Below, piece by piece: positions 1-47,540 of a stretch of 47,540 bases of DNA. Numbering within the stretch: position 1 is the first letter of the stretch; the number at the start of each line of letters is the position of its first letter. The stretch lies in NCBI GenBank assembly GCA_007122335.1, contig SKTZ01000094.1:1-47540 (forward strand). Reading direction: 5' to 3'. Below the pieces are notes generated by a model. That model did not search any database. It had not been told where the DNA came from and saw nothing but the letters and a program-made list of their open reading frames with translations. Position numbers and translations under genes: made by a program. This stretch comes from Bacillota bacterium (lineage in GTDB: Bacteria > Bacillota > Halanaerobiia > B1SED10-174).

Positions 1-882
1 ATCCTCCAGGTTGAATTTCTGGGCAAATTCTTCAAAGCTGTTGGGAGGTTCGGGAAGTTCAGCTTTTTCCAGCCTTTCCAGCCTATCCTGATCCAGAGTT
101 TTTTCCGAAACCCATTCCTCTAAAATTTTGAAAGGGAGTCCCCTGCCCCGGTTGAAGGAAGTCAGCTCCCACTGCAAAAATAAGTAAAGGGTTATCATGT
201 GGTGCAGGTTTACTATCCCATCTCCAGAAGCACAGGTTTGTAAAAGGCTATTTAAATCGAGCATGGCGCTTTTTACGGGTGTGGGTAAATCCCCGGGCAC
301 CGGGAAGCGGCCCAGATAAAGGAGATAGGAAAAAAGGGAAGCTGGAGCTGCCGGATGACCGGGTAAGACCAGGTCGGCTATAACCGGAAGAAAACAGCTG
401 AAGGAGTGCCCGAGGGTGTCGGGAATACTGGCTGTGCTTAACCACAAAAGTCCCTGAGCCAGTTCAACCGGCTCTTCCCGGTAGGCCTGGCAGGCGTAAA
501 AATAGGCGTTGTGGATATTTTTTGCTCCCAGGGCTTCTAGCATCCTGGCGAGGGGATCTTCGGGTTCTTCCCCTCCACGGAGAAAACCTCCTTGAATTTC
601 TATCCATTCCCTGTTCATGCCTTCCATTAAAATAAGGCGGGCAAGTCTTAACTGGGTTTCCCGGCTCAATAAACCTGCGTTGGCCATTCGCCGGAGAAAC
701 AAATTCATTTTTATCTGGTGGAAGTTACCGTAACGAAGGTTGGCTTCCATAACAAGATAAGGAGCCAGTTCATCCACAAGTGAAACCAGGCTGAAATTTT
801 GATCTCCTTGCAGGCGGGAAACGTAATTATCCAGGAGGGACTTATCTTTTTTTACCAGAATTTCGCGGACGGGAGTTTCCAT
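1..882 (-). CDS. Unrecognised protein, 3' end outside the window
   Basis: An uninterrupted reading frame runs from an ATG at 882 to the left edge, giving 294 codons with no stop. Upstream of the ATG is a weak GGTGG-type ribosome binding site. The protein begins METPVREILVKKDK and appears soluble and largely helical, with many Leu, Ala and Glu residues and no signal peptide or obvious membrane segment. A histidine- and aromatic-containing stretch (NIHNAYFYACQAY, then DTLGHSFSCFLP, later NLHHMITLYLF) could form an active site or a helical-repeat core. I do not recognise the family. Codon use matches the neighbours, so I consider it a real gene. It is transcribed in the same direction as the MATE gene but is separated from it by a terminator. 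Confidence 0.75.
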   Translation of the reverse strand, partial: METPVREILVKKDKSLLDNYVSRLQGDQNFSLVSLVDELAPYLVMEANLRYGNFHQIKMNLFLRRMANAGLLSRETQLRLARLILMEGMNREWIEIQGGFLRGGEEPEDPLARMLEALGAKNIHNAYFYACQAYREEPVELAQGLLWLSTASIPDTLGHSFSCFLPVIADLVLPGHPAAPASLFSYLLYLGRFPVPGDLPTPVKSAMLDLNSLLQTCASGDGIVNLHHMITLYLFLQWELTSFNRGRGLPFKILEEWVSEKTLDQDRLERLEKAELPEPPNSFEEFAQKFNLED

Positions 883-949
883 GGTTCACCACCCTATTTC
901 CTTTTAACCTGTTAATTCTATAGAAAACTTGCTCTCCCTTTTATTTCCG

Positions 950-972
950 AAAAAAACCCCACCGAAGTGGGG
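950..972 (-). terminator. Intrinsic terminator of the MATE gene
   Basis: On the minus strand a six-base-pair stem CCCCAC/GTGGGG closed by a TTCG tetraloop is followed by seven T residues. It begins 13 bases after the MATE stop codon, so it insulates that gene from the unknown gene downstream. Confidence 0.9.
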
Positions 973-985
973 AAACTTTTTAAAT

Positions 986-2392
986 TTAATCCGAACCCAT
1001 CTGTTCTCTGGTTAAAGGATGGTGGGCAGGGGATTCTTCAATAACCTTGGTTTTCCAGGTGCCCCTGGATACCCAGATTGCGATTAAAACTGACCCGGTA
1101 ACCTTGGCAATAAAAACTGCCCACCAGATACCTTCTTTGCCCATTCCAAGAACTCTGGACAATAAAAGAGCCAGGGGAATCTGGATTACCCAGACTTCCA
1201 GGATATCAAAAAATGTCCTTTCCATTGTTTTCCCGGCGCCCTGCAGGGCCCCTCCCAGGACCATTAATACCCCCAGAAAGGCATAACCAAAACTTCCTAT
1301 TCGCAAAAGCCCTGTCCCAATTTCTACAACCAGGGTTTCCTCGCTGAAAAGACCCATAATTTCAGAAGCAAAAAGCCAGATGACTCCTGCCACAGAAACC
1401 ATCAGGACAAAAACAATAATGGAAGCAACAAAAGCCGTCCGCCCTGCATGGTCAGGCTGATCTGCCCCCAGGTGCTGGCCGACAAGGATCGCAGTTCCCC
1501 TGCTTAAACCAATTGCAATCATAACAAATAAAGAAAAAATCCTTGTGCCCACACCCCAGGCAGCAACAGTAAATGTACCATAAACCGCTACTATACCAGT
1601 CATTACGGTCATCGCCGTGGAAAGGGCAGACATTCCAACAGCAGATGGAACTCCTATCCGGAAAATTTTCTTGATCATTTCCAGATCGGGAATTAGATGC
1701 TTTAAACCGATCTGAAGTCCCTTGCGCCCGGTAACAAGGATATAGGTGGCTACAAGGGCACCAGCAAAACGAGTAACAACGGTGGCAATTGCTGCTCCCT
1801 GAATACCCCAGGCCGGAAAAAATCCCCAGCCAAAAATAATAAAGGGATCCAGGATTATATTGAATAAAACAGAAGCTACTTTTATCTTCATCGGTGTTAT
1901 AGTATCCCCTACCCCTTCCAGGACTGCGGTAAATATAAAGTAGAGGAAAATCAAGGGAATTCCGCCGGTTATTATCCGGAAATAGGCCCAGGCATGGGGC
2001 AGGACATCGTCTCCCGCACCGACAAGGCGCAAAAGATACTGGCCGAAAATCAGGCCCAGACTGGAGAAAACAACTGATAAACCAAGAGCAATCAGGACTA
2101 CCTGCCCTGCGGCCAGGTTGGCTTTTTCTTTCTGGTTGGCACCTGTATACTGGGAAACCAGTGCAACCCCGGAAATGGAAAAACCCGCTGCAACTGAAAA
2201 AACTACAAAGATCAGGGGAAAAGAAATGGAAATTGCCGCGAGATAAACCGGACCCATTTTCCCGACCCAGAAAGTATCTGCGAGATTATAGCTCAACTGC
2301 AAAAACTGGCCAACAATTATCGGCCAGGAGAGGTATAATAAAGTAGGGACTATGGGGCGATCTGTAAGTCGAGGAAGAGACTGAGCTTTCAC
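986..2392 (-). CDS. MATE family multidrug/cation exporter
   Basis: The 468-residue protein is an integral inner-membrane transporter with about twelve predicted helices, the usual length for MATE (NorM/DinF-like) exporters that expel drugs or metabolites in exchange for Na+ or H+. The N-terminal SWPIIVGQFLQLSYNLADTFWVGKMG stretch in two parts (helix 1 ending in NLADTFWVG) and the internal repeat around LSRGTAILVGQHLGAD are typical of the family. The start is GTG at 2392, preceded at good spacing by AGTGAGGT. A TATAAT preceded by TGT (an extended -10) lies at 2440-2445. The gene is monocistronic, bounded downstream by the terminator at 950-972. Substrate cannot be deduced from sequence. Confidence 0.93.
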   Translation of the reverse strand: MKAQSLPRLTDRPIVPTLLYLSWPIIVGQFLQLSYNLADTFWVGKMGPVYLAAISISFPLIFVVFSVAAGFSISGVALVSQYTGANQKEKANLAAGQVVLIALGLSVVFSSLGLIFGQYLLRLVGAGDDVLPHAWAYFRIITGGIPLIFLYFIFTAVLEGVGDTITPMKIKVASVLFNIILDPFIIFGWGFFPAWGIQGAAIATVVTRFAGALVATYILVTGRKGLQIGLKHLIPDLEMIKKIFRIGVPSAVGMSALSTAMTVMTGIVAVYGTFTVAAWGVGTRIFSLFVMIAIGLSRGTAILVGQHLGADQPDHAGRTAFVASIIVFVLMVSVAGVIWLFASEIMGLFSEETLVVEIGTGLLRIGSFGYAFLGVLMVLGGALQGAGKTMERTFFDILEVWVIQIPLALLLSRVLGMGKEGIWWAVFIAKVTGSVLIAIWVSRGTWKTKVIEESPAHHPLTREQMGSD

Positions 2393-2495
2393 AGCAAAAA
2401 CCTCACTTTGTCAGAGCAAAAAGTTTGATTCGCCGGTACATTATAACACTTTTTCCCCTCAATAACCACCGGGCAAAACTGACCAAAACCCTTTA

Positions 2496-2524
2496 TTTAC
2501 AACTGTACCAGAATCAGGTATCAT
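2496..2524 (+). promoter_or_regulatory. Probable sigma-A promoter
   Basis: TTTACA at 2496-2501 and TATCAT at 2519-2524 are separated by 17 bases, each one mismatch from consensus. The promoter is directed towards the small membrane protein at 2563 and the two genes that follow it. Confidence 0.65.
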
Positions 2525-2562
2525 ATTACCAGTTAAACCTATATTAAGAACGGAGGTACACC

Positions 2563-2793
2563 ATGGAAACCCAGGCGCTGATCGGCTTTATTATTTTCTT
2601 ATTTTTTTCCGTGGGATCCATTTTAATTTCCTACAATCTGGAGAAAGTCCTGCCGCTTATCCAGAAATTCTATTCTTTCTGGGGCATCAAGGTAGAATTC
2701 GAAGAAAAAGGCCAGGAAAACATTCGTCTCTTAATCCGTTTTCTGGGACTGCTCTTTTTAATTGGCGCAGGAGCAATTATTTTTCTGGATTAA
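2563..2793 (+). CDS. Small two-helix membrane protein
   Basis: A 76-residue protein with a perfect GGAGGT ribosome binding site seven bases before the ATG. It consists of an N-terminal hydrophobic helix (residues about 5-25), a short charged central segment with GQENIRLL, and a second helix near the C terminus ending LIGAGAIIFLD. No catalytic motif is visible. It leads a + strand group with the HAD protein and the exported receptor-like protein, with a gap of only 30 bases to the HAD gene. It resembles the many small uncharacterised membrane proteins of Bacillota and I do not assign a function. Confidence 0.8.
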   Translation: METQALIGFIIFLFFSVGSILISYNLEKVLPLIQKFYSFWGIKVEFEEKGQENIRLLIRFLGLLFLIGAGAIIFLD

Positions 2794-2823
2794 GAGAAGA
2801 AAAAACACCAGGGAGGGAGTTTT

Positions 2824-3294
2824 ATGTTAACTATTGAAATTCCCGGGAGGGAAACTCTGAAATTAAAATACCTGGTTCTTGACTTCAACGGAACCCTGGG
2901 CCAGGATGGCAAACTGTTACCCGGTATTGCTTCAAGATTGAACCTGCTGGCCAACCAACTCCAGGTTTTTATCATTTCTGCTGACACCTTCGGTTCAGTG
3001 GAAAAAGAACTGGAGGGAGTTAACTGCGAGGTAAAAATAATCGGACCTGAACTGCAAAACAAGGCTAAATACGAGTTTATTAAAACCCTGAATTGCGATC
3101 ACGTAGCCGCAGTTGGAAATGGTTATAACGACAGCCTGATGTTGAAAAACAGCATTCTGGGCCTGGGTGTAATTCAGGTAGAAGGTGCCAGTTCGGATAC
3201 GATTAAAGCCGCTGCGGTAGTGGGTACTGATATTCGTGATCTCCTGGATTTACTAATTTATCCCGACAGGCTTAAAGCAACCCTGCGCAATTAA
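2824..3294 (+). CDS. HAD-superfamily soluble P-type ATPase-like protein
   Basis: The 156-residue cytoplasmic protein has the HAD signature with the nucleophile in DFNGTL (Asp20) and the C-terminal metal-binding motif GNGYND (residues about 98-103). The second acidic residue of the classic DxD motif is Asn here. This DFNGT form matches P-type ATPase phosphorylation domains and the stand-alone soluble P-type ATPase-like group (COG4087-like), so a phosphotransferase or phosphatase activity is more likely than dehalogenation. There is no cap domain at this length and no membrane segment. A GGAGGGAG ribosome binding site precedes the ATG. It is probably co-transcribed with the preceding small membrane protein. 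The physiological substrate is unknown. Confidence 0.85.
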   Translation: MLTIEIPGRETLKLKYLVLDFNGTLGQDGKLLPGIASRLNLLANQLQVFIISADTFGSVEKELEGVNCEVKIIGPELQNKAKYEFIKTLNCDHVAAVGNGYNDSLMLKNSILGLGVIQVEGASSDTIKAAAVVGTDIRDLLDLLIYPDRLKATLRN

Positions 3295-3325
3295 ATTTTT
3301 CTCTGTTTTTGGGGAGGTGGGTTTT

Positions 3326-4360
3326 TTGGCGAAAAACCCCGTGGTAAAAATAATAGCTGTCCTGTTTATTGTGGCCATAATCTTTTCTATCTGGGGAGGG
3401 GAAGGTGAGCAACCTAACTATGCTCTGGGGATTGTGAAAGAAGATTATGAAATTAGCGGCAATCACCTTTCCCGAACAACCCAGGCTGCTTTAACCGTGG
3501 CTTTCAACGAATTTTTTTCCCGGAAGGAACTTGATTTTTCCCTCCAGATTGAATTTATTACCTTCACCAAAGAAAACAATGACCTGACCAAAAAGACCAA
3601 GGAATTTCTTGATGGAGATTGGGAAGTTCTGGCAGTTATCGGGGCCACAGATCAAACCTCTACCCTGACCCTGGCCGAAATAACCGCAGAACGAGATACG
3701 GTTCTTCTTTCTCCGTTTTTTCCTACCAGGGGAGGTGAGTTTTCGTTCAATCTGACCCCCGCCCCCCAACAAATAGCCTTACCCCTGAAAAATATCCTGC
3801 GCAATGAACTGAAAACAGAGGAAGCCCTGATTCTGGGAGAGCACCCGACAATTGAAATTGAGTTATTAAAAAACGCTTTAACAGAGCTGGGCATAAATAT
3901 TAAGGAACCTTCCAGTCCAATAGAGGATTTTTCCGAAACTCCAATCCTTGTCCTTGATCCTGTTTTGGCTGAGGATATTACAGCCGAATTTGTTTTTGTA
4001 CTCCCTCCCAGCCTGGATAACCTTCCTCGAACAAATAAAGATTATTTCGCAGTTATCTGCCCGGCCCTTCTGGAGGAACGAGATGAAAACCTTACTTTTA
4101 AAGAAGAATTCTCGGAAATTGTAGGAAACCCCGATAGTTTCGCTTTCAATGCTCATGACGCTCTTTACTTTATCCTGGAAATTTTACACGCCGCCGGTAG
4201 CGAGCCTCCGAATATGCAGAACTCCTTTTTCTTTTTTGAAACCACCCTACTCCGGGGACCTACTTCTTTTTCCCAAGACGGAGTACTAGAAAAACCTCTG
4301 CCGCTGGCAATTAAGGTCCAGGGAGATAAATATTCTGTTTTTGAACAGACTTCCGATTAA
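3326..4360 (+). CDS. LivJ-like (type 1 periplasmic fold) exported binding protein
   Basis: The protein has one N-terminal hydrophobic segment (VVKIIAVLFIVAIIFSIW), acting as an anchor or uncleaved signal, followed by about 310 extracytoplasmic residues. The pattern VIGATDQTSTLTLAEI and later FAFNAHDALYFILEIL followed by a GPTSFSQDG stretch resembles branched-chain-amino-acid receptor (Peripla_BP_6) proteins. Sequence divergence is high and no ABC permease is adjacent, so it may be a sensor or orphan receptor. An upstream in-frame GTG at 3317 overlaps the ribosome binding site GGGGAGG. The TTG at 3326 sits eight bases after it and is the better start, giving 344 residues. A strong terminator follows the stop codon immediately. 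Confidence 0.75.
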   Translation: MAKNPVVKIIAVLFIVAIIFSIWGGEGEQPNYALGIVKEDYEISGNHLSRTTQAALTVAFNEFFSRKELDFSLQIEFITFTKENNDLTKKTKEFLDGDWEVLAVIGATDQTSTLTLAEITAERDTVLLSPFFPTRGGEFSFNLTPAPQQIALPLKNILRNELKTEEALILGEHPTIEIELLKNALTELGINIKEPSSPIEDFSETPILVLDPVLAEDITAEFVFVLPPSLDNLPRTNKDYFAVICPALLEERDENLTFKEEFSEIVGNPDSFAFNAHDALYFILEILHAAGSEPPNMQNSFFFFETTLLRGPTSFSQDGVLEKPLPLAIKVQGDKYSVFEQTSD

Positions 4361-4393
4361 AAATAGAGCCCTTCTTTGGGAAGGGCTCTATTT
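4361..4393. terminator. Bidirectional terminator between convergent genes
   Basis: A 14-bp perfect stem (4361-4374 with 4380-4393) around a five-base loop has A residues on its left arm and T residues on its right, so it terminates both the + strand receptor-like gene and the minus-strand YhaN-like gene. Confidence 0.92.
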
Positions 4394-4411
4394 TTATTCT
4401 TTTTTAACTTT

Positions 4412-6706
4412 TTATATTTCAACGAGTTTTATCTCGCCATTTTCCAGGGAGGGTTTCAGTATTTCCCGGACTTCATTCTTGCAGGTAAAATAAAGGACCT
4501 GCCAGCCTCTTGTTGTTAATTCTTTTATGGTACCAAGAAGCCGTTTTAAACGGTCCTGATCTGCTTTGATAAAGGGGTCATCCAGGATAAAAAATCCCGT
4601 TTTTTCTCCCAGGATTTTTTCTCCCATGGCAACCCGAATGGCCAGGTAGAGCTGGTCAAAGGCTCCCCCCGAGAGGTTCCTTGCAGGGATAATTTTCCCG
4701 CCTTCTTCCCAGGCGATTATTTCTCCACTTTCCCGATCATAACTGACCTGATTGTACCTTCCTCCCGTAATCCCCGCAAAGATTTCCCCAACCCGGCTAT
4801 CGGAAAAAATTTCCGAGACCTTTTCCTCTTCTTCCTCTTTTATTTCGGAAAAAATGTCAATAACAATTTTGGCCCTTTCCTTGCTTGTTTCGTGGAAATT
4901 AACAAAGTTATCTATTTTCTTTTTTACCTCCTCTAAATCAAGGGAGGTACTGCAGGGGATAAATTCTTCTTCAGGGAAAACTTCCTTGTTTACTTCCCTT
5001 TCAATTTCTTTTAGTTCTTTCCGGAAATTCTCCAGTTCATTATCCTTTTCCTTTTGCATTTCTTTTAATTTAACGAGTTTCTCTTCCTTTTCTTTTTCAA
5101 CCTGCTCCGTATATTCCTGCCCCGGGGCCTGATCCTGGTACTGGCTGTAATCTTCTATCAACTTATCCCAGTCCCTGTTTTCATCTCTTATCTGGAAAAT
5201 TCTCTGCAGGGCATAAATAAGTTTGGTTTCCCTTTCCTTCAGGTCTTCTTTTCTTTTTAACTTTTGCTTATACTGGTCCAGATCCTCTGCAGAACTATTT
5301 TTCTTGATTTCTTCTATTTCCTGATCAATTTTCTCTATTCTATCTTGCATATCTTTTTGCTCCCTGCTGATTTCCTGGATCCGCCGCTCCGCGTAGGACC
5401 TTCTTTTTCCCAGGTTACTTTTCTTGCTCTCCCATTCCTCGTATTCCTGTTGTAATTTTTCAATAGCTATAACCAGGTCTTTTTTTTCTTCACTGCTGAT
5501 GCCAAAGGGCTGGAGATTATTTTTTATCCGACTTAAACTATTGGCTATTTCTCCTTCCTCTTTTTTCAAGGTGTATATCCGGAACCAGGAAAAAACTCCG
5601 AAAGCAAGTCCCAGAGCTCCTGCTGCGTAAGAATGGTTCAGCATTTCGGGCACAAATGCCGCCAGCAAACCAGAAATGACAATTAATATTAGAGAAACAA
5701 TCCCGGTATTCTTGAGGAAATTTTCCCCTTTCTTTTTTTCGTTTAATTGCTGTTCTTTCCGTTCCATTTCTTTCAGGTCGGGAAGAACCTCACCATCAAC
5801 AACTCCTTTGGCTTTGCCGAGCCTGTTTAACTCTGATTCAACTTGCTGTAGCCCTTCATCTACTTCCTTTAATTCCGCTTTGAATTCTTTTTCTTCTCCA
5901 CTTAATTTTTCCAGGTTTTTCGCTTTTCCCCGGCGTTCGGAATTTAATTCCCACCATTGAGCTGCCTGTTCCCGGGAAAACTCTTGCAAGCCCGAAATTT
6001 CCCTGGCCAGTTTTTTTAGCTCTTCATTGGCTTCCTTTCCTTCCTCATACATTTTTCTCCTGCGGGCCAGTTCCAGTTCTTTCAGGTCCTGCTCCAGTAG
6101 CTGGATATTTTCAATATTACTGACCAGTTCGCTTTCCAGTTCGTCCCAGCCTTTTTCTTTTATCCTCTGCAGCAGGCCTTCAATTTCTTCCCTTAATTTG
6201 CGAGCATTTTCAATTCTGCTTTTTAATTTCCCACTTGGAGCGTCATCCTTGAAAATCAACTTGCCCGGGGTCAACAAAGCTATCTGCCTAACTGCTTCTT
6301 CTATCTGGTCAATTTCTGCAGATTTCAGACCCGTAAGACGGCTGGTTACCTGGGTGAAATAATCTCCTTCGTTTTCAATAAAAAGGTCGCTGTTGCGGAC
6401 AATAAATGTATTGCGGCAGAGTTCGGGAGTTAAATCAATTTTGCTGTCGAGGTTCCCTATATCTGGAAAACGAACATCTTCTCCGTCTACCTCCAGCCTT
6501 AAAAACCCCCGGGGCTGCTCGTCTACCCTTTCTGCTCCTCTAAGTTTCCGGGCATGCTTTTTCCAGAGCATTTTCCATATTGCTTCAATGATCAGGGTTT
6601 TTCCAGCTTCATTACGCCCGAAGAGCAGGTTGAAGTTCCCGGGATCCTTAAGGGACCAGCCCTGCAAGGGACCGTAATCATCTATTTCAATTCTTTTGAA
6701 TCTCAT
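4412..6706 (-). CDS. YhaN/SbcC/Rad50-like ATPase
   Basis: The 764-residue protein starts with the SbcC/Rad50-type N terminus MRFKRIEIDDYGPLQ and Walker A GRNEAGKT (residues about 30-37). It continues through a long Glu/Lys-rich coiled coil interrupted by a short hydrophobic pair of helices near residues 330-375, and ends with the ABC signature NLSGGAFDQLYLAIR and Walker B FILDDPFIKAD. It pairs with the SbcD-like nuclease encoded immediately upstream, the reading frames overlapping by four bases (ATGA), as in the Bacillus yhaO-yhaN pair. By family knowledge such complexes process DNA ends or hairpins. The hydrophobic insertion within the coiled coil, typical of YhaN, may place the complex at the membrane. 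It is shorter than Bacillus YhaN because the coiled coil is shorter. Confidence 0.9.
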   Translation of the reverse strand: MRFKRIEIDDYGPLQGWSLKDPGNFNLLFGRNEAGKTLIIEAIWKMLWKKHARKLRGAERVDEQPRGFLRLEVDGEDVRFPDIGNLDSKIDLTPELCRNTFIVRNSDLFIENEGDYFTQVTSRLTGLKSAEIDQIEEAVRQIALLTPGKLIFKDDAPSGKLKSRIENARKLREEIEGLLQRIKEKGWDELESELVSNIENIQLLEQDLKELELARRRKMYEEGKEANEELKKLAREISGLQEFSREQAAQWWELNSERRGKAKNLEKLSGEEKEFKAELKEVDEGLQQVESELNRLGKAKGVVDGEVLPDLKEMERKEQQLNEKKKGENFLKNTGIVSLILIVISGLLAAFVPEMLNHSYAAGALGLAFGVFSWFRIYTLKKEEGEIANSLSRIKNNLQPFGISSEEKKDLVIAIEKLQQEYEEWESKKSNLGKRRSYAERRIQEISREQKDMQDRIEKIDQEIEEIKKNSSAEDLDQYKQKLKRKEDLKERETKLIYALQRIFQIRDENRDWDKLIEDYSQYQDQAPGQEYTEQVEKEKEEKLVKLKEMQKEKDNELENFRKELKEIEREVNKEVFPEEEFIPCSTSLDLEEVKKKIDNFVNFHETSKERAKIVIDIFSEIKEEEEEKVSEIFSDSRVGEIFAGITGGRYNQVSYDRESGEIIAWEEGGKIIPARNLSGGAFDQLYLAIRVAMGEKILGEKTGFFILDDPFIKADQDRLKRLLGTIKELTTRGWQVLYFTCKNEVREILKPSLENGEIKLVEI

Positions 6707-7761
6707 TTTTTCACCTCCAGTCTTGCCCGCAGGGCCATTTCCCAGAGGTCGTTTTGGTCCGGATGTTCTATTCTTTCCAGTTTTTCTTCAAAGCTTTTAA
6801 AGAGGTCTTCTTCCAGGATCATCCCCACGTCCCGGATTTCAATATAAGAATTTTCCTCCGCATTATATTCAACTGCAAGATTTTTTATCTCATTTATTAC
6901 CTGTTCTTCGTTTTTCCCAAGTTTGTTCCCATCAACAAATCCCCTTACTTCCAGCAAAGGCATTGCATTATCAGGCAGGACACCCATCTTCCTTTTTACC
7001 TTTCCGACAGGATCTTCATCCTCGAAAGGACTTATTTCTACCGAGACCTGTTGAAAAAATCTGCTTTTCAACTCAATTTCAACCGGTCCTTCCCCCGGTT
7101 GCAAAAGATTAACCTTCCGGGGCCCCCTCTCCCGCCGGGTAACGGAAACCGGAGAGCCGGAGTAAATGAAAGAACCTCCACCGGAGATTTCCCATATCCT
7201 TAACTCGGAGTGGAAATGACCTGCGAGAACATAATCCAAGCCCAGCCCCTCAAAATAAGATAGGCGAACGGGAAGGTAGCGGCTTCCCCCCTCGTCCCCA
7301 AAATCTTTTCGCTGAAAGAAAGCATCAAGTAATTCACCATGGAAAAGAAGTACCTGGGAAGCCTGATTACTTCCCTTTTTAATTTTTCGCAGGTAACGCA
7401 ATAATTCCGGTCCTTCTAAGTCAGTAAAAGGAAAACCCCAGATTTTTAAATCCTCCAAGTCTAGAGGTTCTTCTAAATTTCGGAAAACATGGACGCTATC
7501 GCCGAAATAATAACCCTTTCCAAAAACTTCCCTGTCGTGATTTCCTGGAATGAGAAGGATTTTAAAGCCCCTACGGGAGAACAAATTACTTATCCGGGGA
7601 CGTAATTGTTCACCAATATTTTCCGTATCAAAAAGATCTCCGCTGATTGCAAGCAGGTCAATCTTTTCTCTTTCCGCTATTTCTAATATTTCCTCGAGAG
7701 CCTGCCAGCGCTCATCATCCGGTTCACGCAGGTGGACATCTGCAGTATGTAAAATCTTCAA
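6703..7761 (-). CDS. YhaO/SbcD-like DNA repair metallo-exonuclease
   Basis: The 352-residue calcineurin-like phosphoesterase shows the metal-binding series in order: HTADVHL (residues 5-11), SGDLFD (about 40-45), PGNHDRE (about 72-78), LFHGE and GHFHSELR. These coordinate two Mn2+ ions in SbcD/Mre11 nucleases. The C-terminal about 120 residues form a capping or partner-binding domain. The start codon ATG at 7761 follows a GGGGGTG ribosome binding site. It overlaps the downstream YhaN-like ATPase gene by four bases, implying translational coupling and a stoichiometric complex. The third Bacillus partner, YhaM, is not in the window. Confidence 0.92.
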   Translation of the reverse strand: MKILHTADVHLREPDDERWQALEEILEIAEREKIDLLAISGDLFDTENIGEQLRPRISNLFSRRGFKILLIPGNHDREVFGKGYYFGDSVHVFRNLEEPLDLEDLKIWGFPFTDLEGPELLRYLRKIKKGSNQASQVLLFHGELLDAFFQRKDFGDEGGSRYLPVRLSYFEGLGLDYVLAGHFHSELRIWEISGGGSFIYSGSPVSVTRRERGPRKVNLLQPGEGPVEIELKSRFFQQVSVEISPFEDEDPVGKVKRKMGVLPDNAMPLLEVRGFVDGNKLGKNEEQVINEIKNLAVEYNAEENSYIEIRDVGMILEEDLFKSFEEKLERIEHPDQNDLWEMALRARLEVKK

Positions 7762-7943
7762 AAAAACACCCCCTATCCTATATTATCGAATTCGTCATTT
7801 CTCCCTATATCCCCTGTAAAAACCCCTGCAAAAAACCCATTTATATTTTCCAATAATTTTGATTTTCTATCATATTTTTATCACAATTATGACTTATAAT
7901 TTTAAGCAGTTAAAGCAAACACAAAAAGGAGGTTTAAAATAAC

Positions 7944-8135
7944 ATGCGTAACAAAAAGCTGATATTCCTTCTGGTTTTGCTTCTTGCTGTTGGGTTCATC
8001 GCCATGGCCGGTTGTGGTGCACCACCCGAGGAAGACTTCGATATGGAAGAAGATCCCTTTGCCGATCCTGACGCTGGAGATGATCCCTTCGACGATCCGG
8101 ACCTTGGTGACGACGATGATACCGGCGGATTTTAG
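7944..8135 (+). CDS. Very acidic mini-lipoprotein
   Basis: The 63-residue precursor has a lysine-containing n-region, a hydrophobic core and the lipobox AMAGC, so it should be lipidated at Cys24 and carry a mature chain of about 40 residues. That chain is almost entirely Asp, Glu, Pro and Gly, with repeated DPF/DDP units and a DDDD run, and has no folding core. A perfect AAAGGAGG ribosome binding site precedes the ATG and a 10-bp terminator follows. No catalytic role is visible. It could bind divalent cations or serve as a charged surface tether. Such tails fit a saline environment. The monocistronic arrangement with strong signals argues for a real, well-expressed gene. Confidence 0.85.
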   Translation: MRNKKLIFLLVLLLAVGFIAMAGCGAPPEEDFDMEEDPFADPDAGDDPFDDPDLGDDDDTGGF

Positions 8136-8146
8136 TAAGTAAAAGA

Positions 8147-8171
8147 CAAAACCCCCTTCTTGGGGGTTTTG
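8147..8171 (+). terminator. Terminator of the acidic lipoprotein gene
   Basis: A 10-bp perfect stem CAAAACCCCC/GGGGGTTTTG surrounds a five-base loop and starts 12 bases after the stop codon. Its T residues lie within the right arm. It could work in both directions. Confidence 0.85.
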
Positions 8172-8260
8172 TTATTGGCCTCAAAAAACTCTTAGAGAAA
8201 CTTCACAAAATCAACACAAATACCCTTTACAATTAAAGGTGAATTATGACACCCCATAAT

Positions 8261-8362
8261 TTATGTCCGGGTAACCTCTCCTTTTACCCGGACCCCTGCC
8301 GGTTTTGCAACATTCCGGCTTAACTTGAAGAAACGGGTCCTTTTCAGGGTCCGTTTCTTTTT
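8261..8362 (+). ncRNA. Predicted small RNA with a C-rich anti-Shine-Dalgarno loop
   Basis: No reading frame occupies this interval, yet three hairpins follow one another on the + strand. Hairpin 1 is a perfect 10-bp stem (8265-8274 with 8284-8293) presenting the loop CCTCTCCTT. Hairpin 2 is a 5-bp GC stem (8298-8302 with 8315-8319). Hairpin 3 is an 11-pair stem (8330-8340 with 8347-8357, two wobbles) followed by five T residues, an intrinsic terminator. The loop of hairpin 1 is complementary to Shine-Dalgarno sequences (AAGGAGAGG), as in C-rich-loop regulatory RNAs of Bacillota. A CATAAT at 8255-8260 is a possible -10 but lacks a good -35. The terminator is oriented only for + strand transcription, and no + gene precedes it after the terminator at 8147-8171. 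Confidence 0.55.
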
Positions 8363-8400
8363 GCACGGGTTTTTCTAAAAAATATCTTGTCAAAACAAAC

Positions 8401-8427
8401 AAAAAAAGGAGCCTGTTTAAAGGCTCC
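8401..8427 (-). terminator. Terminator of the repeat-containing secreted protein gene
   Basis: On the minus strand the stem GGAGCC/GGCTCC with an eight-base loop is followed by seven T residues, about 50 bases beyond the stop codon at 8478. Confidence 0.85.
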
Positions 8428-8477
8428 CATAATTATTAGGTATTTACTTTGTTAAAGCCCATTATATTTTCTATTAA

Positions 8478-8750
8478 CTATCTTCCGCTTACATGACCGG
8501 CTATGAAACAGGGATCAGCTCCAGCAACAGCAGCACCAAATCCGGCTCCGCTTAATCCGTGTGCTGAAGGAATTCCCCCAACATTTCCACTTACATGGTC
8601 TGCTAAAGTTTTAGGATCTTCCTGAGATACAAGACCTCCGAAAGTCCTGCCATCAACCCCATGCGCTGCGGGCATTCCAGCTGCCAAAACAGTTACTGCA
8701 AGGGAAAAAACCATTACTACTAAAACCAATAAAATCATTAACTTTTTCAT
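8478..8750 (-). CDS. Small secreted protein built of two 32-residue repeats
   Basis: The 90-residue precursor starts at the ATG at 8750, directly after GGGAGGAGG. An earlier in-frame start at 8798 lies upstream of this site and is unlikely. A signal peptide MKKLMILLVLVVMVFS...VLAA precedes two imperfect copies of one unit: GMPAAHGVDGRTFGG... and GIPSAHGLSGAGFGA..., each ending in DHVSG or GHVSG. Conserved positions give G-P-AHG-G-FG-V-DP-A-HVSG. The mature protein is thus two repeat units of about 32 residues with conserved His and Asp, suggesting metal or ligand binding. I do not recognise the family. It is monocistronic, with a strong promoter at 8910-8938 and a long leader of about 150 bases. 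Confidence 0.85.
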   Translation of the reverse strand: MKKLMILLVLVVMVFSLAVTVLAAGMPAAHGVDGRTFGGLVSQEDPKTLADHVSGNVGGIPSAHGLSGAGFGAAVAGADPCFIAGHVSGR

Positions 8751-8909
8751 TATTTTACCTCCTCCCTCATTAAATAAAGGGTTTTTCTTTATTACCACCC
8801 TAACCCTGGAAAAACAGGTGAGGGAAAGTAACCCAACAAAAGATTTTGTTTTGTGTGTGTTAGTTTTTTTCCTTTTTTAAGAGAATTTAATCTCGCAAAT
8901 ACTTACATA

Positions 8910-8938
8910 ATTATACCATTATCAGGAATAATTGTCAG
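8910..8938 (-). promoter_or_regulatory. Sigma-A promoter of the repeat-containing secreted protein
   Basis: On the minus strand CTGACA (8938-8933) and a perfect TATAAT (8915-8910) are 17 bases apart. The transcript would carry a leader of roughly 150 bases before the ATG at 8750. Within the leader, AATAAAG and CTTTATT can pair just upstream of the ribosome binding site. Confidence 0.75.
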
Positions 8939-9030
8939 TTATAAATAGGTTTCATTGGGGTTGTTTTAAGGTTGTAATCCTTGTTCAATCCGAATTCCTC
9001 CCTCTTTTTACTGTTAAAAACCACCGAAAA

Positions 9031-9053
9031 CAAAGACCGGCCAAAGGCCGGCC
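9031..9053 (-). terminator. Probable terminator after the aldo/keto reductase gene
   Basis: CCGGCC-AAA-GGCCGG forms a six-bp GC stem, extendable by three pairs past one mismatch. On the minus strand it is followed by TCTTTGTTTT. It lies about 120 bases beyond the stop at 9174. Confidence 0.55.
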
Positions 9054-9173
9054 TTAATTCAGCCGCTTACAGTCAGGGGCTAAAATTAAACTGGAAATTC
9101 ATCGCTGACCGCTTTATTTTATTTTCCCCGGGAGTTAATCTTTGTTTTTTTATTCCCGCTCTTGCATCATTTT

Positions 9174-10118
9174 TCAAACAACTCTAATTGCAAACTCCGG
9201 GCAATGGGGGGCACAGTAACCACAGAGGATACATTTATCCCGGTCCACCTCGCATTTTTCTTCTATCAATTCCAGGGCCTCACTGGGGCAGTATTCAATA
9301 CAGGTTCCACAGCCAGTGCAGAAATTTAATATTTTCAGTATCTTCTCGGGCCCTGCTGTCCTTTCCAGCATCTCCTGATTTATTTCTCCCTTCAGGAGTC
9401 CAATATTTACCTCCACTTCTTCAGCGCTGGCCATTCCAATCGCCAGCACCTCTATGCCAGGTACGGAAAGCGCATATTCTACTGCCTCTTTTCTCTCTCC
9501 CATAAGGTTGCCCCCTCCGAATACCTTCATAGCATAAAGGGGTTTCCCGACCTTATTAACCCTGGCAATTGCTTTTTCCATCTCCACCCGGTTCCCCTGC
9601 AAAATCCCCATACCAGCAAGGTTAATTATGGGAAAAACAATATCAATTTCCTCTCTTTCCGCAGCAGCATTGACTACCGGGACCGCATGAGTGGCTATTC
9701 CAACCCTGCCGATAATCCCCTTTCTCTTGTAATCATGTAAGCATTCCAGAGCTCCTTTTCTCTCCCGAAAAACATCTGGAGTTGCCCGGGGAGCATGCAG
9801 GTGAAAAATATCGATATGGTCAACTTCCATTTTATCCAGGGCTCCTTTTATGGCTTCTTCTTTTTCCGCGTATCCTTTAGCGTGAGATTTAGTTGCAAGA
9901 AAAATTCTCTCTGTCCTATCCTTTATTGCTAGGCGAATGTGTTCATAGGTCCGGTAGGATTGTGCGGTATCAATAAAGTTAACCCCTTTATCTATGGCTG
10001 TTTTAATTACTTCCGCTCCTTTATCGGGGGGCATATCTCTCTGCAGTGGTCCCATTACAAGACTGCCAAAACAGAGCTGGCTCACCCTGAGATCAGGTCC
10101 CCAATCAATAATTTTCAC
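9174..10118 (-). CDS. Aldo/keto reductase with a C-terminal 2[4Fe-4S] ferredoxin domain
   Basis: Residues 1-260 form an aldo/keto reductase barrel with the expected catalytic stretches: NFIDTAQSYRTYEH (Asp and Tyr), FLATKSH (Lys) and DIFHLHAP (His). Residues about 265-314 carry two four-cysteine ferredoxin motifs, CTGCGTCIEYCP and CILCGYCAPHCP. This fusion is common in anaerobes and suggests electrons pass between ferredoxin-type clusters and a carbonyl or NAD(P)H substrate. The exact substrate is not predictable. The GTG at 10127 overlaps the AAGGAAGG ribosome binding site, so the GTG at 10118, eight bases further, is the better start (314 residues). The gene follows the lipoprotein gene on the same strand after a 42-base gap. 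Confidence 0.9.
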   Translation of the reverse strand: MKIIDWGPDLRVSQLCFGSLVMGPLQRDMPPDKGAEVIKTAIDKGVNFIDTAQSYRTYEHIRLAIKDRTERIFLATKSHAKGYAEKEEAIKGALDKMEVDHIDIFHLHAPRATPDVFRERKGALECLHDYKRKGIIGRVGIATHAVPVVNAAAEREEIDIVFPIINLAGMGILQGNRVEMEKAIARVNKVGKPLYAMKVFGGGNLMGERKEAVEYALSVPGIEVLAIGMASAEEVEVNIGLLKGEINQEMLERTAGPEKILKILNFCTGCGTCIEYCPSEALELIEEKCEVDRDKCILCGYCAPHCPEFAIRVV

Positions 10119-10160
10119 GGCTAACACCTTCCTTGTTTGGTTTTGAAAATTTTCACAAGA

Positions 10161-10790
10161 TCAATCTGAGTTTTCCGAATTCATTTTTAGAAGGTACTCA
10201 TTTTTTTCCAGGCAGAAAAAATTCTCCTTGATCAGCCGGGCCCGGGGATAAATGCCATCCCCGTACTCGTACTGGTACTGGGTTACAAAGAAAAAACTTT
10301 TGCCCTCGCTATCTCTACCCAGTTCCACCTTGGCTGCCCGGCCCAGATTCTCGTTAGAATAGAGATAAATCCTATCCTGCCATTCATCCGAGACTGAACT
10401 TTCCTCTCTTAACTGCCATCCCTCTTCCGGAAAAATCCATTCCGGGTCAAAAACTTTTTCTCCGAGATCCTTCGTTTTTTCAGGGTCCACCTGGGAAAAT
10501 CTCACATAGGCATTCTCGTTTATCTCTCCATTCCAGGAATAATAAAACCAGACTTCCCCTGGTTTGGTAACTGGTTCCATGGGGCTGGGATAATAGGTTT
10601 TTTTCCCAATTTCTTCGTCAATAAATAGTCTTGCTTCAATTTCTTCCTCCATACCTTCAATTTGAATGGAGAAGGTTTTTTCTTCAGGCCATTCCTGTGA
10701 ATTTTCTCCTGTTTGTGCATGATTACATCCTTGCAGGCTGATCAGCAGGACAAAGAAAATCAAGAAAAAAGTTATAAATTTGTTGTTCAC
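10161..10790 (-). CDS. Lipoprotein of unknown function
   Basis: A 209-residue precursor with an N-terminal hydrophobic segment and the lipobox SLQGC, predicting lipidation at Cys22 and export. The mature part is acidic and rich in aromatic residues (WFYYSWNGE, FPEEGWQL, FFFVTQYQYEYGDG), looking like a beta-rich extracytoplasmic domain. I do not recognise a family. The start is GTG at 10790, ten bases after GGAGGT. It lies between the CoA-transferase and the aldo/keto reductase on the same strand, and co-transcription is possible, but nothing in the sequence links the functions. Confidence 0.8.
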   Translation of the reverse strand: MNNKFITFFLIFFVLLISLQGCNHAQTGENSQEWPEEKTFSIQIEGMEEEIEARLFIDEEIGKKTYYPSPMEPVTKPGEVWFYYSWNGEINENAYVRFSQVDPEKTKDLGEKVFDPEWIFPEEGWQLREESSVSDEWQDRIYLYSNENLGRAAKVELGRDSEGKSFFFVTQYQYEYGDGIYPRARLIKENFFCLEKNEYLLKMNSENSD

Positions 10791-10857
10791 TTCCAGGTAA
10801 CCTCCACCAGAAAAATTATTTTAAACTCCAAAACTTATTTTTTCTGCGAAGCAGTAA

Positions 10858-12009
10858 TTACTCCAGGCCAAATCTTTTAAGAATTTCAGAGTTATGCTCC
10901 CCGAGTTCTGGGGCAGGGGCTCTTTGATCGCTATCGTGGAGAGAAGAAATTTTGATTGGATTGCCGGCGGCTTTTACCGGCCCCAGGTCAGGGTCCATTA
11001 TATCAACGAGCATTTTGCGGGCTTCCAGTTGCAGATCAGAGAAAAGTTTGTCAACAGAATTAATTGAACCATTGGGAATTCCATTTACCTCGAGGAGAGT
11101 CCTTAATTCTGCCGCTTGATACGCGCCCAGCAATTCATCAAGAATTGGCTTTAATTCCCTGTAATTATCGGTTCGCAGGGCATTGGTCTTAAATCGAGGA
11201 TCTTCTATTAAATCTTCTCGCCCCATGGTCCGGCAAAAACACCACCACAAATTATCATTCCCTATTGCGATAATAACCCAGTCATCTTTTGCCTTAAAAG
11301 CTTCAAAGGGGGTTATTGAGGGGTGCCTTGTCCCCAGAGGTCCTGGTGGTTTTCCATCAACAAAATACCGGGCTATTGCGTTTTCCAGGATAGCCACCAT
11401 TGCATCAAACATTGCCACATCAACCCGCTGACCCTTTCCAGTTCTTTCCCGGGCGAATAAAGCTGTGCTTATTCCCAGGGCAGTAAAAAGGGCAGCGTTA
11501 ATATCACCAATGGACATACCCACTCGAACCGGGGGGCCATCGGGATCTCCAGTAATACTCATGATTCCGCTTCTTCCCTGCACAATCATGTCATAGGCTG
11601 CTTTCTCGGATTCGGGCCCGGAATAACCATAACCCGATGAACTGGCATAAACCAGGCCGGGATTGATTTCTCGCAGTCTTTCATAACCAAATCCCAATCT
11701 ATCCATTGTTCCGGGTTTAAAGTTTTCTACCAGGACGTCCACCTGGGGTACCATTTCCAGGAGCCTTTTCCGGTCTCTTTCTTCTTTAAAATCCAGGACG
11801 ATACTTTTTTTCCCCCGGTTTAAGCTGATAAAATAGACGCTTTTACCCTTGAGAAACGGCCCATAATGGCGGGCATCATCCCCTATTTCGGGTCTTTCTA
11901 CTTTTATTATCTCTGCCCCCAGATCAGCCAGGAGCATTGTGCAAAAGGGTCCCGCAAGAACCCTGGTCAGGTCAAGAACTACAATATCTTCCAGCGGTTT
12001 TTTGTCCAA
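10858..12009 (-). CDS. CaiB/BaiF family III CoA-transferase
   Basis: The protein (383 residues from the preferred TTG start) matches the family III acyl-CoA transferase pattern: VVLDLTRVLAGPFCTMLLADLGAEIIKVE near the N terminus read in two parts, NRGKKSIVLDFK, VENFKPGTMDRLG, and the catalytic aspartate in KAAYDMIVQG. Such enzymes move CoA between carboxylic acids via an aspartyl-CoA thioester, for example on carnitine, oxalate or aromatic acids. The sequence does not decide the substrate. An ATG at 12027 lies upstream of the ribosome binding site GGGAGGG, whereas the TTG at 12009 is six bases downstream of it and is favoured. The ThiF-like gene is upstream in the same direction. Confidence 0.92.
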   Translation of the reverse strand: MDKKPLEDIVVLDLTRVLAGPFCTMLLADLGAEIIKVERPEIGDDARHYGPFLKGKSVYFISLNRGKKSIVLDFKEERDRKRLLEMVPQVDVLVENFKPGTMDRLGFGYERLREINPGLVYASSSGYGYSGPESEKAAYDMIVQGRSGIMSITGDPDGPPVRVGMSIGDINAALFTALGISTALFARERTGKGQRVDVAMFDAMVAILENAIARYFVDGKPPGPLGTRHPSITPFEAFKAKDDWVIIAIGNDNLWWCFCRTMGREDLIEDPRFKTNALRTDNYRELKPILDELLGAYQAAELRTLLEVNGIPNGSINSVDKLFSDLQLEARKMLVDIMDPDLGPVKAAGNPIKISSLHDSDQRAPAPELGEHNSEILKRFGLE

Positions 12010-12068
12010 AAAAAGCCCTCCCTGCATCCTGATTTATAGATAATAAACTAAAAATTTAATTTACCCTT

Positions 12069-12926
12069 TTAAGTTCCGTCAAACCGAATCATTTCAACTA
12101 ACCCTAACCGTGCATCGAAAAAAAGCATTCTGTTGCGTATTAATTCTCCCTCTCCGAGGATGATTTTTACTACCTCCTGGGCCTGCCAGGCAGCAACCAT
12201 GGCTGGGGTAGCAGAAGGGTTACCCAGTTCTTCTTCACTGAATTTATCCGGGATTTTTTCCTGATGGATGGGGTAGATCTCTTCCAGACCCCGGTCGCCG
12301 GGAAAAATGGTCATCACCTGGCCGCAATATCCACCAATGGCTCCGTGAACCATTGGGATTTTTAGTTTCCGGGATATTTCCTGGAGAAGAAGCCGGGAGG
12401 ATAGGTTATCAAGGGCATCGCAGACCACCTCACACCCCGCAAAAAAATCAATACCATTTTTTTCTCTTAGCTCTACCTTTACCCCAGAAAACAAAACCCC
12501 GCTATTTACCGTTTTTACTCTCTGTGCAGCTGCTCCTACTTTACTCCGCCCAAGATTATTTTCCCGGGAAAAAATCTGCCGATTTAAATTATTATCCTCA
12601 AAAATATCCTTATCCAGGACCACCAGTTCTCCCACACCCATCCTGGTTAAAAGTTCTATCAAAAAACCTCCCAGCCCTCCCGCTCCCACAATTCCAACTT
12701 TGGCTTTTAATAATTTGAGCTGACCCGAAATTCCAGTCGTTCCGTAATTGCGAAGGTACCTGGCAGGGAGGATATCCAGTTCAAGGGATTTTATCTGAAT
12801 TGCTCTGGGGCCAACATTAAACTGTTCCGCTAGTTCCAGTTCTTTATTTACTGCCAAAATTTTGACTTCTTTTCCAGCTATTTTTACTTTTTCTGAGTTC
12901 TTTTTTAGTACTTCCTCCAGTTTCAT
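12069..12926 (-). CDS. ThiF/MoeB/HesA family adenylyltransferase
   Basis: The 285-residue protein has an N-terminal extension (residues 1-50, possibly a degenerate ThiS/MoaD-like segment) followed by the E1-like Rossmann core. GIVGAGGLGG binds ATP, DKDIFEDNNLNRQ and GRSKVGAA are the conserved E1 stretches, and CDALDNLSSR contains the catalytic region. Family members activate the C-terminal glycine of a sulfur-carrier protein (ThiS, MoaD) for sulfur transfer. The two CxxC pairs that bind zinc in many MoeB/ThiF proteins are absent, so a related but distinct role is possible. The ATG follows a GGGGGTG ribosome binding site. No ThiS or MoaD gene is in the window. Confidence 0.88.
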   Translation of the reverse strand: MKLEEVLKKNSEKVKIAGKEVKILAVNKELELAEQFNVGPRAIQIKSLELDILPARYLRNYGTTGISGQLKLLKAKVGIVGAGGLGGFLIELLTRMGVGELVVLDKDIFEDNNLNRQIFSRENNLGRSKVGAAAQRVKTVNSGVLFSGVKVELREKNGIDFFAGCEVVCDALDNLSSRLLLQEISRKLKIPMVHGAIGGYCGQVMTIFPGDRGLEEIYPIHQEKIPDKFSEEELGNPSATPAMVAAWQAQEVVKIILGEGELIRNRMLFFDARLGLVEMIRFDGT

Positions 12927-12929
12927 TGA

Positions 12930-13211
12930 AGCACCCCCTGGTTAAATATTTATACTTTTTTAAACCATTTCCTCCTCTGTAGACCCTATGCCGGTGAACA
13001 TAACGGAAAAACCCTACTCCTATATGAACCGGACAACTTCTTTGACCTTCTCTTCTTTTTAGCACTAAAGCTGGCAGGTCTTTCTCCAGAAATCGGGAAT
13101 GAAATTGTTGAGGATAAAAAACCTGCAGGCCTTGCTTTCGCCATTTTCTTAAGCCCAGGGCAAAAGAACCAGGTTGGAAACGTACTGATAGAGATGAAAT
13201 CCCCACCATAA
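12930..13211 (+). pseudogene. Coding-like frame with no start codon, just upstream of an exported protein
   Basis: The frame is open from 12930 to a TAA at 13209-13211, and its last 65 codons read like a real protein (YEPDNFFDLLFFLALKLAG, SPEIGNEIVEDKKPAGLAF, SPGQKNQVGN). There is no ATG, GTG or TTG before the final codons. An ATG at 12988 in another frame would join this frame if one A were added to the GAAAAACCC tract near 13012. The stop is 32 bases before the ATG of the next + gene. It is either a decayed gene or one broken by a homopolymer sequencing error. I do not recognise the family. No ribosome binding site precedes 12988, which weakens the case. Confidence 0.35.
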
Positions 13212-13243
13212 AATCCTTTTAATAACAAGAAAGGGAGTTTTCT

Positions 13244-13957
13244 ATGTTTCGCCCAATGGTCTCATCAATCCTTATACTCCTCTTAATATCGGCAGCTTTT
13301 TCTCCCGTTGTTTTTACCGCTGAACAACCGGAAAAAAGAGAACTTGAATTTTCTCGAGAATACCCTGCTTCTTTTTTTGTAGTTTATCAGGAACTTTTCA
13401 ACCCCGATAATTTTTCTCTACTGGGAAAACTATTAACAGTTTTCCTTAAAGAAAAAGATCGGGGGTTTATTTTTCTTCCCCGGGAAAACAAATCTTTTTC
13501 CGTTCAAAGCCGCAGTACCATTCAACCCCAAAGCACACTTACAATACATTCCTGGGGAAACAATAAGTTTTCTTTCTCTGCGGATTTAGTCCTTGAAAAA
13601 ATTATAACCTTTCCCTGTTCAGTTGAAACCATCATCCAGTATACCGAAAAAGAAAACACTGTTCTGGCTCAGGCAAATCTATACTATTCCCTTCCGGCAG
13701 GAATTGAAATTACCAGCCAGGTTTTTAAAACGATAACCGGAGATGATTACATTAAAAACGAACTCCAGAAATTTTTGGAAGAACTCCATGAAATAACTGG
13801 AATTCTGGGAAACCTTGCCCAGGAAACCTGGCTTGAAGTTGCAGAAAATACAGATGATTTAGATACCGTTTTCCCCGTTTCCTTCACACCAGCAGAAATA
13901 GAACTGGTAACAGAAATTATTACAAAAATTGGGACAGCGGAGAATAATAATCCCTAA
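13244..13957 (+). CDS. Exported protein of unknown function
   Basis: A 237-residue precursor with a clear signal peptide (MFRPMVSSILILLLISAAFS, cleavage probably after FTA at about residue 26) and a soluble mature chain of alternating beta-like segments. An AAGGGAG ribosome binding site precedes the ATG. The order of a long beta-sheet region (residues 80-160), a TITGDDYI stretch and a C-terminal helical tail vaguely recalls SRPBCC/START-type folds, but I see no diagnostic motif. It converges on the DUF92 gene with a 26-base gap. The only possible operon partner is the start-less frame immediately upstream. Confidence 0.8.
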   Translation: MFRPMVSSILILLLISAAFSPVVFTAEQPEKRELEFSREYPASFFVVYQELFNPDNFSLLGKLLTVFLKEKDRGFIFLPRENKSFSVQSRSTIQPQSTLTIHSWGNNKFSFSADLVLEKIITFPCSVETIIQYTEKENTVLAQANLYYSLPAGIEITSQVFKTITGDDYIKNELQKFLEELHEITGILGNLAQETWLEVAENTDDLDTVFPVSFTPAEIELVTEIITKIGTAENNNP

Positions 13958-13983
13958 TTTTTTTGGTCACTTTTTTTCTCCCC

Positions 13984-14799
13984 CTAACCCCAGATAACAC
14001 CACCCAGGGCCCCAAGCATAGCCCCAAAAAAACTGCTGGCAAGATTAACACCATCATTATTCAACCAGTTAAAACCTCTAATTTTAACTGTATTGTTGCC
14101 ACAGGAGTGGACGGGTATTTCAATCTCTTTTCCGCAGATTTCACAGTAATACATCGCCTGCCTGGTGGCTCCAAGGAAACTGTCCAGCAAAGCCCCTAAA
14201 GTTCCCCCTAAAAGGGCTGCGCCGATTACCCAGAAGTGGTTTTTAAAGTTTGCGGTCTGAATAAAAAGGCCTACAAGGGCGGTAAATCCAATTAGGAGAG
14301 AGGCCGCAACTGAAGCCAGGAAACCTGCCCGGGTAATTCCCCCACTTGTTCCGGGGGGAACCCGGTCACCGTTGGTAATCAGCCGGGGAGTTTTCCTGCT
14401 TAAAATGCCCAGTTCTGTAGCCCAGGTATCCGCATTGACTGTGGCCATTGCCCCCAGGTATGCTCCAAACCATAAAGGACTGGCAAAGAGAGCGCTAAAA
14501 ATTGCAAGGGCGGCGCCCAGGCCCCCGTTGGCCAGGGTTTGAGCCAGGTCCCGGGTTTCTCCTTTGGCAAATTTTTTTGCTGTTTCTTCCTTTTCATATC
14601 TTCGGTACCTCGAAAGAAGGGAAGAAGAAATAAAAAAAATTGCCAGAAGGGAAAACCAGAGCCACCCCCCAAAACTTATGATAACAGTTCCGACAAGTAT
14701 TGCTCCCCAGAACCCGCTTGGGGAAAGAGATCTTTTCTTGTAAGCTATCAGGGCAATAATTAAGCTGGTTGTTATAGCCAAAAAAATATTAACCTGCAT
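13984..14799 (-). CDS. DUF92 (VTE6-like) membrane protein
   Basis: The 271-residue integral membrane protein carries the DUF92 signature: LAQTLANGGLGA, the block GAYLGAMATVNADTWATELG, and VPPGTSGGITRAG. Plant and cyanobacterial relatives (VTE6) phosphorylate phytyl-monophosphate to the diphosphate. In non-photosynthetic bacteria the substrate is unknown, but a polyprenyl phosphate is plausible. About seven hydrophobic helices are visible. The ribosome binding site TAGGAGG overlaps the stop codon of the upstream kinase gene three bases away, so the two are translationally coupled. A CEICGK...HSCG four-residue metal-like cluster (two Cys, then His and Cys) in a loop near residue 220 is a local oddity. 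Confidence 0.88.
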   Translation of the reverse strand: MQVNIFLAITTSLIIALIAYKKRSLSPSGFWGAILVGTVIISFGGWLWFSLLAIFFISSSLLSRYRRYEKEETAKKFAKGETRDLAQTLANGGLGAALAIFSALFASPLWFGAYLGAMATVNADTWATELGILSRKTPRLITNGDRVPPGTSGGITRAGFLASVAASLLIGFTALVGLFIQTANFKNHFWVIGAALLGGTLGALLDSFLGATRQAMYYCEICGKEIEIPVHSCGNNTVKIRGFNWLNNDGVNLASSFFGAMLGALGGVIWG

Positions 14800-14802
14800 G
14801 TT

Positions 14803-15468
14803 TTAACCTCCTACAAGGAAAAAAAGAAGAAGAGCTGTTCCCAGAGGGACAAAAAGGTTGTCCCACCCCGAGCGAAACAGGGCTTCCAGGATTGTTGCTC
14901 CCAGTGCAGTAAGTAAGCTTATATAAAACACTTCTCCCGGGCTCTGGGAGAAGGAAAAAATCAAAATCAAAACCAGGATAATAAAACTTGTTACCAGCAT
15001 CACCAGGGATCCAACCAAGGTTTTAACATGTTGAATTACAGGGATTCTTCTCTTTCCCCATTTTTTCCCAACCATTGCAGCCAGTCCGTCACCCCAGGCC
15101 ATTACCATTATCCCCGCGGCCAAATAAATAAAATTTCCTTCTCCCCAGAAAAGAAAGACCAGAATTAAAAGCGAAAGAGCATAAAAAACTGTTCCCAGGG
15201 ATGATGACGAATTCCCTTCCATGGCTTTAAAAATCCTTTTCTTGCCGGATAGGTAATTTATACCCACAAAAGTTGCCGGGGGCAAAAGAGCCCATGCTCC
15301 AGAATCAATTAAAACCCGGGCAAAAAATATCCAGTGTCCTACCCCGATGTGGATGAACTTCCTGGTAATGGCAGGATTTACAAGGCCCTTTATTCTCAGT
15401 GCTTCTGATATACCGATCAGGAAAAAGACAAAAACAAAAGAAAAAAATACTCCTATTAGATCATGCAT
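14803..15468 (-). CDS. Dolichol/phytol-kinase-like CTP-dependent polyprenol kinase (VTE5/SEC59-like)
   Basis: The 221-residue membrane protein has the CTP-dependent lipid kinase pattern: RKFIHIGVGHW near the N terminus, MVMAWGDGLAAMVGKKWGK in the middle and the glycine-rich end. Family members phosphorylate long-chain isoprenoid alcohols (phytol, dolichol) or diacylglycerol. About six helices are predicted. The TTG at 15507 has no ribosome binding site. The ATG at 15468 follows CGGGGTGG and is preferred. Together with the downstream DUF92 gene it recreates the VTE5-VTE6 two-step route from isoprenoid alcohol to diphosphate, a salvage function that fits lipid or quinone recycling. Confidence 0.85.
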   Translation of the reverse strand: MHDLIGVFFSFVFVFFLIGISEALRIKGLVNPAITRKFIHIGVGHWIFFARVLIDSGAWALLPPATFVGINYLSGKKRIFKAMEGNSSSSLGTVFYALSLLILVFLFWGEGNFIYLAAGIMVMAWGDGLAAMVGKKWGKRRIPVIQHVKTLVGSLVMLVTSFIILVLILIFSFSQSPGEVFYISLLTALGATILEALFRSGWDNLFVPLGTALLLFFLVGG

Positions 15469-15630
15469 GCTGCCACCCCGAATTCTTTTAAATTTTTCCT
15501 TCGACAAAAATCCTTATATCCCTCTCTCCTTTACCACTTTAAAGCTTTCTACTTAGCAGGAAAAAGCGCTAGTTATCAAGAAACTTATATTAAGTAAACA
15601 ATTATATTTAACAGAAAGGGGGAAGAGTAG

Positions 15631-16188
15631 ATGAGCAGTCATACAAAAATAATCGAAGATAAAGCTCACCACTACAGAATCTTAAAAATGCCCGTTTTCC
15701 GAAAAACTCCCGGGGTAATATTCGACCTGGTTCCCTTAGGTTTAATCCCTAATATTAGTGCAATAGACCGGGTTATCCATTCCAGCGAAGCCTTTTCGCC
15801 CGGTCCAGTGGGGAATGTAGAGCGGCCCTGGTACATGCACACTCATCAGGCAGACAACCTTGTTGTTCTCCAGGGAGTTCGCTTTGTAGAACTATATTCC
15901 ATGAAAACCGGGGAATTGGAAAAATTTGAAGTCGGACCCGATTATATCAAAAAAAACGGCGAACCATTCTATGAAGGTGGCTGCATGCTTACCTGGCCCA
16001 CCAACGTTTTTCACCGGATTATTTCTGGACCCCAGGGCTCTGCTTCCATTAATTTTGCAAGCCACCGCGAAGGAATAGATATGAGGACAAATTTTAATAT
16101 TTACGAACTGGACCAAAAAACCGGAAAATTCGATGTCCTTCGGTATGGACATGAAGATCAGGATTTTGACAAAAACTCAAAAACCTAA
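15631..16188 (+). CDS. Cupin-domain protein
   Basis: The 185-residue soluble protein has one beta-barrel cupin core. The stretch WYMHTHQADNLVVLQGVRFVEL read in two parts gives the HxH...G metal-binding motif, and NVFHRI supplies a later histidine of motif 2. Flanking segments resemble the RmlC/WxcM sugar-epimerase-like and dioxygenase-like cupins, but the catalytic residues of a named enzyme are not decisive. The ATG follows AAAGGGGGAAGAG. The gene is monocistronic, diverging from the polyprenol-kinase gene and followed by 390 bases without a clear gene. The function is not assigned beyond metal-binding cupin. Confidence 0.8.
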   Translation: MSSHTKIIEDKAHHYRILKMPVFRKTPGVIFDLVPLGLIPNISAIDRVIHSSEAFSPGPVGNVERPWYMHTHQADNLVVLQGVRFVELYSMKTGELEKFEVGPDYIKKNGEPFYEGGCMLTWPTNVFHRIISGPQGSASINFASHREGIDMRTNFNIYELDQKTGKFDVLRYGHEDQDFDKNSKT

Positions 16189-16523
16189 TAGTAAATTTTG
16201 CAAAGGAGTAGCAAAGAAGAGATTTCTTAACCAAATCCTTTTCTTTTATTGGGGAATTTCCAGTAGGGAAATATTATATGATAATCCACTTTTGGGGAAC
16301 TGTCCTAAAAGAAACATTTGAGATTGATTAAGGTATTAACAACTTGGCAGACTGGTTTTACTCTAGATCCGCCTGAAAGCGTTGAAATATTTGAAGTAAC
16401 CATGGGAATACAAAACAATAGAAGCATGTCCCTGTTCTGTGCTCCGGGAGACAATTGCTCCTGAAAGGGAGTAACCATAAGATTTTAGGAAATAGAACAA
16501 AACAACAGAGCAAAAAATTGAAA
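16189..16523. other. Intergenic region without a supported gene
   Basis: About 330 bases between the cupin gene and the terminator of the asparagine-synthase-like gene. A 46-codon frame from a TTG at 16324 to a TGA at 16464 has no ribosome binding site. I see no hairpin with a T-run for the cupin gene, no tRNA and no repeats. Confidence 0.5.
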
Positions 16524-16568
16524 TAAAAAAACCGGGTCCTGCAGTTTATTTACCACCGGCCCGGTTTT
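16524..16568 (-). terminator. Terminator of the asparagine-synthase-like gene
   Basis: On the minus strand AAAACCGGG (16568-16560) pairs with CCCGGTTTT (16536-16528), further T residues following. It is 11 bases past the stop codon. The loop of 23 bases is long but contains complementary GGTGG-type segments. Confidence 0.8.
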
Positions 16569-16578
16569 ATCTTATTTT

Positions 16579-18012
16579 CTATCCTGTTGATACCCATCTC
16601 CCGACCAGGGAAGCAACCTTTTCCGGGAATTTTTCCCGGAAAAACCCGTAATACATTAATTCTTCTTTGCTCCGGATTGCTACTTCAACCTGTTCTTTCT
16701 CCCGGTGATAATCTGCGTCGCTGATCCGCTTATCAGCATAGTTTTCTAAAAGCCCCGAAGAGCCTGAACCCTGGTCAAACTGCTGTTTTTCCCTCCAGGC
16801 AACATCACTGAGCTCATCTGTATAGCACTCTCGCAAAATCCACTTGTCCACACCTTCTTCGTCACCCTTTAACTTCCATTCCAGGGGATAATTCATAACT
16901 CTTTCCACAAGGTGTTGAGCCAAAAAAGGTAGGCGGCATTCCATGCCAAAAGCAGCATTCATCCGGTTAACCCTTTCCAGGCCGGTTCCATGCATTTTCT
17001 TTACCAGCTTATGCAGTTCGTTGTTTATTTTTTTGCTGCTTTCAATATCCTTAAGGTAATCATAGCCAGCAAAAATTTCGTCAGACCCTTCCCCGGTAAG
17101 CATTATTTCCATTCCATGTTCTCTGGCCAGCCTTGCCGCCAGGTAGTTTGGAATTGAAGAACGGACAAAAGCAGAATCAAAGCTTTCCAGGTGGTAAATT
17201 ACCCAAGGGACAACTTCCAGCATTTCTTCAAGATCATAGGTGTAAACATGATGGCGGGCTCCGATCCTTTGGGCAACTTCCTTCGCAAACTGGATATCCT
17301 CGCTTCCCTTTATCCCGACAGTGAAAACGTCCACCGGCTTATTATATATTTCTGCCGCTATACAGGCAACAACACTGCTATCCAATCCACCGCTCAAATA
17401 AAGGCCCCAGCGCTTATCGGTCTGGGTCATTTTCCCAACTTCCTCTTTGAGAATATCCCGTAATTTCTTCTTTTCCTGTTCTAGTGAACCAATTTTAGGG
17501 CCTTTGTGCTGATCGGGCCACTTGAAATAACGGGTAAACCCCCGGGCAGGGTGATAATAATGCCCGGGAGGAAATTCGTCAATCTCCCCACCAACATCTA
17601 ACAGAGCTTTAAATTCGGGAGCAAAGAAAAAAGCCTCACCTTTTCTGCTGTAATATAGAGATTTAACTCCCATCCGGTCCCGGGCCAGAATGTAATCATC
17701 AATCCCATTCCAAATCGCCAGGATGAATTCACCCTCAATATCGTGGAGCATTTCAGGACCTGTTTCCAGGTACATTTTCTCCAGTTCTTTCTTCTCAAGG
17801 AGTTCTCCGGTCTCTTTAGCCCGGCAGTAACCTTCAAGGACAATAGGAATTCCGGGGTAACCATCTAATTCCTCAGTGGACATGGTTCCCAGGGAATAAC
17901 CTTTTCCTTTCCGTTTCGTAATTTTTTCTCCCCGGTATTTAAGGGAAGCTGCTAAATCATTCAGTTCATCATCTCCATTAGGAGATTGGAAAACTCCAAT
18001 AACCCCTGACAT
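16579..18012 (-). CDS. Asparagine-synthase homologue lacking the glutaminase cysteine
   Basis: The 477-residue protein has the two AsnB domains. Residues 1-165 form an N-terminal nucleophile amidotransferase-like domain with GEFILAIWNG and the RDRMGVKSLYY stretch. Residues about 180-477 form the ATP-pyrophosphatase synthetase domain with SGGLDSS and MLTGEGSDEIFAGYDYL. The N terminus reads MSGVIGVF where active AsnB has MCGI, so the catalytic Cys is Ser and glutamine hydrolysis should be lost. It may use free ammonia or make another amide or amine-ATP ligation product. It is about 100 residues shorter than E. coli AsnB. The ATG follows GGGAGG. A long structured leader lies upstream. Confidence 0.87.
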   Translation of the reverse strand: MSGVIGVFQSPNGDDELNDLAASLKYRGEKITKRKGKGYSLGTMSTEELDGYPGIPIVLEGYCRAKETGELLEKKELEKMYLETGPEMLHDIEGEFILAIWNGIDDYILARDRMGVKSLYYSRKGEAFFFAPEFKALLDVGGEIDEFPPGHYYHPARGFTRYFKWPDQHKGPKIGSLEQEKKKLRDILKEEVGKMTQTDKRWGLYLSGGLDSSVVACIAAEIYNKPVDVFTVGIKGSEDIQFAKEVAQRIGARHHVYTYDLEEMLEVVPWVIYHLESFDSAFVRSSIPNYLAARLAREHGMEIMLTGEGSDEIFAGYDYLKDIESSKKINNELHKLVKKMHGTGLERVNRMNAAFGMECRLPFLAQHLVERVMNYPLEWKLKGDEEGVDKWILRECYTDELSDVAWREKQQFDQGSGSSGLLENYADKRISDADYHREKEQVEVAIRSKEELMYYGFFREKFPEKVASLVGRWVSTG

Positions 18013-18064
18013 TTTTTTACCTCCCTATTATTTTCTTGGTTTTTTAAGTTGAATGAAACTTGAA

Positions 18065-18131
18065 TCAGTCTCCCTGCCGGAGTTATGATTTTTTAGCCAA
18101 AAACAAATCCCTCCGGGAGAAAGGAGACTGA
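18065..18131 (-). promoter_or_regulatory. Structured 5' leader of the asparagine-synthase-like gene
   Basis: In the minus-strand leader, about 55 to 120 bases upstream of the start codon, TCAGTCTCC and GGAGACTGA pair perfectly over nine bases (18131-18123 with 18073-18065). CTCCGG pairs inside with CCGGAG over six (18116-18111 with 18082-18077). The long terminal loop holds an A/T-rich segment. No T-run follows, so it is not a terminator. It does not match the T-box or any riboswitch class I can recognise. A second hairpin lies at about 18150-18195. Confidence 0.45.
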
Positions 18132-18223
18132 AACCTGTGAATATTTTTCTCGGGGAAAAACTTTTTTCCCCTTCCTGTTCTCGAGAAAAAGAACCTCCTC
18201 CAGAATCTTGCTTTTTACTCTTG

Positions 18224-18376
18224 CTAATTAATTTTACTGTTTTTCAGGCCCCGGGTCAATTTTTCTAAATTTCGACTAAAACTCCTTAAGAGAGTCTGCC
18301 TTTTATCACCTGATAACCTGTAAACAATATACCCCTTAACTCCCTCAGGCTCTACAATGCTCTTCCCGGCACCTTT
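18224..18376 (-). pseudogene. Start-less coding-like fragment downstream of cheW
   Basis: The minus strand is open for 50 codons between a TAA at 18377-18379 and a TAG at 18224-18226. It reads like the C-terminal part of a protein: SIVEPEGVKGYIVYRLSG, then DKRQTLLRSFSRNLEKL, then TRGLKNSKIN. There is no ATG, GTG or TTG at its beginning. The reading preceding it, directly after the cheW stop (LKREEEKKNYLQEISCG), lies in a shifted frame, as if one gene had acquired a frameshift and stop codons. I do not recognise the family. Given the nearby decayed HD-GYP gene, a degenerating signalling gene is plausible. Confidence 0.35.
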
Positions 18377-18386
18377 TTAAATAAGC

Positions 18387-18420
18387 AAATTACCCGCAGG
18401 AAATTTCCTGAAGGTAATTT
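18387..18420. other. Inverted repeat after cheW
   Basis: AAATTACC (18387-18394) pairs with GGTAATTT (18413-18420) and the interior contains the palindrome AGGAAATTTCCT. It lies 23 bases past the cheW stop and may terminate cheW, but the T-rich run follows the stem only on the + strand, so the direction is uncertain. Confidence 0.45.
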
Positions 18421-18443
18421 TTCTTTTCTTCTTCCCTTTTCAA

Positions 18444-18914
18444 CTACTGCTTCTCCGCTATTTCAACTACTTCGTCAAAGGAAATAAGAATATTTTCAAT
18501 GTCAAGCATAATTACAAGCCTTTCATCATAACGGACAATGCCCTGGATAAAGGAAGAATCGATTTTTACAATTTCCTGTGGGGGAACATTAATGGCTTCT
18601 TTTTCCACATCTATTACCTCGTTAACCCGGTCAACGAGAAACCCGAGAGAACGGTCATTAATATTTACAACAATAATCCGGGTTTGTTTATCCATTTTTT
18701 TCTCTCCCAGAGCAAAACGTTTTCGCAGGTTAACAACTGGGATAACATTCCCTCTTAAATTTACGATCCCCTCAATATATTCTTCGGCCTGGGGAACTTT
18801 GGTCAGGGATATTTCTTTCATTCTCTGGATCTCTTCAACCTTTAAGATGTTGATACCGTATTCCTCTTCAGCTAACTGAAATGTAATCAACTGCAGGTTT
18901 CCATACTGGTTCAC
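18444..18914 (-). CDS. cheW: Chemotaxis coupling protein CheW
   Basis: The 156-residue protein has the complete CheW fold: LQLITFQLAEEEYGINILKV at the N terminus, VPQAEEYIEGIVNLRGNVIPVVNLR (the conserved NLRG...P..DLR region, read in parts), and FLVDRVNEVIDV near the middle. CheW bridges chemoreceptors to the CheA kinase at the cytoplasmic membrane face. The start is GTG at 18914 seven bases after AGGGAGGT. The neighbouring chemoreceptor gene 370 bases upstream is in the same orientation, separated by a degenerate HD-GYP gene. CheA, CheY and CheB are not in the window, so this is a satellite pair. Confidence 0.95.
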   Translation of the reverse strand: MNQYGNLQLITFQLAEEEYGINILKVEEIQRMKEISLTKVPQAEEYIEGIVNLRGNVIPVVNLRKRFALGEKKMDKQTRIIVVNINDRSLGFLVDRVNEVIDVEKEAINVPPQEIVKIDSSFIQGIVRYDERLVIMLDIENILISFDEVVEIAEKQ

Positions 18915-19031
18915 ATTAAAAACCTCCCTGAGGAAAATAATTTGAACTAACCTGGGGGTTCTCTCTTTTAGCCATAACTCTCAATATTTTTACCAGCTGA
19001 AGGTAAACGGGGTGTCTGCAGGCCTCTCCAG

Positions 19032-19217
19032 TTATTCCAGTGCCTCCTGCGGGCTCATTGGTTCTTTGTAAGGCCGGCCATTTGTTATAACATCAAAAAC
19101 ATCGATAATTTAGGAAAAAATTCCCGAAGCTTTTTTCTCTTCAATATCTTCCTTTTACAATTCCATCTTCTGGACAAAATAATACCTGGCATGGTTAATA
19201 ATTAAATCATTAATACC
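19032..19217 (-). pseudogene. Degenerate HD-GYP phosphodiesterase fragment
   Basis: Translating one minus-strand frame between cheW and the chemoreceptor gives IIDVFDVITNGRPYKEPMSP then QEALE and a stop. This corresponds closely to the conserved end of HD-GYP domains, (A)DVFDALTSDRPYR-A-SPEEALE. The same frame upstream reads INHARYYFVQKMEL and then two stop codons, comparable to the HHERYDGxGYP region. No intact open frame or start exists. It is therefore the remnant of a cyclic-di-GMP phosphodiesterase or HD-GYP response regulator that once sat inside this chemotaxis cluster. The 368-base interval around it (18915-19282) contains no other supported gene. Confidence 0.7.
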
Positions 19218-19282
19218 GCTCTGGTTATCCTAAAATAATTTATTTGTAGGATTAACACTGTATTTTATTTATTCTCTTTCAA

Positions 19283-21610
19283 TTATTTAATTACAAACTG
19301 GTTGACAATCTCATCGAGTTCATCAGCCAGTTCTTTCAACCCCTGGCTGGATGCTGAGAGTTCCTGGCTCGCGGAAGCATTATCAGTGGCAACTTCACTG
19401 AGCCCTTCGGTTGTTTTGATAACTTCATCGACAGAAGCTGATTGTTCTTCAGAAGCTGCTGCAACATCCCTGGCGAGTTCCGCCATTTTTTCTACCATTT
19501 TTACTACCTCTTCGGTGCTACTGGATTGTTCTTCTGTTGAGGCTGAGGCGTCCTCAATCAGGCTGGAGATTTTTTCTACAGCTTCTTTTACATGTTCGCT
19601 CTGTTCTATCTGGGCTTCCATAGCATTGGTAATTACTTCGATTCTTCTGGCAACTGCCTGCACCGCGTTGAATATATCCTGGAAAGCTTCACCCGCGTCC
19701 TGGACCGAAACAGTTCCCTTCTGGACTTTTTCGCTGCCTTCTTTACTGGTTTCTACTGCATTCTTGACTTCTTTTTGGATACCCTTGATCAACTCGGAGA
19801 TATTTCCTGTAGCTTCCTGGGAACGGTCGGCAAGATCGCTAATTGAGGAGGCAACTACAGCAAATCCTCTACCGTGCTCGCCCGCCCTGGCGGCCTCAAT
19901 GGAAGCATTAAGGGCTAACAGATTGGTTTGTTCTGCTATATCATCAATAACCTCGACTATCTCTCCTATTTGCCCCGCGGAATCTCCAAGGCCGTCTACA
20001 ACTTCGGCGAGTTTTTGAACTGCCTCATTTATTTCTTCCATTTCTGCAACCGTACTCTTTACCTGCTCCTGACCTTTTTGAGTTGTGGATAGGGTTTTTT
20101 CTACCTCGTCGTTGGTAGCCTGCATCTCTTCTCCAGCATTTTTAACTCCGCTGTCCATTTCCTCGGTTGCCGTCCCCACTCTACTCGCTTCTTCAGAAAT
20201 CTGTTCAATATTTTTGGCCACTTCCTGGATGGACTTATTTAGCTCCAAAATGGCCTGGGATACATTATCTGCATTACCCGAGGTTTCCTGAATATTATCT
20301 GAAACTTCCTGGATTGAAGAACCCATTTCCTCCATTGTTGCCGATAGTTCTTCAACGGAACCGGCCTGGTTTTCTGCACCCGAGGAAAGCTGTTGCGAAG
20401 AAGCGGATATATTATCTGTGGCTTCGGATACCTGGCCCGAAGCACCCTGAACTTTTTCCATGCTTTCCCGCAGGCTTTTGGTTAAAGCATTAAAACTGTG
20501 GGCTAATTTCCCAATTTCATCTTCATTTTTCAGGTCGATATTTACAGTTAAATCGCCTTCTTCTCCTTTGCCCATTAGTTTTACGAGTTTCTTTATGGGA
20601 TTGGTAAGGGAATTCCCCATGAAAAGGCTTACTCCCGTAACAACCAGGGCAGCGATTAAACCTATCAAGAGCGCCTGATTCCTTAAAGAAACAAGACCTG
20701 CGAAAGCTTCTGCCTGGTCTATCTCAACAATTAAACCAACTGGTTCATCGCCCATCAGGGTTACTTCCAAATGACCCAAAACAGGTTCCCCTCTATATTC
20801 CAGATATTCTGCGGTAGTAGAAAAGTTTAAGTCCCCCTGGCGGATGGGTTGAGCTAAAATCCCGATTGCTTCGGTATCTATAGTGGCGCTTAGAGCACCT
20901 TCCCGAGTATAATCACCGATCAGGGTATTGGTCATTAAAAGACCATCAGCGTTAACCAGGTAGGCATTCGCCGTCTCGCCCAGTTCATCCAATCCCTCAT
21001 GAACCAGGGCATCAATATCTGCTCCCGCAAAACCAATTGCCATTACCCCAACAACATCACCCCTAATCCCTTCGGAATAAACAGGGTGGGAAATAACAAT
21101 AACGTCTTCGTTAACTACATCCGAATAAAATCTGGAGTCCCAGCCCAGGTTACCTCCTAAAGCTTCCTGGAAATAATCCCGTCCCCCGAGCTCCGCCCCA
21201 AGAATTGCTTCATGACTTGAATAGACTGCTGTCCCATCAGGATCCATCAGAAAAATAAAAGTAAAACCATACTGTTCCTGGACCCTGGGAACAAATGAAT
21301 CAAGAACTTCCTGTCTTTCTTGCCACCAGTAAGCGTGGATGTCATAATCATCATCCGCAAGGATATTCATACTCTGGTATATGTCCCTGGTTGTGGACAA
21401 AACCCTGATGTCTGCTTCCCTCTCGGAAAAATAGGCTTCAATTTGCCTGTCAACTAACCCTCCAAACATTCCCAACCCCGAATAGATCTCTTCCCTGATG
21501 TTATTCTGGGCTGTTTGATAGCTTAAAACCCCGATGAGGGTAAGAGGAATAAGACCCATAATTAGAAATAACAACAATAACTTAATCCGCAGGCTCAATT
21601 TCCTAAACAT
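19283..21610 (-). CDS. Methyl-accepting chemotaxis protein with a double-Cache-type sensor
   Basis: The 775-residue receptor has a first membrane helix (residues 10-30), an extracytoplasmic sensor of about 270 residues that resembles dCache ([36 protein letters not shown]), and a second helix (about 313-335). It continues with a HAMP domain ([20 protein letters not shown]) and a long signalling coiled coil whose tip reads [29 protein letters not shown]. The usual EVR after FAVVA is SIS here, which may affect CheW/CheA contacts. The ATG follows GGGGGATAG. A sigma-D-like promoter lies upstream. Its place next to the betaine transporter operon raises the possibility that it senses an osmolyte or amine, which is inference only. 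Confidence 0.95.
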
Positions 21611-21718
21611 TTCTATCCCCCTAACAAATATTTGCTGGTTTTTTCCTGTCTGGTCGCATTTAATGAGGCGGCCCCTCTTAGACTAACCGACAAACCTAAC
21701 ATTTCCAGTCTAATTTTT

Positions 21719-21745
21719 CTATCGGTTTATATTCAAAAACTTTTA
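21719..21745 (-). promoter_or_regulatory. Sigma-D (FliA-type) promoter of the chemoreceptor
   Basis: On the minus strand TAAA (21745-21742) is followed after exactly 15 bases by ACCGATAG (21726-21719), against the consensus TAAA-N15-GCCGATAA. It lies about 110 bases upstream of the receptor start codon, suggesting co-regulation with flagellar genes. Confidence 0.7.
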
Positions 21746-21810
21746 ACCTGATTTCTATAAAAAAAAATTGAATATACACATTTTATTCTGTTTTATATCG
21801 AAAAACTAAA

Positions 21811-21831
21811 CGCCCCCCGTAAAGGGGGGCG
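21811..21831 (-). terminator. Terminator of the betaine transporter operon
   Basis: An eight-bp GC stem (21811-21818 with 21824-21831) with a five-base loop begins 31 bases beyond the binding-protein stop codon. On the minus strand it is followed by TTTAGTTTTT. It separates the transporter operon from the chemoreceptor promoter. Confidence 0.88.
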
Positions 21832-21861
21832 CAGCCTTTTTATTCAGTTTCAGTTGTTTTT

Positions 21862-22782
21862 TTAGTCGATGAAACCTTCTTCCTGCAGCCAGATTTCAGC
21901 TACTTCATCGGGTTCATAGCCTTCAATATCTACCATCCCATTTAGTCTGCTCATGGTTGGGGTATCAAGTTTTTCGGCGATGGGAGCGAGGATTTCTTCA
22001 ATTTCGGGATACTGTTCCAGGACTTCAGCCCGAATAACCGGGGCGGCATTGTAAACCGGGTGGTAAAACTTATCGTCTTCCAGATTTACCAGCCCAAATG
22101 CCTCGATCCGGCCGTCGGTAGCAAAGCCCATGGCCAGTGCTACATCACCGTCTCTAAGTGCAGCATAGGTAATACCCAGATCCATAATCTGCACGCCATC
22201 AAAGTGGAAACCGTAGTGCTCGGTAAGTCCTGGATAACCATCATCACGGATTGAGTATTCGTGGTTGCTGGCGAACTGCCAGGATCCAGGGGAAGGTGCC
22301 TCTCTTCCTTCGTTAATAGCTTCGGCCAAGTCGCTAATGGTTTCGATACCCATTTCTTCAGAAACTGATTTCCTCATCATTATGGTATAGGTATTGTTCA
22401 TCGGGGCATAGCTAAGCCATACCAGGTTGAAGCGCTCGTAATCTTCTTCCTTGACCACCTGATAGCACTCTTCAGGATCGGTAATGGCTTCGGCATAACC
22501 CAGGTGGGTAATCAGCGCAGTTCCAGTGTACTCCCAGCACAGGTCAACCTCACCAATCTCCTGGGCTTCCCGGAGAACAAGGGTTCCACCAAGATTGGTT
22601 TCATCGCGGACAGGAATTCCATGTTCTTCCAGAATCCGGATTGTTATCTGGCCAAGAATGAGCTGTTCGGTAAACTCCTTGGAACCAATCACCACCTCAT
22701 CAGCATTAACTGATTGCACGGAAAGGAATGGAACCAGCAAAAACACCAGCACAAAAGCCAACACACCGGATTTCTTCAACAT
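21862..22782 (-). CDS. Glycine betaine/choline-type ABC transporter substrate-binding protein
   Basis: The 306-residue precursor has a signal peptide ending SVQSVNADE with no lipobox cysteine, so it should be released by signal peptidase I rather than lipidated. The mature chain is an OpuAC/ProX-type quaternary-amine receptor: VIGSKEFTEQLILGQI, GEVDLCWEYTGTAL and WLSYAPMNNTYTIMMRK are typical. Ligand choice (betaine, choline, carnitine) is not fixed by what I can read. It is the last gene of the operon and follows AAAGGAGGAAAAAAGC. A non-lipidated receptor suggests a periplasm bounded by an outer membrane. The chain is markedly acidic. Confidence 0.92.
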   Translation of the reverse strand: MLKKSGVLAFVLVFLLVPFLSVQSVNADEVVIGSKEFTEQLILGQITIRILEEHGIPVRDETNLGGTLVLREAQEIGEVDLCWEYTGTALITHLGYAEAITDPEECYQVVKEEDYERFNLVWLSYAPMNNTYTIMMRKSVSEEMGIETISDLAEAINEGREAPSPGSWQFASNHEYSIRDDGYPGLTEHYGFHFDGVQIMDLGITYAALRDGDVALAMGFATDGRIEAFGLVNLEDDKFYHPVYNAAPVIRAEVLEQYPEIEEILAPIAEKLDTPTMSRLNGMVDIEGYEPDEVAEIWLQEEGFID

Positions 22783-22894
22783 GCTTTTTTCCTCCTTTTT
22801 GATTGATTTTAACCATTTTTATTTATTGGTTAAATTTTAAACCTTTTTCTGCCCTTTTAATTTCCCCAACATTTTCCTGCCTTATTCAGCCAGA

Positions 22895-23617
22895 CTAGGA
22901 CCAGCGAACCAGGTTCTTTTCTATCCTTCCAATGATGTAGTCCAAGAGGATTGCAAGAAGGGCACTTAGAGCCGCACCGGTAAAGGTGACCATTTCGCGG
23001 CGGACCGATATTCCGGTGACAATCATGTCCCCCAGCCCTCCCGCACCGATAAAGGTAGCCAGGGTCGCTGTTCCCACGTTAATTACTATCGCTGTCCTGA
23101 TACCGGCAATAATTATCGGGTAGGCTATGGGAAGCTCAATTTTGGAAAGGACCCGCCAGGGGCTCATACCCATTCCTTTAGCAGATTCAACTACCTCGGG
23201 CTGAACACTCATAATTCCGGCAAAAGTATTGCGAAGGATGGGCAGGATCGAATACAGCCACAGGGCAAAAACAGCGGTATTAAACCCCAGGCCCAAAAAG
23301 GTAAAAAACAGGGCCAAAATTGCCAGGCTGGGTACAGTCTGCCCAACGTTAACAACGTTTTCAATTACTTTGCCGACATAATAGAAGCTGGGCCGGGACA
23401 GCATAATTCCTACAGGAACTCCCACTGCAATGGCACCAAGCATGGAAACGAAAACCATCAAGAGGTGTTTTTCCATGGAGCTTATGATGAAATCATAGGT
23501 CAGCATACGGGCAACCATCGAGTCAGTGGGGTTTTCCACAACGTAGATTACCACGCCAATACCCATTCCAACCAGTAATATCGGGACAATGAGGAATTTC
23601 AGAATTCTATTTAGCAC
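22895..23617 (-). CDS. Betaine/choline ABC transporter permease (second)
   Basis: A 240-residue inner-membrane permease of the OpuBB/OpuCB type, with the EAA-loop region [22 protein letters not shown] and the glycine-rich [14 protein letters not shown]. Six helices are visible. A GTG at 23626 overlaps the ribosome binding site AAGGAG. The GTG at 23617, eight bases later, is a better start. The gene overlaps the 3' end of the ATPase gene by 11 bases, so translation is coupled. With the first permease it forms the heterodimeric channel of the transporter. Confidence 0.93.
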
Positions 23618-24722
23618 TTTTGTCACTCCTTACCTGGTCGAGTAAGGTATTGAGTGTCAAGGTGCCGCGGAATAATCCATCTGCATCTACAACCGGAACG
23701 TACCCTTCCCCAATTTCCAGCATTACAGAGAGAGCGTCGTTAAGGGTAGCATCGTCAGTAACATTGTCCGGGACTTCTTCCATTAAGTCCTCTGCTTTTT
23801 CACCTTCTTTTTCTTCAATTGCTCTTCTGCCAATAATCCCTTTTAGATACCCTTTTTCATCTATTACCATAACAGTTGAAATAACCGATTCTTCTATTCT
23901 CTCTTTTATCTCTTCTCTTGGAGTATCGAGAGGAACTCCCCAATGTTCTTCTTCCAGGATTTCATGGGCCCTGATCAGGTGGAGGCGCTTGATTGAGCGG
24001 TTTCTCCCCACAAGGTTGGCCACAAAATCCCCAGCAGGTTCACTCAGGATTTTTCCTGGTTCATCATACTGAATCAGTTTGCCTTCCCGGAGCACGGCAA
24101 TCCTGTCACCCATTTTGATGGCCTCGTCTATATCGTGGGTTACAAAAATGATGGTTTTATTAAGTTCTCTCTGCAGGCGCAAAAACTCATTCTGCAGGCG
24201 AGAACGGGTTATCCTGTCAACTGCAGCGAAAGGTTCATCCATCAGCATAATTGGAGGATCAGCTGCGAGGGCCCGGGCGATACCAACTCTTTGCTGCTGG
24301 CCTCCGCTGAGACCTGAAGGATAGCGCCCCCCGTGTTCCCGGGGGTCCAGCCCGACCAGCTCTAATAATTCCGCTGTCCTCTTTTTTATCTTTTCTTTCG
24401 GCCATTTTTTCTCTTTGGGAACTGTAGCTACATTATCATTAATGGTCATATGGGGGAAAAGCCCGATCTGCTGGATTACATAGCCTATGTCCAATCTCAA
24501 TTTAATCGGGTTCATCTTGCTGGTATCCTGACCATCAACATATATTTTACCGTCGGTGGGTTCGCAAAGCCGGTTAATCATTTTCATGGTTGTTGTTTTT
24601 CCGCAACCCGAGGGTCCAACCAGAACACAGACTTCTCCTTTACCCACCTCAAGATTTAATTTATTTACTGCGAGTCTGTCCATTCCCGGGAATTGCTTGG
24701 TCAAATTTTCAAGACGGATCAT
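23607..24722 (-). CDS. opuCA: Betaine/choline ABC transporter ATPase with CBS domains
   Basis: The 371-residue cytoplasmic ATPase contains Walker [10 protein letters not shown] (residues about 37-45), the Q-loop in [12 protein letters not shown], the ABC signature [10 protein letters not shown] and Walker [13 protein letters not shown]. Residues about 250-371 form two CBS domains ([19 protein letters not shown] and [16 protein letters not shown]). In OpuA/OpuC systems these C-terminal CBS modules sense ionic strength or nucleotides (c-di-AMP in several Bacillota) and gate transport. The ATG follows AGGGAGG. It lies between the two permease genes. Confidence 0.95.
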
Positions 24723-24745
24723 GGTTCAACCTCCCTTATCCCGAT

Positions 24746-25378
24746 CTAGTCTCGGCCAGCAACATGCAGGCGTCGTTCACTCCAGCCCAATATAAGGTCA
24801 AAACCAACGGCAATGATTGAAATGAAGATTGCTCCTGTTATTATCATGGGGGGGTTGGTTCGGGAAATTCCGTTGAAAATGAGCTGTCCCAAACCTCCGG
24901 CACCAATGTACGAGGCAATAGCCCCTATTCCTACAACCATTACTGTCGCAGTCCTAATCCCGGCCATAATTACCGGCAGGGCCAGGGGTAATTTAATCCT
25001 GGTTAGTTTCCTCCACTCGTTCATTCCCATTCCGGTTGCTGCTTCAATAATTGCTTTGTCGATTTCTATAATCCCCGAATGGGTATTGCGGACAATAGGT
25101 AAGAGGGAGTATAAAACAAGGGCCAGCATTCCGGTTGTGAAACCTATCCCGAAAAAGGGTAATAATAAGCCCAGCATGGCAATACTGGGAATGGTCATTA
25201 ATACCTGGCAAACAATAAGAACTCCTTGTGCCAGGGTACGATTATAGGTTATTATTATTCCTAAAATAACGCCAACAGCGACGGCAATACCTACCGCCAC
25301 AACAATTAAATACATATGCTCCCAGAAAAGTTCCATCACCATTGACTGGCGTCGAATAAAATAATCGATAACTTCCAA
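24746..25378 (-). CDS. Betaine/choline ABC transporter permease (first)
   Basis: A 210-residue inner-membrane permease of the OpuC type, the first gene of the operon. The EAA loop reads EAATGMGMNEWRKLTRIKLPL and the region GAGGLGQLIFNGIS follows. Six helices are visible. A GTG at 25414 exists but the ribosome binding site GGGGAGGG stands seven bases before the TTG at 25378, which gives a protein of typical family length. Together with the other permease, the CBS-containing ATPase and the soluble receptor it forms a complete importer for quaternary amines used as osmoprotectants. Confidence 0.92.
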   Translation of the reverse strand: MEVIDYFIRRQSMVMELFWEHMYLIVVAVGIAVAVGVILGIIITYNRTLAQGVLIVCQVLMTIPSIAMLGLLLPFFGIGFTTGMLALVLYSLLPIVRNTHSGIIEIDKAIIEAATGMGMNEWRKLTRIKLPLALPVIMAGIRTATVMVVGIGAIASYIGAGGLGQLIFNGISRTNPPMIITGAIFISIIAVGFDLILGWSERRLHVAGRD

Positions 25379-25421
25379 TGGGTAACCCTCCCCGTTTTTG
25401 ACCTGCATCCACACTTTAAAG

Positions 25422-25448
25422 GTTATAAAACTTTCGGATAAATGTCAA
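25422..25448 (-). promoter_or_regulatory. Candidate promoter of the betaine transporter operon
   Basis: On the minus strand a perfect TTGACA (25448-25443) is followed after 15 bases by TATAAC (25427-25422). The short spacer is suboptimal, as in some osmoregulated promoters. The upstream 200 bases are A/T-rich with short inverted repeats (GGTTTG and CAAACC near 25490) but no clear operator. Confidence 0.5.
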
Positions 25449-25656
25449 ATTAGCCCAAAAACCATCATAAGCGCATATAAAGGTTTGGGTTGTTTAACAA
25501 ACCAAAGGAACAAATTAGCATACCATATGGGTATTATTATTGTTATAAGTATGTTATCCTACGAATTTCAAGGAAATTGCTTATTTTTTATTAAATACCT
25601 TCTGGTTTTTTGAAGATATCAATAAAATAAGTTTCCTTTTTCACCTCTTCTATTCT

Positions 25657-26004
25657 TTATTCTTCCAGGGACGATCTAAACCCCCGGGCACTGCTAATGG
25701 GAATGGCGAACCACATTCCCGTTTCCGGATCATCAAGATCCCCCACAACCTCTTCCACAATCTCTGTAGCTTTATTTAGCTGTTCATCATTTTCCACAAT
25801 AGTAAAAATAGTCTTATTTTTTCTTTCAGAATCCTGGGTAAGATCTGCAAAGCGGGCAAAAATTGAAATATGTTCTGCCATCACATGCCCCATTCCCATG
25901 CTATCAAGAACTGTAGCTCCAGCAATCCCCGCTTCATAAAATCGGTCCAGAATGGGAACCAGTAGCACCTCGTCATCTATAACAATTACCAAAAGCTGCC
26001 GCAT
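25657..26004 (-). CDS. PII-like signalling protein next to an antiporter
   Basis: The 115-residue protein has a ferredoxin-like PII fold pattern: VIVIDDEVLLVPILDRFYEAGIAGATV, read in parts, then SMGMGHV and EHISIF, then a variable T-loop region, then TIFTIVEND. PII and PII-like proteins form trimers that bind adenine nucleotides and control transporters or enzymes. It is downstream of the cation/proton antiporter gene by 31 bases in the same direction, so the antiporter is the likely target. The TTG at 26007 precedes an ATG at 26004, the latter seven bases after AAAGGAGG and preferred. It lacks the classical GlnB T-loop uridylylation tyrosine pattern. Confidence 0.8.
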   Translation of the reverse strand: MRQLLVIVIDDEVLLVPILDRFYEAGIAGATVLDSMGMGHVMAEHISIFARFADLTQDSERKNKTIFTIVENDEQLNKATEIVEEVVGDLDDPETGMWFAIPISSARGFRSSLEE

Positions 26005-26035
26005 CAAGACTCCTCCTTTCTCTGCCCGTTTCAGG

Positions 26036-27217
26036 CTATTTTTCGTGATCAGCCTTTATGGAATCTGTTTTAACCAGGGCTTTTTTTACCATTGCCGGAC
26101 CAATAACTTCAAAGATAATAACCGCACCGAGAATAACCGCCATAATCTGGCCTTCAACCTGGGGAATCTGCCTTTCAGCCATAACACTCAATCCAACCGC
26201 TATCCCCGCCTGAGGAGTAAGGGATGGACCCAGGTATTTTTGATAACCCTTAGGTAAACTTTTGCACAGACTCGACCCGAGGTAGGTTCCAATAATTTTT
26301 CCTCCAAACCGGGATACTACGTAGCCCAGTCCTAGAAGACCAACCCGAGCAATCTGGACAAGTTGAATTTTAATTCCCGCAAGGGTTAAAAAAGCAACGA
26401 GGATGGGTGTGTCAACTCGCTGCAGAACACTGAAAAAACGCTGGTACCTCTTGGAAAAATTGACCATAACCAGGCCGATGACAAGGGCGATAAACAGGGG
26501 CTGTAAACCCAGCCACAGCCCAACGCCTACCCCCAGGAAAATACTGCCCAGAGAAATTACCAGTAGCTCATTATCATTTTTCGATATCCGGTTAATCTTA
26601 ACCAGGAAAAACCCCAGGGTCGCTCCGATTAGAACTGAAAGAGCAATATTGCCCAGCACCTGGGCCCAGATCGCAACCCCATTATTGTCTTCATATAAAA
26701 TCAGGCTTACTGAACCCAGGATTAGTCCGAATAAAATCAGGCAGATCAGATTATCCAGGGCAACTATGGAAAGCACCGTCCGGGGAAAATCTCCCTTCAA
26801 TCTGTATTCCCGGAAAATTGCCATGGTCGTGTTGGGAGCACTGGCTAAAGAAAGGATCCCCAGAATCAACCCAATAACAACCGAACCGGAAATCCAGCCA
26901 GTCAGCAGGGCAACTGCAGTAAAAGTAACCACCGATTCAGTGAAAAACACCCGGCAGAGATTACCCCACATGGAACGCAGATAGGAATACCGGAGCTCTC
27001 CTCCTATTGCCACAGCGAGAACCCCGATGGCCATGTCGTTGATGGGCTGGAGGACCTCCTGGATTTCAGTATCAATTATGTTAAAAACCGAAGGCCCGAG
27101 GAGAATTCCTGCAAAAATATAACCAGTTACGGCAGGGAGTTTGAAGTACCTGCGGGCTATTTTCCCTCCCCCTACTCCTGCAAGCAAAATTATTGCAACT
27201 GCCATAACTTCATTCAT
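26036..27217 (-). CDS. CPA2-type cation/proton antiporter (KefB-like, no RCK domain)
   Basis: The 393-residue membrane protein has about twelve helices and the CPA2 pattern: LPAVTGYIFAGILLGPSVF at helices 1-2, NDMAIGVLAVAIGGEL, and LASAPNTTMAIFREY followed by VALDNLICLILFG, where the conserved acidic residue for ion exchange lies. Such carriers exchange Na+ or K+ for H+ at the cytoplasmic membrane. There is no C-terminal nucleotide-binding domain, so regulation may instead come from the neighbouring PII-like protein. The ATG follows AAAAGGGAAGG. The gap to the upstream DUF4097-like gene is 38 bases. Confidence 0.92.
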   Translation of the reverse strand: MNEVMAVAIILLAGVGGGKIARRYFKLPAVTGYIFAGILLGPSVFNIIDTEIQEVLQPINDMAIGVLAVAIGGELRYSYLRSMWGNLCRVFFTESVVTFTAVALLTGWISGSVVIGLILGILSLASAPNTTMAIFREYRLKGDFPRTVLSIVALDNLICLILFGLILGSVSLILYEDNNGVAIWAQVLGNIALSVLIGATLGFFLVKINRISKNDNELLVISLGSIFLGVGVGLWLGLQPLFIALVIGLVMVNFSKRYQRFFSVLQRVDTPILVAFLTLAGIKIQLVQIARVGLLGLGYVVSRFGGKIIGTYLGSSLCKSLPKGYQKYLGPSLTPQAGIAVGLSVMAERQIPQVEGQIMAVILGAVIIFEVIGPAMVKKALVKTDSIKADHEK

Positions 27218-27255
27218 AGAAACCTTCCCTTTTGATCTTTTTGCTTATCCTAATA

Positions 27256-27855
27256 TTATTCATTATTTATTTCCTGGTAGATTTCACCGTCAACTTCAAT
27301 CAGGGTTACCTCTTGTTCTGAGCTCAAGCAAATTTTCCCCCCGGAAAAATTTTCAATGTGCCCGCCTTTGAGCCCCTGGGCCTGGATATTTCCTGAACTG
27401 TCCCTAATCTCGAGGATTGCTCCGGCCCCTCGAAAAACCAGGTTCCCCTTAACCTCTTTTATTTCCACCCGGCCCGCTCCGGTTTTTATGTCCAGGTCAA
27501 TTTCTTGCGGAACCAGGATTTCTAAAAAAATGGCGTGGTCCAGTTCTGGAGAAAGCAGGTCCGGCCGGGAAATCTGGATAATAACCTTTCCTTCTCCCTG
27601 AACCGCTTCCACCTTAACCCCTTCATAGAACTGGCGGATTTCGGTTTGGTCATCTCCATAAACTTCCAGGTACCCGGTTAATTTAACCCTGTCCGTTTGC
27701 ACTCCTTTAATTTGAATATCACCCTGCTGATGGTCGGTTATTACCAAAACCTCTTTAGCTTTTTCCTCGAGGGAAAATTTTTTCTCTTCCACAACTGAAC
27801 AAAAACCAGGACTTGAGAACACCAGGGCCAGGAGAAAAATGACCATAATTTTCAA
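27256..27855 (-). CDS. Exported DUF4097-like adhesin-type beta protein
   Basis: The 199-residue precursor has a signal peptide (MKIMVIFLLALVFSSPGFCS) and a repetitive beta-strand chain: residues 35-190 alternate short hydrophobic strands with turns (GDIQIKGVQTDRVKLTGYL, LDIKTGAGRVEIKEVKG, NLVFRGAGAILEIRD). The pattern resembles the DUF4097/DUF4098 putative adhesin beta-helix. The cysteine near the end of the signal is not in a convincing lipobox (GFCS). The start is TTG at 27855 after GGGGGTGATACC. It begins only 12 bases past the DNA methylase stop, so it is probably in the addAB transcript. A role in surface attachment is family inference. Confidence 0.78.
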   Translation of the reverse strand: MKIMVIFLLALVFSSPGFCSVVEEKKFSLEEKAKEVLVITDHQQGDIQIKGVQTDRVKLTGYLEVYGDDQTEIRQFYEGVKVEAVQGEGKVIIQISRPDLLSPELDHAIFLEILVPQEIDLDIKTGAGRVEIKEVKGNLVFRGAGAILEIRDSSGNIQAQGLKGGHIENFSGGKICLSSEQEVTLIEVDGEIYQEINNE

Positions 27856-27867
27856 GGTATCACCCCC

Positions 27868-29067
27868 TTAACCCGAATCCATTTTTTCAATTTCCCCGAA
27901 CATTTCCAAATTTCCCCTGTGGGTATCAGGATCGTAATTGGTTATTATCAGGTGGCGGGTTTTTTTATCATTGCGGTTCTGAAAACTCACCAGGTAGTTT
28001 TTGGCAAATGAAACAACCCAGAAACCCTTATTCAGGTACAATTCCCGGATCAATTTACTGTTTTTTATTACCAGCAAAAACTTCGCCGGCATTCTGTGGA
28101 GAATTTCTGCAAGGCGTTTTTGATCTTCCCCGCTGAAAGAATTTCCCGCATAAGTCGAAAAATCCGAGTCATACGGGGGATCCAGGAAAACAAAATCATC
28201 TTTTTCCAGAGAAACCTCAGCAAAAAACTCAGCAAAATCAAGACAAAAAAATTCTGTTTTTTCCAACTGGCAATGTAATTCAGGGGAATTGAGGTATGCT
28301 ATTTTCTTCCCAAAATCCTTGCGGTTATAGCTTATTCCCCCGTACGGTACGTTAAAACCTCCCCTTTTATTATACCTGAACATTGAAGAATAGCAAAATT
28401 CTCTTAAGAAATAGAACAGCGGCAAACGCAGAGAAGGATCCTCCCAGTAGTTTGCAAAGTTATTGTAGAGAAAACGAAGGTGGCTATAAAAAGCTCCTTT
28501 GAGAGCGCTCTCAATATTATTCAAAAAATCTTTTCCCGGGAGGGGTCCTTTCTCTTCAGAAAGGCGCTCCATCCTTCTCAATTTGCGATAGACACTTTCT
28601 TTAATATTTCTTTCCAGGTTGGCCCGGGGATATTCCCGGCCCGGTGCAAGAAATTCCTTAAAAAGGGAAAGGGAGTGGATATTGGGCTCGAATTTCTCCA
28701 TAATTGTGTTGGTTGTTCTCTCCCAACCCTGGGGCCCGGGTTGGTTTAAAATCAAATCTTTTTCCAAAAAATCAACTGCAGTAAGCCTTTCCTCTATTTC
28801 CTTCCACCTTTTCCAGATTTCTTGCAGGCATTCTAAAAACGGTTCGGTGTTATCCCGGAGGCTGGTATATAGATTAATCAGTTCAGGTGAAAGATCGTTG
28901 GCCAGCATCTGCGGAGCCTTTACAGCAAGGTAAACCGCCCCTCCCCCAACAAAAGGATCGATATAACGGCCGAAACTGGGTGGAAAAAGAGGCAAAAGAT
29001 AGGGTAGTTCCCTGGCTTTTCCTCCAGCCCACTTAACAACAGGCGCCAGGCTTTTTTCCCTGATCAT
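27868..29067 (-). CDS. D12-class DNA adenine-N6 methyltransferase
   Basis: The 399-residue protein has VKWAGGKARELPYLLPLFPP at the N terminus (AdoMet site with GGK), the DPFVGGGAVY motif, NDLSPELI, and the catalytic motif DPPYDSDF near residue 300. These define the D12 (Dam/DpnM) class, which methylates adenine N6. It is longer than Dam (about 280 residues) owing to an insertion at residues 80-200. It overlaps the addA gene by four bases and is followed closely by the DUF4097-like gene. No cognate restriction endonuclease is adjacent. Linkage with addAB suggests either a self-recognition or a repair-associated role, but that is inference. Confidence 0.9.
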   Translation of the reverse strand: MIREKSLAPVVKWAGGKARELPYLLPLFPPSFGRYIDPFVGGGAVYLAVKAPQMLANDLSPELINLYTSLRDNTEPFLECLQEIWKRWKEIEERLTAVDFLEKDLILNQPGPQGWERTTNTIMEKFEPNIHSLSLFKEFLAPGREYPRANLERNIKESVYRKLRRMERLSEEKGPLPGKDFLNNIESALKGAFYSHLRFLYNNFANYWEDPSLRLPLFYFLREFCYSSMFRYNKRGGFNVPYGGISYNRKDFGKKIAYLNSPELHCQLEKTEFFCLDFAEFFAEVSLEKDDFVFLDPPYDSDFSTYAGNSFSGEDQKRLAEILHRMPAKFLLVIKNSKLIRELYLNKGFWVVSFAKNYLVSFQNRNDKKTRHLIITNYDPDTHRGNLEMFGEIEKMDSG

Positions 29068-32000
29068 TTTTCCCCACCCCCGGATGTCCCCCAGGAATAA
29101 TAGGTCGGGATATCGGTAAATAAAATTCCCAGTTCTTTTACCTTTTCGCCGGTTAACTTTTCCCAGTAGCGGGAATACATTTCTACCTGGGGTTTGTAAT
29201 AACCAATTAATTCCTGCAAGTGCTGGTCATCTTCAGCTACGTCACTTTTGTAATCCACAATTACCCATTCTCCCTTTTCCCGGAAAAGAAGATCAGCAGT
29301 TCCCGTAAGGTAAAGATCTTCATCCCGGAAACCAAAATTGCCTTCCCTGATTTCTTTTTCTGCCTCCCTGACCCTTGCCCAGACTGGAGATTCCATAACT
29401 TTCTGCAGCTGGGCTCGAACCAGGTCAAGCTGGTTGGGGTCAAGCTGTTCCTCCTTAATCAACTGGAGCAAAAACCCATTGGGCGGAAGTTTAAAACCCT
29501 CGATTTTTTCCAGGGCCCTGTGAATTACATTGCCCCAGGCCGTTCCCCGTCCTTTTTCCCGGGCTCTTGGGGGGTACTGGCGATATTCGGCAATACCGGT
29601 TACGGTATCCCGCCGGTAGGAAGGCCTGGTAACTGCTTTGATTTTCTGATCCCGCAGGTTATAAAACTTTTGTCTCTGCAAAGATTTAATTTCTTCCTTT
29701 TTATCCATTTCAGGGGGTGAAAATTCTTTTTCCTCCAGTTCCCTGGCCCCAACAAAGTAAGAATTCAAGGGATACCAGAAACTCTTTTTCTCGTTCCCCC
29801 GGTATATTGAAACAATCAACAGGTCCCGGGCCCGTGTCGCAGCAACATAAAGGAGCCTTTTGCTTTCCGCCGCAAGGTATTTCCCTTCTTCATCCTGATA
29901 GTACTCCCAATCAGGTGGCAGACCAACTACTCCCCGTTCGTCCTTTATCTCCAGGTACCCCCGGGCCTGATTCCCCGCCCGGGTGACGTGGAATTCAGGA
30001 GGAAAAGAAGGATCATGCACCGGATTGGCCAGAAATACCACCGGGGCTTCGAGTCCTTTTGCTTTATGCAGGTTCATTAACCTGACCCCAACAAGCCCTC
30101 CCTCGGGATCCAGTTCCTCCTCCACCTGACCCTGGAGCAGCTCATCAATGAAATCCACGTTGCTGGCAAAATCGGTAGCCCCTCTTTTTTCTCTCTCCTG
30201 GACCAGTTCCAGGGCCTGTAAAATGTAGCCTGCCCGGCTGCGGCCCAGGGGTGCGGAAAGGGCCAGGGGAATTGCCCCCAGTTCTTCGACAATCCTGGAC
30301 ATCGCTGCTACAGGAGAAAGATCCCGGGTAAACTGGCGAAAACTCTGTAATCTCTCCCAGGCTTCCTTTAGTTTTTCTCCTGTTTCCGGGGGAAGTTCGG
30401 ATAAAAACGAAAACCGCCCCCCTGCTGATTTCACCCGGTAAAGTTCTTCATCGCTTACCCCGAAGTAAATCCCCCGCAGGGCTGCAAGGAGAGGAACGGG
30501 ATTATTGGGATCCAGAATTGCTTTAAAAACCTGGTTTAATTCGACTAGTTCTCGACAGGACCCTATTTCTGCTCCTCCGCTCAGGGAAAAAGGAAGGCCC
30601 GCCTGTTCCAGCGCTCGAGCATAAAAAGGCATGTACTTTTTATAGGGAATTATTATGAGAAAGTCCTCGGGCCGGGCATTTCGCTTTTGGCTGGAAATGT
30701 ATAAATCTCCCTGGGTTGCCCTGCCGATAAAGGAAGCTATCCGCTCGGCCTCCTGGCTGCAGATAACGTCAGCCCGGTTGTAAGGTACTTTTTCGGTTGC
30801 CAGAATCCGGACTCCATTTTCCATTCCCCGAGAAGGAACATTGAAATAGTCCATTTTCCCGTATTCTGCCTGGTATGGAGGGGCTTCCCGGCCTAAAAGG
30901 TCATGAAAAGCTCCATTTGCCCATTCCACAAGGCTTTTAGCCGAACGGAAATTGGTTGAAAGCCGCAGGACTTCCCCGCCCGAATTTTCCACCTGATCTT
31001 TAACCCGGGTGTAGATATCGATATCCGCCCGTCGAAAACGGTAGATAGATTGTTTGGGGTCCCCCACAATGAACAGGGCTCCCGGCCTGGGCTTAAGAGC
31101 TGTCCAGTTTTTCTCCTCCGGATTATCTCCTGTCAGGTACATTACGATTTCTGCCTGCAGGGGGTCAGTATCCTGAAATTCATCAACCAGCAGGTGGGTA
31201 TATTTCTCCTGAAAATACCCCCTTACCTCGGGATTTTCCCGCAGAAGCCTGACAGTTTCCAAAAGGAGGTCCTGGTAATTAAGGAGATTCTCCCGGCGCT
31301 TTAGGTCACTGTAATGGTTTTCTGCTCCCTGCAAAAACTCAATAATTGGCAGATGGCAGTAGCGGTACCAGGCCTGGAGGGTGGGAGTTATAATACTTTC
31401 CCGGAACTGTTCTTCGGTTGCCCGGGCTTCCCGCCCGACCTCATTGGAAGGCCAGCGCTTTAAAACAACCTGGGGGGAAGAACCCATCCTGCGGAGAAGC
31501 CTCGTTAAAATCCGGTTTCCTTCCAGGGAAAACCGGTCTCTCCACCTTAAACCCATCCGAACTCTCTGCTGCAGTCCATCCCAACCATCGTTCGGCTCTT
31601 CATAAGGAAGGAATTTTTCCATTTTCTCCAGGTAACGGTACATTTCTGCCCGGCTTTTATCCAGCAATTCACCGGGATAAGCAACATTTCTGGTAACCAG
31701 TTCAACTTCGGGGAACCTGGTTACCAGGTTAAAATTATTTTCCAATTCCCCCGGTTTAATATCCAGCTTATCCAGCCGATCCAGTGTTCCCCTGTTTTCA
31801 GCCTGCAGGTAAAGTAAATACCTGTCCCAGGCCCGGGAAATTATCCTGCGGTCATCTTCTTCATCGAGTTCAGTAAAACCCGGATCCAGGCCCGCTTCAA
31901 CGGGCCTTTCTCGTAAAATCATTGCGCAAAAAGAGTGAATGGTTCCGACAAAAGCATGTTCAATATCTTCCAGGGCTCTTGCCGCCAGGTCCGACCCGGG

Positions 32001-32258
32001 CCCTGATCTTTCTTCAAGGGCTTTTTCCAGGCCTTCCTGAAAGCGTTCCCGGAGCTCCCCAGCCGCCTTCCGGGTAAAGGTTACTGCGGCAATTTCACCT
32101 GCAGAAGCCCGGCCAGAGGTAATTATTGCGACCATTCTATCAATGAGGCTGGAGGTTTTTCCCGAACCAGCTCCGGCTTCTACCAGGAAGGATCTGTCCA
32201 GTTCAGCTGTTATTCTTTTCCTTGCCTTCTGATCGGGAAGGTTATTAATCATAATCAT
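29064..32258 (-). CDS. addA: AddA-type helicase-nuclease subunit
   Basis: The 1064-residue protein is a UvrD/RecB-like superfamily 1 helicase with a C-terminal nuclease. Walker A is GAGSGKTSS (residues 29-37), motif II is LLVDEFQDTDPLQAE, other helicase motifs are FIVGDPKQSIYRFRRAD and LSTNFRSAKSLVEWAN, and the late motif LMNLHKAKGLEAPVVFLAN is motif V. Near the C terminus GTADLLFREKGEWVIVDYKSD is the RecB-type PD-(D/E)xK nuclease site. With AddB it processes double-strand DNA ends for recombination. The gene overlaps addB by 14 bases and the methylase gene by four. The ATG at 32258 follows GGAAGGAG. Confidence 0.93.
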   Translation of the reverse strand: MIMINNLPDQKARKRITAELDRSFLVEAGAGSGKTSSLIDRMVAIITSGRASAGEIAAVTFTRKAAGELRERFQEGLEKALEERSGPGSDLAARALEDIEHAFVGTIHSFCAMILRERPVEAGLDPGFTELDEEDDRRIISRAWDRYLLYLQAENRGTLDRLDKLDIKPGELENNFNLVTRFPEVELVTRNVAYPGELLDKSRAEMYRYLEKMEKFLPYEEPNDGWDGLQQRVRMGLRWRDRFSLEGNRILTRLLRRMGSSPQVVLKRWPSNEVGREARATEEQFRESIITPTLQAWYRYCHLPIIEFLQGAENHYSDLKRRENLLNYQDLLLETVRLLRENPEVRGYFQEKYTHLLVDEFQDTDPLQAEIVMYLTGDNPEEKNWTALKPRPGALFIVGDPKQSIYRFRRADIDIYTRVKDQVENSGGEVLRLSTNFRSAKSLVEWANGAFHDLLGREAPPYQAEYGKMDYFNVPSRGMENGVRILATEKVPYNRADVICSQEAERIASFIGRATQGDLYISSQKRNARPEDFLIIIPYKKYMPFYARALEQAGLPFSLSGGAEIGSCRELVELNQVFKAILDPNNPVPLLAALRGIYFGVSDEELYRVKSAGGRFSFLSELPPETGEKLKEAWERLQSFRQFTRDLSPVAAMSRIVEELGAIPLALSAPLGRSRAGYILQALELVQEREKRGATDFASNVDFIDELLQGQVEEELDPEGGLVGVRLMNLHKAKGLEAPVVFLANPVHDPSFPPEFHVTRAGNQARGYLEIKDERGVVGLPPDWEYYQDEEGKYLAAESKRLLYVAATRARDLLIVSIYRGNEKKSFWYPLNSYFVGARELEEKEFSPPEMDKKEEIKSLQRQKFYNLRDQKIKAVTRPSYRRDTVTGIAEYRQYPPRAREKGRGTAWGNVIHRALEKIEGFKLPPNGFLLQLIKEEQLDPNQLDLVRAQLQKVMESPVWARVREAEKEIREGNFGFRDEDLYLTGTADLLFREKGEWVIVDYKSDVAEDDQHLQELIGYYKPQVEMYSRYWEKLTGEKVKELGILFTDIPTYYSWGTSGGGEK

Positions 32259-35214
32259 TCAGCTCCTTCCAGGATCGTAGCTGTTCGGTGGCTCCTTCTT
32301 CCAGCTTGGCCTTAATCCTCTCCCCGCTCTCAGGGTATCGGCAGATGCTGGGATAATCGCAGAACCTGCAGTGTTCCTTCTGGTGGGTAACTGGAAAGGT
32401 GCCTCCTTCAATCAAGCTAACCATTTTATCCAGAATTTCTACCAATTCTTCCTGGCGGAAAGACCAATCAACCTCCTGCCCTTCTCCCCTTTCAGAGGGG
32501 AATAGATAGCCGGCTCTTTCTACCCTAAGCCCTTCTTTATTAAATTTTTCCTGTAAAAATTTTTCTGCTGCCCGGGCGTACAGGGCAGGCTGAATCTGGC
32601 GGCCTCCCGCCCAGATCTGGTTGCGAGAATAGCGGGATGCTCCTCCGGTCTTATAATCCCAGACCCTGAATATATTTTCGTTCCGGTGGCGGTCAATCCG
32701 GTCAATTCGCCCCCCAACACTAATTTCTTTCCCTTCCGGTAGTTTGATAACAAGGGGGTCTGCAAAGCCCCACCCGGCTTCCGCAACTGCTTCGTTTCCC
32801 AGCCCAAAGGGAACTTCCACGTACAGGGGTTCATAATCCTGGACCTGCTGGTTTAACATTTTCCAGAAAACCCTCAAGCCCTGGATTAACTCCCTCTCTT
32901 CTACCAGGTAAACATGTTCATGGGGGGGAGGTAATATTTTCCTCATTTCTTTTAAACTTCTCTCTCCCATTTCTTTTAATCGTTCCCAGGTCATTCCCTC
33001 TGCAGGTATGCTCGCTATATAATCCCGGTACAGGTCGTGCAGTAACGAACCCCGGGTCAGGGGATCGAGCCAGGTCAGGGGATCATATTCAACCTCTTCC
33101 GGAGGGCTAATCCGCAAAATGCTCTCCAGGAAAAATTTAAAAGGACAGGTGCCCATTGTTTCCAGGCGGGTTGCGGAATATCTTGCAGGTAAATCTTCTC
33201 GGGCCAGAGAAATTTTTCCCTCAAAATGCCCCAGCGGGAGGTCCGTTTTTTGCCGGAGATTTTCCGCATTCAATCCATTTTTAATACCTTCGAATATTTC
33301 TTCAACCTGTTTTTCTTCACCCCGGAACCCTTCCCGGAGGACCCGTTTTAACCACCATTCATCTCCGCTTAAGCCGGTAGTATCAACTCCCGGGGAGTAG
33401 GCTTTAATATCAGGTAGGGAGGCCAGAAATTCAGTATAGTCTGCCCGGAGATTTCCGGACTTTTTGCGGTAAACCTGCAGTAAAAAAGCAGCTGGAAAAC
33501 CACTCCTGCCCTGACCGGGGTCAAAACGTTCAAAACTAAAACCCGAAAACCCTCCACGGGAGGCCAGAAGGCGAGCCAGACGGTACTGTTTTTTTTCCGG
33601 GTCATTCTTCCGCAGACCCAATCTCCCGCTGATTTTCTCCCTCTCCCTGTCCAGAAGAAGCGGGTCTTCTCTTCTGCGTCCGGGGAAGCGATCGGAATCC
33701 ATTCCCAGCACAATTGTATGGGGTCGTTCCGACCACTGTCCCCAGCGGTAATGGGTGGCATGAGCTGCTCCTGGTTCAGTCCGGGAGGCGCCGATGTTTA
33801 ACTGCAGGATCCCCCTGCGCAGACGGGAATAAGTTTCCGCAGTCGATAACGTTAAAACCGAGGACTGGATGAACCTCTCCATCCTGTTTTCAATTGCTTC
33901 CAGGGCCAGAGCATCCATCGGGCTCGAAATTTTACAAATCAAGGGGAAAAAATCTCGAATTTCCTGTCCCAGCTTACTGAGGGTAATTGCATCGTTTTCC
34001 CGGGGATCAGTAAAAATATTTGTTAATTCTCGGGCTAATTCCAGTAAATGCTGGGTCCTGTTAAGATCTTCTCCACCTGATATTTCTCCTGCAAGCTTTT
34101 CCAGGGCCCGCAGATACCAGTCCTTTCCCCAGCCAATTGCTGCTTTCCTGAATAATCGGCCATAAGCCTGGGAATTATCAAGATCCAGGTCGCCTGAGGT
34201 AAGGATTCTGTAAAACAGGGGCCCGGGGTAGCCATTCTCTGCCCACTGGACCAGGTTTAAAAGCAGCCTTCCGGGTCGGGTATATGCAGCGGGAAGCCCT
34301 TCCCCCAGGGTCAGGGGAATATCCAGTTTGCGGGCTTCATTCCATAGCAGGGGAATATATTTTTCTGCGCTGGTATAACAGAACTGAACACTATCCAGGG
34401 GAATTTCCTTTTTCAGAAGTTCCCGCAGCCAGCCCCTTACTTCATTTGTTGCACCGTAGGCCGGGCTAATCCCGGTATCCAGTTTGGCTTGCTGATTATT
34501 TTCAGCAGAAAAAAGGAAGGAAAAACTTCCCTCTGGTTCACCTTTCTCTTCGGGGTAGAAAAATCCCTGAGGCCTTTTTATCCCTGCCAGGCTGTTCCCC
34601 TGCAATCTTAAAATCCTTTGCTGTGGCAGGCTCTGCAAAAATTCTTTTTCCAGGGGCAATACTTCCAGATCTTCGGGAACCAGAAAAAGACTGGAAGCTA
34701 TTTCTTCCCCGTCCATTTTAGCCATTGCTCTCCTTAATATTGAAGCATCATCAAGCCCCTTTTTTTGTTCCAGTTTTGCAAGGTAGCCCCGGAAAATTTG
34801 GTTCAGTTCTTTTCCCTTTGCGGGATCAACAAACTTATCCGGTTTCAGATTTTCTGGAACTATTCCGCTCATTCTCAATTCCCTAATCACCGGAAAAACC
34901 AGCGGACCCAGGCTTTCTCTCTCGTGTAAAGTTAAAAAATATTTTAAATCACCCTGCATGTGCAATTCCAGCAGGGTCTCCTCAATTATTCCCTCCAGCT
35001 CCCCTGGAGTCAAAATTATTTTGCCCTCCTCAATTAGCTCAACTTCAACCAGGTGCCTTGCCAGCGAAGAAGAAGTTACAACTTCAACATTGACCCAGGG
35101 CTGTTTTTGGGCAAGGCTTTCCAGGATTTGATAACCAAGAATAAGTCGGGGGACAATTAAATACTTTTTGGTCAAATTATTTTCCCGCAAAATTTTTACA
35201 AGGCTGTTTTCCAT
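32245..35214 (-). CDS. addB: AddB/RexB-type nuclease subunit with an iron-sulfur cluster
   Basis: The 989-residue protein is an AddB-like partner of AddA. No Walker A motif is found at the N terminus (MENSLVKILRENNLTKKY), as in RexB, so the helicase fold is probably inactive. The C-terminal part carries the iron-staple nuclease: one cysteine in LETMGTCPFKFFLES and three more in HCRFCDYPSICRY, the four ligands of the [4Fe-4S] cluster in AddB, surrounding GGRIDRIDRH and VWDYKTGG (PD-(D/E)xK). The first gene of the addB-addA-methylase group. Its ribosome binding site is GGGGAGGGAAGAGG. The promoter may be upstream through the micropeptide operon terminator at 35302. Confidence 0.9.
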   Translation of the reverse strand: MENSLVKILRENNLTKKYLIVPRLILGYQILESLAQKQPWVNVEVVTSSSLARHLVEVELIEEGKIILTPGELEGIIEETLLELHMQGDLKYFLTLHERESLGPLVFPVIRELRMSGIVPENLKPDKFVDPAKGKELNQIFRGYLAKLEQKKGLDDASILRRAMAKMDGEEIASSLFLVPEDLEVLPLEKEFLQSLPQQRILRLQGNSLAGIKRPQGFFYPEEKGEPEGSFSFLFSAENNQQAKLDTGISPAYGATNEVRGWLRELLKKEIPLDSVQFCYTSAEKYIPLLWNEARKLDIPLTLGEGLPAAYTRPGRLLLNLVQWAENGYPGPLFYRILTSGDLDLDNSQAYGRLFRKAAIGWGKDWYLRALEKLAGEISGGEDLNRTQHLLELARELTNIFTDPRENDAITLSKLGQEIRDFFPLICKISSPMDALALEAIENRMERFIQSSVLTLSTAETYSRLRRGILQLNIGASRTEPGAAHATHYRWGQWSERPHTIVLGMDSDRFPGRRREDPLLLDREREKISGRLGLRKNDPEKKQYRLARLLASRGGFSGFSFERFDPGQGRSGFPAAFLLQVYRKKSGNLRADYTEFLASLPDIKAYSPGVDTTGLSGDEWWLKRVLREGFRGEEKQVEEIFEGIKNGLNAENLRQKTDLPLGHFEGKISLAREDLPARYSATRLETMGTCPFKFFLESILRISPPEEVEYDPLTWLDPLTRGSLLHDLYRDYIASIPAEGMTWERLKEMGERSLKEMRKILPPPHEHVYLVEERELIQGLRVFWKMLNQQVQDYEPLYVEVPFGLGNEAVAEAGWGFADPLVIKLPEGKEISVGGRIDRIDRHRNENIFRVWDYKTGGASRYSRNQIWAGGRQIQPALYARAAEKFLQEKFNKEGLRVERAGYLFPSERGEGQEVDWSFRQEELVEILDKMVSLIEGGTFPVTHQKEHCRFCDYPSICRYPESGERIKAKLEEGATEQLRSWKELNDYD

Positions 35215-35301
35215 TTTGCCTCTTCCCTCCCCGGGGAAATCTTTTCCATATATTAATTTTTTCTTCTTTAATCTGTTTTCTCCTCCCGGGGAAAGGATGC
35301 G

Positions 35302-35345
35302 AAAAAAATAAAGGTCCTGTTCCTTTTTCTCAGGACAGGACCTTT
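35302..35345 (-). terminator. Strong terminator of the micropeptide operon
   Basis: On the minus strand AAAGGTCCTGT (35345-35335) pairs perfectly with ACAGGACCTTT (35320-35310), 11 bp, and a T-rich run ATTTTTTT follows. It is 28 bases beyond the third micropeptide stop codon and 88 bases before addB. Readthrough here would feed addB. Confidence 0.93.
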
Positions 35346-35373
35346 CAGTTAATTAATTTAGTTGTATTAGTGC

Positions 35374-35439
35374 TTACCATTGGAGAACACGGGTTAGATT
35401 TTTACCCATTTCCCATTTTTGGTTTTTTCTTTTAACCAT
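35374..35439 (-). CDS. Micropeptide 3 (21 residues)
   Basis: The third reading frame of the micropeptide operon begins at an ATG (35439-35437) that overlaps the stop codon of micropeptide 2 (TAATG), with AGGAGG nine bases upstream, so it should be translationally coupled. It begins MVKRKNQKW, ends TRVLQW and has two tryptophans and six basic residues against one acidic (about +5). There is no signal peptide. No function is recognised. It is too short to fold alone, and could bind nucleic acid, a partner protein or a membrane, or could act in cis by translation itself. Confidence 0.7.
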   Translation of the reverse strand: MVKRKNQKWEMGKNLTRVLQW

Positions 35440-35507
35440 TATTTTTGCCTCCTTTGTTTGCGGTTTATCATTTCCTGATATTTCATTTTTCCGAGTAGGG
35501 TTTCCAT
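35439..35507 (-). CDS. Micropeptide 2 (22 residues)
   Basis: Second frame of the operon. A strong GGGAGGTG ribosome binding site lies six bases before the ATG. The peptide starts METLLGKMKYQEM and ends NRKQRRQK, with seven basic and two acidic residues (about +5) concentrated at the C-terminal end. Its stop codon overlaps the next start (TAATG). I recognise no family. The clustered basic tail resembles that of micropeptide 1. Confidence 0.7.
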   Translation of the reverse strand: METLLGKMKYQEMINRKQRRQK

Positions 35508-35536
35508 TTTTTCACCTCCCTTGAAATTTTCTTTTC

Positions 35537-35617
35537 TTACTTGCGGCTTCTCTTGCGGGACTTGATTTTCTCAGCGTGAATGTAAGTTGCGCTGAAGGCC
35601 ATGCTCTGATCAAACAT
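35537..35617 (-). CDS. Micropeptide 1 (26 residues)
   Basis: First frame of the operon, with ribosome binding site AAAGGGGGT seven bases before the ATG at 35617 and about 50 bases after the likely transcription start. The peptide begins MFDQSMAFSATYIHAEKIK and ends SRKRSRK, net about +5. The basic tail could bind RNA or ribosome, and the front half is amphipathic. No family is recognised. Independent ribosome binding sites for all three peptides plus a perfect promoter and terminator make chance occurrence unlikely. Confidence 0.72.
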   Translation of the reverse strand: MFDQSMAFSATYIHAEKIKSRKRSRK

Positions 35618-35674
35618 TTTGTTACCCCCTTTCTTTTTAAAACCTTTTAATTAATTTTTTTAATTTCTAACTTA

Positions 35675-35703
35675 ATTATATTCATCCTGATATGCTTTGT
35701 CAA
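35675..35703 (-). promoter_or_regulatory. Perfect consensus promoter of the micropeptide operon
   Basis: On the minus strand TTGACA (35703-35698) and TATAAT (35680-35675) match the sigma-A consensus exactly with the optimal 17-base spacer. Upstream is a very A/T-rich stretch (35704-35768) that may act as an UP element for this and the divergent promoter. Confidence 0.92.
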
Positions 35704-35768
35704 CCCCTAAATTGAAAAAATTAATATTTTTTTGAAAAAAATTAAAAATTTATATTTTTTTATTTGAT

Positions 35769-35797
35769 TTGACAATAAAATTCTTCCATGTTATTAT
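35769..35797 (+). promoter_or_regulatory. Promoter of the alpha/beta hydrolase gene
   Basis: TTGACA (35769-35774) and TATTAT (35792-35797) are separated by 17 bases, with TGT before the -10 (extended -10). It is divergent from the micropeptide promoter. Confidence 0.88.
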
Positions 35798-35798
35798 G

Positions 35799-35812
35799 TG
35801 ACTAAATAGTCA
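35799..35812 (+). promoter_or_regulatory. Probable repressor operator (14-bp perfect dyad)
   Basis: TGACTAAATAGTCA is a perfect palindrome placed over the expected transcription start, one base beyond the -10 element. The size, symmetry and position match operators of TetR-family or similar dimeric repressors. The cognate regulator gene is not in the window. Confidence 0.7.
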
Positions 35813-35829
35813 TATTAAGGAGTGATCAG

Positions 35830-36717
35830 ATGCATTCATTTCTCGATAGAGTTACCGTTAAAAGCACTGCCCTGGTTCTGGGTAAAAAGAAATTTTTCCG
35901 CAGTTCTATTGGCTCACCAGGCTACAGGACTCTGCTTGAAGAAGCGGAGTTGGAAATGCCGTCCATTAAGAAAGAAGGAATCTATGAACTCAAAGCAAAT
36001 AATTCTGCAGCTTTATTGGATCCTGCTTTTGACCTGGTCCAGTGGAAAGGAGATCATTTTCCAACCATAATCTATCATCACGGGAATAACGAGAAGCCTT
36101 TTAAATATAAAGCCTGGGAGAAAAATTCTTTCTACAAGATTTTCAATCCCCAGAAGGGAGAGCTGGAGGTTAACCTATTCAACCTCAGAGCTCCTTTCCA
36201 CCAGTCATTTAACCTTTACCTGGAAAAGATCGCGGATTTAAATCAGTTCCTATCTATGCTAACCACTTCCACCAGGTTAATCCAGGAGTTGGTTGATTTT
36301 TCCCGGGAAAAAGGAAGCTCTCATATTATGGTATGCGGGATCAGTCTTGGAGCCTGGGTTGCCAACCTGCACCGGGCTTTCTACAACAGTGCAGATTCCT
36401 ACGTTCCCCTTTTAGGTGGTCCCAAGCCTGCCGATATTTTCCTGGATTCAAGTTATGCCCAGCTCGTTGACCCATCTGTTTTCAACCACCGGGAAGAAAT
36501 TGAAAAAAGACTTAACTTTACTGAAGAGTTTTCCAGCCACCAGGAGAAAAATATCTTTCCCCTGCTGGCCCTTTATGATCAATTTATCCGTTACGATGTA
36601 CAAAAAGATGCCTATAAACCCCATTCTGTGGCAGCTATTTACCGGGGACACACTACCGGTTTTCTTGCGGGAAAGGCTTTGCGGGAACATGTTGAAAAAA
36701 TTCTTACCAGGGGCTAA
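35830..36717 (+). CDS. Alpha/beta hydrolase
   Basis: The 295-residue soluble protein has the alpha/beta hydrolase oxyanion stretch IIYHHGNN (residues about 79-86), the nucleophile elbow GISLGA (Ser in GxSxG) and a late catalytic histidine in IYRGHTTGF. Its closest-feeling relatives are the large, poorly characterised ABHD18-like hydrolases, but the substrate is not predictable. The ATG follows AAGGAG seven bases away and no signal peptide is present. Its promoter carries a dimeric repressor operator, so it is likely induced by a small ligand. It is monocistronic as far as can be seen; no strong terminator follows before the aro promoter. Confidence 0.85.
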   Translation: MHSFLDRVTVKSTALVLGKKKFFRSSIGSPGYRTLLEEAELEMPSIKKEGIYELKANNSAALLDPAFDLVQWKGDHFPTIIYHHGNNEKPFKYKAWEKNSFYKIFNPQKGELEVNLFNLRAPFHQSFNLYLEKIADLNQFLSMLTTSTRLIQELVDFSREKGSSHIMVCGISLGAWVANLHRAFYNSADSYVPLLGGPKPADIFLDSSYAQLVDPSVFNHREEIEKRLNFTEEFSSHQEKNIFPLLALYDQFIRYDVQKDAYKPHSVAAIYRGHTTGFLAGKALREHVEKILTRG

Positions 36718-36781
36718 AAAGGACTAGCTTGATTTTACCAGGTTTTGGACATTGAAAATATTTTATATTTATCATTTTACC

Positions 36782-36810
36782 TTGACAGCGCTTTAAAGTG
36801 CGATTATAAT
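36782..36810 (+). promoter_or_regulatory. Perfect consensus promoter of the aro operon
   Basis: TTGACA (36782-36787) and TATAAT (36805-36810) match consensus exactly with a 17-base spacer. The spacer itself contains the imperfect dyad GCGCTTTAAAGTGC (36788-36801), which could be an additional operator. Confidence 0.93.
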
Positions 36811-36841
36811 AAAAACAATATTATTTTAAAGGAGTTTTATC

Positions 36842-36913
36842 ATGTTTGCATTTTCCTCTGGGTTTTCCGGGTACTATTATTCCTATTATTTCTATCCCAA
36901 GAAAAGGGAATAA
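36842..36913 (+). CDS. Phe/Tyr-rich leader peptide of the aro operon
   Basis: A 23-residue peptide with AAAGGAG ribosome binding site nine bases before the ATG. It begins MFAFSSGFSG and continues YYYSYYFYPKKRE. Six Tyr (positions 11, 12, 13, 15, 16, 18) and four Phe (2, 4, 8, 17) make 10 of 23 residues aromatic. No Trp is present. The cluster of Tyr codons spans 36872-36895, so a ribosome starved for charged tRNA-Tyr or tRNA-Phe would stall there. Downstream lie a competing hairpin and a strong terminator before aroH. The organisation is that of attenuator leader peptides (pheL, hisL, trpL) known from proteobacteria. Confidence 0.88.
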   Translation: MFAFSSGFSGYYYSYYFYPKKRE

Positions 36914-36917
36914 TTTA

Positions 36918-36992
36918 GGCTGGAAAAATTTAGAGGGAAGGTATCCCAAGATTAAATTTACTGCAAGCTCCGGTACCTGCCGGAGCTTTTTT
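36918..36992 (+). promoter_or_regulatory. Attenuator: alternative hairpin and intrinsic terminator
   Basis: The terminator is a nine-bp stem AAGCTCCGG (36965-36973) with CCGGAGCTT (36980-36988), its T-run completing at 36992. Just upstream AAATTTA (36926-36932) pairs with TAAATTT (36953-36959), enclosing GGGA/TCCC. This hairpin can be extended by GGCT (36918-36921) with AGCT (36966-36969), which overlaps the terminator's left arm and would prevent it. A ribosome at the leader stop codon (36911-36913) would cover GGCT and permit termination, whereas one stalled at the Tyr codons would leave it free. The pairing is my inference from reading, not from energy calculation. Confidence 0.75.
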
Positions 36993-37066
36993 ATTTTATC
37001 CTGGTTAAAAACCCGCCTGTTTTAAGAAATTCTTAAGAAAAAATCCAAAAAGAAAGGAGTTCCTTT

Positions 37067-37432
37067 TTGATGATCTGCGGTATTAGAGGTGCAACTACGG
37101 TTGATAAAGATGAGAAAATAGAAATCATAACGGCTGTTAAAGAATTATTAAAAACGATTCTAACCAAAAACAACATTACTTCCTCTCAGGTAATTGCGGT
37201 CTTTTTTACAAATACCCCTGATCTCCAGTCAGTTTTTCCAGCTTCCGCAGCACGTGCTTTGGGCTGGATCGATGTTCCTCTTTTAGATGGACAACAACCC
37301 ATAGTAGAGGGTAGCCTCAAACAATGTATCAGGGTTATGCTTTTATGCGAGAAAGAAACCCCGGGTAAAGTGAAACACATCTACCTCAAAAAAGCCCGAG
37401 AACTCAGACCTGATCTTTTAGAAAATTCTTAA
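37067..37432 (+). CDS. aroH: Chorismate mutase, AroH type
   Basis: The 121-residue protein begins MMICGIRGATTVDKDEK, the hallmark N terminus of the monofunctional AroH class (B. subtilis MMIRGIRGATT), and later has VFFTNTPDLQSVFPA and GWIDVPLLDGQQPIVEGSLKQC read in parts. It rearranges chorismate to prephenate, the first step towards Phe and Tyr, in the cytoplasm as a homotrimer. The Arg of the family's MIRG is Cys here (MICG), while the second Arg, in GIRG, is kept. Translation may begin at the TTG at 37067 or the ATG at 37070, both within range of AAAGGAG. The first structural gene behind the leader/attenuator. Confidence 0.94.
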   Translation: MMICGIRGATTVDKDEKIEIITAVKELLKTILTKNNITSSQVIAVFFTNTPDLQSVFPASAARALGWIDVPLLDGQQPIVEGSLKQCIRVMLLCEKETPGKVKHIYLKKARELRPDLLENS

Positions 37433-37499
37433 ACCCCTTTGGAAATTCAGGAATTTGATGTTGTCAATTTTAAAACAACTAAATTTAGGAGGGATTGAA

Positions 37500-38567
37500 A
37501 TGATTGTAGTAATGAAGGCAAAAGCAAGTGAAACCGAATTTAAAAAGGTTATTGAGAGAATTAAGCAAGAAAACCTGGACGTCCACATTTCAAAGGGAAA
37601 AGAAGTGAGAATAATTGGGGTTGTGGGAGATGTAAGGCGTATTGAACCAGAAGTTCTCCAGGCTTTTGATGGGGTTGAAAGGGTTATCCGGATTCTCCAT
37701 CCTTTCAAATTGGCAAGCCGGGATTTCAAACCAGAAAATACCACGATAAATGTGGACGGAGTTATTATCGGGGGAGGGAAATTTATTGTTTCAGCAGGAC
37801 CCTGCGCTGTAGAGGGAGAGGAAATGCTTACAGAGGTTGCCTTCCTGGCCAAAAAATGCGGAGCATCAATACTCAGAGGAGGTATTTTCAAGCCAAGAAC
37901 TTCTCCTTACTCCTTCCAGGGATTGGGTTTAGACGGTCTCGAGATTTTACAAAGGGTAAAAGAAAAGACCGGTTTACCTATTATAACCGAGATTATGAGC
38001 CCGGAGCATGTAGGATTAATTTCCCAGTACGTCGACATCTTTCAAATAGGAGCAAGAAATATGCAGAATTTCCCCCTGCTCCAGGCGGTGGGGCGGACGG
38101 AAAAACCTGTCTTGTTGAAACGAGGCCTGATGGCCTCTGGAGAAGAGTGGCTGCAGGCTGCAGAATACGTGTTATCAGAGGGTAATCCTAACGTTATTCT
38201 CTGCGAGCGGGGCATAAGGACTTTCGAAGGCTACACCAGAAACACACTGGACTTGAGTATAGTACCTGTTATTAAAAAGCTCAGCCACCTACCGGTATTT
38301 GTAGATCCAAGTCACGGAACGGGCCACTGGGATCTTGTTACACCAATGGCCATGGGTGCTCTCGCAGTGGGGGCAGATGGGATTATGGTAGAAGTTCATC
38401 CCAACCCGGAAAAGGCATTTTCTGACGGCCCCCAATCTCTTAAACCAAAGGTCTTTGCAGAGATGATGCAACAGCTTGCCAAAGCAGCCGAGGCCTTCAA
38501 TCGGCCCCTTCCTTTTAGTTCAGAAAGAATTACCATTCCAGGTAATGAGACGCAAAAAGGTTCTTAA
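37500..38567 (+). CDS. aroF: 3-deoxy-7-phosphoheptulonate synthase (DAHP synthase)
   Basis: The 355-residue enzyme condenses phosphoenolpyruvate and erythrose-4-phosphate, the committed shikimate step. Residues 1-65 form the small ferredoxin-like regulatory domain seen in Thermotoga-type enzymes, which makes it a candidate for feedback by Tyr or Phe. The barrel carries GPCAVEGEEML, RGGIFKPRTSPYSFQGLG, FVDPSHGTGHW and VEVHPNPEKAFSDGPQSL. The ATG at 37500 immediately follows GGAGGG. An upstream in-frame ATG at 37455 lacks a ribosome binding site. It is followed by tyrA after two bases. Confidence 0.96.
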   Translation: MIVVMKAKASETEFKKVIERIKQENLDVHISKGKEVRIIGVVGDVRRIEPEVLQAFDGVERVIRILHPFKLASRDFKPENTTINVDGVIIGGGKFIVSAGPCAVEGEEMLTEVAFLAKKCGASILRGGIFKPRTSPYSFQGLGLDGLEILQRVKEKTGLPIITEIMSPEHVGLISQYVDIFQIGARNMQNFPLLQAVGRTEKPVLLKRGLMASGEEWLQAAEYVLSEGNPNVILCERGIRTFEGYTRNTLDLSIVPVIKKLSHLPVFVDPSHGTGHWDLVTPMAMGALAVGADGIMVEVHPNPEKAFSDGPQSLKPKVFAEMMQQLAKAAEAFNRPLPFSSERITIPGNETQKGS

Positions 38568-38569
38568 TT

Positions 38570-39442
38570 ATGAAACCAATTAGTGTTGGTGTGGTTGGGC
38601 TTGGTTGCATAGGCGCTTCCCTGGCCTGGGAATTAAAAAGGAAAAATTTTTGCCGGGAGGTCCTGGGCCATGATTTACAAAGTTCTTCCATGGATTTTGC
38701 CCTGGAAAAACAGATTATTGACCGTGCTGTTTCCCTGGAAAAGTGTGCCCGGGATTCTGATCTGGTTATTCTAGCAGTTCCAGTCCTGCAAATTCCCCTG
38801 GTAGCAGAATCCCTTATGCCCCATTTAAAATCAAACTCTTTACTAACCGATGTGGGCAGTGCCAAAGACCGGGTTGTAAAAAAAATAAAGGGGCTACTCC
38901 GTGCTGATATTACCTTTATAGGAGGCCACCCCATGGCGGGATCAGAAAAATCAGGGGTCCAAGCAGCAAAACCGGCCCTCTTTTCCGGCGCCCCATATTT
39001 TCTGACACCGGTCAAACCTATCAATGAACAGGCCCTGAACCTGCTCATAGATTTAATCAAAACCCTGGGAGCAAACCCCTTTTTGGTAACGCCGGAAGAA
39101 CATGACGCCATCGTAGCCCGGATAAGTCACCTTCCCTATCTGGTTTCAGCCGCCCTTGTTTTATCCTGCGGTGATGATTCTCGAACAACAGGTTTTGCCG
39201 CCGGGGGTTTTCGGGATACCACGAGAATTGCTTCTTCAGATCCCATTATGGGAAAAGATTTTTGCGTCGCCAATCGCAAGGAGATTATCCGGGCAGCAGA
39301 AAAATTTATTTCAGAAATTCAGGATATAATTGGCAGGCTTTCCCGCGGGGACTCTATAGAAGAAAAATTGCGGGCAGCCAGGTCCCTGAGAGATACCATT
39401 GCCGCCCAAAAAAGATGGGAGAGTGACTTCAATGGAAAATAG
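38570..39442 (+). CDS. tyrA: Prephenate dehydrogenase
   Basis: The 290-residue protein has an N-terminal Rossmann dinucleotide fold (VVGLGCIGASLAWELK, residues about 8-23), DVGSAKDRV and the GGHPMAGSEKSG motif that marks prephenate/arogenate dehydrogenases, followed by the helical dimerisation half. It oxidatively decarboxylates prephenate to 4-hydroxyphenylpyruvate, the Tyr branch. No C-terminal ACT domain is present at this length, so allosteric inhibition by tyrosine is less likely than in longer TyrA forms. It overlaps the aroA gene by 11 bases. Confidence 0.95.
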   Translation: MKPISVGVVGLGCIGASLAWELKRKNFCREVLGHDLQSSSMDFALEKQIIDRAVSLEKCARDSDLVILAVPVLQIPLVAESLMPHLKSNSLLTDVGSAKDRVVKKIKGLLRADITFIGGHPMAGSEKSGVQAAKPALFSGAPYFLTPVKPINEQALNLLIDLIKTLGANPFLVTPEEHDAIVARISHLPYLVSAALVLSCGDDSRTTGFAAGGFRDTTRIASSDPIMGKDFCVANRKEIIRAAEKFISEIQDIIGRLSRGDSIEEKLRAARSLRDTIAAQKRWESDFNGK

Positions 39443-40766
39443 GGTAATAAGTCCTGGTGGAGCGTTGAGGGGAACCCTCAAAACCCCCGGAGACAAATCC
39501 ATATCACACAGATCAGCAATACTGAGTGCACTGGCAAAGCCTTCATCCCCGGTTATTCTATCCAACTATTCTACCGGAAACGACTGTCAAAAAACTCTTC
39601 AATGCCTCAGGGCATTGGGCGTTAAAATTTACACGAGGAAGAAAACATCTCCTTCAACAGTAAAAATTACCCCACCAGGTTTGCAAAACCTAAAAGAGCC
39701 AAAAAATATCCTTAATTGTGGGAATTCCGGCACTACCATGCGTCTCCTCTGCGGGGTCCTTTCCTCCCTTCCTTTTTATTCGGTTTTAACAGGGGACCAA
39801 TCACTCCGGGAAAGGCCAATGGACCGGGTAACAGACCCCCTAAAAAAGATGGGGGCTGAAATCTTTGGCAGACAGGGAGGCAAATTCCCTCCCCTCAGTA
39901 TTACAGGGGGCAACCTATCTGCCATAGAACATCAGAGCAATGTTCCCAGCGCTCAGGTAAAATCCGCTATTCTGCTGGCAGGCCTTTCTGCTGAGGGCGA
40001 AACCTGGGTTTCGGAAAACTCTCCCTCGCGGGATCACACGGAGCGAATGCTTTTTCATTTTGGAGTTGAAATCCTAAATTTCTCCCCTGGGGTTAAACCC
40101 CGGGGACACCTGAGGGTAGGAGTAAGAGGTGGGAGTATTCCGGAGGCCAGGTCAATGGAAATCCCCGGGGACATATCATCTGCCGCCTTTTTTATGGCCG
40201 GGGCTTTAATTCTAGAAAATTCAGAGCTCACAATTCAAGGAGTTGGGCTCAATTCCACACGAACTGGCTTCCTGGAAGTAATCAAAAAAATGGGGGCCCA
40301 ATATGACATCCTTTCCTTCCAGGAAGAAGGGGAGCCCAGAGGTGATATCCGGATCAAATATCAGCCCCTACAACCGTTTTCTGTTGGTGGAAGCATGGTT
40401 CCTACTCTAATTGATGAAATACCCATAATGGCGGTTCTCGCCACCCAGGCCCATGGGGTTAGTACAATTAAAGATGCCCAGGAGTTGCGGATAAAAGAAA
40501 GTGACAGATTGAAAGCTATTTCCGAAAACCTGAAAGCCATGGGGGCCAATATAGAAGAAAAACATGATGGACTCATTATCGAAGGCCCTACAAGGTTAAG
40601 GGGGACAGTTCTCAATTCTTTTGGTGATCATCGTATTGCAATGGCCATGGCCATTGCCTCCCTGGTAGCAGAAGGAGACTCTTTGCTCAAGGGGGCAGCA
40701 TGCGCATCCATTTCTTTTCCCGGTTTCTATGAAAAACTGGAAGAACTCCGTCCAGGTAGAAGGTGA
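39432..40766 (+). CDS. aroA: 5-enolpyruvylshikimate-3-phosphate synthase
   Basis: The 444-residue EPSP synthase transfers enolpyruvate from PEP to shikimate-3-phosphate. Visible motifs are PGDKSISHRSAILSALA, LNCGNSGTTMRLLCG, RERPMDRVTDPLKKMGA, the central IKESDRLKAI and SFGDHRIAMAMAIA. The ATG at 39432 lies inside the tyrA 3' end after GGGAGA. An in-frame ATG at 39399 has no ribosome binding site. The LNCGNSGTTMRL segment has a Gly and Thr pattern of the class II-like type, but glyphosate sensitivity cannot be read reliably from this alone. Confidence 0.96.
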   Translation: MENRVISPGGALRGTLKTPGDKSISHRSAILSALAKPSSPVILSNYSTGNDCQKTLQCLRALGVKIYTRKKTSPSTVKITPPGLQNLKEPKNILNCGNSGTTMRLLCGVLSSLPFYSVLTGDQSLRERPMDRVTDPLKKMGAEIFGRQGGKFPPLSITGGNLSAIEHQSNVPSAQVKSAILLAGLSAEGETWVSENSPSRDHTERMLFHFGVEILNFSPGVKPRGHLRVGVRGGSIPEARSMEIPGDISSAAFFMAGALILENSELTIQGVGLNSTRTGFLEVIKKMGAQYDILSFQEEGEPRGDIRIKYQPLQPFSVGGSMVPTLIDEIPIMAVLATQAHGVSTIKDAQELRIKESDRLKAISENLKAMGANIEEKHDGLIIEGPTRLRGTVLNSFGDHRIAMAMAIASLVAEGDSLLKGAACASISFPGFYEKLEELRPGRR

Positions 40767-40771
40767 TAAAA

Positions 40772-41665
40772 TTGCAACAGTTAAAAAATCCGACCGGGCT
40801 CTTTTGCCTTATTGGCAACCCGATTAACCAGAGCCTCTCCCCCTCGATACAAAATTCCGCCCTTGCTTTCCACGGGATTGACGCCCGCTACATGGCCTTT
40901 AATGTACCCCCGGAATCTCTCAAGGAAGCTATAATTGGTTTGAAAGCCCTGGGGGTTTTGGGAATAAATGTTACCATACCTCATAAAACAAATGTTATCC
41001 CCCTTCTGGATGGCTTAAGTGAAGAAGCGGCCAATATCTCTGCCGTAAACACAATTAAAATAGCAGACGGGACTCCATCTAGGTTTATTGGTTATAATAC
41101 AGATGGCCCCGCCCTGATTAAAGCATTGGAAAGTGACGCAGATTTTAATCCCAGGGGAGCAAAAGTCTTTTGTGTAGGGGCAGGGGGATCTGCCCGGGCC
41201 TGCCTTTTTGCCCTCGCAAAAGCAGGAATTGAAAGCTTAACAATATACAACCGAACAAAAATAAACGCCATCGCTTTGCTTCAGCACCTCCAGTCCCATT
41301 TTCCCCGGTTAAAAACCAATTTAATTTGCCCCAAGCCAGGGTTTTGGGATCCGGGACTGGTTTGTTTGTTTGAAAAGGAAGCACCCGACCTGATTCTCAA
41401 TACAACTCCCCTCCGACAATGGACCGGGAATCTGCCTTTCTTTTCTCATCAGGTGGTATGCGACCTGGTTTACTCCCCTTATCCAAGCATAACTCCCATG
41501 CTATCACTGGCTTTGGAAGGTGGAGCTAAACCTGTAACAGGTTTGTCAGTTCTGGTGCATCAGGGGGCTTTGGCCTTCTCACTTTGGACAGGTCATAACC
41601 CCCCTGTTGAGGCAATGTGGCAGGCTTTGCGCGGAGAAAAAGGAGGAAATGATAATGACACTTGA
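40772..41665 (+). CDS. aroE: Shikimate dehydrogenase
   Basis: The 297-residue enzyme reduces 3-dehydroshikimate with NADPH. N-terminal substrate residues are in GNPINQSLSPSIQN and INVTIPHKT (catalytic Lys), NTDGPAL holds the Asp, and GAGGSARACLFALAKAG is the nucleotide-binding loop with NRTK following. The ribosome binding site AGAAGG overlaps the aroA stop, and the best start is TTG at 40772; a GTG at 40763 overlaps the binding site. The gene overlaps aroC by 11 bases. Confidence 0.95.
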   Translation: MQQLKNPTGLFCLIGNPINQSLSPSIQNSALAFHGIDARYMAFNVPPESLKEAIIGLKALGVLGINVTIPHKTNVIPLLDGLSEEAANISAVNTIKIADGTPSRFIGYNTDGPALIKALESDADFNPRGAKVFCVGAGGSARACLFALAKAGIESLTIYNRTKINAIALLQHLQSHFPRLKTNLICPKPGFWDPGLVCLFEKEAPDLILNTTPLRQWTGNLPFFSHQVVCDLVYSPYPSITPMLSLALEGGAKPVTGLSVLVHQGALAFSLWTGHNPPVEAMWQALRGEKGGNDNDT

Positions 41666-42800
41666 CTTTAAAACTGCGGGAGAATCCCATGGACCTGCCG
41701 TAACAGCCCTCGTTGAAGGGCTTCCAGCGGGTCTTAAAATAAATTCTGATGATATAAATCGCGACCTTGCCCGCAGACAATTCGGATACGGCAGGGGCGG
41801 CCGGATGAAAATTGAAAAAGACAGGGTGGATATTCTCTCGGGAGTAAGAGACGGAAAGTCCATCGGCAGCCCCATTGCCCTCCTGATCAAGAACAAAGAT
41901 CACAGGACTCATAAGGAAGAAATTCTAACCAAACCCCGCCCGGGGCATGCCGACCTGGCGGGGGCAATGAAATTCGGTTTCAGTGATATGCGGGATGTTC
42001 TTGAAAGAGCCAGTGCTAGAGAAACTGCCGCTCGTTGTGCTGCAGGAGCACTTGCCAAAATATTCTTAAGGGAGTTTTCCATAGAAATTGTATCTTTTGT
42101 CCTGGAAATCGGTGGAGTAAGAGGTAGTGTTGACAGCTTATCTCCCTGGACTGCTATGGCCCTTGCTGAAGATTCTCCAGTTCGATGTCCCGATAAACAG
42201 GCCACAGTTAAAATGGTGGAAGCCATTGAAGAAGCCTCTTTGAATGGTGATACCCTCGGTGGTAGCTTCGAGATTCGGGCCTTAAATGTTCCACCCGGAC
42301 TGGGTTCTTATACTTCCTGGGATAAAAAACTTGACGGCAGAATGGCCCAAATATTAATGTCAATTAACGGGATAAAAGGGGTTGAAGTTGGATTCGGGTT
42401 CAGATGTGCTTCCCTCCCCGGGTCTTCAATTCACGATCCCATTAAATCCTTTGATACCCCCCCGGAAAGGGGCCCCCGTTACCACCGTTCGACCAACAGG
42501 GCAGGCGGTTTCGAAGGGGGTGTAACTAATGGAGAAGAATTGGTACTCAGGGTAGCCATGAAACCAATCGCGACTCTACGGAAACCCCTCCTCTCCGTGG
42601 ATTTATCCACGGGGAAGGCTATTGAAGCACAGTATGAACGTTCTGATATTTGTGCTGTTCCGGCTGCATCTATCGTTGGTGAAACAGCAGTAGCTTTTGT
42701 CCTGGCCCAGGCTGTCCTGGAAAAATTTGGTGGAGATAACATTTCTGATACCTTTGACGCATATGAAGCTTACCTGCAAAGGCTGGCAAAAGAATTCTAG
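41655..42800 (+). CDS. aroC: Chorismate synthase
   Basis: The 381-residue enzyme makes chorismate from EPSP using reduced FMN. Motifs in order: TAGESHGPAVTALVEG, RRQFGYGRGGRMKIE, RPGHADLAGAMKFG, RASARETAARCAAG and, late, RHRST-like YHRSTNRAGGFEGG. The start ATG at 41655 is eight bases after AGGAGG; an ATG at 41649 is too close. It is FMN-dependent only, with no flavin reductase domain, so reduced flavin must come from elsewhere, as in other anaerobes. Confidence 0.96.
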   Translation: MTLDFKTAGESHGPAVTALVEGLPAGLKINSDDINRDLARRQFGYGRGGRMKIEKDRVDILSGVRDGKSIGSPIALLIKNKDHRTHKEEILTKPRPGHADLAGAMKFGFSDMRDVLERASARETAARCAAGALAKIFLREFSIEIVSFVLEIGGVRGSVDSLSPWTAMALAEDSPVRCPDKQATVKMVEAIEEASLNGDTLGGSFEIRALNVPPGLGSYTSWDKKLDGRMAQILMSINGIKGVEVGFGFRCASLPGSSIHDPIKSFDTPPERGPRYHRSTNRAGGFEGGVTNGEELVLRVAMKPIATLRKPLLSVDLSTGKAIEAQYERSDICAVPAASIVGETAVAFVLAQAVLEKFGGDNISDTFDAYEAYLQRLAKEF

Positions 42801-42818
42801 AACAAAAAGGAGTCAATT

Positions 42819-44423
42819 ATGGGGAATATATATATCACGGGTTTTATGGCAGCAGGCAAAAGTTCTCTAGGGCTCATTCTCAGTGAAAAACTAGGCTGGG
42901 AGAATGTTGACCTGGATAATCTTATTGAAAAAAACAGCGGTCTTTCCATTGCGGAAATATTTAAAGAACAGGGAGAAGAAGGGTTCCGCAAATTAGAATG
43001 TCGAGCCCTTTACAGGGTTGCCTCCCAACACGGGCTTATTGTAACAACAGGTGGTGGAACTGTCCTTTCTTCAGAGAATCGTTCCCTGATGAAAAGAACA
43101 GGAATAATTATTGCTCTGGGTGTTTCTCTTAAAGAAGCTGTAAAAAGGGCAAATCAAGACGGTGGCCTTGATAAAAGACCAATCTTAAAAAGGATGGAAA
43201 CTGCTTATTCTTTCAGACAAGACCTCTACCGGGAGGCCGATTTCTTCATCGAAACTGATAATAAAGCTCCGGGGACAGTTGCTGAAGAGGTCACGAAATA
43301 TATAAAGGCTTCTTTTTCCTTTCCTCTGGTGAGGGTCACTGCAGGAAAAGAAGCTTATAGTGTATTAATCAAACCAACTTCTCTTGGAGATCTTGGAGAA
43401 AGTCTTTTTAAACTGGGAGCCCGGAATTCGGTGGTCATCTTCTCGGACACCAATGTCTGGCCTCTTTACCAGGAACCTCTCAAAGAGTCTCTTAAAAGCG
43501 CTGGATTAAGCTATTTAAACTGGAATGTCTTTCCTTCAGAAAAAAACAAATCCCTTAACAGTGCCCGGCAGGCTTACGATTTTCTTGTAGAGGCCGGAAT
43601 AACAAGGGATACCTTTGCCATTGCCTTTGGAGGTGGGCTGGTCGGTGACCTGGGAGGATTTATCGCAGCTACCTATATGAGAGGGATCCCTTTTGTCCAG
43701 GTTCCTACTTCCCTCCTGGCTCAGGTTGATGCTGGAATAGGTGGGAAGGTTGCCGTAAACCACCCCCGGGGTAAAAACCTAATAGGCACTTTTTATCAAC
43801 CTGCCGGTTGCCTTATGGATCCCCTCCTTTTACGTTCTCTTCCCGAACGAAATTTCAAAGAAGGTCTCGCCGAAGTGATAAAATATGCTCTTCTTACTGG
43901 TGGAGAAATGGTCCAGACTTTGGAGAAAAATAAAACTGAAATTTTTCAGAAAGATCCCCGGGTTTTAAGCGACGTTATTCATCAATGCTGCAAAACCAAA
44001 GCCAATTATGTTATGGGTGACGAGAAAGATTTCGGTATCCGCCGCCACCTCAATTTGGGGCATACCCTGGGGCACGCCCTGGAAACTTTAACCGGATATG
44101 ATTTCCTTTACCACGGGGAAGCAGTCTCCATTGGGTTGGTTTGGGCCGCCTTTCTCTCAGAATTGTTAGGAGTAGCGGAAAAAGGCCTCACAGAATATAT
44201 TAAAGATTTACTTTCTTTTTATCATCTGCCAACTTCTCTTCCCCGGCTTGTTAAAGGAAAAATATCTTCCCGCGAGCAACTTCTCAATACTATGATGCTG
44301 GATAAAAAAGCGGATAAAGCCAGCTTGAACTGCATCCTTATTGCCCAACCTGGTAAGATAATGGTTCAGGGGAATATTCCTAACGCAGTATTAATGGAGG
44401 CCTTTTCGGTGATTGGCCTCTAA
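42819..44423 (+). CDS. aroKB: Fused shikimate kinase and 3-dehydroquinate synthase
   Basis: The 534-residue protein joins two enzymes. Residues 1-170 are shikimate kinase: TGFMAAGKSSLG (Walker A), LDNLIEKNSGLSIAEIF and RKLECRAL, then TTGGGTVLS. Residues about 175-534 are 3-dehydroquinate synthase: AIAFGGGLVGDLGGFIAATY (NAD and substrate loop), VPTSLLAQVDAGIGGKVAVNH, EVIKYALL (metal Glu), and the zinc histidines in HLNLGHTLGHALE and LYHGEAVSIG. The two catalyse non-consecutive steps, ring closure of DAHP to dehydroquinate and phosphorylation of shikimate. The ATG follows AAAAAGGAG. AroKB fusions are known from Thermotoga and some Bacillota. Confidence 0.95.
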   Translation: MGNIYITGFMAAGKSSLGLILSEKLGWENVDLDNLIEKNSGLSIAEIFKEQGEEGFRKLECRALYRVASQHGLIVTTGGGTVLSSENRSLMKRTGIIIALGVSLKEAVKRANQDGGLDKRPILKRMETAYSFRQDLYREADFFIETDNKAPGTVAEEVTKYIKASFSFPLVRVTAGKEAYSVLIKPTSLGDLGESLFKLGARNSVVIFSDTNVWPLYQEPLKESLKSAGLSYLNWNVFPSEKNKSLNSARQAYDFLVEAGITRDTFAIAFGGGLVGDLGGFIAATYMRGIPFVQVPTSLLAQVDAGIGGKVAVNHPRGKNLIGTFYQPAGCLMDPLLLRSLPERNFKEGLAEVIKYALLTGGEMVQTLEKNKTEIFQKDPRVLSDVIHQCCKTKANYVMGDEKDFGIRRHLNLGHTLGHALETLTGYDFLYHGEAVSIGLVWAAFLSELLGVAEKGLTEYIKDLLSFYHLPTSLPRLVKGKISSREQLLNTMMLDKKADKASLNCILIAQPGKIMVQGNIPNAVLMEAFSVIGL

Positions 44424-44443
44424 AAAAGAAAGGAGAATCTGCA

Positions 44444-44887
44444 TTGGAGAAAAAAATTATAGTCCTGAATGGACCCAATCTAAACCTCCTGGGAAAAAGA
44501 GAACCGGAAACCTATGGCCGAGAAACGCTGGCCGAAATTATTGAGCGTGCAACTATCCTTGGGAAAAAGTTGGGGCTAAATATTGAAGCCTTTCAATTCA
44601 ATTCAGAGGGTGATATTATTGGAAAAATTCACCTGGCAGAGGAGTCGGCTGACGGGTTAATAATCAACCCGGGAGCTTATACCCATTACAGCATTGGAAT
44701 AAGGGACGCCCTTGCGGCAGTTGACCTACCTGCTATAGAAGTCCACATAAGCAATATATATGGGCGGGAACCATTTCGAAGAAAATCGGTTATTTCCCAG
44801 GTTGTTGTTGGCCAGATTTCTGGGTTTGGTTCATATTCCTACGAACTCGCAATCCGGGCAATGGCTCACTTGCTATTTCAGGATTGA
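44444..44887 (+). CDS. aroQ: Type II 3-dehydroquinate dehydratase
   Basis: The 147-residue enzyme dehydrates 3-dehydroquinate to 3-dehydroshikimate. The type II hallmarks are VLNGPNLNLLGKREPETYG (catalytic Tyr loop), FNSEGDIIGKIH, INPGAYTHYSIGIRDAL and EVHISNIYGREPFRRKS (catalytic His). The start is TTG after AAAGGAG. It is the last operon gene. No perfect terminator is seen in the next 180 bases, before the convergent protease gene. It completes the shikimate pathway with aroF, aroKB, aroE, aroA and aroC. Confidence 0.95.
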   Translation: MEKKIIVLNGPNLNLLGKREPETYGRETLAEIIERATILGKKLGLNIEAFQFNSEGDIIGKIHLAEESADGLIINPGAYTHYSIGIRDALAAVDLPAIEVHISNIYGREPFRRKSVISQVVVGQISGFGSYSYELAIRAMAHLLFQD

Positions 44888-45065
44888 AACATCAATTCGA
44901 AATAAAAAGAAAAAACCCTTTTTGACCCAGAATAAAAACTGGCCAAAAATGGTTTTCAAAGGATTTAAACCTCTGATAAAAGGATCATTAAAATCTCAAT
45001 TTAATTTGAGGGCTTCAGGGAAACAAATCCAAAAAATTCTATCCTTGATTTTTTTGCAAAGGGTT

Positions 45066-47105
45066 CTACTCGACCTCGGTTAAAACAAGGTCAATTTCCA
45101 GAATATTCGTCTCATTAAAATCAATAAGATGAGATTCCGCAAGGTAATCCCCCGGTTCAATTACTCCGTTGCCTTTGATATCAATCCAGCCATAAACCCT
45201 ATATTCCCCGCCGGGAATCCCCTCCAGTTCATAATATTGTCGCTTAAGATCAACTTCTTTTTCAAAAACAGAATTAATTATTTCTCCATCCCTGTTCCCA
45301 ACCAGAATCTTAATTTTTTGCACATCATGAACCGCCCAATAGGCATTAACCAGCCCATGTCCATATTCCTCATCAAATCCTTCTTCTCCCAGGTCAATAC
45401 TGGTCCTATGAAGAATTTCCCGGACTTCATTCGGTCCAATACCCCGAGTAAGCATCAAACCTATCACCCCTGCTACGTGGGGTGTGGCCATTGATGTTCC
45501 TTGATAATACGCATAATTGTAATTTTTATTACCGCTAGGAGAAAAATAAGTGCTCAGTACCCCACCCGAGCCATCGCCCCCGGGGGCCACAACATCCAGA
45601 AGCGGCCCGTAATTTGAATAATAGGCCCGTTCCGGTTCATCCTGATAATTATATTTAACAGCTCCCACGGCTATTGTTTCCTGGTACCCTGCGGGATAAC
45701 GAAGGGCTCCCCCATCATCATTTCCACTTGCTGCGACCATAATTACCCCGGCATTTGCTGCTTTTTGGACGGCCTCCTCAAGGAGTGGGCAATAAGAAAG
45801 CCCCCCCAAAGACATGTTGATGATATGGGCCCGATTGGAAAGATAGGGTTCTTCTAAACCAGCTGCATAAAGAATCCCTTTTTCAATTTGCCAGTAATAT
45901 CCATTACCCTCATCATCCAAAACCTTAACCGGTATTATTGTACAATCCCACATTACTCCTGCTACACCTTCTACATTGTTGGTATTGGCTCCGATTGTTC
46001 CTGCAACATGAGTGCCATGGCCATGGAAATCGTTGGTATCAGAATTATTAATTATGAAGTTATACCCGGAAGCCACATCAACATTATCCCCTAAATCAGG
46101 ATGACTCACATCAACACCGGTATCCAGCACTGCAATCCTGATATTAGAAGAACCTGTGGTAGAAGTCCAGGCCTGGGGAAGCCGTATCTGGGGATAATGC
46201 CACTGATCACCAAATAATTGATCATTGGGATATGTTACACATGCTGTTGCAAGGTAGTTTGGTCCTGCATATGCAACCCCCGGCATCTGTTCGGCCATTC
46301 TAATTTCTGCATCGATAAATTGTCCGGGGGTTTTTACCAGGTATGAATTCAGGATTTTAGTTTGGTCTATCACCTCCAGGTTTAAGGCCTGAAAAACAGA
46401 ATTCTTTTCCGCTTGAACGGTCACCGGATAGAATTTAATTATCATTTCCCCAGGCTTATATTGTCCATAATCCATCCCTTTCACATCTTTTCTTTCCGGA
46501 GCAGGTGTTGTTTTTGAAGATGCTAGACCCTCTTCAACAACTGATTTGGGCCAGTTATGTTCAATGGAAATAGTGCCGCTGGCCCAGGCCTCCGGGCCGG
46601 TAAAATAAGCAGTTAGGTTTTTATCTGAATCCATAATAATTTCAATTTCTTCCTCTGTCCCTAGTGCATCGCCCTCCCAGTGGCTGAATTTCTGATTGGG
46701 GTCGGGTATTGCTGTAAGTTTAATTTTCGTTCCAAATTCATAACTATCCTGGAGATCTGTTACAGGTTCTTTTTCAACTTTCCCCTTCCCAATTATTTCT
46801 ACCCCCAGGGAAAACTCAATAGGACTGAAAATTGCAGTTATTTCCTTGTTTCTATCCATTACAATCATGATTTCCGGGTCAGTTCCCTCTACATCACCTT
46901 CCCAGTGACTGAATTTCCAGCCCTCCTCCGGAGAGGCAAGCAAATTTACTTCTGTGCCCTTTTCATATTTTCCCTGATGGGGCTGGATAAATACCTGGCC
47001 GTGTTCTTCAACCCAATTTACAATCAAAAAAAATTCCTCTTTCTGGTCCCCAAAAAAGTCACAGCCGAAAAATAAAATAACCACCATTCCTAAAACAACA
47101 AACAC
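45066..47105 (-). CDS. Lipoprotein-type S8 subtilase with two InlB-like B repeats
   Basis: The 679-residue protein begins with a hydrophobic segment and a lipobox ILFFGC, predicting an exported lipoprotein. Two divergent repeats follow (residues about 30-95 and 95-165), each ending WEGD...MDRNKEITAIFS or DSDKNLTAYFT, like Flg_new_2/InlB B repeats. A pro-domain and fervidolysin-like link (KPGEMIIKFYPVT, NSYLVKTPGQF) lead to the subtilisin-like domain: Asp in IRIAVLDTGVDVSHPD, His in FHGHGTHVAGTIGAN, Ser in YQGTSMATPHVAG. A C-terminal beta module ends the protein. The annotated start is GTG at 47105 without a ribosome binding site. An ATG at 47128 with AAGGG would give a better, lysine-bearing signal peptide if the A7 tract had one more A. 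Confidence 0.88.
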   Translation of the reverse strand: MFVVLGMVVILFFGCDFFGDQKEEFFLIVNWVEEHGQVFIQPHQGKYEKGTEVNLLASPEEGWKFSHWEGDVEGTDPEIMIVMDRNKEITAIFSPIEFSLGVEIIGKGKVEKEPVTDLQDSYEFGTKIKLTAIPDPNQKFSHWEGDALGTEEEIEIIMDSDKNLTAYFTGPEAWASGTISIEHNWPKSVVEEGLASSKTTPAPERKDVKGMDYGQYKPGEMIIKFYPVTVQAEKNSVFQALNLEVIDQTKILNSYLVKTPGQFIDAEIRMAEQMPGVAYAGPNYLATACVTYPNDQLFGDQWHYPQIRLPQAWTSTTGSSNIRIAVLDTGVDVSHPDLGDNVDVASGYNFIINNSDTNDFHGHGTHVAGTIGANTNNVEGVAGVMWDCTIIPVKVLDDEGNGYYWQIEKGILYAAGLEEPYLSNRAHIINMSLGGLSYCPLLEEAVQKAANAGVIMVAASGNDDGGALRYPAGYQETIAVGAVKYNYQDEPERAYYSNYGPLLDVVAPGGDGSGGVLSTYFSPSGNKNYNYAYYQGTSMATPHVAGVIGLMLTRGIGPNEVREILHRTSIDLGEEGFDEEYGHGLVNAYWAVHDVQKIKILVGNRDGEIINSVFEKEVDLKRQYYELEGIPGGEYRVYGWIDIKGNGVIEPGDYLAESHLIDFNETNILEIDLVLTEVE

Positions 47106-47188
47106 AATTATTTTTTTATTTTCGCCATGGGAAAAATACCCTTAAAATTCATCTTAATCTCTCCATCTATCAAATTTCCGGGGATGTA

Positions 47189-47217
47189 AGTTTAAACAAA
47201 TTTCTTGCTTTAATCAA
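47189..47217 (-). promoter_or_regulatory. Candidate promoter of the subtilase gene
   Basis: On the minus strand TTGATT (47217-47212) and TAAACT (47194-47189) are separated by 17 bases, about 60 bases before the probable start codon. The remaining interval up to 47417 holds no supported gene or strong hairpin. Confidence 0.5.
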
Positions 47218-47417
47218 GCAACTTCTTAAATGTTATTATTCACCCCATCGCACTATTTCCCTTTATATGCTTAAAATAACTTCCATTTCCTTTTTTGGCT
47301 ACACGAAAAGGGGGAAACCCTTCTCAGCAATGGGGCCCGTGGAATTCCCACAAATTTTATTTTCTACTGGGTTTTCCATTTTCCTGGTTCAATTCCCGCT
47401 TCTTTCCCTTGGCAGAT

Positions 47418-47450
47418 AAAAAAAGCCGGGGCTTAAACCCCGACTTTTTT
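47418..47450. terminator. Bidirectional terminator of the right-edge gene
   Basis: AAAAAG-C-CGGGG (47420-47431) pairs with CCCCG-A-CTTTTT (47438-47449) around the loop CTTAAA with one C-A mismatch. A and T runs flank both sides. It lies directly after the stop of the right-edge membrane protein. Confidence 0.85.
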
Positions 47451-47540
47451 ATACCTTTCCATACCAGTTTACTTTTTGCTTTATTCTTTTTCTCCTTGCT
47501 CTCCAGCCTCCGATTAACATAATCAGAACAATAACTGCAC
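47449..47540 (-). CDS. C-terminal tail of a membrane protein, 5' end outside the window
   Basis: The minus strand is open from the right edge to a TAA at 47449-47451, reading AVIVLIMLIGGW followed by RARRKRIKQKV and NWYGKV. This is a terminal transmembrane helix with a positively charged cytoplasmic tail, the normal ending of many membrane proteins. The stop is immediately followed by a terminator, supporting a real gene. The family cannot be judged from 30 residues. Confidence 0.6.
   Translation of the reverse strand, partial: AVIVLIMLIGGWRARRKRIKQKVNWYGKV

Follow-up and report, generated by a model that had tools for sequence, protein, structure and literature searches.

A candidate tyrosine-sensing leader-peptide attenuator upstream of a complete shikimate operon in a T-box-rich Bacillota-type genome

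Leader-peptide attenuation of aromatic biosynthesis is usually assigned to the Proteobacteria and Actinobacteria, and control by T-boxes or TRAP to the Bacillota. The E. coli trp and phe attenuators (trpL and pheL; Phe_leader, RF01859) share with the leader described here a run of codons for the product residue, the 1:2, 2:3 and 3:4 hairpins and an intrinsic terminator; the present leader differs in that tyrosine would be its main sensed residue, its host is of Bacillota type and one leader would serve the whole shikimate pathway, and its sequence is unrelated to Phe_leader (15 bits, E = 7.8, against a gathering cut-off of 55 bits). Within the Firmicutes, His leader-peptide attenuators are known that are likewise ribosome-mediated and replace T-boxes, but they carry His codons, precede his genes and occur in the B. 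cereus group, Peptostreptococcaceae and Erysipelotrichales (PMC2965389, PMC9413887); transfer of a his operon together with its attenuator has also been proposed (PMC9413887). The S. aureus ilv-leu operon is a further Bacillota biosynthetic operon preceded by a leader peptide and terminator; its leucine-rich attenuator peptide, for which there is mutant evidence, differs in sensing leucine and in serving a branched-chain operon (PMC5794164). The tyrosine operon of the B. cereus group is under T-box control (PMC2494555). Since His and Leu leaders are already published in Bacillota, the mechanism itself is not new there; for an aromatic leader peptide in Bacillota, no paper was found in a search that most subscription journals lay outside.

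The window, by which we mean the whole 47,540-nt stretch of DNA that was analysed, contains a 285-nt leader (36782-37066) which, with a probability of roughly 0.85, attenuates transcription by a ribosome-mediated mechanism, with charged tRNA-Tyr as its main signal and a shikimate-to-tyrosine operon as its target. This reading is supported by anatomy, statistics and predicted folding, rather than by conservation or experiment. In particular, all parts lie on the forward strand in an order and with a spacing that are right for an attenuator: a sigma-70 type promoter, TTGACA-17-TATAAT, that matches the consensus at 12 of 12 bases (36782-36810); a Shine-Dalgarno sequence, AAAGGAG (36828-36834), located 7 nt upstream of the ATG; a 23-codon open reading frame (36842-36913, ATG at 36842, TAA at 36911-36913) encoding MFAFSSGFSGYYYSYYFYPKKRE; and, between this frame and the first gene, aroH, an intrinsic terminator. 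The peptide has six Tyr and four Phe codons, and its Tyr run extends over codons 11-18 (36872-36895; residues YYYSYYFY). The terminator stem (36965-36988) has 10 bp and a folding energy of -17.2 kcal/mol; its left arm occupies 36965-36974, its right arm and T-rich tail 36979-36999, where the arm leads into TTTTATTTTAT, and TTTTATTTT directly follows the stem. Sequence, translation and folding thus bear out the perfect promoter, the aromatic 23-codon peptide and the strong terminator that an earlier note on this DNA had described. Elsewhere in the window, a second perfect promoter lies upstream of an addB-like gene (35675-35703, reverse strand), and a promoter matching 11 of 12 bases faces a hydrolase-like gene (35769-35797, forward strand).

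The operon downstream consists of the eight genes that the earlier note had named, all of them recovered by NCBIfam models and all on the forward strand: aroH, a monofunctional chorismate mutase (37067-37432; TIGR01796, 130 bits); aroF, a DAHP synthase of the PRK08673 type (37491-38567; NF006421, 499 bits; PDB 1vr6); tyrA, of the prephenate/arogenate dehydrogenase family (38570-39442); aroA, EPSP synthase (39432-40766; TIGR01356, 399 bits); aroE, shikimate dehydrogenase (40763-41665; TIGR00507, 201 bits); aroC, chorismate synthase (41655-42800; TIGR00033, 396 bits); aroKB, a shikimate kinase-dehydroquinate synthase fusion (42819-44423; TIGR01357, 352 bits, with shikimate kinase matches at residues 1-165); and aroQ, a type II dehydroquinase (44444-44887; TIGR01088, 188 bits). 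The tyrA product scores below equivalog cut-offs, including that of its best match (NF005107, 237 bits), yet prephenate/arogenate dehydrogenase models score best by far. As annotated, the operon covers the whole seven-step route to chorismate and adds chorismate mutase and a tyrosine-branch dehydrogenase. Moreover, prephenate dehydratase (PF00800) was not found in the genome that holds the window (G000), while it is present in 14 of 14 control genomes; this points to tyrosine rather than phenylalanine as the operon's product and fits the Tyr-dominated stall region. Phenylalanine in this genome would come from uptake or from an unrecognised enzyme.

The folding calculations show a predicted complete four-strand attenuator. 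When the ribosome is absent, strand 1 (36851-36870), which spans codons Phe4-Gly10 of the reading frame, base-pairs with 36920-36940 to give a long 1:2 hairpin, and the terminator also forms; the region 36840-36962 that includes the 1:2 hairpin has a folding energy of -35.8 kcal/mol. Strand 2 (36919-36940) alternatively provides the left side of an antiterminator: with strand 1 masked, its stretch 36919-36924 pairs with about 36969-36974 around an inner A/U-rich hairpin (36926-36959), and this pairing consumes the left arm of the terminator, of which about 36969-36973 doubles as the right side of the antiterminator. The alternative pairing into the left arm that the earlier note had proposed therefore exists, in a register (GGCT with AGCT) that overlaps the computed one and is not identical to it; the 1:2 hairpin over codons 4-10 had been missed there.

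From these structures, the following sequence of events is proposed. Transcription would start at about 36817-36818, just downstream of the promoter, and the leader peptide would be translated during RNA synthesis. When Tyr-tRNA is plentiful, the ribosome would reach the stop codon and cover about 36911-36923, as the earlier note had also reasoned; the antiterminator could then not form, and the terminator at 36965-36988 would end transcription. When Tyr-tRNA is scarce, the ribosome would halt within YYYSYYFY, masking strand 1 and leaving strand 2 free to pair with the left arm of the terminator before the right arm exists, so that transcription would enter aroH. Without translation, the 1:2 hairpin would form and the terminator would be the default. 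We infer translation of the reading frame, coupling of ribosome and polymerase, and readthrough in vivo; such coupling is disputed for some Bacillota.

A stall-position test gives these states a quantitative form. For each codon at which a ribosome could be halted, the free RNA was folded with its 3′ end placed before the right arm of the terminator (36979), and the probability of the antiterminator was calculated. This probability is about 0.78 to 0.9 for halts at codons 7-14 and 0.6 at Tyr15 (a span of 0.6 to 0.85 for Tyr11-Tyr15), about 0.4 at codons 16-18 and 0.85 at codons 19-22. A halt at Glu23 or at the stop codon brings it to about 0, as does the absence of a ribosome. The pattern is stable when the edge of the ribosome is varied from +9 to +15 nt and the RNA end is shifted by a few bases, although among the shifted ends the values fall once the right arm starts emerging. 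Halts at Phe2 or Phe4 give a probability of 0, indicating that sensing does not extend to the early Phe codons, whereas Phe8 and the Tyr run take part in it. The attenuator logic of the earlier note passes this test, with the qualification that the amino acid sensed would be mainly Tyr, since stalls at Phe2 and Phe4 free no antiterminator. A looser measure, in which pairing of the left arm with anything upstream of it is counted, puts Tyr stalls at 0.75, the stop codon at 0.19 and the ribosome-free RNA at 0.52. Judged by this, the no-ribosome state is less sharply defined than the specific pairs imply; by the same measure, 6 of 400 shuffled spacers show a contrast as great as the observed one.

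With a folding energy of about -11 kcal/mol, G-U pairs included, the antiterminator is a weak structure, and at equilibrium the terminator beats it at every position, which makes the antiterminator dependent on kinetics. An equilibrium fold that always keeps the terminator is also what one would expect if the terminator ended a small constitutive RNA or merely insulated the operon, with the aromatic reading frame a chance occurrence or a small protein, and the leader is common to no relative, which again favours that explanation. We nevertheless consider it unlikely, on three grounds. First, the dependence on stall position resembles that of E. coli trpL (NC_000913), for which the same test yields 0.83 at Trp10/Trp11 and 0 at the stop codon, and in which the terminator likewise wins at equilibrium everywhere; the window leader thus behaves like an experimentally established attenuator, its dependence on kinetics included. 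Second, chance does not readily produce such a frame: of 20,000 dinucleotide shuffles of 36728-37066, none yielded as its best short reading frame (8-60 codons, preceded by a Shine-Dalgarno sequence) one with at least 6 Tyr within 8 codons, and 18 yielded one with at least 7 aromatic residues within 10. The leader is also 4.2 standard deviations stabler than its shuffles (z = -4.2). Third, the promoter scan lists no promoter-like site between the terminator and aroH.

The genome itself (2.41 Mb, 157 contigs, 97.8% complete) is rich in T-boxes, with 13 matches, 10 of them above the cut-off. The genes downstream of these, identified by eye from their first residues and not by family search, include several tRNA synthetases (alaS, serS, proS, metS, valS, glyQS and pheST among them), argG, an aspartokinase and a hisZ-like gene. 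These 13 T-boxes elsewhere in the genome, together with T-boxes near the aro genes of several relatives of the same class (L003, and the motif in L121, L122, L128, L129 and L131), lend some weight to the idea that a T-box or another ligand-binding riboswitch controls the operon and that the short reading frame is incidental. That idea is very unlikely here: the 285-nt leader holds neither a T-box motif nor a match to RF00230 when scanned against Rfam to E = 10, as the earlier note had seen by eye, and the families of Rfam as a whole reach only chance-level scores in it; the frame has a good Shine-Dalgarno sequence, and its Tyr run was never reached by the shuffles. TRAP-type control occurs in Bacillus, so a switch of the leader by TRAP or another RNA-binding protein also has a precedent, but we regard it as extremely improbable for this genome, where the TRAP gene (PF02081) was not found by a search that detected the B. 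subtilis control, and no run of GAG/UAG repeats is visible by eye in the leader. The earlier note had set this leader against the T-box or TRAP control that is normal for aromatic operons of Bacillota, and neither is found here; leader-peptide attenuation itself is not foreign to the phylum, given the His and Leu leaders and the aromatic leaders of Lactobacillaceae described below. With the tyrosine-sensing attenuator as the preferred reading, a T-box-rich Bacillota-type genome would have put an apparently acquired shikimate operon under a Tyr leader peptide.

The evidence for acquisition comes from a sister genome (G004), in which the whole unit of promoter, leader and operon (36705-45046) is missing at the same site by blastn. 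At its locus L266, the counterparts of window positions 28299-36704 and 45047-47538 adjoin about 100 bp apart at 76-86% DNA identity, and the spacer of about 100 bp between the convergent genes carries a terminator-like hairpin instead of the unit. The two genomes thus differ by the entire unit, including the leader, as one block. Contamination was considered as the source of the contig and rejected, as both flanks match the sister genome at this identity. Further, neither a chorismate synthase nor a DAHP synthase of comparable score was found in the five other genomes of the family, several of which are incomplete. The absence at the sister site makes it probable that the operon was acquired, and a gain in G000 is simpler than repeated loss, though loss is possible; the operon would have been acquired with the leader or just before it. 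The unit junctions carry only chance-level direct repeats of 8-10 bp and no target duplication. The contrast between the two genomes offers a clean case of regulation either moving together with a transferred operon or being added to it.

An identical order of the eight genes is found in G041, G332, G331, G310 and six f57 genomes, all from another class of the phylum; the G041 operon is split across two contigs, and some f57 loci stop before aroQ. The AroC tree groups G041 and G332 with the window AroC (96/93 support, on a long branch), and the AroA tree leaves the placement of the window AroA open. A Thermotoga origin was considered, as the nearest PDB DAHP synthases to the aroF product are T. 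maritima-type structures and the aro gene order presumably recalls that of Thermotoga; gene order and the AroC tree indicate another class of the same phylum instead. None of the same-order operons has an aromatic leader peptide or a T-box upstream of aroH. The earlier note had counted homologous operons lacking an aromatic-rich frame against the attenuator, and the nearest same-order operons do lack one; we read this as turnover of leaders rather than absence of function in the window, the leader having come with a closer, unsampled donor or having been built after transfer. Likewise, no homologue of the leader was found in the class loci, the aroKB-fusion operons or the same-order operons of the other class, so that the exact leader has no conservation or covariation to draw on. 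A scan of 399 genomes of the phylum for the Tyr-run leader pattern gave 25 places in 23 genomes and no other aro case; of the matches, those examined further turned out to be starts of coding sequences, to lie out of frame or to have no link to aro genes. By these sequence comparisons, the window leader is a singleton among the genomes compared.

Two of the same-order groups have upstream regions of their own. About 170 nt upstream of aroH, the G041 and G332 loci (L158 and L159) share a conserved A/T-rich stretch with short palindromes and with neither a leader reading frame nor a T-box, possibly a repressor site. A leader common to the f57 loci (L160-L165) lies some 100-550 nt upstream of aroH; GCAGGACGGTAG motifs recur in it, and it carries the terminator GGGCTACCCC..GGGGTAGCCC. 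Pairing is possible between GGTAGGGGAG and CTACCCCTC, and this leader may be another, unknown attenuator. The f57 loci scanned against Rfam (L144-L149) gave no match.

Tyr-rich leader peptides also precede aro operons in Lactobacillaceae. Among the loci fetched for aroF, the Paucilactobacillus genomes each have one leader peptide that ends in NS[FY]YYYWF and precedes aroE-aroF-aroB-aroC-aroA-tyrA-aroK. A scan for the pattern across 401 genomes of the family matched 105, many by chance; from these matches, 34 loci were chosen in which the in-frame translation is a YYYW-type peptide. All 34 have aro genes downstream, often headed by transketolase (tkt), an enzyme that supplies a precursor. An alignment of 33 leaders shows a helix between the Tyr/Trp codons and a CCARTAR strand further downstream, in which 95.5% of cells are paired. 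The choice of TAT or TAC in the Tyr codons is mirrored by the partner base, and the helix has a covariation score of 0.495, compared to 0.243 in shuffles and 0.03 to 0.16 when slid. Aromatic leader-peptide attenuation is therefore native to Bacillota, as this family shows. Its members resemble the window leader in having a Tyr-rich peptide upstream of aro operons, with terminator-like hairpins in those read, but the peptide and RNA structure are unrelated: their Tyr/Trp codons pair directly with the downstream strand and are covarying and widely conserved, whereas the window peptide and structure lack both the [FY]YYYW ending and the Tyr/Trp-codon helix. Five Paucilactobacillus loci scanned against Rfam match no family, and no paper on the [FY]YYYW leader was found in a search outside which most subscription journals lay.

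On balance, it is somewhat more likely than not that Tyr-sensing, ribosome-mediated attenuation of whole shikimate operons has two or more origins within Bacillota: one on the transferred operon of this T-box-rich lineage, and one as a widespread, covariation-supported Lactobacillaceae family that lies outside Rfam as far as tested. If so, Tyr leaders would substitute for T-boxes when an operon moves, and the Lactobacillaceae family would offer a natural tyrosine-responsive switch, testable in common laboratory lactobacilli.

Conserved [FY]YYYW(F) leaders are found before tkt, aroE or aroF operons at L041-L044, L046 and L216-L257, with two terminator-like hairpins downstream in the examples read.
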